The translations under genes were made by a program, and so were the position numbers. Positions 1 through 64,000 of a stretch of DNA of 64,000 nt are shown here, piece by piece. Every line of letters starts with the position of its first letter. The first letter of the stretch is position 1. Under the pieces are notes generated by a model. That model was not told the origin of the DNA, did no database searches, and saw only the letters and a list, made by a program, of their open reading frames with translations. The stretch is from Vicingus serpentipes. GTDB taxonomy: Bacteria > Bacteroidota > Bacteroidia > Flavobacteriales_E > Vicingaceae. The DNA is taken from assembly GCA_024103385.1 (NCBI GenBank), contig JAGFIT010000084.1, positions 1 to 64,000 of the forward strand. Reading direction: 5' to 3'.

Positions 1-1442
1 GTGGTTCCTGATACTCCAGTACCAGACCATGTTCCACCAGTGGTGCCTGTTTCCAAAGTAGTTAAATCAATGGTGTTAGCAGTAGCTAAACATAAGGTGT
101 CTGTAGGTCCTGTTAAAGTGGGGTCTACATCAGGACTTACAGTAATACTTACTGTATCTTTATCCAAACAACCAGCGGCATTTGTAACAGTAACTTCCTT
201 TTCAAATGTACCAGCAGTAGTTCCTGTAAAAACAGGGTTAAAGATGTTAGGATTATTTAGAAATGTAGCAGTGCTCCAGACATAAGAAGTACCTCCTGTA
301 GCCGTTAGTTGAGCTGTGCCATTAAAACAAATGGTATCATCACTACCTGCATTAGCAACAGGAAGGGGATTAACAACAATATCAGCAGTAGCGGAATCTT
401 TATCTCCATTAGTTGCAGTCACTACCACTTTATAGGTAGTGGTTATTACTGGATTATCTGTTTGATTATCAGTAGATGGATGTGTTGCTGTATTTCCTGT
501 AATACCTCCTCCAGTCCAAACAAAGGTATAACCTGGTGGACCAGATGCTGTAGCTGTTAATGTCCCTGTTTCTCCGACACATATAGTGTCTCCAACTAAA
601 GTAATAGATAGGTTAGGTGTAGGTATGCAATCAAAATAACTTCCACAAATCATATAAGTTGTTGCAGGTCCTACACTTCCGTTTTGGGTGCTAAAGCCTC
701 CTGAACGATATAAATCAAGATGCTCTGCTCCACTTCCAAAGATGCCGGTTGATGTATTTACTGCGGTATTACCTGCGTTCATAATAATAGACCCACAGCT
801 ACCATCTGTTGGGCCTATCATTACTCCTGAATTAAGAAAAGCTCCTCCTCCACCAAGACATAAGATAGAATTACTCCCCATCTTAAAGCCCATAGCAGAA
901 TGGTTGGTAAAATCCCCATTCATCAGCCATTTTCCGTTATTTTCTATTGTACCATTTGCTGTAGCATCAATAATTACACTTTTCCCAGCAGAAAATATAA
1001 CATCTTGATTATTTATGAAAACAGCTCCTCCCGATATAGTTAAATTTCCTAAAAAATTAATCGTGCCGCTATAATTATATACTGAATCACCTGTGCTTAA
1101 TAAAAAACCCGAACCCCATGAAAAAGTCAAATCTCCATAATTATCGATTCTTCCAGAATTAAACGTAATGTCACTCCTTAAGGTCCCATTATTACATACA
1201 GTACCTCCATTAAGAGTAAGATCTCCTGAATAATCTCCTGTTGATGTAATGCATAATTTCTGCCCAGCATTTACAGTGCAATTTGTGGAATTAGACCCTG
1301 TAACAGTCCATGTACATCCAGCAGCACATTGGGCATACAAAAAGTTACTAGAGAATATTAATGAGAGAGTAATAAAAAGTACTCGTATTATCTCTAAGTT
1401 AATTACTTTATTTTTAAAAAAAGAGGTTATCATGGATTTCAT
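1..1442 (-). CDS. Large secreted surface adhesin, N-terminal part (C-terminus beyond left edge)
   Basis: The reverse strand is open from an ATG at 1442 to the window edge (about 480 codons, no stop). A second in-frame ATG lies at 1433. The N-terminus is a signal peptide (Lys-rich start, hydrophobic stretch, cut near LYAQ). Next comes a Cys-rich stretch (QCAAGCTW) and a KLCIT motif, then a Gly/Asn-rich beta-helix-like region in which 'NNGTL', 'NYGDLTF' and 'NNGKW' recur. From about residue 290 there are immunoglobulin/SprB-like modules beginning LVGDTICVGETG and ending DIVVNPLP. One of these is very close to the module at 12210-12460 in the 1892-residue adhesin. The Cys-rich/LCIT start is shared with the proteins at 20027 and 21613. 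A cell-surface adhesin exported by T9SS is inferred, because the sorting domain itself is outside the window. It is divergent from the frameshifted EKRYF-family gene at 1768. Confidence 0.85.
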   Translation of the reverse strand, partial: MKSMITSFFKNKVINLEIIRVLFITLSLIFSSNFLYAQCAAGCTWTVTGSNSTNCTVNAGQKLCITSTGDYSGDLTLNGGTVCNNGTLRSDITFNSGRIDNYGDLTFSWGSGFLLSTGDSVYNYSGTINFLGNLTISGGAVFINNQDVIFSAGKSVIIDATANGTIENNGKWLMNGDFTNHSAMGFKMGSNSILCLGGGGAFLNSGVMIGPTDGSCGSIIMNAGNTAVNTSTGIFGSGAEHLDLYRSGGFSTQNGSVGPATTYMICGSYFDCIPTPNLSITLVGDTICVGETGTLTATASGPPGYTFVWTGGGITGNTATHPSTDNQTDNPVITTTYKVVVTATNGDKDSATADIVVNPLPVANAGSDDTICFNGTAQLTATGGTSYVWSTATFLNNPNIFNPVFTGTTAGTFEKEVTVTNAAGCLDKDTVSITVSPDVDPTLTGPTDTLCLATANTIDLTTLETGTTGGTWSGTGVSGT

Positions 1443-1767
1443 TTTTAGTATTTTTTTGGCTAAGATCTCTAGTTTTCAATTAATTTGATAGATCATTTTT
1501 CATTGTTATCTTTTGTGATATTTATCTGTTTTATTTTTTTATAATTTGATCATGTCCAGTGTTTTTATTTTTCAATAAATTAATACAACAGAACATTATC
1601 CAATCCCTACTTCAAAAAAATAAAAGACAACCGTACAGTTTTCTAAAGTTAAAAACAATCACTTTAGCGAAAAAATAATATCTTAATTATAATTACATTT
1701 GCAGACATTTAACCATTAAAAAAAAAGTCCATTAAACCATTGTTTTACTGTGTTTTAAATAAAAATT
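1443..1767. other. Divergent intergenic region between adhesin and EKRYF-family gene
   Basis: These 325 AT-rich bases separate two divergent starts and should hold both promoters. On the plus strand a TACATTTG at 1694-1701 fits the Bacteroidota -7 box TAnnTTTG and would serve the gene at 1768. A clear TTG -33 element at the usual distance is not visible. I see no gene or RNA here. Confidence 0.45.
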
Positions 1768-3322
1768 ATGAGAAAAAGGAAATCACAAGAATATTTGTAT
1801 GAGTTTATCAGATTAATGACAAGAGATGAGAAAAGGTATTTTACTCAAACACTTAAAGAAGTTAATGGACGGAAAAATAATTTAAGACTGCGATTGTTTG
1901 ATTTGATAAACAACAACCTTATAGAAAGCAATGAAGAAATAGATAGTAAAATTACTTTTGCAAAAAATAAATCTAAGTTAAAACATCATTTATACAACCA
2001 GCTATTAGAAATAATCTCTAATTATTCATTAGAAAAAACTTTATACTCCAAATTAAGAATACAATTAAATAAAATAGATCTACTCTATAGCAGAGGGATG
2101 CATAGAGCAACATTAAAGTTAGTAAACGCAACCATAAAACAAGCAGAAAGTATTGAAGCCAATAAAATTTTAATGGAGTTGTTTGAATATAGAATCCGTT
2201 TATTACAATATCAAAACTCCAAACCAGAAGACTCGTACGACCTTTCTAAGAAAGCAAGAGAAGCTCTACAAAAAGTAATAGAAGAATTTGAAATCTTTAA
2301 ATTGCTCACAGACACTTTTGTTACTAAGAGAGTGCTTGGTGAAAAGAAAAATGAGAAAATATGATAATTATTTTATTCAGCTTCATGAAAAAGCTTCTCA
2401 AATAGAAGGGCAAGCCTCATCATTTAAAGCTAAATCCCAATTAAATAATCTAAATTCTTTATTCTACACATATTACGGAAATAATCTTGAAGCGTCCAAA
2501 TATTCACATAAATTATATTTATTGTTTGAAGAGCACCCTATCATAAAAAAATATAATGTTAATGGTTACAATTTAGCCATTAACAATTATGCAGTAAGTA
2601 AGCTCCACATGAATGATTTTGAAGGGGCAATTAAATTATTTAATCAACTAGATAGTAAAGAAGTTTCTAATTATGAAAAAATGTTGGTTTTCCAATATAA
2701 AGCTGGGAATCAACTATCAGCACATCTTGCCCTTGGCAATATTAATAGTATATCCACTTTCATTAAAGAAATTGAAGATGGTCTTCTTGTCTATGAAAAA
2801 TATCTTTCTGATTTATTTAAAGTGATTATTTTAACTAATTTGTCAGAATATTATTTCTGGGCAAAAAACTATAGAAAAGCTAAACGATACACTAGCAATT
2901 TGCTTAACGAAGCATATTCAGAAATAAGAAAAGACATTATTCGATTTATGTATACTTTTAATTTAATTATTTCTTTCGAATCAGGAGATTATGATCATTT
3001 AAATTATTTACTCCGCTCATATCAATTAAACAGTAAATTGAAAAATAAAAACATTCTAGAACGTTGGATAGAAAGTTTTATAGAAGAAGCTCTAAAAACG
3101 ACAAAGTTAACCGCTTCTTTTTATGTTAATAAAGAGTTGGAACTTTTGAATTTTGCCTTAAAGACAGAATCATTAAAAGAAGGTTTTGACTTAAAAAAAT
3201 TTAACTTTTTAATATGGATAAGGATGAAAACGGACACAAAATCACTTAAAGAAATACGATACGAGTTTAATACTAAAGATCTGACAGGCTATGCAAAAGA
3301 TAGAGCAAAACAATTGTCCTGA
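1768..3322 (+). pseudogene. EKRYF-family helical-repeat protein, copy A, split by a +1 frameshift
   Basis: Two overlapping frames (1768-2364 and an upstream-open frame to 3322) together match the intact 516-residue protein at 16180-17730 from end to end. The first frame carries the N-terminal signature LYEFIRLMTRDEKRYF and helical segments. The second carries the homologous C-terminal half (for example NGYNLAINNYAVSKLHMNDF). The alignment switches frame at the A-run 2347-2351, so one extra A explains the break. The predicted protein is soluble, almost wholly alpha-helical, without signal peptide, and TPR-like in spacing. The function is unknown. It is divergent from the partial adhesin gene at 1442. 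It could be a pseudogene, a homopolymer sequencing error, or, less likely, programmed frameshifting. Homology to the intact paralogue is clear; the cause of the break is not. Confidence 0.8.
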
Positions 3323-3757
3323 TTCTTATTATTAATTATCAAAACTTTTTTACTTCTACTAGATTACATTATGGCATAAAACTAACTTCTTCATTTTGCT
3401 ATATAACTTACTGTTCAGCATGTTAATTATTGACCAATCTAAGTAAATGTAATTTTAAATACATTTTATTTTCGCAACAAGCTCATGCTATTCCCTTCTA
3501 CAGTACATTTATTAATGACTATTATCGCCCTTTTCACTACTAATAAATATACTTTAAAAAAAATTTAATCAATTAGAATTACGAATAGACCAGTAGAGTC
3601 TCTCTACAATAAAGTTACACTAAGTATTTCTTAAAGGCTATAATTCATTAGTAGTCTTATTAATTATTTGCAAATGTAATTATATAGGTAATTTTATTTT
3701 TTAAGCAAAATGATCATGATTAACTTTAAAAAATATAACCTCCTAATATAATTAAAA
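3323..3757. other. AT-rich intergenic region, 435 bp
   Basis: No convincing ORF, RNA or repeat is seen. The region carries the end of the frameshifted EKRYF gene and the upstream region of the beta-helix gene. A CAAATGTA near 3670 is the reverse-strand form of the Bacteroidota -7 box, but no minus-strand gene follows it, so I attach no function. Confidence 0.4.
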
Positions 3758-6700
3758 ATGAAAACGAAAAATCAATTTTTAACAATTTTAGCCTTATTTT
3801 TTAACACCATGGCTATTGGTGCCAATTATTATTTTTCAGCTACTAGCGGGAATGATTCTAGAACACCTTCTCAAGCACAAAACCCATCAACACCTTGGAA
3901 AAGTATTAACAAGTTAAACTCGATAATGAATACCCTTCAATCAGGTGATCAGGTGCTATTTAAAAGAGGGGAGGTGTTTACAGGACAAATAACTATTACT
4001 GTTTCGGGAAGTAATGGAGCACCTATTATTTTTGGAGCATATGGCACAGGAGATAAGCCTGTTATAAATGCTGCTTCTGCTGTAACTAATTGGACTAATA
4101 TTGGAGGCAATATTTGGCAAGGAGACTTTGCTATAGGAGGAGCTTCTGTTACTGGTGTTTATTCAACATACCAAGAATTGCCTTTAGGTAGATGGCCAAA
4201 TTTAAGTGCTCCCAATAAAGGATATGCCAATATCGATTCACATGGAGGAAATACTTCAATTACAAGTAGTCAATTATCAGGTGCCCCCACTTCGAATTGG
4301 ACAGGTGGAGAGGCTGTATATAGAGCCATGAGATGGGTAATTAATAAAACGCCAATAACTAGTCAAAGTGGAAATAGAATTAATATAAATGCAAATGCTT
4401 CTTATGGCCCTCAGGATGATTGGGGGTTTTTCATTCAATCACACCCTGCTACTCTTGACCAAGTTGGAGAATGGTATTATAATTCATCAAGTAAAAAAAT
4501 CCAACTATTTTCGTTAAGTACTCCTAATAACGTAACAGCTACAGCATATTCATCTTGTATTGATATTTCTAATGAGAATTATATTACTATAGATAATTTA
4601 ACACTACATGGAAGTATAGACAATAATCTTTTTACTAATCAAAGTTCTAATATTACACTTAAAAACTCAAAAAGTATAAATGCTGGAACAAATTCTATAT
4701 GGATTCAAGATAGCGACAAGATTAACATTCTTTACGATAGTATTATTAATACACACAATAATGGAATAACTTTTCAAACTACAGACAATATTGTTTGTAA
4801 TAATAATTATATAAAAAGAATGGGAGTAATTCCTGGGTTAGGAAAATCTGGAGATGGAAATTACGAAGCTATATCCTTACTTGGTTATGGCGGGGGACCA
4901 AGTCTTAATGCTACAATACAAGATAATGTATTAGATAGTTTAGGATATTTAGGAATTGGATTTTATGGCTATAGTAATGTTCTTGTACAAAATAATTTCA
5001 TTACTCATTTTGTACTTACATTAGATGATGGGGGAGGCATATATACATACACAGGGAATAGCTCAAGAACTTTTGTAAACCGCAAGATAATAGACAACAT
5101 TGTTCTTAATGCAGAGGGAGCTCCAGAAGGTACCGATGATCCTAATTACATTCCTGCAGAAGGAATTTATTTAGACGATAATGCAGCTGATGTGAAAGTA
5201 ACAGGAAATTCAATAGCAAATTGTGGAAGTACGGGTATTTTTTTACATAATGCAAAGGATATAGACTTAAAAAAGAATACGGTATACAATGCAACCAAAA
5301 AACAGCTTTCATTAGCACATGACACCTATGGAAATGCTATTACTAACTGTAATATAACAGGAAATATTTTCTTCTCAAAAACAAATAATCAATTAGTATC
5401 AAGAATTAGTTCGATTGCTAATGATTTAAATACTACAGGCATATTTGATAGTAATTATTATTGCAGGCCTTTTGACGATAATTTAATTATTACTACTTCC
5501 CAAGCTAGTTCATCTGATATATACTCTCTTGAAAGTTGGCAGACTGCTCTCGGGCAAGATCAATACTCTAAAAAAACACCTATACAATACAGCCCATTCT
5601 CTGTAAATAATCTAATTGGTGCTAATAAATTCAATAATGGTGATGGAACATTTGAGAATAATATGAATGGATTGTATTGTTGGTCTCCTGGTGGTGGTTG
5701 TGGAACAAGCCAACAATCAGGGAAATTAGATGGAAAAGCGTTGGCTTTTTATCCAAATCAAACAGACCTTACTATACTAGTTATGGAGGTTGGCCAAGTA
5801 AGTGCTTCTAAACGATATATTCTAAAATTCAGCTCAAAAACTAATACCCCAAACAAAAATATGGAGATATATTTAAGATATAGTAATACTCCTTTTTCTA
5901 AAATTTCTACAACAAGTTACTCATTATTAGACACTAATCGTGTAGAATATGAGATTTTAATCGAGCCACAAGTAAACGAAAATAATGCTAGTATAACATT
6001 TGAAATGAATCCTCCAATTGATTCTGTTTGGTTTGATAATATAGAGTTTTATGAAGCCAATATTACTATGGCTAATCCAGATGATTCTATTCGTTTTGAA
6101 TACAATGCCACTCATACACCTTTAAATGTTTCACTTTCACCATACACTTATATAGATGTGGAAGAGAATGTATATTCTGGTAGCGTCACTTTACAACCAT
6201 TTACTTCAATCATCTTGCTAAGAACAAATACTGGAACTTCTTGTACTACTCCTTCTACTCCATCAGTGGGAACTATCACCCATCCTGATTGTTCAACCCC
6301 TACAGGTAGTGTTGTATTAACAGGGTTACCTTCTTCTGGATCTTGGACTTTAACTAGAACTCCTGGTGGCACAACAACTAATGGCTCAGGTACTAGTAAA
6401 ACTATCTCAGGGCTTGCTGCTGGTACTTACTCTTATACGGTTACTAATGCTGGAGGTTGCACTTCATCAGCTTCGTCTAATGTGGTAATTAACTCACAAC
6501 CGTCTACTCCGACAACACCTGTTATTAATCAAAATGGAAATGTACTGACTTCAAGTGCTTTAACTGGTAATCAATGGTACTTGAACAGCAACCCAATTTC
6601 AGGAGCTATCAACAACACATATACAGCAACAGTTAATGGAACGTACACAGTAATTGTAACTGTTAGCGGTTGTTCTTCCAATGTATCTTTACCACTGACT

Positions 6701-6979
6701 GTCACAACTGTAGGTATTGATAGATTGATCGCTGAAACCTTTGTTTCTATTTATCCTAATCCATTTAAAGCAACATTTACTATAGAGGTTTTAGGCGAAT
6801 ATGAGTATCAAAATATGCAGGTAAAACTTTATGATGTAACGGGAAAAGAAGTAAGGTCAGTAGTCATTAATAACAAGAAAACAACTGTAGAAAGAGGAAA
6901 TCTAAGTGATGGAGTGTATTTTTATACGATTAACTCCAAAGCTAACATTATTCTTAAGGGAAAATTAATTGTCAAATAG
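3758..6979 (+). CDS. Secreted right-handed beta-helix protein with T9SS type A sorting domain
   Basis: The 1073-residue protein has a signal peptide (residues 1 to about 22). The start of the mature region (YYFSATSGNDSRTPSQAQNP, then PWKSINKLN and GDQVLFKRGE) is typical of Bacteroidota parallel beta-helix (pectate-lyase-like) proteins. Residues about 260-560 contain short beta-helix coils rich in 'N.I', 'NNNYI' and 'DNVLDS'. Residues about 610-790 resemble a carbohydrate-binding-like beta-sandwich. Residues about 825-990 hold two Ser/Thr/Gly-rich Ig-like modules. The last 80 residues form the type A sorting domain (SIYPNPFKATFTIEV ... LYDVTGKEV ... LSDGVYFYTI). A polysaccharide lyase or a surface-bound glycan-binding role is possible, but no catalytic set could be assigned. 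It is a single-gene unit with long non-coding flanks. Confidence 0.85.
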   Translation: MKTKNQFLTILALFFNTMAIGANYYFSATSGNDSRTPSQAQNPSTPWKSINKLNSIMNTLQSGDQVLFKRGEVFTGQITITVSGSNGAPIIFGAYGTGDKPVINAASAVTNWTNIGGNIWQGDFAIGGASVTGVYSTYQELPLGRWPNLSAPNKGYANIDSHGGNTSITSSQLSGAPTSNWTGGEAVYRAMRWVINKTPITSQSGNRININANASYGPQDDWGFFIQSHPATLDQVGEWYYNSSSKKIQLFSLSTPNNVTATAYSSCIDISNENYITIDNLTLHGSIDNNLFTNQSSNITLKNSKSINAGTNSIWIQDSDKINILYDSIINTHNNGITFQTTDNIVCNNNYIKRMGVIPGLGKSGDGNYEAISLLGYGGGPSLNATIQDNVLDSLGYLGIGFYGYSNVLVQNNFITHFVLTLDDGGGIYTYTGNSSRTFVNRKIIDNIVLNAEGAPEGTDDPNYIPAEGIYLDDNAADVKVTGNSIANCGSTGIFLHNAKDIDLKKNTVYNATKKQLSLAHDTYGNAITNCNITGNIFFSKTNNQLVSRISSIANDLNTTGIFDSNYYCRPFDDNLIITTSQASSSDIYSLESWQTALGQDQYSKKTPIQYSPFSVNNLIGANKFNNGDGTFENNMNGLYCWSPGGGCGTSQQSGKLDGKALAFYPNQTDLTILVMEVGQVSASKRYILKFSSKTNTPNKNMEIYLRYSNTPFSKISTTSYSLLDTNRVEYEILIEPQVNENNASITFEMNPPIDSVWFDNIEFYEANITMANPDDSIRFEYNATHTPLNVSLSPYTYIDVEENVYSGSVTLQPFTSIILLRTNTGTSCTTPSTPSVGTITHPDCSTPTGSVVLTGLPSSGSWTLTRTPGGTTTNGSGTSKTISGLAAGTYSYTVTNAGGCTSSASSNVVINSQPSTPTTPVINQNGNVLTSSALTGNQWYLNSNPISGAINNTYTATVNGTYTVIVTVSGCSSNVSLPLTVTTVGIDRLIAETFVSIYPNPFKATFTIEVLGEYEYQNMQVKLYDVTGKEVRSVVINNKKTTVERGNLSDGVYFYTINSKANIILKGKLIVK

Positions 6980-7050
6980 AATAGATAAATAACTAATCTT
7001 TTTTAAATTAATACGAATTCGATATAAAAATTTTAAAAGTAAAAATGCCC

Positions 7051-7106
7051 GCTCGAGTGAAGTTCTTTCCCGACAGCTATCGGGAGAGTTTTGTATCGAG
7101 AACGGA
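7051..7106 (-). repeat. Dispersed repeat, copy 1, with CCCGA-stem palindrome
   Basis: On the reverse strand this reads GTTCTCGATACA, a short spacer, an imperfect palindrome (CCCGATAGCTGTCGGG, 7069-7084), then CTTCACTCGA. The outer words reappear in the same order at 18151-18196. A CCCGATAG..ATC word also occurs at 54088. This fits a small non-coding interspersed repeat of the host chromosome; it lies in the spacer after the beta-helix gene. Confidence 0.55.
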
Positions 7107-7190
7107 CAAATGGTTTTCTCCCCAAAATTCACGTTAGATGCAATTTTATGGTAAAAGTTGGGTCGTTAATTCCAACATTAAAACTGTTCT

Positions 7191-7499
7191 TTAATTATTT
7201 TTAGCATCGTCAATTCCTAAATCTTTTAATATCAAGGTGTCATTTTGTTTTAGTCTTGCTATTTTCTTAGTAATGCCATTGTGCTCAGGGTATATATTTT
7301 TATTAAAAATTCTAAAAAGTTATCTGTTGATAGTAGAGGTAAACGTAAATACCCTTAATTCATTTTTCATTTCCAGAATATTCAACGCAAGATCTACTGC
7401 TTGCTCCGTAGCATAATCAATACTCGCTGGTTTTTCTGTTTTTATACATACTGCATTATGTGTAGCTTTATTAACAGAGGTAATTTTTACTATTTTCAT
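7191..7499 (-). pseudogene. Decayed FAD-binding oxidoreductase (flavodoxin/ferredoxin reductase-like) fragment
   Basis: The reverse strand from the ATG at 7499 reads MKIVKITSVNKATHNAVCIK, then KPASIDYA, AVDLALN, NELRVFTFTS and a stop. This is the usual start of bacterial flavodoxin-reductase-like proteins (FAD domain, with RxFTFTS as the flavin-binding stretch). Past the stop the homology continues: STDNFLEFLIKIY in a shifted frame, then back in the first frame PEHNGITKKIARLKQNDTLI and LKDLGIDDAKNN up to a TAA at 7191. So the gene has two compensating frameshifts, and it lacks the whole NAD(P)-binding half (family length about 220). It starts 4 bases after the sigma factor stop, so it was probably co-transcribed with it. 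Identification rests on recalled family patterns. Confidence 0.7.
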
Positions 7500-7503
7500 A
7501 ACT

Positions 7504-8175
7504 TTAAATACTTTTCATTACACTTTCAGTTATTCTGTCGCATCGGCTAAATCCAAACTCAAATACTTCTGCCTTGCTGGATAAACGATATAACGTTTCT
7601 TTTAAAATCTCTTTAGCACGGTGAAGCCTAATTTTCACATTGGCAAGACTAATGTTTAGGGCAATGGCAATTTCTTTTAAGCTCATCTCTTCCACTTCTT
7701 TCATTACATAAACCGTTTTATACTTTATATCCAATTGGTCAATGGCGTTTTCTAACAACTGTTTGGTTTCCTGCTGTGTCATTTTTTCTTGTGGGTTAGC
7801 TTGTTTTTGATCTGGAATTTCTAATACAGCATCATTATCTGTATTAAAGTTATAATCATTAATATGTAATATTTTACCTTTCTTTTTTAATACAGCTAAC
7901 GATTCGTTAATTCCTATACGCACAAGCCAGGTAGAAAACTGTGAATCTAAATTAAATTGATACAGTTTTGTGTAAGCTTTTATATAACTGTTTTGCATTA
8001 CATCTTCAATTTCTGCTTCTTCTTTTAGATAACTTCTTATTACCCGATACAGTTTTTGATTGTTACGTCTCACCAAAATCTCGTATAGTTCTTTTTCACC
8101 AGCCAGTATGCGTTTTATTACTAGGTCTTCTTTTATTTTATGATGATGAAAATCTTTGATGTCTAATGCTTCCAT
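7504..8175 (-). CDS. ECF-type RNA polymerase sigma factor
   Basis: The 223-residue protein has sigma region 2 (about 25-95: LYEILVRRNNQKLYRVIRSY, AEIEDVMQNSYIKAY, FSTWLVRIGINESL), a variable linker, and region 4 (about 145-195: YKTVYVMKEVEEMSLKEIA followed by the helix-turn-helix LNISLANVKIRLHRAKEILK). The tail (FEFGFSRCDRITESVM) is typical of a Bacteroidota sigma-70 subfamily. It would direct transcription of a small regulon. No anti-sigma gene is adjacent. It is divergent from the DoxX / PTPS / FolE genes, and a perfect 18-bp palindrome lies between the two. The gene downstream on the same strand is a decayed reductase. Sigma/pterin/photolyase neighbourhoods are known in this phylum, so a light or oxidative stress response is a reasonable guess, not a demonstrated role. 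Confidence 0.9.
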   Translation of the reverse strand: MEALDIKDFHHHKIKEDLVIKRILAGEKELYEILVRRNNQKLYRVIRSYLKEEAEIEDVMQNSYIKAYTKLYQFNLDSQFSTWLVRIGINESLAVLKKKGKILHINDYNFNTDNDAVLEIPDQKQANPQEKMTQQETKQLLENAIDQLDIKYKTVYVMKEVEEMSLKEIAIALNISLANVKIRLHRAKEILKETLYRLSSKAEVFEFGFSRCDRITESVMKSI

Positions 8176-8225
8176 AACTGTTTTATTGTTTTAGCTTTCT
8201 TATTAGATGGTTCATTTTTAAAAAA

Positions 8226-8243
8226 GATACAAAATTTTGTATC
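8226..8243. promoter_or_regulatory. Perfect 18-bp palindrome in divergent promoter region
   Basis: GATACAAAATTTTGTATC is perfectly self-complementary and lies between the sigma factor start (8175) and the DoxX start (8308). It could be an operator for a dimeric regulator of both directions. It is followed by a T-run on the plus strand and preceded by an A-run, so a bidirectional terminator-like hairpin is the alternative, although no gene reads into it from either side. Confidence 0.45.
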
Positions 8244-8307
8244 CTTTTTTTATTATGGTTATCAAATGGGTGTAAAAAGAAATATAAACCCCTTAAAATT
8301 AAAATTT

Positions 8308-8691
8308 ATGAATGCAAACGTAACACTGGTAAAAAATATATTAAAATATACTTTTGGGCTTGTTCCAATTGTAGCTGGATTAGATAAATTTACGAATATT
8401 TTAACCAATTGGAGTCAATATATATCAGAAGGTTTTGCTGGGATGCTTCCTTTTGATGCTGCTTCATTTATGATGGTAGTTGGTGTAATTGAAATTGTAG
8501 CTGGTATTTTAGTATTAACTAAAACTAAGATTGGAGCTTATGTTGTTTCAGCTTGGTTAGTAGCCATTGCCCTAACATTAATTTTTAGTTGGAGTTATGT
8601 AGATGTTGCCGTAAGAGATTTAGTAATGGCAATTGCTGCTTTTTCTTTAGCAAAATTAACGGAAACAACTAGTGATAAAGTAAGTCAGTAA
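8308..8691 (+). CDS. DoxX-like four-helix membrane protein
   Basis: I use the ATG at 8308 (MNANVTLVKNILKYTFGLVP) rather than the upstream in-frame ATG at 8266. The upstream one would add 14 residues unlike the family and lie closer to the palindrome. The 127-residue product has four hydrophobic segments and the DoxX-like features GLVPIVAGLDKF near the start and GVIEIVAGILVL in the second helix. Proteins of this group are small inner-membrane proteins, often linked to redox stress, with no agreed reaction. It begins a plus-strand run with the PTPS and FolE genes, 65 bases ahead of the PTPS start. A second DoxX protein is encoded at 34506. Confidence 0.8.
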   Translation: MNANVTLVKNILKYTFGLVPIVAGLDKFTNILTNWSQYISEGFAGMLPFDAASFMMVVGVIEIVAGILVLTKTKIGAYVVSAWLVAIALTLIFSWSYVDVAVRDLVMAIAAFSLAKLTETTSDKVSQ

Positions 8692-8756
8692 GACACCTTT
8701 TATGCTGCCATTTGCAACTATTTTTCTTGCAAGTGGCAGTTCAAATTATCAAATTT

Positions 8757-9167
8757 ATGAAAGCTTCCATTTACCGAGAAGAACATTTTAACTCAGCCCA
8801 TCGGTTACACAATCCTAAGTGGAGTGACAAAAAAAATAAAACTGTGTTTGGCAAATGTAACAACCCAAATTTTCATGGGCATAATTATAAATTATTGCTA
8901 AAACTAACAGGAAACATTGACGAAAACACGGGTTATGTTTATGATGCCAAAAAATTAAGTAAGCTTATAAAATCGGCCATTATAAATAAGTTAGACCATA
9001 AAAATTTAAACTTAGATGTAGTCGAATTTAAACACCTAAACCCTACCGCAGAAAATATTGCATGTGTAATATGGAATATTTTGAGAAAAGAAATAAACGA
9101 AAAATATCAATTAAAAATAACTTTATATGAAACAGAACGGAACTTTGTTGAATACCCAAGTACCTAA
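8757..9167 (+). CDS. 6-pyruvoyl-tetrahydropterin synthase / QueD family protein
   Basis: The protein has 136 residues from the ATG at 8757 (MKASIYREEHFNSAHRL). The longer frame from 8712 adds a hydrophobic stretch absent from the family. Zinc-ligand histidines are visible in FNSAHRLH and in NFHGHNY, the catalytic Cys lies in GKCNNPNFHGH, and LDHKNLN and PTAEN(I/A) are the conserved later motifs. The enzyme converts 7,8-dihydroneopterin triphosphate to a 6-pyruvoyl or 6-carboxy pterin. It overlaps the FolE frame by 41 bases, so the two are probably translated together. FolE supplies its substrate. Whether the product enters queuosine synthesis or a tetrahydrobiopterin-type cofactor cannot be told; the absence of queC/queE nearby and the sigma context favour a dedicated pterin. 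Confidence 0.88.
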   Translation: MKASIYREEHFNSAHRLHNPKWSDKKNKTVFGKCNNPNFHGHNYKLLLKLTGNIDENTGYVYDAKKLSKLIKSAIINKLDHKNLNLDVVEFKHLNPTAENIACVIWNILRKEINEKYQLKITLYETERNFVEYPST

Positions 9168-9801
9168 AGATGATGAAACATGTATAACACCAAAAAACAC
9201 GATTACATCACCTATAAAAAAAGATGATTTTAGTATTTCTAATGAAGAAAAAATAAGAATAATTACTCATCATTTTAAAGAAATAATGGATGTTTTAGGG
9301 TTAGATTTAAACAATGATAGTTTAAAGGAAACTCCAAAAAGAGTTGCTAAAATGTATGTTAATGAAATATTTTCTGGATTAAACCCTAAAAACAAACCTG
9401 AAATAACTCTTTTTGATAATGAGTTTAACTATACTGAACCACTGATTGAAAAAAATATTCCTTTTACCTCTTTTTGTGAACACCATTTTGTACCTATTCA
9501 AGGAATTGCTAATGTGGCTTATATTCCAAGTAATAAAGTGATAGGGTTATCTAAAATTCACCGAGTGGTTGATTATTTTTCCAAACGACCACAAGTACAA
9601 GAACGCCTTACTTTGCAAATCCAAAACGAATTAAAAACAATACTTAAAACCGATGATGTTGGTGTGGTAATAAAGGCTTCCCACAGTTGTATTTCTTGCC
9701 GAGGGATTGATCATCAAGGCAGTTACACCATTACTTCTTTTTTGCCCAAAAGTTTTAAATCAAGCACGGATATAATGACTTGCTTAAATACCTTCAAATA
9801 A
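9127..9801 (+). CDS. folE: GTP cyclohydrolase I
   Basis: The 224-residue protein catalyses GTP to 7,8-dihydroneopterin triphosphate, the first pterin step. Motifs seen: LKETPKRVAKMY, the zinc site FCEHHFVPIQG, KVIGLSKIHRVVDYFSKRPQ, QERLTLQI, and the second zinc Cys region SHSCISCRG. The 40-odd residues before the catalytic core are low in conservation, so the true start may be later than 9127, although no other ATG lies before residue 53. The overlap with the PTPS gene indicates translational coupling. It is a normal-length, apparently intact enzyme. A second folE may exist elsewhere for folate synthesis. Confidence 0.9.
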   Translation: MKQNGTLLNTQVPKDDETCITPKNTITSPIKKDDFSISNEEKIRIITHHFKEIMDVLGLDLNNDSLKETPKRVAKMYVNEIFSGLNPKNKPEITLFDNEFNYTEPLIEKNIPFTSFCEHHFVPIQGIANVAYIPSNKVIGLSKIHRVVDYFSKRPQVQERLTLQIQNELKTILKTDDVGVVIKASHSCISCRGIDHQGSYTITSFLPKSFKSSTDIMTCLNTFK

Positions 9802-9845
9802 TCTAAGAATAGCATATTCTGAAAACGTGTTGGAATACTTATAGC

Positions 9846-10116
9846 TTACCCAGCCAAAAATTTAATCACCCTTTTTTTAAATGGCTCACATCAACTCCTT
9901 TTTCAATCGTTTTACCTTTGGCAACTCTTATTCCTGTTTCGAGTTAGTTATTGTTTTTATATTAACATCCTTCCTCGCTAATGCTCACCATTTGTAAAAT
10001 ACATTGCACTTGAATGCCAATTCATCAGCTAATTCTTTTATGTTTTCTCACTGACAACTTAAATTGACAGTTTTCTCTTTAAACGATTCGTTGTATTTCC
10101 TTTTTTCTTTCCCCAT
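9846..10116 (-). pseudogene. Decayed IS3-family transposase OrfA remnant
   Basis: The reverse strand from the ATG at 10116 reads MGKEKRKYNESFKEKTVNLS, then a stop, then ENIKELADELAFKCNVFYKW, another stop, and later LPKVKRLKKEL and a 'PFKKRVIKFLAG' tail. This follows the helix-turn-helix and leucine-zipper layout of IS3 OrfA proteins, but has several stops and frame changes. No OrfB (DDE) part and no terminal inverted repeats were recognised. The remainder of 9802-10444 holds no gene; a 62-codon ORF at 10190-10378 is low-complexity and probably chance. Confidence 0.6.
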
Positions 10117-10444
10117 AATTCTAAGGTCTTGTTTTTATTATTAAAACAATCTTAATTTTTATGTCCCAGCTAAGTTAGAAAACCCAGTTGTGAGAGTAAC
10201 TGTTTCGGCTACACCTATTTTTATTAAATTCTTTTTAATAGAGATTAACCCTTGTATTTACTTGTTTTTTTTTCTAATTACTTTTTTTTGCAAAAGTAAT
10301 TATAAGTGTAAAATTGATTGTGTCTTGGTTGGGATGGACTTATCTTACACTTTGATAAACTTAAGATGTTGGATGTAATTATCATTTATCAAAAAAACAT
10401 TTTAATGTTCTGCTTTTACCTTAAACAACTATTAAAGTTCGATT

Positions 10445-13400
10445 ATGAATAATTTTAAAGTATTTGCGATACTATTTTTACTTTTTTTCACTTATAATAT
10501 AGCCGCTCAACACTCAAAAGAGAACCATTATGCTGAAAATTTTTTTGATCTTTCAAAGTTAAAAGGGCTTCATGTTGAATATGTTTTGGAGCATCATTTT
10601 ATCGAGACCAATATAAAAGAGGCGTTTTATAGCGAATTATCAAAATTTGGCGCATCCAATAACTACAATGTTGATCATCTAACACGTTATTATTTAACAA
10701 ATTTTAATGTTTATTCTACCCATTTCAAACATCATATTTTTGATGCTTATCCTACTAAAATAGCTAGTTATGATCTTTCGTTAAAAGAAGAAGACTTGTT
10801 GTTTAATCGTTTAGAATTAACCCAATATATTAAATCAATTATACCTATAATTCTAGCAGATTATCATCATGAAGGATATAGTAAAAATACCTTTAGCGTA
10901 GATGATATAGCTACTTCATACAGGGATATTCTTAAGAAAAAAAGGAATGATAAAGGAGCAGGAGAAGAATGTAATAACCCTGATTTTGAAACCTGTGATT
11001 TTACTGGTTGGGAAATGTATACAGGATCGGTAAATTCTAATCCTTATGAGATGATTAATACCGTTACAACAGATAAGTGGTGTAGTGAAAATACAGGAAT
11101 TTGTTATAATGATACTGCTAGCGGAGGGTCTTGTGGATGCACTACTGGCGATGCAAATTGTGCTGGGCAAAATGATTGTATTGCCGCATTTGTAAACCCT
11201 ATAACAGGTGCGTGTACATGTACTGATTGTCCATGCGGATTAGTTCACCCTTATGATCCATCTCACTATACAGTTAATCCTGGAGTTGATGCTCATACAA
11301 ATGTTATTCAGGAAGTGAATCCTAATGGGGGAGGATGTGCTGCAGTTATAGGAGATTATAGGGGAACTGGAAGTAGAGCAGCAAGTATTGTCCAAACTTT
11401 TAGGGTGAGTACCAATAGTGCTAATTTTTCATACAGTTATGCTGCCGTTTTAGAAGACCCTTCAGGACATACATTAGGGGAAAAACCTTTTTTTAAAGTT
11501 AACATGTATGATGCTAATGGGGATGACATTATCTGTGGACTATATAGTGCTACTGCAGGTGATGGTCAAGCAGGATGGATAAATGCTGGGAGTTATGTTT
11601 ACAAAGATTGGACCACTGTTTTTGTTCCATTACAGGGATATATTGGACAAGATGTAACCATAGAGTTTATTGTAGGAGATTGTTCTCAGGGAGGGCATTT
11701 TGGATACGCTTATATTGATATGACCTGTTCTCCATTAGAATTGTTAATAGGTTCTGCGGCTCCTTGTGGTCCAACAACGATATCGGCACCACCAGGAGCC
11801 GATAGTTATCTATGGTCCCCTACTGGAGAGACCACGCAAGCAATTACTCCTACAACAAGTGGAACATATAGCGTAACAATTACTCCGGTATCTGGATCAG
11901 GTTGTTCTGTAACATTAGATACAACTGTAACAATAGAGCCCAAATCGGTAACGGCAGGTTTTACCAGTGCTTCGGGGTGTGTTGGTGTTCCCGTTACTTT
12001 TACCGATCAATCAACTACTACAGGAACTACCATAGATACTTGGGCATGGGATTTTGGAGATGGAAATACTTCTACTCAACAGCACCCCTCCCACACTTAT
12101 GCTTCTGTTGGCAGTTTTAATGTAACCCTAACAGTTACCAGTTTTGATGGTTGTACAGATAATATAACCTTACCTATAACGATAAATCCTTGTATTGGCC
12201 CTCAAATTACCTTAGTGGGTGATACTATTTGTGAAGGTGAAACAGGTACACTAACCGCTATAGGAACAGATGGAACATTAAACTACACCTTTGATTGGAC
12301 AGGTGGAGGAATTACCGGGAATTCTGATAATGGAACTACAGACCCTACAACTGTTACTCAAACAGATAATCCCGCAACCACCACCACCTATACCGTATTA
12401 ATTACCGATAACAATGGAGATACTGCTACTGCTACTGCAGATATTGTGGTTAATCCTCTACCTAACGTAAGTGCTGACAGTGATGCTTCAATATGTATAG
12501 GGGAATCTGTTAACATTACAGGATCTGGAGCTAACACGTATGTATGGGATAATGGATTACCTGCCATAGCAGGACCACACTCGGTGTCACCAGGGGTAAC
12601 CACTACTTATACCGTAACCGGAACAGATGTGAATGGTTGTGTGAATGACTCTAGTGTAACCATAACCGTAAATCCATTACCAACCATTACCACAGCAGAC
12701 GAAGCCGTATGTTGGGAAGATTCAGTTCAAATTTGCGCAGCAGGAGGAGCTACTTATACTTGGGCTGCATTTGATGGAGGATTATTTGATGCAGGCAACA
12801 CAGGAGCATGTGTGTATGTAGAAGGAGACCTAAGCGCCCCAGGAGCAGACTATACCAGACAATATGAAGTTACTGGAACAGATGTGAATGGTTGTGTTGG
12901 TATAGATACAGCAACCGTTACCTATGAAGCCATTTGTGGACCAAGTGTGATGGCTACAGGAGATACCATTTGTATCAATGAACCTTCAGCTAGTTTGACT
13001 ACAGTAATTACCAATACCACAGGAGTAGTGACTTATGCCTGGACACCAATAACGAATTTAGATGACCCTACCAGCCCTAATCCTGTATTTACCCCAACAG
13101 TAGACGGAACATTTACTTATACTGTCACCATTACTGATGACCTAGGAACAGATACCGATAGTACCATCATTATTGTCCACCCCTTACCGCTAGTGATAGG
13201 TTCATTAGATACGGCTATATGTATAGGAGCCTCAGCGAATGTTACAGCTTCAGGAGCGATTAGCTATGTATGGGACAATGGTTTACCCACCACAGCAGGG
13301 CCGCACAATGTGAGCCCAGGAGTAACTACCACTTATACCGTAACCGGGACAGATGTCAATGGATGTGTAAATGATTCAACAGTAACCATTACGGTGAACC

Positions 13401-16123
13401 CATTACCAATTATTACTACAGCGGACAATTCAGTATGTAAAGATAACCCGATTACCATTTGTGCAGCAGCAGGAGTAACTTATAGTTGGATTTCCTTAGA
13501 CGGAGGATTGATTAATGGTTCCTCTACCACTACATGTATTGATGTAGAGACAGACAATCCAACAGCAACAGCAGATGAAGAGAGAAGATATGAAGTGACA
13601 GGATCCGATGCCAATGGCTGTGTGAATACAGCCATTTCTACGGTGACCTTTAACTACATTTGTGGATTAACCATAAGAGCCACAGGAGATACCATTTGTG
13701 AGGGAGATGTTGCTCAATTAACTTCTGATACTAGTTTTGTAACGGGAGCTGTAACTTACTCTTGGACGCCAACTGCAGGGTTAAGTGATCCAACAGCAGC
13801 TAACCCTACAGTAACAGGATTAACCACTACTACTACTTATCAGGTAATTGCTACGGATGCTCTTGCTTCTGATACTGCTACAGCTACTGTGATGGTTAAT
13901 CCCCTACCAGCAGCTAACGATCAAACTCCTGCTGCCATGTGTGAAGATACGCAAGGTTCAGGAACGGTTGCTGGTATTGATTTAACTGCTAATGAGGCAG
14001 CCATCAATGGTGGTTTAGTGACTTACGATTGGTTTGGGGCACTTCCTCCTGCTTCGCCTATTGCTACACCTAACAATGTAACCGTGAGTGATGCGCAAGT
14101 GTTCTATGTGTTAGTAACCGATAATGTTACTGGTTGTGTAGATACTGCTATGGTAACTTATACAGTGAATCCTTTACCGGTTCCTGATGCGGGAATGGAT
14201 CAAGCTATTTGTATTGGTGATAATGCTACGGTAACGGCTACTTCTACTGGGGCTAATCCTATTACCTATACCTGGGATCAAAATCCTCCGGGAACAGGGG
14301 CAGGACCTCATACTTTAAGTCCAACTGCTACTACTACTTATACGGTAACGGCTACGGATAATAATGGTTGTGTAAATACTGATACTATGACTATCACAGT
14401 AAATCCTCTACCGGTGCCTGATGCTGGAATTGATCAAACGATTTGTATTGGTGATAATGCTACGATTACGGCTACTTCTACTGGGGCTAATCCTATTGGG
14501 TATACTTGGGATAATGGTCTGCCTGCAACTAGTGGTCCTCATAATGTAAGCCCTGCTGCTGCTACTACTTATACGGTAACGGTTACGGATAATAATGGTT
14601 GTGTGAACACTGATGTGGTAACGGTAACGGTTAATCCTTTACCGACTCCTAATGCGGGAGTTGATCAAACGATTTGTTTGAATACGAGTACTACTATTAC
14701 TGCTATTTCTGGTGGAACGGGGCCTTTTAATTTTGTTTGGGATAATGGTCTGCCTGCAACTAATGGCCCTCATACGGTAAGTCCTGCTGTTGGTACAACT
14801 ACTTACATTGTTACGGTGACTGATGCTAATGGTTGTGTCAATAGTGATAGTGTAGACATTACGGTAAATCCTATTCCTACTATTGTGGCTAGTAATGACA
14901 CTACCATTTGTGCTGGTGAGTCTGCTACTTTATTTGCAAGTGGAGGAAGTACTTATGTGTGGAGAAATTTAACCACAGGGGTTGATTTTTCTACCAGTGC
15001 TAATCCAACGGTACAGCCTACTGATGCCAACACTTGTTATCAGGTAACGGGTACGGATGCTGCTAGATGTTCTAGTACTGATCTGGTATGTGTAACGGTG
15101 GAGCAACCTCCTGTAACTAACTTTACTGTGGCTCCTGTATGTAATGGTGGCACTTCTTCTTTTAACAATACTACTACTGGAGGTGCTACCTACAATTGGA
15201 ACTTCGGTGATGGAAATACTTCCAATGTTTTTAGTCCGCAACATGTATATAATGGAGAAGGTAAATACTATGTACAATTAACCGCTACTAGTGCTGCAGG
15301 ATGTGTGAGTACTTATGCAGATACTGCTATAGTAAAATATGTGCCTGTGATGAATTTCGATGGAATTAACTTAACGGGTTGTCCTCCTGTAACTTCCACT
15401 TTTACGAACAGATCAGACTCTTTAGATCCCAACTTCACCTATTTCTGGGATTTTGGTGATGGAACATCATCTAACACGAGTGATACTACTGTTTCTCACA
15501 CTTATTCTGAAGTGGGAAGTTATACGGTAAGACTGACCATAACAACTAATGGTTGTTCTGATATGAGAGAACGTATCAACTATGTAATAATTCACCCTGT
15601 ACCTGAAGCTCACTTCACTGCTGAACCTAGTATAGTAGATATTTATGAACCTACGATTAATTTTACAGACCTTTCTATAGGGGCAGATCAATGGTCATGG
15701 GATTTTGGAGATTTAAATGGATCAAATGATCAACATCCTACTCATCAATATACTGATACCGGTACTTTTGTTGTGTGGTTATGGGTAGAAAACCAGTTTG
15801 GTTGTAAGGATTCTGCTACAAAACCTGTTCGTGTAAGGGATATATACACTTTCTTTGCTCCTAACAGTTTTACGCCTGATGGAGATGGAGTAAATGATGT
15901 CTTCTTACCGCAAGGGCATGCCATTGATATGGATGAATACACCTTGTATATTTTTGACAGATGGGGAGAATTGATTTTTGAAACGAATGATTATTATGAA
16001 GGATGGAACGGAATATATCAAGGAAGGCCCGTTCAAATTGATACTTATGTATGGAAAGTCGATTTAAAAGACATCTTCGGTGAACATCATAAGTATATCG
16101 GTAAAGTTAGTGTATTGAGGTGA
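10445..16123 (+). CDS. Giant PKD/repeat adhesin with T9SS type B C-terminal domain
   Basis: The 1892-residue protein has a signal peptide (cut after about YNIAAQ), then a unique domain of about 150 residues and a Cys-rich region (residues 175-290). A beta-sandwich-like domain follows, then many Ig/SprB-like modules ending in VNPLP. PKD domains are seen near residues 532 (WAWDFGDGN), 1582 (YNWNFGDGN), 1665 (YFWDFGDGT) and 1749 (WSWDFGDLN). The last 90 residues are the gliding-motility-associated type B sorting domain ([40 protein letters not shown]). It should be exported by T9SS and held at the cell surface, acting in adhesion or gliding. The repeats are nearly identical at the DNA level (see separate entries). 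The next gene, an EKRYF-family member, is convergent, 56 bases away. Confidence 0.9.
12210..13905 (+). repeat. Higher-order repeat inside adhesin gene, about 730 bp period
   Basis: Three different modules recur in the same order: a 'GDTIC' module, an 'ICIG...WDNGLP...GPH' module and a 'TTAD..VC...ICAA' module. The GDTIC word falls near 12222, 12958 and 13685, giving spacings of about 730 bases. The unit therefore occurs twice, with the first module present a third time. DNA similarity between copies is high, indicating duplication of a three-module block. Confidence 0.7.
14170..14880 (+). repeat. Three tandem adhesin modules of about 235 bp
   Basis: Copies start near 14170, 14414 and 14645. 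Each reads as 'PDAG.DQ.ICIG', '[14 protein letters not shown]', 'TTTYTVT.TD.NGCVN', 'VTVNPLP'. Two related copies lie further upstream near 12460 and 13190. Parts of the DNA are almost unchanged between neighbours, so the array is recent or kept alike by recombination. Confidence 0.7.
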
Positions 16124-16179
16124 TTTGCTTTTATTGAGAATATTTCTAAATCTAGAATTAAACTAAAAAAATAACTGAT

Positions 16180-17730
16180 TTAAATTAATTGTTTTATTCT
16201 CATATTAATATAATCTATTATTTCATTATTATTATATTCAAGTAGAATTTCTTTAAATGGTTGTTGATCTGTTTTACTTCTTAACCATACTAGAAGGTTA
16301 AATTTTGATAAATCGATAGGGTCGTTTGAATTTTGGGAATTCAAAACTATTTTTAATAAGTCTAATTCTTTTTCTATATAAAAAGAAGAATCTATTTTAA
16401 CCCTTTTTATAGCATCTTCCATGAACCGAACTAACCAAAGTTCTGCTAATGTTTTGTTTTTTAATTTACGACTACTTTTATAAGAGTTTAACAAATATTG
16501 TAAGTACACAAGGTCTTCTGTTTCAAAACAAATAATAAGGATAAGTGCTTTAGTAACCCTGACGACATCTCTTCGTAAGTTCGGGGAAGATAGATTAAGT
16601 AGTTTATTGGAATAAAGTTTTGCCTTCTTATAATTTTTTGTCCAAAAGAAATACTCAGACAAATTACTTAAAATAGTTATTTTAAATAAGTCAGAAATAT
16701 ATTTGTCATACGTCTCTAACCCTTTTTCAATCCATTTTATGAAGTCCGATAATCCTCCAATTCCCCCACTTTGAATATGTGCTACTAATTTATTGCTTGA
16801 TAAATACTGAAAAACAACCATTTTTTCATGGAAAGGCAGTCCTGAATCATCCATTTTTTCAAAAAGAGTTAAAGCTCCTTGAAAATCTTTTGTCTGAAAC
16901 TTACTTACTGCATAATTGTTGATGGCTGTGTTATATTGATTCTTCCTATATTTTTTCATTAAAATATTTTTCTCAAATAATAAGAAAGTATTTTTTGATG
17001 CACGCTCGTATTCCACTGAATTTTTTTGGTAATTATGAAATAAGGCAATTAAAGTATTGATATAATAATGTGTATTAAAAGAGATAGAAGCATTTTGTAA
17101 TGCTATTGCCTTCTTATATAATTTTTTAAATACTTTTTTATGTTCTGTTGTCTGCCTTGACTGAATTTTTACGATACTAAACCCATCAAAAAGTATTTTA
17201 AAACTTTCAAACTCAACCTCTACTTTCCTCAAGGCTTCTCTATTTTTTTCTGTAAGTTTATTAGAATCTTCCATTTTTAAGTTTTGATATTGAAGCAGCT
17301 TTATTTTATACTCATACAATTCTACTAACATTATATTAGCTTCAATTTTATTAGCTTTATTTATAGAGTCGTTTACTAATTTTAAACAAGGTTTATATAA
17401 TGCTCTACTATATAGTAAGCCAATTGTATTTAGTTGCAACCTCAATTTCGAGTAGGCATCTTTTTCTAATGAATAAATTGTCGATGCCTCTAATAACTTA
17501 GAATATAAATCAGATTTTAGCTTAGACTTGTTATTTGTAAAAGCTATTTCAGCGTCAATTTCATCATTGGTTTTATTTAAGTTATCATTAATAACTTTGA
17601 ATAATCTAAGACCAAGATTGTTTCTTCCTCCAGAATTACTTTTAACCGTCTGAGTGAAATATCTTTTTTCATCCTTACTCATCGTCCGAATAAAGTCATA
17701 TAAATAACTTTGATATTTTCTTTTTCTCAT
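16180..17730 (-). CDS. EKRYF-family helical-repeat protein, copy B (intact)
   Basis: The 516-residue soluble protein has no signal peptide or membrane segment. The N-terminus carries the family signature LYDFIRTMSKDEKRYF, followed by NLGLRLFKVIND and KSDLYSKLLEA, a layout shared with copies A (1768) and C (18407). The rest is predicted to be alpha-helical, with TPR-like helix pairs such as NQYNTAINNYAVSKFQTKDF and FKITILSNLSEYFFWTKNYK. It is Lys-rich and may bind nucleic acid or a partner protein through the N-terminal part; this is speculation. Similar proteins of unknown function are common in Bacteroidota genomes. It is convergent with the 1892-residue adhesin. I assign no function. Confidence 0.85.
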   Translation of the reverse strand: MRKRKYQSYLYDFIRTMSKDEKRYFTQTVKSNSGGRNNLGLRLFKVINDNLNKTNDEIDAEIAFTNNKSKLKSDLYSKLLEASTIYSLEKDAYSKLRLQLNTIGLLYSRALYKPCLKLVNDSINKANKIEANIMLVELYEYKIKLLQYQNLKMEDSNKLTEKNREALRKVEVEFESFKILFDGFSIVKIQSRQTTEHKKVFKKLYKKAIALQNASISFNTHYYINTLIALFHNYQKNSVEYERASKNTFLLFEKNILMKKYRKNQYNTAINNYAVSKFQTKDFQGALTLFEKMDDSGLPFHEKMVVFQYLSSNKLVAHIQSGGIGGLSDFIKWIEKGLETYDKYISDLFKITILSNLSEYFFWTKNYKKAKLYSNKLLNLSSPNLRRDVVRVTKALILIICFETEDLVYLQYLLNSYKSSRKLKNKTLAELWLVRFMEDAIKRVKIDSSFYIEKELDLLKIVLNSQNSNDPIDLSKFNLLVWLRSKTDQQPFKEILLEYNNNEIIDYINMRIKQLI

Positions 17731-18406
17731 AATAAATACTGTAAATTACATGTATTTTAGTAGACGTAGAGTGCGCTTATAAATATAAGAAGGTTTTTTA
17801 AAAATGGAAAATAGATGTATTTTTATTTCTTAGATAGAAAGTGAAATCCAAAATTGACGTTTTGTAGAGATTGTTAAGGAAAAAACCTGTCTATTGATTC
17901 CAACAACTAAGTGTGGTATTTAGCTGAAATGTTCTAAAAAACTTTATTACAAAGGCATTAATTAAGCCTTAAATCTTGTGTTCATTAGGGCGTGCGGGAT
18001 CAAACTGGAATTCCTAAAAGAAGTAAGACAACAACGTTAAAACTATTTTTGTGAACCCGTTGCGCATTTTAACAAAATTCTGTCAATTCGAATTTCACTA
18101 TTGAAAAGAGTGAAATTAGTATCGAGAATAGAAATTTTGGTATTTAAACTAGTTCTCGATACATCCCAAAGCAAGTTCGGGGCACTCGAACTGACAAATA
18201 ATTATTATTTTTATTCAAAATGCACAACAGGTTTTATGGTTTTAACAACAACCTTTGTCAATCTTAACTAAGGTTATTATTTATGTAAAGAAATTGTCTA
18301 AAAAAGAGGTAATAAAGTTTAGCTGAGTAGGCTTTTACCCTAATTAAGTACCAATTGTATTGAGAAAAAAAAGAGAGATGTTTCATCGATTTTTTGAGTT
18401 TTAAAG
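17731..18406. other. Intergenic region, 676 bp, between two EKRYF-family genes
   Basis: No coding region is recognised. The region holds one copy of a dispersed repeat (18151-18196). Short TATCGAGAA words at 18120 and, inverted, at 18153 could form a stem. It must contain the promoter of copy B and the end of copy C. Confidence 0.45.
18151..18196 (+). repeat. Dispersed repeat, copy 2
   Basis: It begins AGTTCTCGATACA and ends CACTCGAACTGAC, with TTCGGGG in the middle. It matches the outer words of the copy at 7051-7106 in the opposite orientation. The central palindrome is degenerate here. Confidence 0.5.
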
Positions 18407-19870
18407 CTAAAAAACAAACCCCATTTGACCCATCAATTCTTTAAGTGCTAAATCTTTAGAATTGGTAACCGCTTTTTTAAAATTGGTATATATTTCTTTT
18501 TCTTCTTCCTTATCATTACATTTTAAGAACAACTTAATTGTAGATATAGCTTCTTTCTCTATATCTAACATTTTTCCTTTTTTTGAGAAATACCGCTGTG
18601 ATGATCTTAATAAATAAGGCAGGGAATCAATGTAACCCATCTCATAATAAATAAATAATTGCATAATTTTCGCAGAAGATTGAATATTCGGATGCTGGTT
18701 ATTTTGATCATAATCTAACAATTTATTTATCCATCCCGTTGCTTGATGATATTCTTTTAATTGAAAAAACAGGCAAGAAAGACCAAAGAAAATATTTTGT
18801 TCCCCAACTGTCCCTAAAACTCCTGAGTAAGTTGCTAACCCTTTTTTAACATCAGGAACAAGCTTTAATAATTTATCAAACTGCTTAGTTTTCAAATACA
18901 TTTTTATTTCCATATGATAAGAAGAATTAAAAACAGCACTTTTAACTCCTTTCTCTTTTGATTTAATAGCTCTCATTATTTTTAAATAATGTTCAAAATC
19001 TTGTTGATTTCCAACCCCAACACAAGACAACAATAAATTATGTAATGCAGCAATATAGTTAAACACTTTATACGGAATAAATTGTGGATATTCATCATAC
19101 AACTCAAAACGCTTTTTTTGATACAAAAAGCTTTTCTTATAGTCTTTTATTGCTGCATAATACATGGATTTGGCATGATAATACGATCTCTTCGTGTGGT
19201 ACAATGTAGCAAGATTTTCATTTTGAAGTAAAAGGTGGTTATTCAATTCATGTAGCTTGTCTATTAATTTACTAGTATTTCCTTTCCCAAAATTTATCGA
19301 TTGAAGATATATCTCATTAGCTAAATTTTCATATTCGCTAATTTGTTTAATATAGCTTATGCAAGAAGATTCTAATCTATATAGTCTTCTATAGGTATCC
19401 TGTTGAGACTCTTTGAAGACTGGATAACTTATTAAAAATCGTTCTAATTTTATCAAAATTATTTTATCCAAAAACTGTTCATACCTATCTACATATTGAT
19501 ATGCTTTAACAAGTAGTTTTTTGGCTTGTTTAAAAAGCGATCGTTTTGAGAGGTATTTAATATTGCTAACCATCTCATTAACACTTTCATCTGTTGATGT
19601 ATTCTCGACATAAAACTCTCGCATCACACGTAAAATCTTTTTATACAAATATGCTTTCGCTACTGAGAAGTTTTTTTTATTATCAAACTGCGCTAATAAT
19701 TCTTTTTCATCGTATTTATCCTTTTTCTTTGATTGTTTATCAATAGCATCAAATAGGCCTAAATAATGCATGTTTCTTCCTCTTTTTAAAGCATCTATCT
19801 TAAAATACCTTTTCTCTGTTTTGGTCATTGATTTTATCAACTGAAATAAATCGTCAGAAGTCAATTTCAT
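18407..19870 (-). CDS. EKRYF-family helical-repeat protein, copy C
   Basis: The 487-residue soluble, mainly alpha-helical protein has the N-terminal signature LFQLIKSMTKTEKRYFKIDA, followed by NMHYLGLFDAIDKQ and FSVAKAYLYKKILRVMREFY. This is the same three-part head as copies A and B but clearly more diverged. The middle and C-terminal parts look like TPR-type helix pairs (KQAKKLLVKAYQYVDRYEQF; YHQATGWINKLLDYD). There is no signal peptide. It is divergent from the two-gene secreted-protein operon that starts at 20027, with 156 bases between starts. A TATATTTG on the minus strand (19908-19915) fits its -7 box. The function is unknown; the repeated location beside adhesin genes suggests a role in their expression or export. 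Confidence 0.82.
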   Translation of the reverse strand: MKLTSDDLFQLIKSMTKTEKRYFKIDALKRGRNMHYLGLFDAIDKQSKKKDKYDEKELLAQFDNKKNFSVAKAYLYKKILRVMREFYVENTSTDESVNEMVSNIKYLSKRSLFKQAKKLLVKAYQYVDRYEQFLDKIILIKLERFLISYPVFKESQQDTYRRLYRLESSCISYIKQISEYENLANEIYLQSINFGKGNTSKLIDKLHELNNHLLLQNENLATLYHTKRSYYHAKSMYYAAIKDYKKSFLYQKKRFELYDEYPQFIPYKVFNYIAALHNLLLSCVGVGNQQDFEHYLKIMRAIKSKEKGVKSAVFNSSYHMEIKMYLKTKQFDKLLKLVPDVKKGLATYSGVLGTVGEQNIFFGLSCLFFQLKEYHQATGWINKLLDYDQNNQHPNIQSSAKIMQLFIYYEMGYIDSLPYLLRSSQRYFSKKGKMLDIEKEAISTIKLFLKCNDKEEEKEIYTNFKKAVTNSKDLALKELMGQMGFVF

Positions 19871-19965
19871 AAAATACTTAGTTTAGATTCTTTTAATTAC
19901 TTGATTACAAATATAATATAAAATAATATGATAACATAAAATACTTAGTTTAATACAAATTAGAA

Positions 19966-19996
19966 TTGTGCTTCAACAAATGATAAAATAACTTTG
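19966..19996 (+). promoter_or_regulatory. Bacteroidota-type promoter of secreted-protein operon
   Basis: TTG at 19966-19968 and TAACTTTG at 19989-19996 fit the Bacteroidota -33 and -7 elements with a 20-base spacer. The start codon follows at 20027. It would drive the 20027 and 21613 genes together. Confidence 0.5.
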
Positions 19997-20026
19997 TTAT
20001 ACTAACTTTTACTAAATAAAACTATC

Positions 20027-21610
20027 ATGTTTAACCCCTTCCTACCTCCGTTTACCCATTTATTTTACCTAAACAGCAATATTGTTTTAAAAATAGGTAT
20101 CATGATAATCTTTCTGATTAATTATCACAATAGCTACACACAATGTACAACTTGCTCTAGTGATTGTTCTACAGGGTGCACTGTAACCTATTCTACAAGT
20201 AGCTCTACTGATTTTGCCAGTAGTTCTAATGGCGACAAACTTTGCATTACAGGTGGTACCTATACTGGTAATATCGATTTTGATGATGATAATGTCGTAG
20301 TATGTGTATCAGGCAGTGCTATTTTTAACCCTGGGTACATAGATGCAGCTCCAGGAGATGGAGGAACTATTCAAATAGGCCCTTCTGCCAGTGCTACACT
20401 TCCAGCTATTAGTTTTGGATCAAGCAGATATCTTACTATTAATAATTGTGGAAGCATTACACATACAGGTGATATGACACGTACTGGAGGCGGAAACTTC
20501 ACCTACAATAACAATGGTATTGTTGACTTTGGTAGTAACATTGTTGATTTTAATGGTACAGCTACAGATAATATAATTTGTAATAGTGGTTCCTGGACAA
20601 GTGGAGATATTGACATTACTGGAGATTTAATTAATTCTGACAGCATGTGGGTCACTAACATTGATGTGGATAGAACTTTAACCAATGAAACTACCGGATA
20701 TATTGAAGCAACAGGGACAATATCTGTAACTTCTGGAGCCACTGTTAACCAAAAAGGAATTATTTATGCACCAACAGGTACGTTTGATTTTTCTGGAAGT
20801 AATTTTAATGTTTATGATGGCTCCCTTACAACTGTTGACAACTTTACTGCAAGTGGAAGTGGTGCTATTACTGGTGTAACAGATTGTGGTGCTATTAAAG
20901 TAATCAGCAACTCATCCTTTACAGGGAGCGTTCTTTTAACCGGGACCATCGATTTATGCGATAATTCTGGAACAGCACCAACAAGAGCAGGGACAACAAA
21001 TGATCCAAAAATAGACTCTTACTCAGGAACCAACGTTCCTTTCGGAGGAAGTGTTTCTTATTGTGTCTGTGATGCACTTGCACTTCCTATAGAGCTACTA
21101 AGCTTTAATGCTTATCAAAGAGATAGTAAGGTACAACTAGAATGGACTACTACCACAGAACTAAATAACGATTACTTCACTATTTCAAAATCAAAAAACA
21201 CAATTGATTGGGATGAGGTGATAAGAGTAGTTGGTGCTGGAAATTCAAGCCAAATGCTACATTATAGTACAATAGACCCAAATCCTTATTCTGGAACTTC
21301 TTATTATCGCTTAAAACAAACCGATTTTGATGGAAAATATAAATACTTCCCAATTATATCTGTTAACTTAACTAGTAACGGTACTATTATTATTTACCCC
21401 AACCCTACTCACAACAGCATCAATATTTCAGGAGATTCTTCAGAAATGAAGAATATATCTCTAAGCAATTGTTTAGGAGAAGACATCACTCACACTATAC
21501 AAATTTCAGAAAAAAATAATAATCAGAAAGAAGTTGATCTATCGTCAATAGCACCTGGAATTTATTTTTTAAAAACAAAAACAAGTACTCATAAAATTTA
21601 TAAAAAATAA
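20027..21610 (+). CDS. Secreted Cys-rich/beta-helix surface protein with T9SS type A domain
   Basis: The 527-residue protein has a hydrophobic signal region ending near YTQ. An in-frame ATG at 20102 may be the true start, because the signal would then be of normal length. The mature start is Cys-rich (CTTCSSDCSTGCTV), followed by DKLCITGGTYTGNI. That head is shared with the proteins at 1442 and 21613. A repetitive Gly/Asn/Ser-rich beta-helix-like region follows to about residue 350. Then comes the common Bacteroidota linker LPIELLSFNAYQRDSKVQLE and a fibronectin-like fold (YYRLKQTDFDGKYKYF). The C-terminal sorting domain is type A (IIIYPNPTHNSINIS ... IAPGIYFLKT). The gene ends 2 bases before the giant adhesin gene, so the two form an operon. 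A minor partner or anchor of that adhesin is a fair guess. Confidence 0.85.
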   Translation: MFNPFLPPFTHLFYLNSNIVLKIGIMIIFLINYHNSYTQCTTCSSDCSTGCTVTYSTSSSTDFASSSNGDKLCITGGTYTGNIDFDDDNVVVCVSGSAIFNPGYIDAAPGDGGTIQIGPSASATLPAISFGSSRYLTINNCGSITHTGDMTRTGGGNFTYNNNGIVDFGSNIVDFNGTATDNIICNSGSWTSGDIDITGDLINSDSMWVTNIDVDRTLTNETTGYIEATGTISVTSGATVNQKGIIYAPTGTFDFSGSNFNVYDGSLTTVDNFTASGSGAITGVTDCGAIKVISNSSFTGSVLLTGTIDLCDNSGTAPTRAGTTNDPKIDSYSGTNVPFGGSVSYCVCDALALPIELLSFNAYQRDSKVQLEWTTTTELNNDYFTISKSKNTIDWDEVIRVVGAGNSSQMLHYSTIDPNPYSGTSYYRLKQTDFDGKYKYFPIISVNLTSNGTIIIYPNPTHNSINISGDSSEMKNISLSNCLGEDITHTIQISEKNNNQKEVDLSSIAPGIYFLKTKTSTHKIYKK

Positions 21611-21612
21611 AA

Positions 21613-24600
21613 ATGGAAAAAATCGCTTTTTTAGGATTCAACAAAAACTTTAAATTACTTTATATAAAATTAGGGTTTATTTTATCTATTTTATTTTTCT
21701 CAAACGTCCTTAACGCCCAGACATGTACATCGTGTGCAAGTTGTACCTTTACAATAGATACCGTTTATAACGGTAACTTAGTGATTACCAATACTGACAA
21801 CCTATGTATTACTGCGGATGGGGTAGTAAATGGTAATATTACACTTGCTAATGCCAACAAACTATGTAATTCAGGTACTATTAATGGAGATGTTACTGTT
21901 GGTGGGTCTAGTGAACTATGCAATGATGGAGTAATTATTTCTACCAATTTTACTGTCGGCAATAACAATATCGTTAACAATTATGGTCGACTTACTATCT
22001 CAAATGATTTAACCATTACGGGGAGTACGATTTTTAATAGTCTATGTGATTTTACTCTTGGAGGAAATCTTACTATTGATGGAGGATCTAATTATACCTT
22101 CAACGGTTACGTTGCGATAGGAGGAGACCTTATAATAAGTAATAGTTCTGTTATTGATCTTACTGGATTAATATTGGTTACCGGAGATTTATCTATGGAA
22201 GGAACTTCTCAACTTAACCTATCCGATAGTTCTTACGTTGAAATTGACAATCTCATTTTGTTTAAAAATAGTGCATCAATAAATGGTGGCAACAGTTTTT
22301 ACAGTCAAATCGTAATTAATGGAACAACAACTCATAGTAATGCTGCTTCTTATGCTGATGGTGTGGGAGGAGGTCCTTATCTAGATGTATGCTTAACACT
22401 TAGCCCTGGAAGTGCACCTACAGCTCCTGGAACTAGAATAGGAAGTGATGTAACTTATTGTGTAAATACCATCCCCCAGATTGCTCCTACCAATTTATGC
22501 TCTCCCTTAGTTTTATGTACTAAAGGAACAGTCAGTGCAGGATCCAATGACACTATATGTCAAGGGAGTAATTATACTATTCCCTCTGCTTCTACTGCAA
22601 ATGATAGTATTAAGGGCTGGACCACTTCAGGTGATGGAACTTTTAATGATACTTCTTTAATTGCTCCAATATATACTCCTGGAGCTAGTGACATCAGCAC
22701 AGGTTCCGTAATTTTAAAATTAACCATTATAGATACTTGCGGAAATACCTATGCAGATAGCCTTACCTTGATAATTAACGGAACCCCTACAACGGCTAAC
22801 GCTGGACCTAATGACACCATTTGCAACACCACTACTTACACTCTAGCAGGTAACACCCCTACTGCTGGAACGGGAACATGGACTACCATTACTGGAGGAG
22901 GAACTGTAACTACCCCAAGCGACCCTACTTCTGGAGTAACTGGATTAAGTGTTGGTGATAACGAATTTGTATGGACAATTACTAGTAATCCTTGTGTTTC
23001 TTCTGCTGATACCGTAAATATTTTTCTATTAAATAATCCAACAACGGCTGATGCTGGCCCTAATGATACCATTTGTGAAAACACAACTTATAACCTTGCT
23101 GGAAACACTCCTACAGTAGGAACAGGTGCTTGGACCGTTTTTTCTGGGGGAGCTAATGTTACTACCCCCTCTAACCCAACCTCGGGTGTGACTGGCCTAT
23201 CTTACGGTGTTAATACATTTGTATGGACAGTAAGTAATGGAGTATGTAGCTCATCTACCGACACATTGATAGTAGTTCGTTCTCAAACACCATCAATAGC
23301 TAATGCGGGGCCTAATGACACTTTATGTAGTGTTACTTTTTCTACCCTAGCTGGAAATACGCCAACTGCAGGAATTGGTACTTGGACTACTATTTCTGGA
23401 GGAGGAACAGTTACCTCTCCTAATGACCCTAATTCTGGAGTTACCGGACTTAGTATTGGTACCAATGAATTCCAATGGACCATTAGCGACCCTAATGGAG
23501 CTTGTCCTTCCAGTAGCGACAACATGATTATCATAGTTACAGCTACTGCTGACCCTGCTGACGCAGGACCTAACGATACACTTTGTAATACAACCACAAT
23601 TACTTTAGCAGGAAATACCCCCTCTTCAGGAACAGCTACTGGTCTTTGGACAGTAACTGCCGGATCATCAAACGTTACTACACCTAATGACCCTACTTCT
23701 GGAGTCACCGGACTTAGCCCCGGGGTCAATACCTTTACCTGGACCATTAGTGATCCTTTTGGAGCATGTCCTTCCTCTGCATCATCTGTCACTATTGTAA
23801 ACAGTCCTACTCCTACTGTTGCGGGTGCAGGACCTAATGATACACTTTGTAATACAACCACAACTACTTTAGTGGGAAATACTCCTTCCCCTGGAAATGG
23901 TGTATGGACAGTTACTGTAGGCAGTGCTAATGTGACGACCCCAAGCAATCCTACTTCCGGAGTTACCGGACTTAGCTCTGGGGTCAATACCTTTACCTGG
24001 ACTATTACTGATCCTTATGGCGTATGCCCTTCTAGTAATGATGATGTAACAATAGTAAATAGCCCTACTCCTACTGTTGCGAATGCAGGGCCTAATGATA
24101 CACTTTGTAATACAACCACAACTACTTTGGCAGGAAATACTCCTTCCCCTGGCAATGGTACATGGACAGTTATTGTTGGTAGTGGTAATGTAACTACACC
24201 AACTAATCCTACCTCTGGGGTTACTGGACTTAGTGCTGGAGTTAATACTTTTGTATGGACCATTACTGATCCTAATAATGCTTGTCCGGCAACTACAGAT
24301 ACAGTTATTGTTGTAAATAGTCCTACCCCTACTATTGCTGATGCAGGATCTAATGATACACTTTGTTTTACTTTTACAACTTCTTTAGCAGGAAATACAC
24401 CTGTTCCCGGTAATGGAATTTGGACAGTGATTGTTGGTAGTGGGAATGTAACTACACCAACAAACCCTATTTCTGGAGTATCTCTTAGTTCTGGGGTCAA
24501 TACTTTTGTTTGGACTATTAGTGATCCTAATAATGTTTGCCCTACTACTACTGATACGGTAACTATTGTGAATAGCCCTACTCCTACTATTGCTAACGCT

Positions 24601-27600
24601 GGAGTAAACGACACTATTTGTAATACTTCAACTTATAATTTATCGGGAAATTCACCTTTTCCTGGTGATGGTAATTGGACAGTTATTGTTGGCAGTAGTA
24701 ATGTAACTACTCCCAGCAACCCTTCTTCTGGAGTCACTGGACTTAGCTCTGGAGTCAATACTTTTGTTTGGACCATCAGTGACCCTAATAATGCTTGCCC
24801 TACTACTACCGATACCGTTATTATTGTAAGTAGCCCTACTCCTACTGTTGCGGATGCTGGACCTAATGACTCCCTCTGTAGCACAACTACTTACACACTC
24901 GCTGGAAATACACCTGCCCCTGGTGATGGTATGTGGTCAACCTTTGCTGGAGGAGCTACTGTTACTACTCCAACCAACCCTACTTCGGGAGTAACAGGAC
25001 TTGCTGCAGGGAATAATATTTTTGTTTGGACGATAACTGATCCTTTTAATACTTGTCCTACCACTACCGATACTGTTATTATTACAAACAACCAAACACC
25101 AATTATTAACAACCCAGGAAACATGACCACTTGTGATAGTGTTCAATTACCTGCTATTACTGGAACTAACCTTACTGGAGGAGAAGCTTATTTTACTGGA
25201 ACAAATGGAACAGGCATATCTTACGCTCCTGGCGATTGGATTACTTCCTCTATATCCCCCATGTATATCTATGATGAAACAGGAACCAATCCTAATTGTT
25301 TCGATGAAATATCTTTTGGAATTACAATTAATCCAACTCCTGTGATTAATAATCCTGGAAACATCACAGCCTGCGACAGTGTTCAGCTACCTGCTATTAC
25401 TGGTACTAACCTTACTGGCGGAGAAGCTTATTACCTAGGAACCAATGGAACGGGTATTTCATATGCTCCTGGTGATTGGATTACTTCTTCTATTTCTCCA
25501 TTATACCTATTTGATGAAACAAGTACTTTCCCTAATTGCTTGGACGAAGTTTCTTTTAACATCACTATTAATTCAACTCCTGTGATTAATAACCCTGGAG
25601 ATATGACGGCTTGTGACAGTGTTCAACTACCTGCTATTACTGGAACTAATTTAACTGGTAATGAGGCTTATTTTACTGGTACTAATGGAACTGGTACTTC
25701 TTATAATGCTGGCGACTGGATTACTGCTTCGGTTACTCCAATGTATATTTATGATGAAACTGGAACAACGCCTAATTGCTTTGACGAAGTTTCTTTTAAC
25801 ATCACCATTAATTCAACTCCAATAATTAATAACCCTGGAGATATGATTGCTTGTGACAGTGTTCAACTACCTGCTATCACTGGAACTAATTTAACTGGCA
25901 ATGAGGCTTATTTTACTGGAACTAATGGAACTGGAACCTCTTATAATGCTGGTGATTGGATTACTGCTTCGGTTACTCCAATGTATATTTATGATGAAAC
26001 TGGAACCACGCCTAATTGTTTGAATGAAATTACTTTTAACATTACTATTAATCCAACACCTTCTGTTGCAGTAGTAACACCATCTGAATGTGAAAATGTA
26101 CCAGGATCTGGTCAAGCATTGAATATTAATGTTACAGGTTTGGAGAGCGCTTTAAATGGAGGAGGAACTTTTGTTTGGTTTACTAATAATACCTATACTA
26201 CTCCTTTTACTCCTAATAATGAAACCGTTGACAATGGAGAAACTTTCTATTTTGAGGTTATCGTCAATGGTTGCCCTTACAGAGATAGTGTTACTTATTC
26301 TGTTTCTAACAACATTGTTTTGAATGACCCAACACCAGAATTTTGTGAAGATGTTGCTGGTGGAGGAAGTGTTGCCGGAGTTGATTTAACTTCTTTTAAT
26401 AATGGTGTATTTGTAGGTACTTCTTCTTACACTTGGTCTACTGGTCCAACAGGAGTAACCATCAATGATGGAGATAGTATCAGTGTTCAAGTACAACAAG
26501 GCTCTTGTCCTGTGGTAGATATTTTCGTTCATTTTACCGTTAACCCTCTACCTACTGCGGTGATGGCAACAGACAGTTTGTGTGATGATGGAACTGGTCA
26601 AGCCACTTTTAATCTGGCTGCATTAAACAACATTGTAAATGGTGGTACGGGTAATGCGGTAACATGGTTTACCGATAACACGTTATCAAGCCCCATTATC
26701 CCTTCCAATGCTTTCTTATCTGGTTCAACAATAGTGTATGCATTAGTTACCAACGGAACAACTGGCTGTAGTGATACTGCATCTGTTAATTTAACAGTAA
26801 TACTTACACCTATTATTAATAACCCTGGGAACATGATTGCTTGCGACAGTATTCAGCTTCCTGTTATTACTGGAACTAATTTGACTGGTAATGAAACCTA
26901 TTATACAGGGACAGCTGGAACAGGAACTGTTTATTCGGCAGGTGATTTTATCACAACTAATACTACTTTATTTGTATATGATTCAACAGCTACCAGTCCT
27001 AGTTGTTTTGATCAAGAAAGCTTTACTATTACCATCAACCCTACTCCTAGTGTTAATGTAGTCAACCCTTCTGAATGTGAAAATGTTCCTGGTTCTAAAC
27101 AAGCTTTAAATATTGATGTTACTGCTCTTGAAATTTCTTTAAGTGGATCTGGAACATTTACTTGGTTTACTGATAGGAGTTATGGTACGCCTTTTACACC
27201 TACTAGTGAAACAGTGGATAGTGGAGAAGTTTTTTATTACGAGATAACTATTAATGGTTGTACTTTACAAGATAGTGTTGTTTATAGTGTAGGAGATAAT
27301 ATTACGTTAAATGACCCTCTCCCTGTGTTTTGTGAAGATATAGCTGGTGGTGGTAGTGTAGCTGGTATTGATTTAACCACCTTTAATAACGGAGTGTTTG
27401 TAGGGGCCGATTCTTATACTTGGACTCAAGGACCGACAGGAGTAACTATTAATGATGGAGATAGTATCGAAGTACTCGTTCAAAAAGGATCTTGTCCAGT
27501 GGTAAGTACTTTTGTGAATTTTACGGTCAATCCTTTACCAGTAATCAACGTTCCTTCTGGTGGAAATGTATGTGTGGGAGAAACTATTAACTTAACCCCT

Positions 27601-28737
27601 TCTTCGGGTGGAGTTTGGACAAGTAGTGATACAACTGTAGCTACAATTGACAACAATGGCTTAGTTACCGGTATCACTTCTGGTACTGCCAATATGATAT
27701 TTACTGATTCTATTACGGGTTGTGCTAATTCTGCTGCTGATGGATTGATTACTGTTAATCCTTTACCAACAGTATCAGTTCCTTCGGGTGGGTTAGTATG
27801 CGTTGGAGAGACTATTAATTTAACTCCTTCTTCGGGTGGGATTTGGACAAGTAGTGATACAACTGTAGCTACAGTTGATAACAATGGTGTGGTTACTGGT
27901 GTGTCTACTGGTACTGCCAACATGATATTTACTGATATTATCACTGGTTGTTCTAGTTTGGCTGCTGATGGATTGATTACTGTTAATCCTTTACCAACGA
28001 TAACTGTTTCTTCGGGTGGAATCTTGTGTGTAGGGAACACCATTAATTTAACTCCTTCTTCAGGTGGGGTATGGTCTAGCAGTAACCCTGCTGTTGCCAC
28101 CATTGATAATAATGGTGTAGTTACTGGTGTGTCTACTGGTACTACCAACATGATATTTACTGATGCTATTACGGGCTGTTCTAGTATAGCTACAGACGGA
28201 CTTATTACTGTTAACGATATAACGGCTTTGATTGATGCTAATCCTATTACTGGAACTATTCCCTTGGATGTTTTCTTTGGAAATCAAAGTACTACAGGTT
28301 CTGGAATTTCTTACACTTGGGATTTTGGCAATGGCAATACGAGTAGCCTATTTGAACCTAATCACATCTTTACTGCCATTGGAGATTTTACCGTTACTTT
28401 AATTACTAGTAACGGGACTTGCTCAGATACTGATCAAGTAATCATTACGCCTTTTGGTAAATCTGATATTCTTATCCCTAATATATTTACTCCTAATGAT
28501 GATGGTCAGAATGATGTCTTTACAGTTAAAGGGGTCAACCTCGAATCTGTTGAAGGAGTGATTTACAACAGGTGGGGACAAACAATGTTCCAGTGGAATC
28601 ATGTTAAAGGTTATTGGGATGGTACCACTCTCGCTGGTTCAGAAGTACCTGATGGAACCTATTTTTACGTTATTTCCGCTAAAGGAGTAGATGGTGAAGA
28701 ATACTTCAAAAAAGGCAGTTTTAGTTTGATTAGGTAA
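21613..28737 (+). CDS. Giant modular surface adhesin (2374 residues) with T9SS type B domain
   Basis: It has a signal peptide (cut near LNAQ), then a Cys-rich head (CTSCASCTF) and NLCIT, and a beta-helix-like domain to about residue 290. Nine modules follow that begin 'AGPNDT(I/L)C' and contain 'LAGNTP' and 'SGVTGLS'. After these come four tandem 'INNPG.M.ACDSVQLPAITG' modules and two copies of a 'PSECENVPGS' double module, with a fifth INNPG module between them. Three BIG2-like Ig domains (GETINLTPSSGG ... TVATIDNNG.VTG) lie at about 1980-2200. One PKD domain (YTWDFGNGNTSS) is near residue 2237. The last 90 residues form the type B sorting domain (FTPNDDGQNDVF, IYNRWGQTMF, GYWDGT, PDGTYFYVI). 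It is a fibrous surface adhesin, probably for adhesion or gliding, and is the second gene of the operon begun at 20027. Confidence 0.92.
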   Translation: MEKIAFLGFNKNFKLLYIKLGFILSILFFSNVLNAQTCTSCASCTFTIDTVYNGNLVITNTDNLCITADGVVNGNITLANANKLCNSGTINGDVTVGGSSELCNDGVIISTNFTVGNNNIVNNYGRLTISNDLTITGSTIFNSLCDFTLGGNLTIDGGSNYTFNGYVAIGGDLIISNSSVIDLTGLILVTGDLSMEGTSQLNLSDSSYVEIDNLILFKNSASINGGNSFYSQIVINGTTTHSNAASYADGVGGGPYLDVCLTLSPGSAPTAPGTRIGSDVTYCVNTIPQIAPTNLCSPLVLCTKGTVSAGSNDTICQGSNYTIPSASTANDSIKGWTTSGDGTFNDTSLIAPIYTPGASDISTGSVILKLTIIDTCGNTYADSLTLIINGTPTTANAGPNDTICNTTTYTLAGNTPTAGTGTWTTITGGGTVTTPSDPTSGVTGLSVGDNEFVWTITSNPCVSSADTVNIFLLNNPTTADAGPNDTICENTTYNLAGNTPTVGTGAWTVFSGGANVTTPSNPTSGVTGLSYGVNTFVWTVSNGVCSSSTDTLIVVRSQTPSIANAGPNDTLCSVTFSTLAGNTPTAGIGTWTTISGGGTVTSPNDPNSGVTGLSIGTNEFQWTISDPNGACPSSSDNMIIIVTATADPADAGPNDTLCNTTTITLAGNTPSSGTATGLWTVTAGSSNVTTPNDPTSGVTGLSPGVNTFTWTISDPFGACPSSASSVTIVNSPTPTVAGAGPNDTLCNTTTTTLVGNTPSPGNGVWTVTVGSANVTTPSNPTSGVTGLSSGVNTFTWTITDPYGVCPSSNDDVTIVNSPTPTVANAGPNDTLCNTTTTTLAGNTPSPGNGTWTVIVGSGNVTTPTNPTSGVTGLSAGVNTFVWTITDPNNACPATTDTVIVVNSPTPTIADAGSNDTLCFTFTTSLAGNTPVPGNGIWTVIVGSGNVTTPTNPISGVSLSSGVNTFVWTISDPNNVCPTTTDTVTIVNSPTPTIANAGVNDTICNTSTYNLSGNSPFPGDGNWTVIVGSSNVTTPSNPSSGVTGLSSGVNTFVWTISDPNNACPTTTDTVIIVSSPTPTVADAGPNDSLCSTTTYTLAGNTPAPGDGMWSTFAGGATVTTPTNPTSGVTGLAAGNNIFVWTITDPFNTCPTTTDTVIITNNQTPIINNPGNMTTCDSVQLPAITGTNLTGGEAYFTGTNGTGISYAPGDWITSSISPMYIYDETGTNPNCFDEISFGITINPTPVINNPGNITACDSVQLPAITGTNLTGGEAYYLGTNGTGISYAPGDWITSSISPLYLFDETSTFPNCLDEVSFNITINSTPVINNPGDMTACDSVQLPAITGTNLTGNEAYFTGTNGTGTSYNAGDWITASVTPMYIYDETGTTPNCFDEVSFNITINSTPIINNPGDMIACDSVQLPAITGTNLTGNEAYFTGTNGTGTSYNAGDWITASVTPMYIYDETGTTPNCLNEITFNITINPTPSVAVVTPSECENVPGSGQALNINVTGLESALNGGGTFVWFTNNTYTTPFTPNNETVDNGETFYFEVIVNGCPYRDSVTYSVSNNIVLNDPTPEFCEDVAGGGSVAGVDLTSFNNGVFVGTSSYTWSTGPTGVTINDGDSISVQVQQGSCPVVDIFVHFTVNPLPTAVMATDSLCDDGTGQATFNLAALNNIVNGGTGNAVTWFTDNTLSSPIIPSNAFLSGSTIVYALVTNGTTGCSDTASVNLTVILTPIINNPGNMIACDSIQLPVITGTNLTGNETYYTGTAGTGTVYSAGDFITTNTTLFVYDSTATSPSCFDQESFTITINPTPSVNVVNPSECENVPGSKQALNIDVTALEISLSGSGTFTWFTDRSYGTPFTPTSETVDSGEVFYYEITINGCTLQDSVVYSVGDNITLNDPLPVFCEDIAGGGSVAGIDLTTFNNGVFVGADSYTWTQGPTGVTINDGDSIEVLVQKGSCPVVSTFVNFTVNPLPVINVPSGGNVCVGETINLTPSSGGVWTSSDTTVATIDNNGLVTGITSGTANMIFTDSITGCANSAADGLITVNPLPTVSVPSGGLVCVGETINLTPSSGGIWTSSDTTVATVDNNGVVTGVSTGTANMIFTDIITGCSSLAADGLITVNPLPTITVSSGGILCVGNTINLTPSSGGVWSSSNPAVATIDNNGVVTGVSTGTTNMIFTDAITGCSSIATDGLITVNDITALIDANPITGTIPLDVFFGNQSTTGSGISYTWDFGNGNTSSLFEPNHIFTAIGDFTVTLITSNGTCSDTDQVIITPFGKSDILIPNIFTPNDDGQNDVFTVKGVNLESVEGVIYNRWGQTMFQWNHVKGYWDGTTLAGSEVPDGTYFYVISAKGVDGEEYFKKGSFSLIR
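22798..25080 (+). repeat. Nine tandem adhesin modules, about 245-270 bp each
   Basis: Module starts lie near 22798, 23044, 23295, 23552, 23821, 24073, 24322, 24592 and 24850. Each encodes the AGPNDT.C ... LAGNTP ... SGVTGLS ... FVWTI.DP pattern. Copies 5 and 6 (23821 and 24073) are the most alike at the DNA level. Confidence 0.75.
25100..26060 (+). repeat. Four tandem INNPG adhesin modules, about 237-240 bp each
   Basis: Module starts lie near 25105, 25345, 25582 and 25822; a diverged fifth is near 26815. The third and fourth copies are almost identical in DNA, which points to a very recent duplication or gene conversion. Confidence 0.75.
27537..28205 (+). repeat. Three tandem BIG2-like Ig modules
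   Basis: The three copies, each a little under 240 bases, encode VP/VS SGG, a Cys, GETINLTPSSGG.W, SS(D/N)..VAT(I/V)DNNG and GLITVNPLP. The first two are especially alike in DNA. They precede the PKD and sorting domains of the giant adhesin. Confidence 0.7.
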
Positions 28738-28899
28738 AGTGTCTGTCTATTAAGTAGTGCTATTATTTAGACTAATAAAAAAAAAGAACCTTAGTTAATT
28801 TTAACTAAAGTAAATCTCTATTAAAAACGATTTCCACTCATTCACAGATCTTTAAAAGATTACTGCAATTTTTGTATTAAAATTTAGCATTAGATATGT

Positions 28900-29214
28900 A
28901 TGATGGAACATGATGATTTAAATAAAACTGCTACACTTGCTGATATGACAATTATAGTAGAACAAATTAGGGTATTAGAACATAAGTTAGATCAACTGTT
29001 TAAAATACACAAATCCAACTATCAAAGAGAAAAGGTTTTTGGGGATTGGATAAGTGAAAATGAAGCAGTCGAGCTTACAAAATTGTCTAAAAGCACCTTC
29101 TCAATTCTAAGGAAAGAAGGGAAACTAACATCTTCAAGTATCTCTGGTAAGGCTAATTTCTATCGTTTGTCTCAAATCAAAGAACTTCTTGAGGAAAACG
29201 AGAAAAATAGATGA
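28900..29214 (+). CDS. Small helix-turn-helix (excisionase/MerR-like) DNA-binding protein
   Basis: The 104-residue protein has an N-terminal helical or coiled-coil segment (about 10-45, MTIIVEQIRVLEHKLDQLF). A compact winged-HTH region follows from about residue 52 (WISENEAVELTKLSKSTFSI, LRKEGKLTSS, KANFYRLSQIKELLEEN), the layout of excisionase-family proteins. It starts with adjacent ATG codons at 28900 and 28903. It ends 6 bases before the integrase gene, so the two are probably co-transcribed. This is the usual arrangement of directionality factor and recombinase in integrated elements. The role is inferred from fold and neighbour. Confidence 0.75.
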   Translation: MMEHDDLNKTATLADMTIIVEQIRVLEHKLDQLFKIHKSNYQREKVFGDWISENEAVELTKLSKSTFSILRKEGKLTSSSISGKANFYRLSQIKELLEENEKNR

Positions 29215-29220
29215 TAGCTC

Positions 29221-30447
29221 ATGATATATTTTGAGGAAAAAAGACCAACTGTTAAAATATTCCTACATCAATATGGCAAAAAAGAGTTAGATTCTTACGC
29301 TATCTACGCTAGAGTGCTTTACAAAAGAACTAAACTTGAATTGTCTCTTAGAATGAAGGCTACTCCAAGTGATTGGGATTTTAATAATAGCCTATTCTTC
29401 CCCAATAAACAGTATAACATACATTGTAATCAGAGGATAGGTGAATTCCGTCTTTCTGTTGATAATGCATTTGATGAGTTAAAGAGAGGTTCCGTTCAAC
29501 CTACTTTAAAAATGATTCGAGAAGTTATTACTGGAACTAAAGTAAAAAGTAATGAGATGTCCTTTCTTGAATATTATGATCAGACTGTTGAACAGAAGAA
29601 ACAACAAACAACTGTTTACAGGCAATCTACTATTGATCAATATGTAAGGGCAAGAAATCATTTATTTAATTTCTTAATCCGTAAAGGATGGAAAAATATA
29701 CAGCTAGGAGAGCTTTCTAAAAACTTCATTAGTGAATTTGAGAATTACCTGCTATCACATCAGATAGAATCATTAGGAAGACCTATGATGCGCTCTAGTG
29801 CTGTGACTAATCTTAAACGAATTAAAGCAATTGTAAATGAAGCTGTGAAATCTGAGCTAATTGAAAAGAATCCTTTTGAAGGCTATAAAGTACAACACGA
29901 TAAAACACAAAACATAAGCTACTTGACATTAGAACAACTGAAGAAATTAGAAGAGTTAGATGTTTCTGAATATCCTGCATTATCACGAACAAGAGAGCTC
30001 TTTCAATTCATTTGTCAATGTGGACTCAGATATGGAGATTTTCAAAACTTACGATGCCATGATCTTGAATATTCGACTGATGGTTTACTTTGGTTAAGAA
30101 TGGAACAACAAAAGACAAGAAGTGCGTTACATTTTCCTTTGTCATCTATTGCAAAGAAGATTATTATAAAATATCAAGGAGGTAAGAAAGGAGAACAATA
30201 TGTATTTCCTAGAATTAGTAACCAGACCTTAAATAAGCACCTAAGAACTATGAAAATTATGGCCGGCATTAAAAACCAAATAAGTTGTCATGTTGGTAGA
30301 CATACTTTTGCTGTTCAATCGTTAGATGCAGGAATTTCTATTGAGGTTGTTCAACGGTTATTAGGACACAAATCTATTTCGTCCACCATGATTTACGCAC
30401 AAATTTCTCATAGAAAGTTATCCGAATCCATTTTATTGTTGGGTTAG
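29221..30447 (+). CDS. Tyrosine recombinase / phage-type integrase
   Basis: The 408-residue protein has an N-terminal arm-binding domain (about 1-100), a SAM-like core-binding domain (about 105-215, FLEYYDQTVEQKK to the region before TLEQLKKLEEL) and a catalytic domain. The catalytic set is complete: Arg270 (CGLRYGD), His357 and Arg360 (HVGRHTF), His383 (LLGHKS) and Tyr392 (TMIYAQ). It is of the length and type common in Bacteroidota integrative elements. Together with the excisionase-like gene it marks the left side of a segment (to about 40270) that looks acquired. I found no obvious attachment repeats. It appears intact. Confidence 0.93.
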   Translation: MIYFEEKRPTVKIFLHQYGKKELDSYAIYARVLYKRTKLELSLRMKATPSDWDFNNSLFFPNKQYNIHCNQRIGEFRLSVDNAFDELKRGSVQPTLKMIREVITGTKVKSNEMSFLEYYDQTVEQKKQQTTVYRQSTIDQYVRARNHLFNFLIRKGWKNIQLGELSKNFISEFENYLLSHQIESLGRPMMRSSAVTNLKRIKAIVNEAVKSELIEKNPFEGYKVQHDKTQNISYLTLEQLKKLEELDVSEYPALSRTRELFQFICQCGLRYGDFQNLRCHDLEYSTDGLLWLRMEQQKTRSALHFPLSSIAKKIIIKYQGGKKGEQYVFPRISNQTLNKHLRTMKIMAGIKNQISCHVGRHTFAVQSLDAGISIEVVQRLLGHKSISSTMIYAQISHRKLSESILLLG

Positions 30448-31171
30448 TTATCGCTTCTTCAAATTTCAAATACTAGTAAGCCAAAATAATAGTCAAAATG
30501 TTTTAGTAAATCGCAAAGTTTCAATCACCCGAAAACTAGCTTAATTCAGGGCTAAGTTATTATTACAATACTAATCTAGTAATCAATTAGAAACAGAACT
30601 AGAGACACATGGATTTTCAATCGACCCTACGAGATTTAAAATATTTTCTGTAAGCTTTGTTCTTGTAAGCTTTCAGCTACTTTAATTAAAAAAATCAAAA
30701 GTACGCTTTTCTGCGATTTTGTACTAAAATGTACACTTTAGAAGCCGCTCCCCATCATACAGCCTCGTGGCCCTGTTAAGAGGAACGGTAGTGAAATATA
30801 AAAGTTAATGATAAAAACAGAATACAGTGAAATGCTATTTGAATTTGATTTCAAGAATCAAACAAGGAATACCCCTTCAAATATTAAAATTTACGTTTCT
30901 CCACTAGGCTAAAAATAAACAATACATTTGTCTTAGGATAAAAAACCTAATTAGTTTACATGTTATTGTCGTTTTAGGAGGATATGTTTACTTTTTGTAC
31001 ACATATATGACAAGTTATCTCCAAGTCTAAAAGACTACAGAGCAAGAATGAACTACAGAAATAAACATAAAATGACGGGACAAATGAACCAAAAGACAGC
31101 CGGCCCAAAAGCTAACGCTTCTGTATTTTTATTTTTTCCCACCGCTCGGTTAAAATCCAAACTTTAATACC
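30448..31171. other. Intergenic region, 724 bp, after integrase
   Basis: No clear gene is seen. A 34-codon ORF at 30807-30911 (MIKTEYSEMLFEFDFKNQTR..., ending SPLG) looks protein-like but is too short to identify; it may be a remnant. Base composition is irregular, with a local GC-richer stretch near 30740-30790. The region may hold the attachment or junction site of the putative element and the promoter of the AraC gene. Confidence 0.4.
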
Positions 31172-32002
31172 ATGAATCAACTTTTCAAAATATTTATAGT
31201 GGACGAAGCGGAAGCAACCAAAATAAGTGCTTTACCAGACGAGCCTCACAAACACGACTTTGAAGAGTTGATTATTGGTATTGAAGGGCAATTAGAACAC
31301 TTTATTGATTTCAAGAACACCTTGTTGGAGGCTCCATTGATAAGTTTTGTAACCAAAGGCAAGGTTCACCGTGTGATTCCAAAATTGAGTAATGGGAAAT
31401 GTGATATGTGGGTCCTTCGGTTTAAAAGCGAATTTATTCCAGAAATAACTTTTCAGCTATACGCTAATTACCACAACCACGCAATGTTAAAGCTGCCAAA
31501 AGACTATTGCTTTAGACGCCTGACCACAATATGCGAGATCATAAACGGAGAAATGCAGCAGATAAACCCCGACCTAAGTGTAGTGAAGCATTTGCTGAGC
31601 GCTTTGTTCATTATGATAGAATCGGAAAGAAATAAAATTACACCCAATGAAACCGGCATAAGCCCTACACAAAACACCACCTTGCAAAACTTTTTACAAA
31701 TTTTGGAAGAAAACTACCAACGACCTTTGGGAGTGGAATTTTATGCTGAAAAACTGTTTATGTCGGCAAGAAATCTGAACCTAATTTGCAAAAACATTCT
31801 TCAACAAACCGTAAGCGAAATCATAGAAACCAGAAAATTAATTGAAGCAAAAAATCAATTAACTCATACGAACAAAAATATTTCAGAAATTGGATTTGAC
31901 TTGGGTTTCAATGAAAAAGCCTACTTCACCAATGTATTTAAAAAGCGAACCGGACAAACACCTTCTGAGTTTCGGAAAGAAATGAAAAACCTCCTTTCCT
32001 GA
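31172..32002 (+). CDS. AraC-family transcriptional regulator
   Basis: The 276-residue protein has an N-terminal cupin-like sensor domain (about 1-140; PDEPHKHDFEELIIGIEGQ, GKVHRVIP) and a C-terminal double helix-turn-helix (about 175-276). The C-terminal part includes EFYAEKLFMSARNLNLICK, the conserved NISEIGFDLGFNEKAYFTNV and FKKRTGQTPSEFRK. It should bind a small molecule and control neighbouring genes. It precedes the YceI-to-dioxygenase run in the same orientation, with a 95-base gap, and is the obvious candidate regulator of that run. Confidence 0.92.
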   Translation: MNQLFKIFIVDEAEATKISALPDEPHKHDFEELIIGIEGQLEHFIDFKNTLLEAPLISFVTKGKVHRVIPKLSNGKCDMWVLRFKSEFIPEITFQLYANYHNHAMLKLPKDYCFRRLTTICEIINGEMQQINPDLSVVKHLLSALFIMIESERNKITPNETGISPTQNTTLQNFLQILEENYQRPLGVEFYAEKLFMSARNLNLICKNILQQTVSEIIETRKLIEAKNQLTHTNKNISEIGFDLGFNEKAYFTNVFKKRTGQTPSEFRKEMKNLLS

Positions 32003-32097
32003 TTTTACAACTCTTCTTCCAAATACTGTTACCCCCTTCTCTTTAAATGATTGCACCTTTGTATCATAAATTTTATTAATCATTTAAAACAATAAAA

Positions 32098-32640
32098 ATG
32101 GAAACAGTAACAAAAACAACAACGAAATGGGTTTTAGACCCTACACACAGTGAGCTTACTTTTAAAGTAAAACACATGATGATTACTAATGTAAAAGGTG
32201 AATTTAAAAACTTCTCGGTAGAAGTCGATGGAAACGATATTTTTAAATCATCTTTGAATGTTGTCGTTGACGCATCATCAATCAATACCAATAACACCGA
32301 CAGAGATAATCACCTGAAATCAGCTGACTTCTTTGATGTGGAAAATTACAAAGAACTTTCGTTCAAAAGCACTTCGTTCAAACAGAAAGACGATGATGAA
32401 TATGAGTTGAAAGGTATTCTTACTATCAAAGGAATTAGTAAAGAATTAACCCTAGAAGTAGAGTTTGGCGGTGTAAATAAAGACCCTTGGGGCAATGAAA
32501 AAGCAGGTTTTTCTGTAGAAGGAAAAATCAATCGCAAGGATTGGGGTTTAAACTGGAACGCAGCTTTAGAAACAGGTGGCGTTTTAGTGAGCGATGAAGT
32601 AAAATTATCAGGTGAAGTTCAATTTGTAAAACAATCATAA
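32098..32640 (+). CDS. YceI-family lipid-binding-like protein
   Basis: The 180-residue protein has the family motifs WVLDPTHSELTFKVKHMMIT near the start, VVDASSINTNNTDRDNHLKS, FFDVENYKELSFKST and GKINRKDWGLNWN. YceI proteins form a beta-barrel (lipocalin-like) that holds an isoprenoid-type ligand. There is no signal peptide, so this copy should be cytoplasmic. It is the first gene of the run behind the AraC regulator and lies 11 bases before the SDR gene. Confidence 0.92.
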   Translation: METVTKTTTKWVLDPTHSELTFKVKHMMITNVKGEFKNFSVEVDGNDIFKSSLNVVVDASSINTNNTDRDNHLKSADFFDVENYKELSFKSTSFKQKDDDEYELKGILTIKGISKELTLEVEFGGVNKDPWGNEKAGFSVEGKINRKDWGLNWNAALETGGVLVSDEVKLSGEVQFVKQS

Positions 32641-32651
32641 AACACACGACA

Positions 32652-33434
32652 ATGAAAAACAAAGTAATTATAATCACAGGTGCCGGGATGGGACTTGGAT
32701 TAGCAGCAGCAAAAGAATTGGCTTCACAAGGAGCAAACCTTGTATTGGTTGACTTCAATGAAAAAGCATTGACTGATGCAAAAGCGGAAATAACCAAAGA
32801 GTTTCCCGCAGTAAAAACTATCACCGTGATAGCTGACGTTTCCAAAGAAGAAGCCGTTAAAAACTATGTAGATGAAGCGGTAAAAGCCTTCGGGAAAATA
32901 GACGGACTTTACAATAACGCAGGTATTGAAGGTAAACAAGCAAGTATTACCGAGTATGATGTAAACATTTTCAAAAAGGTGATTGATATTAACCTGATGG
33001 GAGTTTACTACGGAATGCGTTATGTAATTCCTGTGATGCAAAAGCAACAATTTGGTCGCATTGTAAACGTAGCATCTGTTGGCGGTATTCGTGGCGTGTT
33101 AAACCAAATGCCTTATGTGGCGAGCAAACATGCAGTTTCGGGTATGACAAAAAATGCTGCGTTGGAATATGGCAAAGATGGAATCTTAACCAATGCAATT
33201 GCACCTGGAGCGATACTTACTCCTATGGTTGCAGAAGCATTCAAACAAGTAAATCCTGAAGACCCTAAATCAGCAGAAACCGAATATGCTCAACGTAATC
33301 CCACCAAACGATTAGGTCAGTCGCACGAAGTAGCTAAATTGGTTGCCTTCCTTTTGAGTCAAGACAACGGCTATGTGAGCGGACAAACCATAGCCATTGA
33401 TGGTGGTGAATCGAATATTTACGGCAACTCATAA
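32652..33434 (+). CDS. Short-chain dehydrogenase/reductase (SDR)
   Basis: The 260-residue classical SDR has a nucleotide-binding motif TGAGMGLGLA near residue 10, LYNNAGIEG, the catalytic Ser region (IVNVASVGG), YVASK with the active Tyr and Lys, and NAIAPGAILTPM after it. The tail FLLSQDNGYVSGQTIAIDGG is typical. It should oxidise or reduce an alcohol/carbonyl substrate with NAD(P). The substrate cannot be told; glucose-dehydrogenase-type naming is common for such proteins but unsupported here. It is probably co-transcribed with the YceI gene. Confidence 0.92.
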   Translation: MKNKVIIITGAGMGLGLAAAKELASQGANLVLVDFNEKALTDAKAEITKEFPAVKTITVIADVSKEEAVKNYVDEAVKAFGKIDGLYNNAGIEGKQASITEYDVNIFKKVIDINLMGVYYGMRYVIPVMQKQQFGRIVNVASVGGIRGVLNQMPYVASKHAVSGMTKNAALEYGKDGILTNAIAPGAILTPMVAEAFKQVNPEDPKSAETEYAQRNPTKRLGQSHEVAKLVAFLLSQDNGYVSGQTIAIDGGESNIYGNS

Positions 33435-33444
33435 TTGAATATAT

Positions 33445-33482
33445 GGAGTGTAGTGTCATCATCATTGACGACACTACACTCC
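33445..33482. repeat. 13-bp perfect inverted repeat
   Basis: GGAGTGTAGTGTC, a 12-base loop, then GACACTACACTCC. It lies between the SDR and DsbA-like genes. It could be a terminator-like or RNA-processing hairpin, but there is no T-run after it, so it may instead tune expression within the run. Confidence 0.65.
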
Positions 33483-33501
33483 TGCCTGAAACAATTTCAA
33501 T

Positions 33502-34509
33502 ATGAAGTCAGCATTAATTATAATCATTAGTCTTTTAACTTTTGGTAGCTCAAGCTGCCAATCACAAACACAAAATAAAATGGAATCAAAAAATAATAAT
33601 CCGCTTTTATGCGACATAGAAACAGGAATGTGTGAAATGCCTGATTCATTAAAAACTGAGCAGGAAGCATCAATTTCTACTTCATCACAAAAATCTGTAA
33701 AGGTTATTTATTACACCGACCCGATTTGTTCATCATGTTGGGGTATTGAACCGCAATTGCGTAAACTGAAATTGGAATATGGCAACAGTATTGAAATTGA
33801 ATACCGAATGGGCGGATTACTGCCCGATTGGAGTTACAACAGTGGTGGCATCAGCAAACCTTCTGATGTAGCCCATCATTGGAACGAAGTAAGTACCCAT
33901 TACGATATGCCTATTGATGGAGATGTTTGGCTGGAAGACCCATTGAATTCTTCCTATCCGCCATCTATTGCGTTCAAAGCAGTACAATTACAAAGCGAAG
34001 AAAAAGCGATTTTGTTTCTGCGTGAAATCAGAGAAATGGTATTTCTGCAAAAGAAAAACATTGCGAAATGGGAACATTTGGAAGCAGCAGCAAAGATAGT
34101 TGGGCTGAATGTGACACAATTTAAAACGGACTTTGAAGGGAAAGCGAAGGAGTTGTTTCAGGAAGATTTGAAATTGGGAAAGGAGCTTGGCGTAAGAGGT
34201 TTTCCTACTATGTTTTTTGTGGACGCTAAAGGAAATAAAGAATTTGTTTATGGCTCAAAACCTTACTCATTTTACGAAGTTGCGGTGTTAAAATTAGCAC
34301 CAACGGCAACAAAAATTGAATACAAAAAAAGTTGGGAAGAATTGTTTGCCAAGTATTCAACACTTACAGCCAAAGAATTTACTGAATTATCAGGAACACC
34401 GAGAAAGGAAAGTGAGCAATTTTTGGATGAATTGACTGCAAAAGGAAAATTAGAAAAACGCACCACTAAAAACGGGGCAATTTGGAAACTAAAAAACATA
34501 AAATCATGA
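33502..34509 (+). CDS. DsbA-family thioredoxin-fold lipoprotein with C-terminal extension
   Basis: The 335-residue protein has a lipoprotein-type signal (LTFGSSSCQSQT, acylated Cys near residue 20). The thioredoxin-fold starts around residue 70 with the CxxC site in DPICSSCWGIEPQLRK. GVRGFPTMFFVD carries the cis-Pro loop. The body resembles FrnE/SpxH-type DsbA relatives. The last 60 residues (TAKEFTELSGTPRKESEQFL, GKLEKRTTKNGAIWKLK) look like a winged-helix domain, an unusual addition for a predicted lipoprotein. An envelope or cytoplasmic thiol-disulfide role is likely. The stop overlaps the DoxX start (ATGA), so the genes are translationally coupled. Confidence 0.82.
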   Translation: MKSALIIIISLLTFGSSSCQSQTQNKMESKNNNPLLCDIETGMCEMPDSLKTEQEASISTSSQKSVKVIYYTDPICSSCWGIEPQLRKLKLEYGNSIEIEYRMGGLLPDWSYNSGGISKPSDVAHHWNEVSTHYDMPIDGDVWLEDPLNSSYPPSIAFKAVQLQSEEKAILFLREIREMVFLQKKNIAKWEHLEAAAKIVGLNVTQFKTDFEGKAKELFQEDLKLGKELGVRGFPTMFFVDAKGNKEFVYGSKPYSFYEVAVLKLAPTATKIEYKKSWEELFAKYSTLTAKEFTELSGTPRKESEQFLDELTAKGKLEKRTTKNGAIWKLKNIKS

Positions 34510-34931
34510 TTAAAACTATTTTCAATCCGGGCAGTTATCCTAAGAACATTGACTTTGCATTGCTTATACTTCGTATAGCAGGGGGAGGATTTATGTTGAC
34601 ACATGGTATAGGTAAATTTGAAAATTTGTTTTCAGGTGAGCCTATCCTATTTCCCGATCCCATTGGTGTTGGCTCTACAGCTTCATTAGGTCTTGTTGTG
34701 TTTGCTGAAGTGTTCTGTTCCATTTTTCTGATGATTGGTTTAACAACCCGGCTTTCGGCCATACCTTTAATTATTACAATGTTAGTAGCGGCATTTATTG
34801 CTCATGCAAGTGATGGTTTTGGCAAACAAGAACTTCCGCTTCTTTACATAGTGATTTATATTGTCCTTGTAGTTTCCGGTTCGGGAAAGATAGCTATTGA
34901 TAAATGGATTTTTGATAAATTTAGCAGTTAA
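34506..34931 (+). CDS. DoxX-family membrane protein
   Basis: The protein has 141 residues from the ATG at 34506, which overlaps the stop of the DsbA-like gene. The longer frame from 34482 would lie within that gene and adds an unlike N-terminus. Four membrane segments are seen, with the family motifs LLILRIAGGGFMLTHGIGKF near the start and LVVFAEVFCSIFLMIGLTTR in the middle. DoxX proteins are linked to thiosulfate:quinone or thiol redox systems. Coupling to a DsbA-like protein supports a redox role, which is an inference. Confidence 0.88.
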   Translation: MIKTIFNPGSYPKNIDFALLILRIAGGGFMLTHGIGKFENLFSGEPILFPDPIGVGSTASLGLVVFAEVFCSIFLMIGLTTRLSAIPLIITMLVAAFIAHASDGFGKQELPLLYIVIYIVLVVSGSGKIAIDKWIFDKFSS

Positions 34932-34950
34932 AACTTTAACACCAAAAAAT

Positions 34951-35253
34951 ATGAAAACATACGCAACATTATCAGAAGCAGTAAACGACCTGACAAAAAG
35001 TGGCTACACCTTCAATATTCAACAGGATTGTATCTGGTGTAAAGAAAACAATATGCAACTTCAACCTGAAGAATTTGAAATTGACGAAGTCCATCGTTTT
35101 CAGGAAATGTCTGATGTGGATAATGAGAGTATTCTGTATGTCATTTCAGCAACACAAAATAATGTGAAGGGGCTTTTGGTTAACGCTTACAGCATTTATG
35201 CTGATACCGCTTCAACAAAACTGATTGAAAAACTGAATAGTAAAAACAATTAA
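34951..35253 (+). CDS. Conserved small protein of Bacteroidota, unknown function
   Basis: The protein has 100 residues from the ATG at 34951 (MKTYATLSEAVNDLTKSGYT). The longer frame from 34897 overlaps the DoxX gene and is less likely. Conserved-looking parts are LQPEEFEIDEVHRFQEMSD, ILYVISA and GLLVNAYSIYAD. Members of this family are sometimes labelled phosphoribosylpyrophosphate synthetase in databases, but nothing in 100 residues supports that enzyme. It lies in the redox gene run, 19 bases after DoxX and 9 bases before the pirin gene. It contains a CIWC pair that could be redox-active or bind metal. Confidence 0.75.
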   Translation: MKTYATLSEAVNDLTKSGYTFNIQQDCIWCKENNMQLQPEEFEIDEVHRFQEMSDVDNESILYVISATQNNVKGLLVNAYSIYADTASTKLIEKLNSKNN

Positions 35254-35262
35254 AGTATTCTT

Positions 35263-36147
35263 ATGTCGAATGTCAATTTAATAATTGAAGAAAGAGCAGC
35301 CGATATAGGCAAATTTCTTGTCGGCAGACTGCTTCCTTTTCGTCAAAAGCGAATGGTGGGTCCGTTCATTTATATTGACCACATGGGGCCGGTAAAACTA
35401 AGTGAACGCAACAATTTCGATGTATTACCACATCCGCATATCGGGCTTTCTACTCTGACCTTTTTGTTTGAAGGCAACATTATGCATAGGGATTCTATAG
35501 GAACTGAAATTGAAATCAAACCAGGGGAAGTAAATTTTATGACCGCAGGCAAAGGCATTGTTCATAGTGAAAGAACTCCTGAATATTTACGTCATTCTGA
35601 GAAAAACATGCATGGCCTCCAAATTTGGATTGCACTGCCAAAACATTTGGAACAAATGAACCCAGAATTTTTTCACATCGAAGAAAATGAAATTCCTACA
35701 TGGGAGCAAGATGGTGTTCAGTTTAAATTAATTGCCAGTGAAGCCTTCAATCGCAAATCAGGTGTGCCTGTTTACAGCAAATTGTATATGCTTGAAATTA
35801 AAAGCAAAGCCAAACAGAAAGTAGCCATAGGTGATCATCTGTATGGCGAGTCGGGCTTATACATTTTAGAAGGAGGCGTTGAAAGTGATGGCAATGTATA
35901 TAAACCAAAGCAAATGTTGGTTACCAAAGACAGCCATTTGTGTGAGTTTACCATTCAACCAAACAGCACCATTTACATTTTTGGTGGCCAACCATTTCCT
36001 GAAGAACGTTTTATTGATTGGAACTTTGTTTCATCTAGTAAAGAACTGATAGAAGAAGCAAAGGAAAAGTGGAAAACACAGACATTTGAGAAAATTAAAG
36101 GTGACGAAACTGAATTTATTCCTTATCCAACCTTTCCTAAAAAATAG
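35263..36147 (+). CDS. Pirin-family bicupin protein
   Basis: The 294-residue protein has the pirin N-terminal cupin with metal-ligand motif positions in GPFIYIDHMGP, LPHPHIGLSTLTFLFEG, MHRDSIGT, PGEVNFMTAGKGIVHSERTP and MHGLQIWIALP. A second cupin follows (about 165-270). Bacterial pirins bind iron, and some have quercetinase activity or modulate enzymes. There is no signal peptide. It sits between the small conserved gene and OsmC in one tightly spaced operon, consistent with an oxidative or aromatic stress role. Confidence 0.92.
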   Translation: MSNVNLIIEERAADIGKFLVGRLLPFRQKRMVGPFIYIDHMGPVKLSERNNFDVLPHPHIGLSTLTFLFEGNIMHRDSIGTEIEIKPGEVNFMTAGKGIVHSERTPEYLRHSEKNMHGLQIWIALPKHLEQMNPEFFHIEENEIPTWEQDGVQFKLIASEAFNRKSGVPVYSKLYMLEIKSKAKQKVAIGDHLYGESGLYILEGGVESDGNVYKPKQMLVTKDSHLCEFTIQPNSTIYIFGGQPFPEERFIDWNFVSSSKELIEEAKEKWKTQTFEKIKGDETEFIPYPTFPKK

Positions 36148-36152
36148 AAATC

Positions 36153-36551
36153 ATGGCAAAAATATCATCAAGCATAAAAAAGGAAAATTATAAGATTGAA
36201 ATAACATCTCCGACTGGTAATGTGGTCATTGCAGACGAACCTATTGATATGGGTGGAAAGAATTTAGGCTTTTCTCCAAAGGAACTATTGGCTTCTGCTT
36301 TAGCGGCTTGCACTTCTGCTACAGTAAAAATGTATGCAGACAGAAAAGAATGGGATTTGCAGGAAGTAAAAATTGATGTTGAATTGGAATTTATCAAGGA
36401 AAACAATAAAACTGAAATCAACAGGAAAATTGAATTTATTGGCAACCTTGACGAAGCACAAAGAAACCGTTTGCTGGCAATTGCTAATACTTGCCCTGTT
36501 CATAAAATATTAAGCAACCCTATTGAAATTAAATCGCAATTAGAAAAATAG
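36153..36551 (+). CDS. OsmC-family protein (peroxide/thiol related)
   Basis: The 132-residue protein shows the OsmC layout: GGKNLGFSPKELLASALAAC with the first catalytic Cys in a helix (ACTSATVKMYADRKEW), a beta region, then the second Cys in LLAIANTCPVHKILSNPIEI. OsmC/Ohr relatives reduce organic or lipid peroxides with thiols. It starts 5 bases after the pirin stop and ends 6 bases before the copper ATPase gene. A second, different OsmC protein is encoded at 45886. Confidence 0.92.
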   Translation: MAKISSSIKKENYKIEITSPTGNVVIADEPIDMGGKNLGFSPKELLASALAACTSATVKMYADRKEWDLQEVKIDVELEFIKENNKTEINRKIEFIGNLDEAQRNRLLAIANTCPVHKILSNPIEIKSQLEK

Positions 36552-36557
36552 TATAGA

Positions 36558-38567
36558 ATGGAACATACACATCATACAACTCACCAACATTCGTTTCACA
36601 TATCACATGAGCATTCGGGGCATGAAGGGCACGACAAACATGCTGGACATAATGTAGCCGATTTTTGGAAGCGGTTTATCATCAGCACCATTGTATCTAT
36701 TCCTGTGCTTGCATTGTCGCACATGATACAATCGTGGTTTGGGTTCGACCTAAGTTTTCCGGGCGATAAACATGTGTTGGCTGTTCTTTCTACATTCATT
36801 TTTATTTATGGTGGCTATCCTTTTCTGAAAGGTTTGGTTGATGAAGTAAAGGCAAATACCATTGGCATGATGACGCTGATTGGTGTGGCGATTACAGTTG
36901 CATGGGCTTATAGTGTTGCCATTACTTTTGGTTTACCGGGGATGGATTTTTATTGGGAAATGGCAACCTTGATAGACATTATGCTTATTGGTCATTATTT
37001 TGAAATGAAGTCTGTAATGGGTGCTTCCCGTTCATTGGAATTACTCGTAAAAATGATGCCTTCAACTACTCATCATTTGGTAAACGGAAATATTCATGAT
37101 ATGCCTGTGAGTCATTTGAAAATAAACGACATGATATTAGTGAAGCCAGGAGAAAAAATTCCTGTCGATGGCATTGTTACCGAAGGTGAAAGCTATGTGG
37201 ATGAAAGTATGCTAACAGGTGAAAGCAAACCTGTTAAAAAAGAAAAAGATAGCAAAGTAATTGGCGGGGGTGTAAACAGCAATGGTTCACTAACTATAAA
37301 AGTTACAAGCACAGGTAAAGACAGCTATCTAAATAAAGTAGTAAAACTGGTTGAAGACGCTCAAAAGGTAAAATCCAAAACTCAAAATTTTGCTGACCGT
37401 GCTGCTAAAATACTAACGTTTGTTGCCTTGGGTGGTGGCGTGATTACGCTTGTAGTTTGGTTGCTTTTAGGATTTCCTTTTGTATTTGCATTAGAAAGAA
37501 TGGTAACGGTGATGGTAATATCTTGTCCCCATGCATTGGGATTGGCAGTGCCTTTGGTAGTTGCAATTTCAACTTCCATTTCGGCACAAAAAGGCTTGCT
37601 CATTCGCAACAGAACAGCGTTTGAAAATGCGAGATTAATTACTACCATCATTTTTGACAAAACCGGAACGTTAACCAAAGGGTCACATGAATTGCGGGTG
37701 GTAAAAGTGCTGAATAAAAATTTTGATGAAAAAGAATTGCTACGACTTGCATCGGGAATAGAACAACATTCCGAACACTACATAGCACAAGGCTTATTAA
37801 AGAAAGTTAAAGAGTTGAACATTGAAATTCCTAAAGCTGAAAAATTCAATTACCTGCCAGGTAAAGGGTTGGAAGGAATTGTTGATGGAAAAGAAATTAA
37901 AGTTGTGGGACCAAATTATTTGAAAGAACAAAAAATAAGCATTTCTCAAACAAGTGAAAATTTTATCGAAACGATAGTTTATGTTTTGGTTAATAATGAA
38001 GCAGCAGGATATTTTACTTTTTCCGACCAAATCAGAGAGAGTTCCTTTGAAGCTATTCAAACACTTAAAGAAGCAGGAATTAAAAATCTTCTACTCACAG
38101 GCGACAATGAAAAAGTGGCAAAAAAAGTAAGTAATGAGTTACAAATGGATGGTTACATAGCCAATGTATTGCCTCATGAAAAATTGGAAAAAGTAAAAGA
38201 ACTTCAGGATAAAGGAGAGTATGTAGCCATGACTGGCGATGGCGTAAATGATGCCCCAGCGTTGGCACAGGCAGATATAGGAATAGCCGTTGGTTCGGGA
38301 ACAGATGTGGCGGCAGAAACAGCAGACATTATATTAGTGAACTCCGACCCAAAAGATATTGCAACTCTGATTTTGTTTGGTAAAGCCACTTACAACAAAA
38401 TGATACAAAACCTTTGGTGGGCGGCAGGTTACAATATTGTTGCCATTCCACTTGCGGCAGGCGTGCTTTACAATTGGGGAATTGTGCTTAGTCCGGCAGT
38501 TGGGGCAGTTCTGATGAGTTTAAGCACTATTGTAGTAGCGATAAATGCCAAACTCTTAAAAGTATGA
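36558..38567 (+). CDS. copB: CopB-type heavy-metal P-type ATPase
   Basis: The 669-residue protein has a His-rich N-terminus (residues 1-33, many HH/HxH pairs) in place of CxxC metal domains. Membrane helices with the CPH motif (Cys323-Pro-His325, [11 protein letters not shown]) define the P1B-3 group. The A-domain has [12 protein letters not shown], the phosphorylation site is Asp367 in [10 protein letters not shown], and the hinge is [21 protein letters not shown]1B-3 pumps export copper (Cu2+ or Cu+) or silver from the cytoplasm at the cost of ATP. The stop overlaps the next start (ATGATGA), so translation is coupled to the dioxygenase gene. No copper-sensing CueR or CsoR gene is adjacent. 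The symbol is by family only. Confidence 0.93.
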
Positions 38568-39448
38568 TGAACAGAAAAACATTTATAAAATCACTGGCAA
38601 TTTTGCCATTAACAGCAGCAGCTATGAAACTAAAAGAATTAAATAAAATAACAGAATCAATGAGTAATACGGCTAAAATGCCTGTGTTGTTCTTAGGGCA
38701 TGGCAGCCCGATGAATGCCATCGAAGAAAATGAATTTGTAACAGGGTTTAGAAATATCGCCAAGAGCATTCCAAAGCCAAATGCTATTTTGTGCATTTCA
38801 GCCCATTGGGAAACAAAAGGAACTTTTGTAACGGCCATGCAAAACCCAACTACAATTCACGACTTTGGTGGCTTTCCGAAAGAGTTGTTTGCAGTTCAAT
38901 ACCCTGCACCCGGAAGTCCTGATTTAGCAAAACAAACAAAATCACTCATCACAAAAACTGAAGTAGGTTTAGATGAGAAATGGGGACTTGACCACGGTGC
39001 ATGGAGTGTGATAAAACATCTTTATCCGAATGCAGACATTCCAGTAATTCAGATGAGTATAGATTATAGTCAAAACCCACAATATCACTACGAACTGGCG
39101 CAGCAAATAAAATCATTGCGTGAAAAGGGCGTGTTGGTCATTGGGAGTGGAAACATCGTACACAATCTTGGTAAAGTGGAATGGGGAAGATTAAATGAAA
39201 CATTTGGTTATGATTGGGCACTTGAGGCAAACGATAAAATGAAAAAGTTTATTTATGACGGAAATCATAAAGAACTTATCAATTTCCGTTCTCAAGGAAA
39301 AGCGTTTGACTTAGCTATACCAACACCTGAACACTATTTGCCTTTGCTTTATTCATTAGCATTGCAGGACAGTAACGAAGAAGTAAAATTATTCAATGAC
39401 AAAGCAGTAGCAGGTGCATTGACGATGACTTCGTTAAAAATTGGGTAA
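38564..39448 (+). CDS. Class III extradiol dioxygenase (4,5-DOPA dioxygenase / YgiD type)
   Basis: The 294-residue protein has family motifs [18 protein letters not shown] with a metal-ligand His, [46 protein letters not shown] and [12 protein letters not shown]. It is a metal-dependent ring-cleavage dioxygenase acting on catechol-like substrates. Compared with YgiD it has about 35 extra N-terminal residues ([20 protein letters not shown]), which look like a signal peptide; a later start at MSNTAKMP would give the cytoplasmic form. The overlap with copB is odd but clear. Its pairing with pirin and SDR suggests handling of an aromatic or quinone compound. Confidence 0.9.
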
Positions 39449-39651
39449 ATAAAATAAAAAGCATTTTGCATTTAAACTTTAGCATTATTTTCATATCATA
39501 AAATAACATCATTTCGATACACAAAATAATTAACTTAATGTAGTTCTGACAGTATGTTTTAGTTATAAAATTAGTTAAAACCATTGATTTTTATGGCTTT
39601 AAAAAATAATTGCAAAAAAACTTTATTAGTATCTATTAAAAAAAACTAAAA

Positions 39652-40266
39652 ATGAAATTTCAAAATCAAGTAATAGAAAAATCTCAAGAGCTTTTTTTTA
39701 AATACGGGTTAAAAAGTATTACCATGGATGATTTGGCAAGAGAGATGGCCATTTCTAAAAAAACACTTTATGCTTCTTTTAATAATAAACAGGAAATAAT
39801 AAATATTATCACGATTAAGCTAATAGAGGAACATGAGAGGGATTGTGTTGAAATTGAAAAGAATGCAAGTAATGCTATAGAGGAAATACTGATATACGTA
39901 AATAGTGTTAAATCTATTTTTCAACAATTTAATTATAGAATTACTTATGAGATGAAGAAGTATTATTCAGAATCGTGGGATATATTAAAAAACTATAAAA
40001 AAGAATTTCTCTTACAAAAAGTAAAAAATAATTTAAAGAGAGGAGTAAAAGAGGGGTTATATAGAGATAACTTGAATGTTGAAATTATTTCAAGTTTAAG
40101 AATGGAGCAAATGAAAATTATTTCAAATTCAGTACTATTTCTTTCAACTAATATTAATAAAATAGATGTTTCCCGAGAATTATTCTTTCAAATTCTTTAC
40201 GGGATGTCGACTATAAAAGGACATCGCCTAATTAATAAATACCTAGATATTGAAGAGGAAGAATAA
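39652..40266 (+). CDS. TetR-family transcriptional regulator
   Basis: The 204-residue protein has an N-terminal helix-turn-helix (about 8-55; KSQELFFKYGLKSITMDDLA, REMAISKKTLYASFNNKQEI) and an all-helical ligand domain. Its DNA reads as more AT-rich than the eight genes upstream, so it may belong to the older chromosome rather than the acquired run. The 203-base gap upstream holds nothing else recognisable. In this phylum such regulators often precede efflux genes. Here only decayed sequence follows, so the regulator may have lost its target operon. Confidence 0.9.
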   Translation: MKFQNQVIEKSQELFFKYGLKSITMDDLAREMAISKKTLYASFNNKQEIINIITIKLIEEHERDCVEIEKNASNAIEEILIYVNSVKSIFQQFNYRITYEMKKYYSESWDILKNYKKEFLLQKVKNNLKRGVKEGLYRDNLNVEIISSLRMEQMKIISNSVLFLSTNINKIDVSRELFFQILYGMSTIKGHRLINKYLDIEEEE

Positions 40267-40432
40267 CATCAAACAATTTTTTTAAATTAAAATGATAAGC
40301 AAAAAATTCTAAAGAAACAGTAAAGGAATAAAGGTACTGTTAGTTATCATAATTTTTATTAATATAGAAAGCTTTGCTCAGTAACAGAACTATACAACCA
40401 TAAAATTAAAAAAGCAAGATTAGTCGTAAAGA
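40267..40432 (+). other. Decayed sequence after TetR gene, possible signal-peptide remnant
   Basis: Translation reads MISKKF, stop, RNSKGIKVLLVIIIFINIES, FAQ, stop: a signal-peptide-like stretch with stops on both sides. This may be the broken start of an exported protein, such as the outer-membrane component that commonly follows a TetR gene. The evidence is thin. Confidence 0.3.
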
Positions 40433-40639
40433 ATGGACGTTTTAAAATCAAAGAAGTATAGAGGTGTAAGTGAGATGATAAAAGATTTATTCAAAAAAGC
40501 TATGACCATTCTTGTCTTATTCATTATTGGTTGTAGCAGTAAGCGTTGTGCTTTTGATGTTTACAGAAAAGGATACTTAATATTTGAAGCAGTTTCAGCT
40601 TATGGTACAGTTGGCCTTTCGAGAGGAATAACACGGTAA
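40433..40639 (+). pseudogene. Fragment of TrkH/KtrB potassium transporter
   Basis: The 68-codon frame ends in FEAVSAYGTVGLSRGIT, which is the selectivity-filter/pore region pattern of TrkH/KtrB proteins. It is preceded by a hydrophobic segment (FKKAMTILVLFIIG) as in those transporters. The rest of the roughly 500-residue protein is absent, and the match stops abruptly near 40638. It is a broken remnant, not a functional gene. Confidence 0.6.
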
Positions 40640-40722
40640 TTCGCCTCTGCAACGCTTCAGTTTTCTCCTGAAATTTCCTGAAGCCAGTAATAGCAACAAA
40701 TACAAATCCCCCTACGGGCTGC

Positions 40723-40758
40723 AAAAAACCACTTCAAGTTGAAGTGGTTTTTTTCTTT
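40723..40758 (+). terminator. Intrinsic terminator
   Basis: AACCACTTC, loop AAGTT, GAAGTGGTT followed by a run of T (AAGTGGTTTTTTT). The perfect stem and T-run make it strong. No intact gene ends directly upstream; it may be left from the decayed region or terminate the TetR transcript. Confidence 0.8.
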
Positions 40759-40896
40759 TTCAAAACTTTCTTTCCCAACAAGAAGTATATCCGAGTTAGC
40801 ATTCCTATATTACGCTAACATATTGTATAGCAATGTAATAATTATTTACTACATTTATCAGGCTAACTACTAAACAACTTCTAAACACTACTTGCT

Positions 40897-43800
40897 ATGA
40901 AAAAATTAATCTTAATTTTTATATGGAATTTTGCGATTATTAATATTGCCAACGCTCAATCTTACGACCCCGATTTCAGAGATGGTCGGATAATCATCAA
41001 ATTAAAAAAAGAAGTAAAAACAAAGTCTGATGTAGATCGAACAGACAAACACTCTTTCAGTTTAATAGAAAATGTTGCTGATTACCCCTCTATTAAAAAC
41101 GTACTGGAAAATTTTGACATCGCTACTTTTGAAAGACCTAGTTATTTTACCTATAAAAAAGAGTTAATGAAAATTTATCGTATCTCTTTTAATGATTATG
41201 CTAGAATTGATGAAATGATAGCAGAATTAGCTCAACTAGATGATGTCGAATTTGTGGAGAAGGAACCTCTCTACAAAACAACTTTCACTCCCAATGACAC
41301 TTATCACTCTGGGAATGACAAATGGTATCATACCCTGGTTGGTTCGCAAGCCGCATGGGATATTAGCACAGGAAGCAGTAACATTAAAGTAGCAATAGTT
41401 GACAATGCAGTTTTTGTCAACCATTCCGATTTAACTACTTTTTTACAAAGAGATGTTTCTGATAATGATAATGATGCAACGCCCCCCCAAACATATAACT
41501 CTTCTGCAGGTTGGTCGCACGGAACACATTGTGCTGGACTAGCTACTGCAAACATTAATAACAACCGAGGAATAGCATCTCTCGGTGGAGATGTGGAATT
41601 AATTGGAGTTAAAGCCTCTCCCAATACCGGAGCTTCAGGAACCATTTACGACACCTATGATGGAGTTCAATGGGCATGTAACAACGGAGCAAATGTAGTC
41701 AGCATGTCTTTTGGGTCTACTAATTTTAGCAATGCTTATCAAACCATGATTAACTCATACCCTAATGTAGTTTTCCTCGCTGCTGCTGGAAATGATAACA
41801 AAACAACTCTTCAATACCCTGCAGCATACGATAATGTAATTTGTGTAGGTTCAGTAGATGCAGATGATGATCGTTCAAACTTCTCTAATTATAACGGATC
41901 AACTCCTTTTGTGGATATTTGTGCCCCCGGTGGACATTCCTATGGAGGTTTATTAAGTACCGTGTACACTTCTGGAGGAAATGGCTATGCACGAATGGGA
42001 GGAACTTCTATGGCAACACCATTTGCTGCAGGATTAGTAGGCTTAATGCTAAGTGTAAATCCTGCACTAACACCTACAGAAATAGAAGCTTGTTTGATTA
42101 ATTCTGGGGTCAATGTCAATCAAAACATGGGGCCAAGAATAGATGCTCTTGCTGCATTACAATGTGCTCAGGCAACAGTTAATGGGGATCCTATTCCTGC
42201 TTTCACAGGAAATCCTAGAACCATTATTGAAGGTCAAACCGTAACTTTTATCAACAACTCAGCCGATGGAGGATTCCCAATAACTAACTATACATGGACA
42301 TTTCCAGGGGGAACTCCTAGCTCTTATGTTGGTGCAAATCCACCAGTAATTACTTATAATACTCCTGGTGTATATGATGTTACTTTATCCGTAACCAATT
42401 CTCAAAATACGGTTCCTTTAACAAAAACCAACTATATTAATGTTGGTCTTTTACCTTATGGTGGATGGATAGTTCAAAATTCTGGGTTTAGCGATGCTTC
42501 AAGGGGGATTAATTGGTTATCGATTGTAGATGCGAATACGGTTTGGGCTACACCTTATGATGGTTCAGCAACTGCAGCAAATAACATTCAAGAATTTACC
42601 AAAACTACTGATGGAGGAGATACTTGGACTGCTGGAACTATTAACTTAGGTAATCCTGCTTTAGGGCTTTCTATGATACATGCACTTGATGCCAATACAG
42701 CTTGGTTAGCAGCATTTCCAAATGCCTCTGGACAAACTGGGGGAATATGGAAGACGACTAATGGAGGTGCCAATTGGTCAAGACAAAATACTGCCTTATT
42801 TAATGATCCTGTATCTTTTACCAATGTAGTTTATTTTTGGGATGCCAATGAAGGATTCTGTCAAGGAGACCCAATAAATGGAGAGCATGAACTGTACAGA
42901 ACCACTAACGGGGGCACAACATGGACCCCTGTTCCTGGAGCAAATATCCCTAACCCTATCGCTACAGAATTTGGTTATACTAGAGGAATGGAAGTAGTTG
43001 GCGATAATGTTTGGTTTACAACCAATTTTGGCAGGATCTATCATTCCGCAAACAGAGGAATTAATTGGTCTGTTTACCAATCTCCTATTACAGATTTTGG
43101 AGGTGCAAGAGATGCTACTTCTAATGGAGACCTCTCATTTAAAGATGGTAATACAGGACTAATTATTGACAACAATAGCCAAGTTTACAAAACTACCGAT
43201 GGTGGCGCAAATTGGACTACAGTAACAACTACTGGAACGGTATTTAATTTTGGCTTATGTATGGTTGAAGGAACAGACACTGTATTCTCAACAGGAAATA
43301 GTCCTGCTGGTTCATCTTACAGTACTGATGGAGGAGTAACCTAGAACTTAATTGATAATCAGCCCCATTTATATGTAGACTTTATTGATGCTGCAACTGG
43401 TTGGTCAGGATGGTTTAGTAATGCAACCAACCCCGCAATAGAAGGTGTATGGAAATGGGGAAGCGTTTCTGCATTAGTAGCAGATTTTAAAGGAGTATCA
43501 AAAGTAGTATGTACAACTGATTCTGTGCAATTTACTGATTTAACAACTGGTGGAACTGTTACTTCTTGGAATTGGACTTTTCAAGGTGGATCTCCAGCCT
43601 CTTCAACAGATCAAAATCCAAAAGTACTTTTTGGTACTAGAGGAACTTATGATGTTTCCTTAACTGTTGATGATGGAAGTGGTCAAGTATCAGAAACTAA
43701 AGTAGATTATATTGATTCTCAATCCCCTTTACCTCAACCAAGTACTATTACAGGAGTAACTAATCCATGTGAGGATGACGTAGAGACTTATAATGTATCT

Positions 43801-44241
43801 AATTTTCCATTACCGAGAACTTTCTACACCTGGACGCTTCCAGCTACATGGGCTGGGGCTAGTGGAACGAGCTCTATTATAACAACTGTAGGATCAACTG
43901 GAGGGAATATTGAAGTAACTGCAGACAATGCGTGTGGCAGTAGTACACCGCGAACATTAGCTGTTACCGTATGTACTCCTGTAAGCATTAATGAATTAAA
44001 TAAAAAAGAGATAAATATTTACCCTAACCCTGCACAAAATACTATTCATATTTCTGGGGTATATAATAACAATAACATCGGAAATAAAGAAGTGAAAATT
44101 ATAGATGTTTTAGGAAAAACTATTTATTCATCAATTATTAATAGCACAAATTATCAAATAGATGTTTCTGAGTTGAGTAGAGGGGTATATTTTATCCAGT
44201 TAAACGATAATAAATTGATTAGTAAGTTTATTAAGGAATAA
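40897..44241 (+). pseudogene. Secreted subtilase (S8) with Asp-box and PKD domains and T9SS type A tail, interrupted by one amber codon
   Basis: One reading frame runs from 40897 to 44241, broken only by TAG at 43342-43344. A signal peptide ends near NAQ, followed by an inhibitor-like propeptide. The S8 catalytic residues are Asp169 (VAIVDNAV), His208 (WSHGTHCAG) and Ser371 (GGTSMATPFAAG). A PKD domain (about 435-515) is followed by a beta-propeller-like part with six Asp-boxes, five ending in Trp (TTDGGDTW, TTNGGANW, TTNGGTTW, SANRGINW, TTDGGANW). The sixth is STDGGVT followed by the stop. After it come a second PKD domain (WNWTFQGGSP) and the type A sorting domain (NIYPNPAQNTIHIS ... LSRGVYFIQL). 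The stop removes the sorting domain, so a truncated product would not be anchored. A TGG to TAG change is the simplest cause. Confidence 0.9.
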
Positions 44242-44326
44242 CTAAATGATAGTCTGTATAACAAAGATTAATTTATTCCAAAAAAAATATTTTTGTCCCT
44301 AAAGGGCAAAAGAATATATAAATAAG

Positions 44327-44355
44327 TTGGTTTTTTAAAAATATTTGTACATTTG
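44327..44355 (+). promoter_or_regulatory. Bacteroidota-type promoter of rpsT
   Basis: TTG at 44327-44329 and TACATTTG at 44348-44355 with an 18-base spacer match the Bacteroidota sigma-70 promoter. The rpsT start lies 40 bases downstream. Confidence 0.65.
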
Positions 44356-44395
44356 CAGTCCTTAAAATTTTAAGAAACAATAAAGAATAAAAGAT

Positions 44396-44647
44396 ATGGC
44401 TAATCATAAGTCGGCACTGAAGAGAATCAGACAAACAGCAAAAAGAACGCTACGTAACAAGTATCAACACAAAACTACTCGTAACGTTATTAAAGACATC
44501 AGAAATTCTACAGATAAAAAAGAAGCTCAAAAATTGCTTCCTACTGTTTCTTCTATGTTGGATAAATTGGCTAAAAACAATATTATTCATAAGAATAAAG
44601 CAGCTAACTTAAAATCTAGCCTAACGAAACATGTAGCTAGTTTATAA
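44396..44647 (+). CDS. rpsT: 30S ribosomal protein S20
   Basis: The 83-residue basic protein begins MANHKSALKRIRQTAKRTLR, continues NKYQHKTTRNVIKDIR, and has KLAKNNIIHKNKAANLKSSL near the end. This is the standard S20 pattern and length. S20 binds the 5' domain of 16S rRNA early in 30S assembly. It is a single-gene unit with its own promoter and a strong terminator. The unusual start context (AAGAT ATG GCT) without a Shine-Dalgarno is normal for this phylum. Confidence 0.97.
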   Translation: MANHKSALKRIRQTAKRTLRNKYQHKTTRNVIKDIRNSTDKKEAQKLLPTVSSMLDKLAKNNIIHKNKAANLKSSLTKHVASL

Positions 44648-44670
44648 GATAAAGTTCAATCGATACAATA

Positions 44671-44702
44671 AAAAAGGCTTTCCAATGGAAAGCCTTTTTT
44701 AT
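44671..44702 (+). terminator. Intrinsic terminator of rpsT
   Basis: AAAAAGGCTTTCC, loop AAT, GGAAAGCCTTTTTT. The perfect stem is flanked by A- and T-runs, so it can also serve the minus-strand operon ending at 44718. Confidence 0.9.
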
Positions 44703-44717
44703 TGCGTTATTTTCACC

Positions 44718-45881
44718 TTAAAGTGCTTGATTAATATCTGCTATAATATCATCAATATGCTCCAACCCAACAGAAACTCTTATTAACCCTGGTAGTATTC
44801 CAACCTCCTCTCTTTCCTCATCCGTTAATTTAGAATGAGTAGTAGATGCAGGGTGCGTTGCTATTGTTCTAGAGTCACCTAAATTGGCCGTCATAGAAAT
44901 CATTTTCAATTTATCCAAAAATCGCTTTCCTTTTTCTAACCCTCCTTTAACAATAAAAGTTACTATTCCTCCTCCTGCATACATTTGTTTTTTTGCTATA
45001 TCATACTTAGGATGAGAAGGCAAAAAAGGGTATTTCACCAATTCCACCTCTTGATGTTGCTCTAGCCATTCCGCTAGTTTTAATGCATTCTCTGAGTGCC
45101 TGTCCATACGAACAGGTAGTGTTTCTAAACTTTTAGACAATACCCATGCATTAAAAGGAGATAGAGCTGGTCCTGAATGACGTGCAAAACCTTGAATTTC
45201 ATCTATTAAGTTTGCATCACCAGCTATTAATCCTCCCATCACTCGTCCTTGCCCATCAATATATTTAGTTGCTGAATGAATAGATAAATTAGCCCCATAT
45301 TTAATTGGTTGTTGCAAATAAGGAGTTGCAAAACAGTTGTCAACAATAAACAGCAATTTATTCTTTTTACAGAAATTCCCCAACCACTCTAAATCTATAA
45401 TATCTATACCTGGGTTCGTTGGCGTTTCTATGTAAACAATTTTAGTATTTTCTTGAACATAGTCTTGCCAATTCTCTGTGTCATTAATATCTACATAAGA
45501 ATGAGAAATTCCCCACTTCGGTAAAATCTTGGTTAAAATAGTATGCGTGGACCCAAAAACAGAACGACATGATAACACATGATCACCCTGCTCTAATAAC
45601 GCCCCAAAAGCAGTAAACACCGCAGCCATTCCTGTTGCTGTTGCCCATCCAGCTTCTGCACCTTCCAATAAACAAATTTTATCAATTAACTCTGTGGTAT
45701 TCGGATTAGAAAATCGACTGTATATATTTCCTTGTATTTCATCAGAAAACATTGCCCGCATTTGCTCTGTATCATCAAACACAAAACTTGATGTTAAATG
45801 TAAAGGAGTAGAATGCTCATTAAATTCCGAACGTTCTAATTGAGTTCTAATAGCTAGTGTTTCAAATTTTTTCGACTTCAT
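44718..45881 (-). CDS. metZ: O-succinyl/acetyl-homoserine sulfhydrylase (Cys/Met metabolism PLP enzyme)
   Basis: The 387-residue PLP enzyme of the cystathionine gamma-synthase family contains YSRFSNPN, EGAEAGWATATGMAA, IVYIETPTNPG, VDNCFATPYLQQP, and the PLP lysine Lys206 in SATKYIDGQGR. The C-terminal LIRVSVGLEHIDDI is typical. The MetZ-type head (FETLAIRTQLERSEFNEHS) and the neighbourhood (metX, sulfite reductase) favour direct sulfhydrylation of activated homoserine to homocysteine over trans-sulfuration. It is the last gene of the minus-strand sulfur operon and ends at the shared bidirectional terminator. The exact acyl group (acetyl or succinyl) is not decided by sequence alone, but metX makes acetyl- or succinyl-homoserine in the same operon. 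Confidence 0.9.
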   Translation of the reverse strand: MKSKKFETLAIRTQLERSEFNEHSTPLHLTSSFVFDDTEQMRAMFSDEIQGNIYSRFSNPNTTELIDKICLLEGAEAGWATATGMAAVFTAFGALLEQGDHVLSCRSVFGSTHTILTKILPKWGISHSYVDINDTENWQDYVQENTKIVYIETPTNPGIDIIDLEWLGNFCKKNKLLFIVDNCFATPYLQQPIKYGANLSIHSATKYIDGQGRVMGGLIAGDANLIDEIQGFARHSGPALSPFNAWVLSKSLETLPVRMDRHSENALKLAEWLEQHQEVELVKYPFLPSHPKYDIAKKQMYAGGGIVTFIVKGGLEKGKRFLDKLKMISMTANLGDSRTIATHPASTTHSKLTDEEREEVGILPGLIRVSVGLEHIDDIIADINQAL

Positions 45882-45885
45882 TTAA

Positions 45886-46296
45886 TTACTTTATTGTATA
45901 GGTATAAGTTACCTTAATGTCTTTATTTAAACTCAAAGATACCGAGCAGTATTTAGTTAGTGTCAATTCAATGGCTTTCTCTACTTTATCGGCATCTAAA
46001 TCTCCATATAACGTAAAATGCAAATTAATTGTTTTAAAAGCTTTTGCGTCATCTTCATTTCTTGTACTTGATACCAACACCTCATAATCTAATAACTCTT
46101 GACGTTGCTTTTTAAGGATGAGCCCTAAATCAATACTCGCACATCCAGCCAACCCCATCAACACTAGTTCCATTGGACGAACACCCTTGCCTTCTCCTCC
46201 AATAGCTGGATTAGCATCAATGTTCACTTTTAAATTATCCGCATTACTCGCTTCAAAGTGAAAGGCTTTGTTTACACGTTTTAATTTTACTTCCAT
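45886..46296 (-). CDS. OsmC-family protein
   Basis: The 136-residue protein has GGEGKGVRPMELVLMGLAGC, with the first Cys at the end of a helix (ASIDLGLILKKQRQ), and a second Cys in TLTKYCSVSLSLNKDIKVTY. This is the OsmC fold in the sulfur-metabolism subgroup often found next to YeeE/YedE and met genes. It may handle thiol or persulfide substrates. It is 4 bases from metZ and 2 bases from the YeeE gene, so it is in the operon. Confidence 0.9.
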   Translation of the reverse strand: MEVKLKRVNKAFHFEASNADNLKVNIDANPAIGGEGKGVRPMELVLMGLAGCASIDLGLILKKQRQELLDYEVLVSSTRNEDDAKAFKTINLHFTLYGDLDADKVEKAIELTLTKYCSVSLSLNKDIKVTYTYTIK

Positions 46297-46298
46297 GT

Positions 46299-46712
46299 TT
46301 AATGTGGTAATTTATCTTTTATACTTCCGTAAACGAAAGTACCAATTAAGGCAAAAATAATCGGAATTAAAATGATATAATTGCCTGCTCCAAAATGAAT
46401 AAATAAAGGCGCAGGACAAGCTCCTACTATCGACCAGCCCAATCCAAAAATGATACCTCCTAACAAGTTAGATGTCACCATCAAGGGTTTTTTATCCAAA
46501 TTAATTGGTTTATTTTTAAAAGTAGTTGTATTTAGTTGCTTAATAATTAATACTGAAATAGCTCCAACAGCTACTGCTGACCCAATGACTCCAAACATAT
46601 GAAACGATTGAAAATGAAACATTTCTACTATTCGATACCAAGAAACTGCTTCTGATTTAATTAATACAAAACCAAAGAAACTTCCAAATAATATAAATTT
46701 CAACTGCTTCAT
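46299..46712 (-). CDS. YeeE/YedE-type sulfur transporter, C-terminal half (DUF6691-like)
   Basis: The 137-residue protein has four predicted membrane segments, with the characteristic GLGWSIVGACPAPLFIHFGAG motif (conserved Cys) near residue 95. In many Bacteroidota the thiosulfate transporter of the YeeE/TsuA group is encoded as two short proteins; this is the second half. It overlaps the first-half gene by 4 bases (46709-46712), showing coupled translation. Import of thiosulfate or another reduced sulfur compound fits its place between cysH and metZ. The substrate is inferred. Confidence 0.85.
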   Translation of the reverse strand: MKQLKFILFGSFFGFVLIKSEAVSWYRIVEMFHFQSFHMFGVIGSAVAVGAISVLIIKQLNTTTFKNKPINLDKKPLMVTSNLLGGIIFGLGWSIVGACPAPLFIHFGAGNYIILIPIIFALIGTFVYGSIKDKLPH

Positions 46713-47266
46713 AAGATGTTATCTAGGATTAAAAATGTCCCTATCAGCCCTCCAATAAAAAATCCTATTACGGCAATTAAAGAACCTAAACTCAATAAAG
46801 AGAGTCCCGTGATAGCATGTCCAGAAGTACAACCATTAGCATACCTAGTTCCAAAACCTATAAAAACCCCACCTGCAGCCAAAACTAATCCAAATACTGA
46901 AAACAAAGTATCCCATCGATACAACCCAATTGGAAAATAACCCGTAAACTCAATATTTTTTGATTGATAATATACCTGAGCGTCTTTACTTAATTCTCCA
47001 GGTAATACTTCTATTAAATGAAAAGCAAACACTCCTGCTATAACTATTCCTAAAACAAATAATAAAGACCAATATTCTTTTTTCAAATCATATTGAAAAT
47101 AAGATTTCTTTGATAACTTGGTAGCTGTACATACATGCCTAAATACACTTGAAACCCCAAATTGCTTATTACTACTCAACAATAATATTGGCACTATCAA
47201 GCCCACCAAAGGGCCTGAAACGTACCAAGGCCAAGGCTCCTTTAATATATATAAAATAGTATCCAT
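46709..47266 (-). CDS. YeeE/YedE-type sulfur transporter, N-terminal half
   Basis: The 185-residue protein has about five membrane segments. The family motif GTRYANGCTSGHAITGLSLL has the conserved Cys near residue 146, which in TsuA-type transporters relays thiosulfate. It also contains FRHVCTATKLS near residue 45. It is paired with the overlapping downstream half. A 66-base gap holding a known-type palindromic repeat separates it from cysH, so an internal promoter or processing site is possible. Confidence 0.87.
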   Translation of the reverse strand: MDTILYILKEPWPWYVSGPLVGLIVPILLLSSNKQFGVSSVFRHVCTATKLSKKSYFQYDLKKEYWSLLFVLGIVIAGVFAFHLIEVLPGELSKDAQVYYQSKNIEFTGYFPIGLYRWDTLFSVFGLVLAAGGVFIGFGTRYANGCTSGHAITGLSLLSLGSLIAVIGFFIGGLIGTFLILDNIL

Positions 47267-47289
47267 GTTAATTTAAATAAGCTAAAAAG

Positions 47290-47323
47290 AGATTGCTTCA
47301 TTCGTTCCTCCTTCGCAATGACG
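47290..47323. repeat. Short interspersed repeat (GATTGCTTC ... CGCAATGAC type)
   Basis: The stretch GATTGCTTCATTCGTTCC followed by TCCTTCGCAATGACG resembles the widespread bacterial interspersed element whose other strand reads CGTCATTGCGA ... GAAGCAATC. It lies in the gap between cysH and the YeeE gene. It is not coding. Confidence 0.55.
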
Positions 47324-47332
47324 TTATTTTTT

Positions 47333-48022
47333 TTACAAGTGTAATCCACACTCTGTTTTAGGACTATTGTTCCATCTGCCAGATCTTCCTTTCCCTGGAA
47401 CGGTACAATGTTTACATCCTACTGAAAAATATCCTTTTTCCACCAATGGGTGAAAGGGTAAATCATGTTCTTTAATGTATTTTTCTCTCTCTTCCTCTGT
47501 AACATCTAACAAAGGATAAAACTTTAAGATTCCACCTCTATCTTCAAAAATATCTAAAGACGATCGGTGATCACTTTGCCACTCCATTAAACCAGAAACC
47601 CACACGGTAAAACGTTCTTTAATTAATGTTAAAGGTTCTACTTTATTAATTGTACAACAGTAATCAGGGTCTTTTTTCCAGGTTTCATCTTTTGTTGTAA
47701 ATTCATGCTTCCATTTTTCTGCTCTAACATCTTCTACGTCCAGCCCATACAATTCCGTTAACTTTTCTTTATAGGATAATGTTTCAGGGAAATGATAGCC
47801 TGTATCAATAAAATAAATCTTTTGATCTGAATTAACTTGAGAAAAAACACGTAACAAAAAAGCCGATGTAGTAGCAAATGAAGATGTCAACATTACTTCT
47901 TCCGCATCAAAATCTTTATATAATTCTTCAATCCGTTCTTCAACGGTAAGTTGGTTATATTTTTCGTTTAACTTTTTTATTTCTTCAGCAGAAATTATCC
48001 TTTTTACACTTTTCACACTCAT
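47333..48022 (-). CDS. cysH: Phosphoadenylyl/adenylyl-sulfate reductase with Fe-S cluster motif
   Basis: The 229-residue protein has the PP-loop fold, FIDTGYHFPETLSYKEKL, and WVSGLMEWQSDHR. Cluster ligands are seen at Cys122-Cys123 (DYCCTINKVEPL) and Cys203/Cys206 (VGCKHCTVPG), and the catalytic Cys225 in the tail (KTECGLHL). The Cys pairs mark the APS-reductase type that carries a 4Fe-4S cluster. It reduces activated sulfate to sulfite. It sits directly upstream of the transporter pair and downstream of the siroheme genes. ATP sulfurylase (cysD/cysN) is not in this operon, so activated sulfate must come from genes elsewhere. Confidence 0.94.
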   Translation of the reverse strand: MSVKSVKRIISAEEIKKLNEKYNQLTVEERIEELYKDFDAEEVMLTSSFATTSAFLLRVFSQVNSDQKIYFIDTGYHFPETLSYKEKLTELYGLDVEDVRAEKWKHEFTTKDETWKKDPDYCCTINKVEPLTLIKERFTVWVSGLMEWQSDHRSSLDIFEDRGGILKFYPLLDVTEEEREKYIKEHDLPFHPLVEKGYFSVGCKHCTVPGKGRSGRWNNSPKTECGLHL

Positions 48023-48023
48023 C

Positions 48024-48668
48024 TTAATTTAAATAAATTTTAAAATCTGTTGGGTTTACATTTCCCAACTTATATTCTTTTTTATGGTCTTTATCTGTAT
48101 CTAAAACACTCGTTACACTATTTAATGTTGCTATTCTATGGTGCAAATCTTTTTTTAATTTGCTCCTTACATTATGTAAAGATTCCAACGAATACTCCAC
48201 CTCATCTGGAATAACATCTTCGAAAAACAACCTCAGCTTTTTAGCCATTGTTGGCGATTGTCCATTGGTTGAAATTCCTAATTTCAAATTTCCTTTCGTT
48301 ACCACTGAACCTAAATAAAAGTCGCACAATTCAGGGTCATCCACCACATTCGTTAGTATTCGTTGCTCCTTTGCATCTAATTTTATTTGTTCATTTAAGA
48401 TTCTATTATTTGTTGCTGCAATTAATAAATCAAAAGGCTTTATATCCTCTTTATCATAAGATTTTTGAATCAACGTAATGTTATAAAAGGCACTCAGTTC
48501 TTTTACTTTGTTATTAATTTGCTCTGCAATAATTGTCACTTTTGTTTTAGGACTACTTTTTAAAATACTTCCTAATTTCTCCAGCGCAATATTTCCTCCC
48601 CCAATAATCAAAACATCCAATTCTTCTAGTTTTAAAAAAATAGGATATAAACTGTTTCTAATTTCCAT
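48024..48668 (-). CDS. Siroheme synthase N-terminal-type precorrin-2 dehydrogenase/ferrochelatase
   Basis: The 214-residue protein begins with YPIFLKLEELDVLIIGGGNI (NAD-binding GGGNIA), then LIAATNNRILNEQ, NVVDDPELCDFYLGSVVTKG and LGISTNGQSPTMAKKLRLFF. This is the CysG N-terminal (Met8-like) domain as a separate protein. It oxidises precorrin-2 to sirohydrochlorin and inserts iron to give siroheme, the cofactor of sulfite reductase. It overlaps cobA by 11 bases, so translation is coupled. Confidence 0.9.
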   Translation of the reverse strand: MEIRNSLYPIFLKLEELDVLIIGGGNIALEKLGSILKSSPKTKVTIIAEQINNKVKELSAFYNITLIQKSYDKEDIKPFDLLIAATNNRILNEQIKLDAKEQRILTNVVDDPELCDFYLGSVVTKGNLKLGISTNGQSPTMAKKLRLFFEDVIPDEVEYSLESLHNVRSKLKKDLHHRIATLNSVTSVLDTDKDHKKEYKLGNVNPTDFKIYLN

Positions 48669-49431
48669 AGTAATTCAAGTTTGATAATTCGTTCACCAGC
48701 ACTTCTCTTTTTAGAGAAACAACCTCTCCTATTAAAATAATTGCTGGGGCTTGTATGTTGTGTTCTGCTTTCAACTCTTCAATTGTCGCTATATTTCCAT
48801 AAACTGCTTTTTCAGTAGCCAGCGTTCCGTTTTGAATAATTCCCACCGGAACATCCTGTTTATTATGCTTTTTGTACAACTCAACAATCTTAGCCAATTT
48901 ATTCATGCCCATTAAAATAACTACTGTTGCATTGGTCTGAACTGCTAATTGAATATCATCAGATAATTCTCCTTTGCTGTTGGTTGCTGTTAATACCCAA
49001 TAACTTTGACTTACGCCTCTATTGGTTACTGGTATTTTTTGAGATGCAGGAACTGCATTAGCGCTTGATATTCCAGGAATAACATCTACTGGAATTCCAA
49101 ATGATTCAACATACTCCAATTCTTCAAATCCTCTCCCAAATATAAAAGGGTCTCCTCCTTTTAGTCTTACTACATGACCATAATTTAAAGCATGTTCAAC
49201 TATCAGTTGATTAATCTCTGTTTGAGAAAAACTATGTTGCCCAGCTCGTTTTCCCACGCACATCAATTTAGCTGTTGGAGGTGCATGTTTCAAAATAGCC
49301 TCATTCACCAATGCATCGTATAAAACAACATCTGCACTAACTAAAGCTTTTACACCCTTTAATGTCAATAAATCCGGATCTCCAGGACCCGCACCAACTA
49401 AGGTTACTTTTGATTTTTTATTCGTTTTCAT
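48658..49431 (-). CDS. cobA: Uroporphyrinogen-III C-methyltransferase
   Basis: The 257-residue protein has SAM-methylase motifs VTLVGAGPGDPDLLTLKGVK, DVVLYDALVNEAIL, VRLKGGDPFIFGRGFEE, GIPVDVIPGISSANAVPA and NRGVSQSYWVLTAT. It methylates uroporphyrinogen III twice to precorrin-2, the first siroheme step. It overlaps the sulfite reductase gene by 14 bases and the CysG-N gene by 11 bases, forming a tight siroheme/sulfite block. Confidence 0.95.
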   Translation of the reverse strand: MKTNKKSKVTLVGAGPGDPDLLTLKGVKALVSADVVLYDALVNEAILKHAPPTAKLMCVGKRAGQHSFSQTEINQLIVEHALNYGHVVRLKGGDPFIFGRGFEELEYVESFGIPVDVIPGISSANAVPASQKIPVTNRGVSQSYWVLTATNSKGELSDDIQLAVQTNATVVILMGMNKLAKIVELYKKHNKQDVPVGIIQNGTLATEKAVYGNIATIEELKAEHNIQAPAIILIGEVVSLKREVLVNELSNLNYYGN

Positions 49432-51517
49432 GGACTAATGCTTTTGCTCTAAATTCATCTAATTGTTTGTAAAATGACTTCGCTTCTTCTAAATATTTTT
49501 TTGCAAACTCTTCCGTTGGTTCATTGTTTTTAATCTGATATACAAAATCAGCAAAAGAAGATTTTAAACTCACCACTCCTTTATCTATAAAATTGATGTC
49601 AAAATCTTTTACAATACCCGTTTGTGTATTTGTTTTAACACCCTCTGCAATTAATAATGCTTTAGCAGCATTAATAATAGAAGTATAGGTGTGATAAATA
49701 CTATCTGCATATTGTCCCAACTTAATTGATTCTGCAGCATTATCTAATTTCTCTTCTGTTTCAAAAAACAAGGTAGCTACCAAATCAATTACAACACCAG
49801 CACATTCCCCCACTCCAATCGCTTTTATATACGCTTCATCATGTCCCCAATCAATAAAGTCATCTTGAGTTAAATTAGTAGTATCTGATAATGGTTTTAA
49901 TAAATCATAAAAATAAATCTTCTCTTGTCTATCGTAATAGGCTAGAAAAGATTCTCCTGCTGATGAATTAGCCTCAAAATCATTCAACAATAAACGCAAT
50001 GCCTCAGGTCCTCTTTTACTAGGAATTTTAATCACTTTATCAGAAAATCTTCCTTGTCCATTCCCTAAAACTCCTCCTCCTAGTAACACTTGCAACGCTG
50101 GTGCAATCAATTCTCCTGCTTTAACGGACATTCCCTGAAATCCAATTTGAGCCATATTGTGCTGTCCACAAGCATTCATACAACCACTAATTTTAATAGC
50201 AATATCTTTATTGTTTACATATTGAGGATACTCCTCTTTCAATACTTCTTCTAATTTTTTAGCAATACCTGTACTGCTCGCTATTCCTAAATTACAAGTA
50301 TCTGTTCCTGGACAAGCAGTAACATCATGTGCACTATTATATCCTAAATCAATAAATCCTAATTTTTCTAACTCTGTATAGAAAAATGGCAATAATTCTT
50401 CCCTTACATGTCTGATTAAAATATCTTGACGTAAAGTCAATCGAATTTCACTACCTGCATACTTATCTACTAAATCAGCTAACAAACGCGCTTTATCGGT
50501 ATAAAAATCACCTAAAAGAATTTTTAGCCCTATTGCATATAATCCATCTTGTTTTTGAGCAAATACATTTGATTTTCTCCATTGATCGTAAGCAGCAGGA
50601 TTAGATAGCGTTACATTGGGCACTTCCACTTCAGGTAGCACAACAGGTTGATCATAAGCAGCTGTATCAATAGGGAAAACATGATTAGATAATGCTTTTG
50701 TTTCTTCTTCTACCAAAGTCAAGAAAGCTTCCATTCCGATATCTTTCAGCAAATACTTCAATCTTGCTTTTGCTCTATTTGCCCTCTCACAATGCCTGTC
50801 ATATATTCTTAATACTCCCTCAATAAATGGAATTATTTTGTCTGTTTCCAAAAATTCATAAGCTACATCCGCATGTCTGGGTTGAGACCCTAAACCTCCC
50901 GCTAACATTACTTTAAAACCACGAACACCATTTTTTACTTTTGCAATAAATCCTAAATCGTGCATAAAACTTAGTGCAGTATCTTCATCTGTTCCTGAAA
51001 AAGAAATCTTAAATTTTCTTCCCATTTCTTGACAAATTGGGTTTCGCAAAAAGAATTTAAAAGTAGCTTCTGCGTAAGGAGAAACATCAAAAGGTTCATT
51101 TGGGTCAATCCCTGCAGTTTCAGATGCAGTAACATTACGCACTGCATTACCACATGCTTCGCGAATAGTAATGTCGCTCTTTTCTAATTCTGCCCACAAC
51201 TCAGGTGTTCTGTCCAAACTCACATAATGAATCTGAATATCTTGTCGAGTAGTAATATGTAATCTTCCTTTTGAATATTCATCTGACACATCTGAAATTC
51301 GGTGTAATTGTTCGGATGTTACTCTACCGAAAGGTAATTTAATACGAATCATTTGTACCCCAAATTGGCGTTGCCCGTATATTCCTCTTGCCAAACGTAA
51401 GCTTCTAAACTTTTCTTCATCAACCTTACCTTCTTTAAAAAGCTGAATTTTACGCTCTAATTCTATAATATCTTTTTCTACTATAGGGTTTTCTATTTCT
51501 GTTCTAAAACTTTTCAT
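49418..51517 (-). CDS. Siroheme-dependent sulfite (nitrite) reductase with C-terminal helical domain
   Basis: The 699-residue protein has two ferredoxin-like/siroheme half domains. The first contains GRLHITTRQDIQIHYV and CGNAVRNVTASE. The second has the 4Fe-4S/siroheme ligands Cys402, Cys408 (ACPGTDTCNLG), Cys446 and Cys450 (SGCMNACGQHNMAQIGFQG). The last 150 residues or so (from about 545) are helical and resemble the HEPN-like extension seen in Bacteroidota members. It reduces sulfite to sulfide (six electrons). Nitrite as substrate cannot be excluded by sequence, but the cysH and met context favours sulfite. It sits 8 bases after the homoserine dehydrogenase gene. Confidence 0.92.
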   Translation of the reverse strand: MKSFRTEIENPIVEKDIIELERKIQLFKEGKVDEEKFRSLRLARGIYGQRQFGVQMIRIKLPFGRVTSEQLHRISDVSDEYSKGRLHITTRQDIQIHYVSLDRTPELWAELEKSDITIREACGNAVRNVTASETAGIDPNEPFDVSPYAEATFKFFLRNPICQEMGRKFKISFSGTDEDTALSFMHDLGFIAKVKNGVRGFKVMLAGGLGSQPRHADVAYEFLETDKIIPFIEGVLRIYDRHCERANRAKARLKYLLKDIGMEAFLTLVEEETKALSNHVFPIDTAAYDQPVVLPEVEVPNVTLSNPAAYDQWRKSNVFAQKQDGLYAIGLKILLGDFYTDKARLLADLVDKYAGSEIRLTLRQDILIRHVREELLPFFYTELEKLGFIDLGYNSAHDVTACPGTDTCNLGIASSTGIAKKLEEVLKEEYPQYVNNKDIAIKISGCMNACGQHNMAQIGFQGMSVKAGELIAPALQVLLGGGVLGNGQGRFSDKVIKIPSKRGPEALRLLLNDFEANSSAGESFLAYYDRQEKIYFYDLLKPLSDTTNLTQDDFIDWGHDEAYIKAIGVGECAGVVIDLVATLFFETEEKLDNAAESIKLGQYADSIYHTYTSIINAAKALLIAEGVKTNTQTGIVKDFDINFIDKGVVSLKSSFADFVYQIKNNEPTEEFAKKYLEEAKSFYKQLDEFRAKALVHENE

Positions 51518-51525
51518 TTTTTGTC

Positions 51526-52758
51526 TTATAATTTTACTGCTTCTTTTACAGAAGCATTTCTCAATTCATTTATTAAATTTTCATCCTCAATAACAATAAC
51601 GGAAACGCCCTTTTGTTCTATTAATGTCTTATTCCTTTTCAAATCCGCAAGGGCTATTTTTCCAAGTAATTGGCTCCCATCAAAATTAATAGGTGTAAAG
51701 TTACTAATATCAACACCTATATTCTGAATATTAGATACTGTTTCAGCACTTAACACAACATTAATTTGCTCTTCATTAGCTAATTGAATATTTTGTTTAT
51801 CCAATTTACTGTACGAATAGCTATAACCAGCATCTATTGCCTTTAAATCTGAATACACCACTGACCCTGTTGGCAAGCTTCCCGCTCCTTTTCCTTTATA
51901 AAAATGCTGCCCAATATTGTCTGACTCTACCAAAACAGCATTGTATTCATTTTCAACATTAAACAAATCATTCTCGCTATTTACAAATGTGGGCAATACC
52001 GATAAAATTAACTTATTTCCTTCTAAGGATGACTTTGCTATTAACTTAATTTTTTGATGGTGCTTTTTTGCAAATTCAATATCTGCTAATGATATATTTT
52101 GTATGCCTATATTTAATACTTCATTAGGTTTAACTATTTTTCCAAAAGCATGAGCTGCCACAATAATCAATTTATACAAAGCATCATATCCTCCTACATC
52201 AGAAGTAGGATCAGCTTCTGCAAAACCTAAATCTTGTGCTTGTTGTAATGCTTCTTGATAAGAGATTCCCTCATTAAACAATTTAGATAAAATATAGTTA
52301 GAAGACCCATTAAAAATTCCAGAAACTTGCCTAACAGGATCATTAGCAAACAAATCATTCAATATTCTTATAATTGGTATACTTCCACATACCGCACCTT
52401 CATATAAGAATTTCCCATTATATTGTTTTTCTGCTTTAACTAATTCTGCTAAGTGGTTTGCTATTAATTTCTTATTAGCGGATATTACGTTTTTCCCTAT
52501 TTCGAGATTTTCATATACAATACCATACGCTTCTTCTGCAGAACTAATCAACTCAACGATAGCGTGCATTGTTTTATCTTGAGCAGTATTAGGGTTGGTG
52601 GTTTCTAATATTGCTTTAATTGGTTTACGTTTTTTAGTTTCGTCTTTAACAATAACGGTATGTAGTCTATCTTCCTCATTATTATCCACTAGATAACTAT
52701 GAAAGCCTTGACCTACAGCTCCAAATCCGTACAATTTAACTTTGTTTTCTGTGCTCAT
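51526..52758 (-). CDS. hom: Homoserine dehydrogenase
   Basis: The 410-residue protein has an NAD(P)-binding start (LYGFGAVGQGFHSYL), VISANKKLIANH, GAVCGSIPIIRIL, GIFNGSSNYILSKLFNEG and the catalytic stretch GFAEADPTSDVGGYDALYKL. It converts aspartate semialdehyde to homoserine, the substrate of MetX. The stop-start spacing to metX is a single step (52758/52759). This is a stand-alone enzyme, not the ThrA fusion; a methionine-specific role is implied by the operon. The C-terminal 60 residues have no aspartokinase domain. Confidence 0.9.
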   Translation of the reverse strand: MSTENKVKLYGFGAVGQGFHSYLVDNNEEDRLHTVIVKDETKKRKPIKAILETTNPNTAQDKTMHAIVELISSAEEAYGIVYENLEIGKNVISANKKLIANHLAELVKAEKQYNGKFLYEGAVCGSIPIIRILNDLFANDPVRQVSGIFNGSSNYILSKLFNEGISYQEALQQAQDLGFAEADPTSDVGGYDALYKLIIVAAHAFGKIVKPNEVLNIGIQNISLADIEFAKKHHQKIKLIAKSSLEGNKLILSVLPTFVNSENDLFNVENEYNAVLVESDNIGQHFYKGKGAGSLPTGSVVYSDLKAIDAGYSYSYSKLDKQNIQLANEEQINVVLSAETVSNIQNIGVDISNFTPINFDGSQLLGKIALADLKRNKTLIEQKGVSVIVIEDENLINELRNASVKEAVKL

Positions 52759-53814
52759 CTATATTGCTATTTTTAAATTAGTTCTTTTATTATTGGTGTT
52801 TTCTTTTTTATAAAAATTTTCAAATACTGTCTTTAACGATTCTGTCTCTATTAAAAACCCATCGTGTCCATACAGGGAATTTATAATTGCTAACTCACTA
52901 TTTTTAATTCCTTGGTGCAATGTTTCAGATTCTGAAACTGGAAATAAAACATCAGAATTAACTGCCACTACTAATGTTTTCGCTTTGATGGTACTTAATG
53001 CTTGTTTTACTCCCTCTCTATTTCTCCCTACATTATGGCTATCCATTGCTTTAGATAAATGCCAATAGGAAAATGCATTAAATCTCTTTACCAATTTATC
53101 TCCTTGGTAATTTTGGTAACTAGCTGCTTTAAAAGCATCCACTTCATTATCACCATCTACTTGTGTACTGGTATAAGCCTCATAAGAACGGTAGCTCAAT
53201 AAAGCAAAAGAACGAGCTACCTTTAACCCTTTTAATCCTGCATCGTCTGATGAAGAATACCAAGTTCTATCTGTTTTTATAGCCATACGTTGACTCTCAT
53301 TAAATGCTCTACCCCATGAGGAATGTTGAGCATTAGTCGCAATCAAAAACAAATTATCAATTACTTCTGGTTGTTGAATAGCCCATTCTAAGGCTTGTTG
53401 CCCTCCTAAAGAACCTCCTAACAATGTGTGGATTTTATGAATCCCTAAATCCTTTCTTAATAAATCTAATCCTTGAACAATGTCTCTAATGGTAATATCT
53501 GGAAAAGTATGGTAATAAGGGTTCCATGTATCTGGGTTGATAGATAATGGTCCTGTAGTGCCATAACAAGACCCTAGAACATTCGCGCAAATAATAAAAT
53601 ATTTTTCAGGGTTATAAAACTTTCCTTTTCCTACTAATCCGTTCCACCAATCTTCTGGATTAGAATTTGCTGTTAAGGCATGTGTAATCCATATCACATT
53701 ATTTTTTTCTGGATTCAACTCTCCCAATGTGGAATAGCTAATGGTTAGGTTGGAAAGTTTTCTTCCCGACTCTAATGTAATCCCTTGTTTATATGTAGTT
53801 GTATTGGTATTCAT
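52759..53814 (-). CDS. metX: Homoserine O-acyltransferase (alpha/beta-hydrolase type)
   Basis: The protein has 351 residues from the ATG at 53814 (MNTNTTTYKQGITLESGRKL); an upstream in-frame ATG at 53835 adds seven residues. Motifs seen: WITHALTANSNPEDWW, GSCYGTTGPLSINP, ILGGSLGG-type nucleophile elbow (LLGGSLGGQQALEW, catalytic Ser), VAVNSDVLFPVSE (Asp region) and SLYGHDGFLIE (His). It activates homoserine with an acyl-CoA for sulfhydrylation by MetZ. It is the first gene of the operon, directly behind the SAM riboswitch, leader ORF and hairpins. A 7-bp hairpin (53843-53863) lies just upstream of the start and may affect initiation. Confidence 0.92.
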   Translation of the reverse strand: MNTNTTTYKQGITLESGRKLSNLTISYSTLGELNPEKNNVIWITHALTANSNPEDWWNGLVGKGKFYNPEKYFIICANVLGSCYGTTGPLSINPDTWNPYYHTFPDITIRDIVQGLDLLRKDLGIHKIHTLLGGSLGGQQALEWAIQQPEVIDNLFLIATNAQHSSWGRAFNESQRMAIKTDRTWYSSSDDAGLKGLKVARSFALLSYRSYEAYTSTQVDGDNEVDAFKAASYQNYQGDKLVKRFNAFSYWHLSKAMDSHNVGRNREGVKQALSTIKAKTLVVAVNSDVLFPVSESETLHQGIKNSELAIINSLYGHDGFLIETESLKTVFENFYKKENTNNKRTNLKIAI

Positions 53815-53842
53815 GTTTTTTAATTTAAAACTCATTCAAACT

Positions 53843-53863
53843 AGCTCTTTTTATCCAAGAGCT
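53843..53863 (-). promoter_or_regulatory. Hairpin just upstream of metX start
   Basis: On the minus strand: AGCTCTT, 7-base loop GGATAAA, AAGAGCT. It ends 8 bases before the ATG at 53835 and 29 bases before the ATG at 53814. It could hinder ribosome access to the upstream start; a role is inferred only from position. Confidence 0.4.
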
Positions 53864-53891
53864 TCATTTCTATCCGTAAAAACTTAAGAAA

Positions 53892-53917
53892 ATGCTGCTT
53901 AGCGATTATAACAGCAT
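53892..53917 (-). terminator. Attenuator-like hairpin overlapping leader ORF end
   Basis: On the minus strand: ATGCTGTTA, loop, TAAG CAGCAT followed by TTTCTT. The stem takes in the two Cys codons and the stop of the leader ORF. The T-run is short, so it would be a weak terminator. Its position between riboswitch and metX suggests transcription attenuation. Confidence 0.45.
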
Positions 53918-54018
53918 AACATCAACTGCATGGTATTATACTCTTGAAAGTATAAACGAGTTTCATTATAACCTAAAAGGTTATTAAAATTTGAGAGTAG
54001 TTGTAATAGTGTTTTCAT
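53899..54018 (-). CDS. Leader peptide ORF rich in Met/Cys at its end (39 aa)
   Basis: The 39-codon ORF begins MKTLLQLLSNFNNLLGYNET and ends TMQLMLCCYNR before TAA. The last ten codons hold two Met and two Cys, and they overlap the 5' arm of the hairpin at 53892-53917. This is the layout of an attenuation leader for methionine/cysteine supply. An in-frame extension to 54084 exists, but it would run through the riboswitch hairpin. Whether it is translated is unknown. Confidence 0.45.
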   Translation of the reverse strand: MKTLLQLLSNFNNLLGYNETRLYFQEYNTMQLMLCCYNR

Positions 54019-54054
54019 TATGTAATTTTTTATATTTTTCTCTGAAACCATTTC

Positions 54055-54154
54055 AGAGAATAGGATTTGGCACCGGTTTTCCAATTCTTCCCGATAGTTA
54101 TCAGGATTGAACTTTTAGTTGGTTGCCAGAAGGTCATAGAGCCTAATCTCTCGC
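54055..54154 (-). promoter_or_regulatory. SAM-I (S-box) riboswitch
   Basis: The minus strand carries the S-box core words TCTGGCAACC (54121-54130) and GGTGCCAAATCCT (54062-54074). P1 forms between AGAGATTAGG (about 54142-54151) and CCTATTCTCT (54055-54064) with one mismatch. The middle arm contains CCTGATAACTATCGGG. SAM-I aptamers sense S-adenosylmethionine and repress methionine genes. The 3' half of P1 (54055-54059) is also the 5' arm base of a perfect hairpin (54039-54059, TCTCTGAAA TGG TTTCAGAGA). P1 and that hairpin therefore exclude each other, which gives a plausible expression platform. It precedes metX and the whole sulfur operon. Confidence 0.88.
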
Positions 54155-54211
54155 TTCTTCTTTATAAACAATTACAAATCACGAAATGTGATATACAATT
54201 GAATTCAAGTA

Positions 54212-54239
54212 CAAATGTACAGATTATTTTGAAAAACAA
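54212..54239 (-). promoter_or_regulatory. Bacteroidota-type promoter of riboswitch-metX operon
   Basis: On the minus strand, TTG (54239-54237) and TACATTTG (54219-54212) are separated by 17 bases. The predicted transcript start near 54205 places the S-box aptamer some 50 bases into the RNA. Confidence 0.65.
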
Positions 54240-54331
54240 AATAAAATTGCTTTTTATTTTAACTAGTATCAATTATACAAGTAAACCATATTCACTGAAA
54301 GTAAGTTGAAAAGGTACTGGAAAAATATAAG

Positions 54332-54832
54332 CTATTTAATACGTTTCCCTTCTGTAGTAAATGAAATTCTACCCGCAGTTGAAAGCTGAATCCCTTCAAA
54401 TAATGGTTCGGTTGTAGTTGGTTTTATTGCCCAGTCAAACAAAAAATTAGCTCCTGTCCCTCCTTCCTTATCCAGCTCGTCTATTATTATAGCTACTGTT
54501 TCCATTGGAGTTATAAAAATTGGTTTTTTAAAGTAAGTTCTTATTAACTTTCCATGTGTATCAAAATACTTGGCAGAAATCACATAAATTGTATCTTTTA
54601 TACTCGTGTTCCTAATACTAACTGTTGATGTTAAATCGTGTGTTGAATGTTCTGTATAACTATATATTTGTGAATAAACAGACAAGTAAGTTTCTCCATA
54701 AATTAAAGAATCTTGCTGGTTTACAACTATAGCTCTTTTTTCCCAGTTAACTGGATTAACAGAGCTCATTTCTCTTTCATTTTCACATGAGAAAAGAACA
54801 ACAATCAATACTATTAATAATACATTCTTCAT
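54332..54832 (-). CDS. DUF3124-like lipoprotein
   Basis: The 166-residue protein has a lipoprotein signal (VLLIVLIVVLFSCENE, lipid Cys near residue 16). The body is beta-rich, with LSVYSQIYSYTEHSTHDLTS, STVSIRNTS and a C-terminal GTGANFLFDWAIKP motif typical of DUF3124. The function is unknown; it should be held in the outer or inner membrane facing the periplasm. It is a single gene, transcribed towards the riboswitch leader, with its stop about 90 bases from the metX promoter. Confidence 0.8.
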   Translation of the reverse strand: MKNVLLIVLIVVLFSCENEREMSSVNPVNWEKRAIVVNQQDSLIYGETYLSVYSQIYSYTEHSTHDLTSTVSIRNTSIKDTIYVISAKYFDTHGKLIRTYFKKPIFITPMETVAIIIDELDKEGGTGANFLFDWAIKPTTTEPLFEGIQLSTAGRISFTTEGKRIK

Positions 54833-55013
54833 TGTAAACGAAATTACCGAATTTATGTAACATTTCCATATTAGCTAAACTAATTTTTGTTGGTGTTTTT
54901 AGCAATCTGTTCTAACTCCAAGTGATTAAAATTGTTCGTTTAATAATTTTACAAGAAATAATTACATAAAATATTAAACTGTATCTTTACAAAACTATCA
55001 AAAAGGCCGTTTA

Positions 55014-55970
55014 ATGGGAACTTTTTTAAACCAACAGATTAGAAAATATTTAGGGGAAAACAAAGTAAGTGACTATATCATTGCTAAACAGTTTTTAAAC
55101 TTAAAAATTACTGTTAAAGGTCTTATTAAAGATATTATTTTTATTATAGTAGGCATTCTTGCTGCTGGCTTTGGATTAAAAAGCTTTTTATTACCTAATA
55201 ACTTTATTGATGGAGGTGTTACAGGAATTTCTTTATTGGTGGAAGAGTTAACAACTTACCCCTTATACATTCTTATTGTTGTTATCAATGCTCCCTTTCT
55301 TTTTTTAGGGTACATTCAAATTAGCAAATCTTTTGCTATCAAAAGTATTTTAGCTATTCTTGGACTTTCTTTGGCATTAGTTTTTATTGAGTACCCTATT
55401 ATTACATCCGACAAACTATTGGTAGCTGTTTTTGGTGGTTTCTTTTTAGGGGCTGGTATTGGACTTTCAGTTAGAGGTGGTGGTGTTTTAGATGGCACCG
55501 AAGTTTTAGCTATTTATTTGAGTAGAAAGACAGGACTAACTATTGGTGATCTTATTTTTGGGTTTAACATTATTATATTCTCCACAGCTGCTTACCTTTT
55601 ATCTATAGAAACTGCCTTGTATTCAATTTTGACTTATCTGGCAGCATCAAAAACAATCGATTTTATTGTTGAAGGAGTGGAAGAGTACATCGGAGTTACC
55701 GTTATATCTACACATAGTGAAGACCTAAGACTCATGATCATAGAAAAATTAGGAAGAGGAGTTACTATTTACGAAGGAAAAAGTGGATTTGGTAAACGTG
55801 GTGAAAATCTAAACAAAACAGATATTATTTATTCTGTCATTACTCGTTTAGAAATATCTAGACTACAAAATGAAATCCAGAAAATAGACCCAAATGCTTT
55901 CATAGTGATGAATAGTGTGAAAGATTTAAAAGGAGGGATGATTAAAAAACGTCAGTTTAAAGAAAAATAA
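55014..55970 (+). CDS. YitT-family membrane protein (DUF161/DUF2179)
   Basis: The 318-residue protein has five to six membrane segments (about 35-235), with family motifs GLKSFLLPNNFIDGGVTGIS, FFLGAGIGLSVRGGGVLDG and TIDFIVEGVEEYIGVTVIST. A C-terminal soluble DUF2179 domain follows (about 240-318; LGRGVTIYEGKSGFGKRGE, DPNAFIVMNSVKDLKGGMIK). Members are integral membrane proteins of unclear transport function. It is a single-gene unit between divergent and convergent neighbours. Confidence 0.92.
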   Translation: MGTFLNQQIRKYLGENKVSDYIIAKQFLNLKITVKGLIKDIIFIIVGILAAGFGLKSFLLPNNFIDGGVTGISLLVEELTTYPLYILIVVINAPFLFLGYIQISKSFAIKSILAILGLSLALVFIEYPIITSDKLLVAVFGGFFLGAGIGLSVRGGGVLDGTEVLAIYLSRKTGLTIGDLIFGFNIIIFSTAAYLLSIETALYSILTYLAASKTIDFIVEGVEEYIGVTVISTHSEDLRLMIIEKLGRGVTIYEGKSGFGKRGENLNKTDIIYSVITRLEISRLQNEIQKIDPNAFIVMNSVKDLKGGMIKKRQFKEK

Positions 55971-55997
55971 ATACCTAGAGTTTTCAAAAATCACTTC

Positions 55998-57938
55998 TTA
56001 TTTTAAGATAATCCTTCCTAACTTATCTGCTAATTGTTGCTTTACTTTTTGTAAATGCAACAACTCTTTAATAAGTTCAGTATACCTTTCGATATCCGTT
56101 GTTGTTTTGAGTTGCTCTTGATTTTCTAAAATAGACTGAGTTAACTTACTCAACTTAAATGCATAAAGGGTATTGAAAACTGCTTTACTTAACAAATCTT
56201 CTTCAGTAACTGGGTAAACTCCATGCTTCGACCAATTAGGGCTTAATTCATGTTGTGAGGAAAAAACATCAATTGCAAATTGACTAATTTGTTGATTTTC
56301 ATGTTGTGTAAAATCATTGTGTAAGGGGACTCTCCCTTCATTTAATTGATGGACACAATAATTCAATACTTCCTGATAAATAGGGTTATCAAATTTGATG
56401 CCATCATTTTGAATACTTACCACAATGTATTGCGCAATGCTTATTTGTTGGATTGCCTTTTCTTCCTGTTCATTAACTGTTTCTATTTCAATTTGTTTAT
56501 CTCCATAACTAATCAGTAAACGCATCAAGTCTTTTTCCCAATGTACGGTTTCATCATTATTACTCCCCTCTTCTTCTTGAAGAGGAAAAAATGCCTCATC
56601 TGGAATTGACTCTGGTTGACTTGTTTTTTTACTAAAAGATTGTCTTAGTATTTTGTTAGTTTCATTAATTAAAGCCTGTTCAGAGATATCTAACAAAGAA
56701 CTACACTCTTTTGTATACACAGACCTCTTTATTTGATCTGGAATAACTGCTATACTAGAAACAATATCTTTAATTAAGCCTGCTCGTTTTATCGGATCAT
56801 CACCCACCTCACCTATCAATACACTCGTTTTAAATCGAATAAAATCTTCTGCGTGATTAGTGATGTATTCCTTCAACTCTTCGGTAGTGTGTTTTTTAGC
56901 ATAAGAGTCTGGATCTTCTCCTTCAGGAAACAAAACTACCCGAACATTCATTCCCTCTTGCAAAATCATATCAATCCCTCTAAAAGAAGCCTTCAGTCCA
57001 GCCGCATCCCCATCATATAAAATAGTAATATTAGGTGTGAATCGTTTAATTAATCGAATTTGTCCTTCGGTCAATGAAGTTCCTGATGAAGACACCACAT
57101 TTTCAACTCCTGATTGATAAAGAGATATCACATCGGTATAGCCTTCTACTAAATAACAATTATCTTCCTGCGTAATCGCTTTTTTCGCATAATATATTCC
57201 ATAAAGTACTTTACTTTTATGGTAAATTTCTGATTCAGGGGAATTTAAATATTTGGCTGCTTTTTCGTCAGACTTCAATATTCTTCCTCCAAAACCCAAA
57301 ACTCTTCCTGAAAGATTATGAATAGGAAACATCACCCTCCCCTTAAAACGATCAAACTTCTTATCTCCTTTTACAATAGTTAATCCTGTCTTCTCTAAGT
57401 AACTTAAATTATGACCTTCTTTTTCTGCCGCATCCGTAAATGCAGTCCATTCATCAGGACTATAACCTAACTGAAATTTTTCAATGGTATCTTCCCGAAA
57501 ACCTCGCTCTATAAAATAACTCAATCCTATGGCTTTTCCTTCATCCGAATCATGTAACTGCTTCTTAAAGTAATTGGCCGCATAGTTAGACACAATGTAT
57601 AAACTTTCTCGTTCGTTGGCTGCTACTTTTTGCTCATCAGTCTGCTCCTCCTCTTCTATTTCAATATTGTACTTGTCGGCTAAAAACTTTAACGCCTCAG
57701 GATAAGAGTAATGCTCATGCTCCATTATAAAGTTAACGGAGTTACCCGCTTTACCACAGCCAAAACATTTGTATATTCCTTTGGCAGGAGATACTGTAAA
57801 CGAAGGTGTTTTTTCATTATGAAAAGGACAATTCCCTAAAAAATTAGCTCCTCGCTTTTTTAAAGGCACAAACTCTCCTACTACATCTTCTATAATCGCA
57901 GCTTCAAATATTTCATCTATGGTTTGCTTAGGAATCAA
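55998..57938 (-). CDS. dnaG: DNA primase
   Basis: The 646-residue protein begins MIPKQTIDEIFEAAIIEDVV. The zinc-binding set is Cys37, His40, Cys58 and Cys61 (GNCPFHNEKTPSF ... YKCFGCGKAGN). The RNA polymerase core carries RGRVMFPIHN-like text (RFKGRVMFPIHNLSGRVLGF), and the TOPRIM motifs include YLVEGYTDVISLYQSGVENV and ILYDGDAAGLKASFRG. The C-terminal region (about 460-646) is helical, as expected for helicase binding. It makes RNA primers for lagging-strand synthesis. Length and motifs are normal. Confidence 0.97.
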   Translation of the reverse strand: MIPKQTIDEIFEAAIIEDVVGEFVPLKKRGANFLGNCPFHNEKTPSFTVSPAKGIYKCFGCGKAGNSVNFIMEHEHYSYPEALKFLADKYNIEIEEEEQTDEQKVAANERESLYIVSNYAANYFKKQLHDSDEGKAIGLSYFIERGFREDTIEKFQLGYSPDEWTAFTDAAEKEGHNLSYLEKTGLTIVKGDKKFDRFKGRVMFPIHNLSGRVLGFGGRILKSDEKAAKYLNSPESEIYHKSKVLYGIYYAKKAITQEDNCYLVEGYTDVISLYQSGVENVVSSSGTSLTEGQIRLIKRFTPNITILYDGDAAGLKASFRGIDMILQEGMNVRVVLFPEGEDPDSYAKKHTTEELKEYITNHAEDFIRFKTSVLIGEVGDDPIKRAGLIKDIVSSIAVIPDQIKRSVYTKECSSLLDISEQALINETNKILRQSFSKKTSQPESIPDEAFFPLQEEEGSNNDETVHWEKDLMRLLISYGDKQIEIETVNEQEEKAIQQISIAQYIVVSIQNDGIKFDNPIYQEVLNYCVHQLNEGRVPLHNDFTQHENQQISQFAIDVFSSQHELSPNWSKHGVYPVTEEDLLSKAVFNTLYAFKLSKLTQSILENQEQLKTTTDIERYTELIKELLHLQKVKQQLADKLGRIILK

Positions 57939-57961
57939 CTTTTAGCTTTTGGTGTTTAGTC

Positions 57962-57999
57962 TTTGGTGTAAATTTACGTTCTAAAAACCATACACCAAA
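57962..57999. repeat. 9-bp inverted repeat upstream of dnaG
   Basis: TTTGGTGTA at 57962-57970 and TACACCAAA at 57991-57999, separated by 20 bases, lie in the short gap between the MORN-repeat lipoprotein stop and the dnaG start. A similar TTTTGGTGTTTAGT word lies at 57948. This may be a regulatory hairpin or a small repeat. Confidence 0.4.
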
Positions 58000-58017
58000 A
58001 ACCATCAACGAATACAT

Positions 58018-58440
58018 TCAAAAATCTTTTTCTTTGGTTAGCTTCCCTTCCTCATTATAAAATTTCCAATGCCCTATCGCCTTATCATTTTCATATTGTC
58101 CTTCATACATCAATTGTCCATTGGGGTAATAAACTTTCCCTATTCCCATTCTTACTCCACCCTCAAATTCTCCTTCACTCTGCAACTTCCCATCTTCAAA
58201 ATAAGCTTTCCACATTCCTTCTCTTTTTCCTTTTAATAGTTTCCCTCCCATTTTAAATTGTCCGTTCTCAAAAAAAGCTTTTTGTTCTACCACTTCCTCT
58301 TTTCCATCTATTTGCTGCACATAATGTATTGTTTTCGGTTGTCCGTTAGCAAATGTTTCTTCTACTCTTTCCTCAATAGGAGGTGCTTCACAGGCATATA
58401 ACATAACTCCGCATAATGTAAAAAAAAGTACTTTTTTCAT
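58018..58440 (-). CDS. Lipoprotein with MORN-like (YwqK-type) repeats
   Basis: The 140-residue protein has a lipoprotein signal (MKKVLFFTLCGVMLYACEAP, lipid Cys near residue 17). Several repeats of the pattern 'FENGQ/YPNGQ..YEGQYENDK..G.WK.Y' follow (for example YYPNGQLMYEGQYENDKAIG). This is the MORN variant found in YwqK-type proteins, which are labelled antitoxin in databases without clear support here. No toxin gene is adjacent. It starts 3 bases after the polyprenyl synthetase stop, so the two are probably co-transcribed. Confidence 0.85.
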   Translation of the reverse strand: MKKVLFFTLCGVMLYACEAPPIEERVEETFANGQPKTIHYVQQIDGKEEVVEQKAFFENGQFKMGGKLLKGKREGMWKAYFEDGKLQSEGEFEGGVRMGIGKVYYPNGQLMYEGQYENDKAIGHWKFYNEEGKLTKEKDF

Positions 58441-58443
58441 GTT

Positions 58444-59421
58444 CTATTTTGTTCTTTCTATTGTATAATTAACTAATGCCTTCAGCGCTATGTTTGCTTC
58501 GTTTTGTTCAAACTCGTTTAAAATAGCTATTGCTTTTTCCTTATAAGATATCATTGCTTGTTGGGCATATTCAATTCCTCCATTTTGAATAACAAACTCA
58601 ACTACTTCTTTCACCTTTTTCTTGTTCTCATTGTGTTTTCTGATGGTATTGATGATGTTTTTCTTATCCGATTTAGAAGCGTTATTCAAAACATAAATCA
58701 AAGGCAAAGTCATCTTTTTTTCTTTAATATCAATTGCCGTTGGCTTTCCAATTTTATCCCCATTACTACCATAATCAAACAAGTCGTCTTTTATCTGAAA
58801 CGCAATACCTGTATATTCTCCAAATAAGCGCATTTTCTCTACAGTTGCCTTATCCATTCCAACAGAATTAGCTCCTGAAGCACAACATGAAGCAATCAAT
58901 GTCGCTGTTTTTTGTCGGATAATATCATAATATACAGCCTCCGTTATATCTAGTTTTCGAGCTTTTTCTATCTGTAACAATTCTCCTTCACTCATTTCTT
59001 TCACGGAATTAGACATTATTTTTAACAATCCAAACTCTTCGTTTTCTACTGCCAACAATAGGCCTTTCGACAATAAATAATCACCAACTAAAACTGCTAT
59101 TTTATTTTTCCAAACAGCATTAATTGACCAAAAGCCTCTACGTTTATTCGCATCATCCACCACATCATCATGCACCAAAGTAGCAGTATGCAATAATTCA
59201 ATCATCGCTGCAGCATGATAGGTAGAATCCGTTGTTTTTCCAAAAACTTTAGCCGATAAAAAAACAAACATCGGGCGCATTTGTTTCCCTTTTCGCTTGA
59301 TAATATAATGCATTATCTTGTCCAACAGCGCTACCCTGCTTTTCATAGAAGCTCTGAACCGAGGCTCAAATTCCTCAATCTCAGTTAATATAGGTTGCTT
59401 GATATCGTCTAATTTACTCAT
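58444..59421 (-). CDS. Polyprenyl diphosphate synthase (IspB-type)
   Basis: The protein has 325 residues from the ATG at 59421 (MSKLDDIKQP); an upstream ATG at 59433 adds four residues. It carries the two Asp-rich motifs (LVHDDVVDDANKRRG and FQIKDDLFDYG), GKQMRPMFVFLSAKVFG, and KPTAIDIKEKKMTLPLIYVL. It chain-elongates allylic diphosphates with isopentenyl diphosphate, probably giving the menaquinone side chain. Product length cannot be read from sequence. It is the first gene of a two-gene unit with the MORN lipoprotein. Confidence 0.93.
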   Translation of the reverse strand: MSKLDDIKQPILTEIEEFEPRFRASMKSRVALLDKIMHYIIKRKGKQMRPMFVFLSAKVFGKTTDSTYHAAAMIELLHTATLVHDDVVDDANKRRGFWSINAVWKNKIAVLVGDYLLSKGLLLAVENEEFGLLKIMSNSVKEMSEGELLQIEKARKLDITEAVYYDIIRQKTATLIASCCASGANSVGMDKATVEKMRLFGEYTGIAFQIKDDLFDYGSNGDKIGKPTAIDIKEKKMTLPLIYVLNNASKSDKKNIINTIRKHNENKKKVKEVVEFVIQNGGIEYAQQAMISYKEKAIAILNEFEQNEANIALKALVNYTIERTK

Positions 59422-59602
59422 AAAAAACGGCAATAAATTGCGGCTTAAAAGTACTTATAATTTAAGTCTATTTAAAAGTAAACAGGGCTATTTTTCCAAA
59501 AATCATCAAAAATATTAGGAGTACTCAAATATTCATTTTTTTAACATAAACAGTAATTTTACTTTATTACTTTTAACGGCTAATCTTAACCCTGAGATTT
59601 TT

Positions 59603-59950
59603 ATGAAAAAAATATATTACCTTTCAACTTGTTCCACATGCATTCGAATAATTAAAGAATTAGGATTAGATAATTCTTTCGAATTTCAAGATATTAAAAC
59701 GGTTAAAATCACCGAAAAACAATTGGAACAAATGGCTAAAATGAGTGGCTCTTACGAAAGTTTATTCAGCAGAAAAGCCATGAAATACAAATCAATGGGA
59801 TTAAAGGAAAAATCGTTAAGTGAAAGTGACTACAAAAAATTAATGCTAGAAGAATATACCTTCCTTAAAAGACCCGTAATTATTGTTAACGATAAAATAT
59901 TTATAGGTAATTCTAAAAATGTAATCGCTGAAGCTGCAAAAGCAATATGA
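59603..59950 (+). CDS. ArsC/Spx-like thioredoxin-fold protein
   Basis: The 115-residue protein has the CxxC pair in YYLSTCSTCIRIIKELGL near residues 10-13, DIKTVKITEKQLEQM, and FLKRPVIIVNDKIFIGNS with the conserved RPV region. This is the arsenate reductase/Spx-type fold. No arsenic genes are near, so the arsenate role is unsupported; a thiol-reductase or Spx-like function is possible. The stop overlaps the next start (ATGA, 59947-59950). Confidence 0.88.
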   Translation: MKKIYYLSTCSTCIRIIKELGLDNSFEFQDIKTVKITEKQLEQMAKMSGSYESLFSRKAMKYKSMGLKEKSLSESDYKKLMLEEYTFLKRPVIIVNDKIFIGNSKNVIAEAAKAI

Positions 59951-60834
59951 ATAACAATTTAAAAGCTCACCTGTCTATTTTAGGTGCTAACGTTATTTAC
60001 GGAATCAATTACACCGTTGCTAAAGATGTTATGCCCGACTACATTTCTCCTTTCGGCTTGGTATTTTGTAGAATTCTTGGTGCTTTAATTTTATTCTGGT
60101 CAGTAAGCTTATTTCAATATGAAAAAGTAGAAAAAAAAGATTTGTTATTATTAGCTACTTGTGGCTTTTTTGGGGTATTCGCCAATCAACTAATGTTCTT
60201 GTACGGATTGGACAATACCACCCCCATCAATGCGAGTATTATTATGATTTCTAATCCTATTTTAGTTTTAATTGCTTCTGCTATTATATTAAAAAATCGT
60301 ATCACAAGCATGAAGGTAACAGGAATTGCCTTAGGTATTTTTGGAGCACTATTATTATTACTTCTAAAACAAGATTTTTCTTTTGGATCTGAATATTTAC
60401 TAGGTGATACGTTTATCTTTTTAAATGCCACAGCTTATGGAATTTACCTTGTGTTGGTATTTCCTTTAATGAAAAAATACAATCCATTAACTGTTCTTAA
60501 ATGGATTTTTACGTTCGGAATTATTTTTGTTTTTCCATTTAGCATACAAGATTTTACAACTACTGAATGGCAAAATTTTTCTACCAAAATTTGGCTGGAG
60601 TTTTCTTTTGTCATCATAGGAACTACTTTTTTTGCTTATCTGTTAAATATTTATGGGTTGAGGCGTTTAAACCCTTCTGTTGTTTCTACCTATATTTATT
60701 TACAACCTTTATTTGCAGCGCTTATTGCCATTTGGGCCGGAAAAGATGCTCTTGATGGCGTAAAAATAGTAGCTGCTTTACTCATTTTTAGTGGAGTATA
60801 TTTAGTCAATAAGTCCTCTTTACCAACACATTAG
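59947..60834 (+). CDS. EamA-family (DMT) transporter
   Basis: The 295-residue protein has ten hydrophobic helices in two EamA halves (about 8-135 and 150-290). The first carries GANVIYGINYTVAKDVMPDY and NTTPINASIIMISNPILVLI; the second ends with SVVSTYIYLQPLFAALIAIW. Drug/metabolite transporters of this type usually export amino acids or other small metabolites; the substrate cannot be told. It is translationally coupled to the ArsC-like gene upstream. Confidence 0.93.
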   Translation: MNNNLKAHLSILGANVIYGINYTVAKDVMPDYISPFGLVFCRILGALILFWSVSLFQYEKVEKKDLLLLATCGFFGVFANQLMFLYGLDNTTPINASIIMISNPILVLIASAIILKNRITSMKVTGIALGIFGALLLLLLKQDFSFGSEYLLGDTFIFLNATAYGIYLVLVFPLMKKYNPLTVLKWIFTFGIIFVFPFSIQDFTTTEWQNFSTKIWLEFSFVIIGTTFFAYLLNIYGLRRLNPSVVSTYIYLQPLFAALIAIWAGKDALDGVKIVAALLIFSGVYLVNKSSLPTH

Positions 60835-60915
60835 AATAAATTTATACTCCAATTTTATTGCATCGTATTTAGAAATTTAATATTTTAGCTTTCTAACTAA
60901 TTCACACTTCTATCT

Positions 60916-61656
60916 ATGAACACAAATTCCTTCAAAATAGCTGGACTAGCAGTTTTAATGAGCCTGTTTTTTACTAGCACTAATACTTATGCTCAAGCCT
61001 TTAGGAAAGGTGCGTTTTTAATAAGTATTTCAGAAGGCGGAGTAAATGCCCATTATAACACTAACAACAAAAGTATTGTTGCTGATGACATTAACCCTGA
61101 AACACCAACTTCGTCTCACGACTACCTAAGCGGGATAAGAGATCCTTTGATTATTGAGTATGGAATTACCAATCGAATTGGAATTGGATTAGCTGCTGGA
61201 GGAGATATTTGGAAAATAGATCCTAAAAAATATGGAATCAATGCCCCTGGAGAGAAAATTAATATCCTTACCAAAGAATTTACTTTTGATTTAAGCTATC
61301 ATTTTTATGTAAAAAGAAGAATAGATTGGACCATTTATGGTTCAATAGGAGGTTTTTCTGTTCTCTTTAACGAAAGCTTTAATGGTGAAGAACAAAATTA
61401 CTATGCAGATGGACATATATTACGAACAGGGTCTTTAATCCGCTACTATGTTTTTAAACGATGGGCAGTTTTAGGAATGGTAAGCTTGTATGATAGTAAG
61501 GCCGCTCCTAAAGAGGGAAGAGCAAAAATAGAAGAAAACAACCTTCCTCATGATTATGCCACAAGAATTAAAGGATGGGCTTTTGAATTTGGGATCTCTT
61601 TCCGTATTGGGAAATATGCCTGGGATAAACCTGAACTCTCTTTTGAAGAGGAATAA
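60916..61656 (+). CDS. Outer-membrane beta-barrel-like secreted protein
   Basis: The 246-residue protein has a signal peptide (cut near TYAQ). The body alternates Gly/aromatic beta strands (FRKGAFLISISEGG, LIIEYGITNRIGIGLAAGGD, FTFDLSYHFYVKRRIDWTIY, FEFGISFRIGKYAW) and ends in a short acidic tail. This is the pattern of small outer-membrane porin-like beta-barrels of Bacteroidota. The function is unknown. It is a single gene with a strong terminator after it. Confidence 0.8.
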   Translation: MNTNSFKIAGLAVLMSLFFTSTNTYAQAFRKGAFLISISEGGVNAHYNTNNKSIVADDINPETPTSSHDYLSGIRDPLIIEYGITNRIGIGLAAGGDIWKIDPKKYGINAPGEKINILTKEFTFDLSYHFYVKRRIDWTIYGSIGGFSVLFNESFNGEEQNYYADGHILRTGSLIRYYVFKRWAVLGMVSLYDSKAAPKEGRAKIEENNLPHDYATRIKGWAFEFGISFRIGKYAWDKPELSFEEE

Positions 61657-61676
61657 TTATTCGAAATTTGAATAAA

Positions 61677-61710
61677 AAGGCTACTTAAAATTTTAAGTAG
61701 CCTTTTTATT
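61677..61710 (+). terminator. Intrinsic terminator
   Basis: AAAAGGCTACTTAAAA and TTTTAAGTAGCCTTTTTATT form a long perfect stem followed by a T-run, 20 bases after the beta-barrel gene. Confidence 0.9.
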
Positions 61711-61746
61711 TTTAGAAAAAATTTAAGTGTAAATGCGAAGATTTCA

Positions 61747-61775
61747 TTGATAAATCAATAGGTTTGTTACATTTG
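61747..61775 (+). promoter_or_regulatory. Bacteroidota-type promoter of yicC-gmk-nadD
   Basis: TTG at 61747-61749 and TACATTTG at 61768-61775 with an 18-base spacer. This is the same layout as the rpsT promoter. The yicC start lies 19 bases downstream of the -7 box. Confidence 0.65.
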
Positions 61776-61794
61776 TATACCTAATTTATTTTGC

Positions 61795-62670
61795 ATGATA
61801 AAATCAATGACCGGGTTTGGAAAAGCTACTGGAGAAGTAAACCTCAAAAAAATAAATGTAGAGGTTAAATCATTAAACAGTAAACAAGCCGACATTTCCG
61901 TACGAATGCCTTCTTTTTATAAAGAAAAAGAACTCCCTCTCCGCTCATTAATTAACCAAAATTTACAACGAGGAAAAATTGAATTTAACTTGTATGTTGA
62001 ATTGTTAGAAGGACAATCCTCACACAATTTAAATACCGACCTTTTTAAAAAATATTATGCTGAATTAAATACTATTTCGGAAGAGTTGGGTGAAAAAAAC
62101 AATACCGATTTAATTTCAATTGTGTCTCGAATGCCTGAAATTATGAAGTCTGAAAAAATGGATTTGGATGAAGATGAATGGACAGTCATTGAAAAAATTA
62201 TAGCATCTGCACTCGATAATATCAATGAGTTTAGAACTGCCGAAGGAAAGACATTAGAAGATGAGTTAGCTCTTCGAATTAGCAATATTGAAGCTTTATT
62301 GATTCAAGTAGATCAATACGAACAAATTAGAATTGAAGCAGTAAAAGATCGAATTTTAAACCATCTCCATGAAACTGTTGGAAAAGATAAGGTCAATAAC
62401 GATCGGTTTGAGCAAGAATTAATTTACTATTTGGAGAAATACGATATCTCAGAAGAAAAAACACGCCTTACTGCTCATCTTAACTATTTTAAAGAAACCA
62501 TGAATTCCAATGATTCTGAGGGTAAAAAGCTAGGTTTTATTACGCAAGAGATAGGAAGAGAAGTCAATACACTTGGCTCAAAAGCAAATCATGCCGAAAT
62601 GCAAAAAATTGTAGTTGAAATGAAAGATGAATTGGAAAAAGTTAAAGAACAAGTTTTAAATATTTTATAA
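61795..62670 (+). CDS. yicC: YicC-family endoribonuclease-like protein
   Basis: The 291-residue protein begins IKSMTGFGKATGEVNLKKIN, has VEVKSLNSKQADISVRMP and NLQRGKIEFNLYVE in the N-terminal domain. The C-terminal domain ends in GKKLGFITQEIGREVNTLGS and KANHAEMQKIVVEMKDELEK. YicC proteins are linked to RNA turnover and act as endoribonucleases in some bacteria. It is followed by gmk after 4 bases, the usual order in many bacteria. Normal length. Confidence 0.95.
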   Translation: MIKSMTGFGKATGEVNLKKINVEVKSLNSKQADISVRMPSFYKEKELPLRSLINQNLQRGKIEFNLYVELLEGQSSHNLNTDLFKKYYAELNTISEELGEKNNTDLISIVSRMPEIMKSEKMDLDEDEWTVIEKIIASALDNINEFRTAEGKTLEDELALRISNIEALLIQVDQYEQIRIEAVKDRILNHLHETVGKDKVNNDRFEQELIYYLEKYDISEEKTRLTAHLNYFKETMNSNDSEGKKLGFITQEIGREVNTLGSKANHAEMQKIVVEMKDELEKVKEQVLNIL

Positions 62671-62674
62671 AAAA

Positions 62675-63241
62675 ATGGAAGGAAAGTGTATAATTTTATG
62701 TGCACCATCAGGAGCAGGAAAAACATCGATTACTAAGTTTTTATTGAATCAGAATTTACCTTTAGAATTTTCTATTTCGGCCTGTAATAGAGAAAAACGT
62801 AAAAATGAAGTGGATGGAGTAGATTACTACTTTATGAGTACTGAAAATTTTAGAAAAAGAATAGACAACGATGAATTCGTTGAATGGGAAGAAGTATATG
62901 CTGATCAATTTTATGGAACACTACGTACCGAAATCAACCGAATATGGAACAAAGGGAACAATGTAATTTTCGATGTAGACGTAGAGGGAGGGCTAAGTTT
63001 ATCTAAATATTTTGGCGAAAAAGCCTTAGCTATTTTTATTAAGCCACCATCTATAGAAGAATTAGGTAAAAGACTAAGAGCTAGAGGATCAGAAACAGAA
63101 GAAGTAATTCAAAAAAGACTAGCAAAAGCAGAAAAAGAACTAGAATATGCAAAATGGTTTGATAGGATTGTTGTTAATGATAATTTAGAAAAAGCCCAAA
63201 AGGAAATACTTGAGTTTGTCAAAACATTTTTAAAAAAATAG
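62675..63241 (+). CDS. gmk: Guanylate kinase
   Basis: The 188-residue protein has the P-loop CAPSGAGKTSITKFL at about residues 9-18, SISACNREKRKNEVDGVDYY (GMP-binding region), EFVEWEEVYADQFYGT, and VIFDVDVEGG. It phosphorylates GMP to GDP. It sits between yicC and nadD in a compact operon. Confidence 0.97.
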   Translation: MEGKCIILCAPSGAGKTSITKFLLNQNLPLEFSISACNREKRKNEVDGVDYYFMSTENFRKRIDNDEFVEWEEVYADQFYGTLRTEINRIWNKGNNVIFDVDVEGGLSLSKYFGEKALAIFIKPPSIEELGKRLRARGSETEEVIQKRLAKAEKELEYAKWFDRIVVNDNLEKAQKEILEFVKTFLKK

Positions 63242-63245
63242 TAAG

Positions 63246-63851
63246 ATGAATATTGGCCTTTACTTTGGAACCTTTAACCCTATCCATGTTGGTCATTTAA
63301 TCATTGCTAACCATATGGCCAGCCATACTAATTTAGATCAGGTTTGGCTAGTTGTTTCTCCTCAAAACCCTCTTAAAAATAAAGATACTTTATTAGAAGA
63401 TTATCACAGGTTATCACTTGTAAAAGTTGCTGTAGAAGATAACCCAAAATTAATCGCCTCCGATATAGAGTTTCATCTCCCAAAACCTTCCTTTACTTCG
63501 GATACTTTAATTTATCTTCAAGAAAAATATAATCGACACCATTTTTCTTTAATTATGGGAGAGGATAATTTAAGAACTTTTCATAAATGGAAAAATTATG
63601 AAACCATCTTAAAACAACACCCCATTTATGTTTATCCTCGTGTAGCTGAAAAAGAAAATGAGCTACTAACAACAAACGAGGAAACCAAAACAATCTACCA
63701 ACATCCCCATATCATTTTATGCGATGCTCCAGTAATGAAAATATCTGCAAGTTTTATTCGTAAAGCGATTAAAGAAGGATTCGATACGCAATACCTTTTA
63801 ACAGAGCCTGTACATAAGTACGTTACTGAAATGCATTTTTATGAAAAATGA
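63246..63851 (+). CDS. nadD: Nicotinate-nucleotide adenylyltransferase
   Basis: The 201-residue protein has the nucleotidyl-transferase motif GLYFGTFNPIHVGHLIIANH near the start, VWLVVSPQNPLKNKDTLLED, FSLIMGEDNLRTFHKW and the later ISASFIRKAIKEG (ISSTxIR-like). It adenylates nicotinate mononucleotide in NAD synthesis. Its 3' end overlaps the convergent membrane-protein gene by 13 bases (63839-63851). Confidence 0.95.
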   Translation: MNIGLYFGTFNPIHVGHLIIANHMASHTNLDQVWLVVSPQNPLKNKDTLLEDYHRLSLVKVAVEDNPKLIASDIEFHLPKPSFTSDTLIYLQEKYNRHHFSLIMGEDNLRTFHKWKNYETILKQHPIYVYPRVAEKENELLTTNEETKTIYQHPHIILCDAPVMKISASFIRKAIKEGFDTQYLLTEPVHKYVTEMHFYEK

Positions 63852-64000
63852 CCCCAGACAATTGCCATTAATAAGCTTAAAAAAAGGAGCTCAGCTAGCC
63901 ACTGTTTTTTAATTTCGGTAAAATAATTCGCAATTATTATCGCTAAAGGTATGGTCATCATCAAATAAACAACCATATAATCGTATTCATTAATAAGTAG
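63839..64000 (-). CDS. C-terminus of a multi-pass membrane protein (N-terminus beyond right edge)
   Basis: The reverse strand is open from the window edge to the TAA at 63839 (53 residues). It reads YDYMVVYLMMTIPLAIIIAN, then FTEIKKQWLAELLFLSLLMA and ends VWGHFS. Two hydrophobic helices flank a short charged loop. The tail resembles small Bacteroidota integral membrane proteins (DUF6427-like), but the fragment is too short for firm naming. It overlaps the end of nadD by 13 bases, convergent. Confidence 0.7.
   Translation of the reverse strand, partial: LLINEYDYMVVYLMMTIPLAIIIANYFTEIKKQWLAELLFLSLLMAIVWGHFS

Follow-up and report, generated by a model that had tools for sequence, protein, structure and literature searches.

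What does a family of cytoplasmic helical proteins do beside the genes for giant T9SS surface proteins? The question is raised by the window analyzed here, a stretch of 64,000 nucleotides (contig C66:1-64000) from a 3.1-Mb draft genome, in which three genes code for proteins that begin with a common EKRYF head. Copy B (16180-17730, minus strand; 516 aa) and copy C (18407-19870, minus strand; 487 aa) are intact. Copy A (1768-3322, plus strand) had been described in an earlier note as a single unit, but it consists of two overlapping ORFs (1768-2364 and 2288-3322) that resemble copy B (59% identity in frame 1 and 46% in frame 2), and the frame changes near 2345-2360. The change lies close to GAAAAGAAAAATGAGAAAAT (window 2281-2400), and no long homopolymer is present. 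The frame change may represent either a pseudogene or an assembly error.

We compared the three copies with each other and with known families. All three matched the NCBIfam family BT_2802_fam (NF058569), with E values of 1e-12 and 1e-6 for the two ORFs of copy A, 2e-14 for copy B and 2e-33 for copy C. The matches are collinear and nearly full-length, covering positions 4-502 (B) and 4-468 (C) of 502. They miss the curated cut-off of 550 bits: the window ORFs scored 116 (copy C), 53, 48 and 28 bits, and the best score in this genome was 194 bits. Judged by these alignments, the window proteins are distant homologues of BT_2802_fam, the family of RusR. The earlier label of "uncharacterised" does not wholly hold, since BT_2802_fam/RusR is a relative. 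Head positions E, R, Y, L38, F39, K70, L73 and Y74 are invariant in 12 aligned paralogues from this genome, and we therefore regard the shared head as real. Invariant residues and a BT_2802_fam match in every copy confirm the proposal that A, B and C form one family.

An AlphaFold model of copy C built from 62 sequences (pLDDT 90.2) predicted a basic head of five helices, spanning about residues 1-92, followed by a TPR superhelix (93-482). The TPR-like body read from the sequence is thus a confident prediction. Its closest structural matches were Rap (Z 19.1), NprR (Z 18.8) and LGN (Z 18.2), and because LGN reaches such a score, the likeness to Rap and NprR may be generic. The head predicted alone (pLDDT 84) was most similar to the VP30 C-terminal domain (Z 7.3), and searches of it with Foldseek and VIA returned no match with a Z of 8 or more. 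The suggestion that the N-terminal head might be a known DNA-binding fold was accordingly not borne out at that threshold. A helix-turn-helix was considered and dropped for want of such a structural match; DNA binding is still compatible with the model. The head carries a net charge of +4.5, versus +1.1 per 92 aa of body. Among PDB sequences, the whole protein found only generic TPR relatives (kinesin light chain) and the head found nothing significant.

The ORF map and translations confirmed the arrangement first noticed in the window. Copy A is divergent from an adhesin fragment of at least 480 aa (3-1442, minus strand) that is truncated where the contig ends, and copy C is divergent from a gene for a 527-aa protein with a Por_Secre_tail domain (Pfam; 20027-21610, plus strand). 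Both products carry a Cys-rich "KLCIT" head, the LCIT head of the earlier note, in their translations. Copy B is convergent with the gene for a 1892-aa PKD/Ig_7 adhesin with a CHU_C domain (Pfam; 10445-16123, plus strand), also as claimed. Downstream of copy A lies the gene for a 1073-aa beta-helix protein with Por_Secre_tail (Pfam; 3758-6979, plus strand), and directly after the partner of copy C is the gene for a 2374-aa adhesin with CHU_C in the genome scan (21613-28737, plus strand). A T9SS sorting domain (Por_Secre_tail or CHU_C) was found in the window partners that could be tested; the fragment left of copy A ends at the contig end. Adhesin fragments at the left end of this contig (window 1-75) and at the right end of contig C19 (L032) share the final residues NTIDLTTLETGTTGGTWSGTGVSGT, and because of these identical ends the two contigs probably break in one repeat. 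The window also encodes an ECF-type sigma factor (Sigma70 r2/r4; 7504-8175) between the T9SS neighbor of copy A and GTP cyclohydrolase-like genes.

Fourteen EKRYF loci are present in this genome, two of them frameshifted (copy A and the locus on C68). Window copies A and C, two loci on C57 and those on C19, C12, C22, C68 and C47 are divergent from a T9SS or adhesin gene; the partner on C12 is an M1 peptidase and that on C68 a subtilase, each with a sorting domain. On C38, two EKRYF genes in tandem are followed, in the same orientation, by a gene for a CHU_C adhesin of 1943 aa. Only the copies on C72 and C3 are without T9SS neighbors, and the C3 copy diverges from an HMGL-family gene set that resembles a leucine operon. 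By comparison, T9SS genes number about 112 of roughly 2700 in the genome, the gene total being an estimate. Paralogous EKRYF genes have paralogous partners. Identity is 81% between copy C and the second copy on C57 (C57b) and 77% between their partners (527 and 524 aa); copy B and the C47 copy are 62% identical and their partners (1892 and 1651 aa) 61% over 1368 aa; the C19 copy and the first on C57 (C57a) are 57% identical and their partners 46% over 583 aa. These three sets of pairs strengthen the idea, raised in the earlier note, that the pair duplicates as a cassette: going by sequence identity, EKRYF genes and partners evidently duplicated together, and the adhesin of copy B evidently stayed adjacent although its orientation changed.

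We then asked whether the pairing holds in other genomes. The first sample joined the copies of this genome with 100 loci from 26 other genomes, of relatives and class members (27 genomes in all). EKRYF genes had a divergent upstream neighbor in 95 of 109 cases (87%), and the remaining genes of those loci in 197 of 795 (25%; P 4e-37); 19 of 20 held-out loci, drawn mostly from genomes not sampled before, showed the same layout. The T9SS fraction was highest at gene offset -1 (47%), falling to 20% at -2 and +1, 13% at +2 and mostly 2-13% further away. With improved sorting-domain models, 49 of 88 divergent partners carried a T9SS sorting domain, compared to 12 of 163 matched controls, which were the other divergent gene pairs in the same loci (P 5e-17). 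After clustering at 45% identity, a T9SS partner remained in 35 of 69 clusters, versus 4.5 expected. The held-out loci gave 9/19 against 1/42 control pairs, and 80 named loci forming a second sample, in part shared with the first, gave 24/51 against 21/214. Enrichment was weaker among the most distant homologues of the second sample (9/51 at -1). The sorting-domain counts are undercounts, as some partners are DUF7948/SprB-repeat adhesins in which no sorting domain was detected. Thus the T9SS neighbors that the earlier note proposed to look for around homologues are enriched, and the EKRYF/T9SS pairing is far beyond chance in this and other genomes. The family is Bacteroidota-wide and nearly always pairs head to head with a single gene, most commonly one that encodes a secreted surface protein. 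We found no paper linking it to T9SS genes in the open-access literature.

Copy number reaches 28 in one genome (G029). At four of its loci (L136, L141, L142 and L148), some of these matches alternate with genes for proteins of 1360-1584 aa that share the C-terminal end KNQLCPG.Y.VNIKDKNGC and have no detected sorting domain. The one such partner that was scanned contained DUF7948, SBBP, PKD and SprB repeats and likewise gave no sorting-domain match.

Partners other than T9SS genes recur in the same layout. An HMGL-family/leucine gene is the partner in five genomes, and elsewhere a glyoxalase-family gene (VOC; Pfam) is the partner, followed by a gene that looks DUF2461-like by inspection. The highest-scoring BT2802-like homologues (L317-L319) adjoin a ribokinase/sugar-transporter set that is divergent from the EKRYF gene in L317 and co-directional in L318 and L319. 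In a tree of 66 rows, partners changed between T9SS and other types at least 18 times, with many branches weakly supported. This recurrence indicates that the family trait is an adjacent, mostly divergent partner, of which T9SS genes are the commonest kind. By inspection, three loci (L232, L234 and L245) have a conserved divergent partner consisting of a single receiver domain (ADDDDDDREFF), and in L232 and L245 a T9SS gene lies on the other side of the EKRYF gene; the divergent partner in L262 and L279 resembles a LytTR DNA-binding protein. Three further loci (L068:7900-8343, L124:10066-10497 and L125:10091-10516) encode divergent proteins of 141-147 aa with a Cys-rich end and no signal peptide, and the two that were scanned gave no Pfam match.

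The promoter regions of several copies contain repeated elements. At copy C, the 15-mer ACTAAGTATTTTATG occurs on the minus strand at 19868-19882, overlapping the start codon, and again 67 bp upstream at 19935-19949. We treat these as two halves of a candidate operator. Exactly four copies of this 15-mer are found in the 3.1-Mb genome, two at copy C and two at its paralogue C57b, spaced 67 bp apart at both loci with one ending in the start codon; the C19 locus has a copy with two mismatches. A different block, also a candidate operator, precedes copy A (1639-1712, plus strand). Elsewhere in the genome it is matched best at 3660-3733 (minus strand), a site 25-98 bp ahead of the gene for the 1073-aa T9SS protein, with 75% identity over 74 bp and a genome-wide E value of 3e-6; the runner-up (E 8e-4) extends over 32 bp. 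We considered whether the 1073-aa gene was once preceded by a second EKRYF gene, since lost, and rejected this, having seen no coding remnant among the matches listed. Private repeated promoter elements are therefore present at two loci as candidate operators. No promoter block common to copy B, the C47 copy and the 1892-aa gene was found.

Orthologues linked to the M1 peptidase conserve TTGTAWTCCTAT about 90 bp upstream, with a similar sequence at the start codon. The start-codon block was repeated upstream in 15 of 145 EKRYF copies versus 2 of 350 control genes (P 2.5e-4 across clusters). A general operator built on this repeat was set aside, the signal being weak in most copies and clear in few clusters, and a 10-bp ladder of repeat spacings vanished in aggregate, leaving no helical phasing overall. 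Given that the family-wide signal, though significant, is weak and not phased, we limit the term candidate operator to the repeats of a few groups.

Local control of transcription is the reading favored by gene orientation, by the private promoter elements, by the variety of partner functions and by the RusR precedent. We think it fairly probable that every EKRYF protein works in the cytoplasm as a transcription regulator with one target, its neighbor, most often a T9SS surface-protein gene. At the divergent promoter common to both genes, the basic helical head would bind to DNA, to RNA polymerase or to some other factor; the superhelix of TPRs would respond to a metabolite, peptide or protein and so switch the activity. 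Regulator and target would then duplicate and diverge together, giving one controller per surface protein. DNA binding, the sign of control and the signal are features that we infer. The paralogous pairs and private promoter repeats lend weight to control of expression, one of the roles offered by the earlier note, with DNA binding presumed; copy B, convergent with its adhesin and sharing no promoter block with it, counts against this reading, as do a head with no convincing DNA-binding match, a start-codon repeat that is clear in few clusters and the weaker T9SS enrichment among the most distant homologues. In a Rap-like variant, which we consider unlikely, the head would bind not DNA but another transcription factor, such as a response regulator or ECF sigma factor, that controls the partner gene. 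Rap proteins bind Spo0F and ComA in this manner. In favor are Rap and NprR as the leading structural matches of the body, a head that matches no helix-turn-helix, and divergent partners that at some loci have a receiver domain or resemble LytTR proteins. However, the Rap match is tied with LGN, so that it may be generic TPR likeness, and no transcription factor is constantly adjacent to EKRYF genes. A more specific and rather doubtful idea is that the superhelix reads its own exported partner, for example through the signal peptide after cleavage, a chain left unexported or a fragment of the sorting domain; across the phylum, each surface adhesin would then have a private, one-to-one feedback controller that duplicates along with it.

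The other role proposed in the earlier note, in folding or export, would cast the EKRYF protein as a cytoplasmic chaperone or export pilot devoted to the giant protein encoded next to it. In its favor, peptide binding is common among TPR bodies, related EKRYF proteins have related partners, and copy B stays beside its adhesin without a common promoter. This role is nevertheless disfavored, and we now hold it to be improbable, because members of the family adjoin genes for cytosolic enzymes (ribokinase/ribose, HMGL/leucine and VOC) in the same layout; moreover, 87% are divergent rather than co-operonic, and T9SS cargo crosses the inner membrane first, via Sec. Very improbable, in our judgment, is a post-transcriptional mechanism in which the head would attach to the mRNAs of its own gene and its partner's, either at the start codon or in the 5' leader. 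It would suit the basic head and the repeats that overlap the EKRYF start codon in copy C and the M1-peptidase group, but the second repeat precedes the probable promoter (TATATTTG box, by inspection) and falls outside the transcribed part, and no element was shown in partner leaders. Finally, T9SS genes, which are frequent (about 112 here), might be so long, isolated and prone to adjoin any divergent gene that the pairing is a coincidence of genome architecture. Only 7-10% of matched divergent pairs involve one, compared to 47-56% for EKRYF, and we give this explanation a nearly negligible chance.

If local transcription control by EKRYF proteins is correct, it would explain, gene by gene, how Bacteroidota select from their dozens of T9SS surface proteins. 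A family in which RusR is essentially the sole characterised member would become a predictable class whose target can be read from the divergent neighbor. Such neighbor-specific controllers would complement a picture in which the known regulators, PorXY and SigP, act on T9SS genes globally. EKRYF proteins would differ from these in being local, with one copy per target, and in belonging to another protein type.

We compared the EKRYF proteins to regulators with similar architecture. Members of the RRNPP family of Firmicutes (Rap, NprR, PlcR and Rgg) also combine an N-terminal effector head with a TPR superhelix, and Rap and NprR are the best structural matches of the EKRYF body (Z about 19), although LGN scores nearly as high. 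They show no detectable sequence match to EKRYF proteins, and their heads are a helix-turn-helix (Rgg, NprR, PlcR) or a three-helix bundle (Rap), whereas the EKRYF head has five helices and no known helix-turn-helix fold was found in it. A propeptide partner of the RRNPP kind was sought and rejected: short leader ORFs lie downstream of 16 of 190 EKRYF copies, versus 107 of 956 other genes. Were the feedback idea correct, the family would correspond in Bacteroidota to the RRNPP systems, with secretion rather than a pheromone as the signal sensed. Domain III of MalT, another hit, is likewise a TPR-like sensor body in a transcription factor, but the ATPase domain and LuxR-type helix-turn-helix of MalT are without counterpart in EKRYF proteins. 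The closest comparison is with RusR, which, going by the NCBIfam naming, is probably BT2802. RusR of Bacteroides thetaiotaomicron has been described as a regulator of ribose genes (PMC12596196). Like the EKRYF genes beside their partners, it is located beside its target; the window EKRYF genes differ from it in having T9SS surface proteins rather than ribose genes as partners and in occurring as many paralogues per genome.
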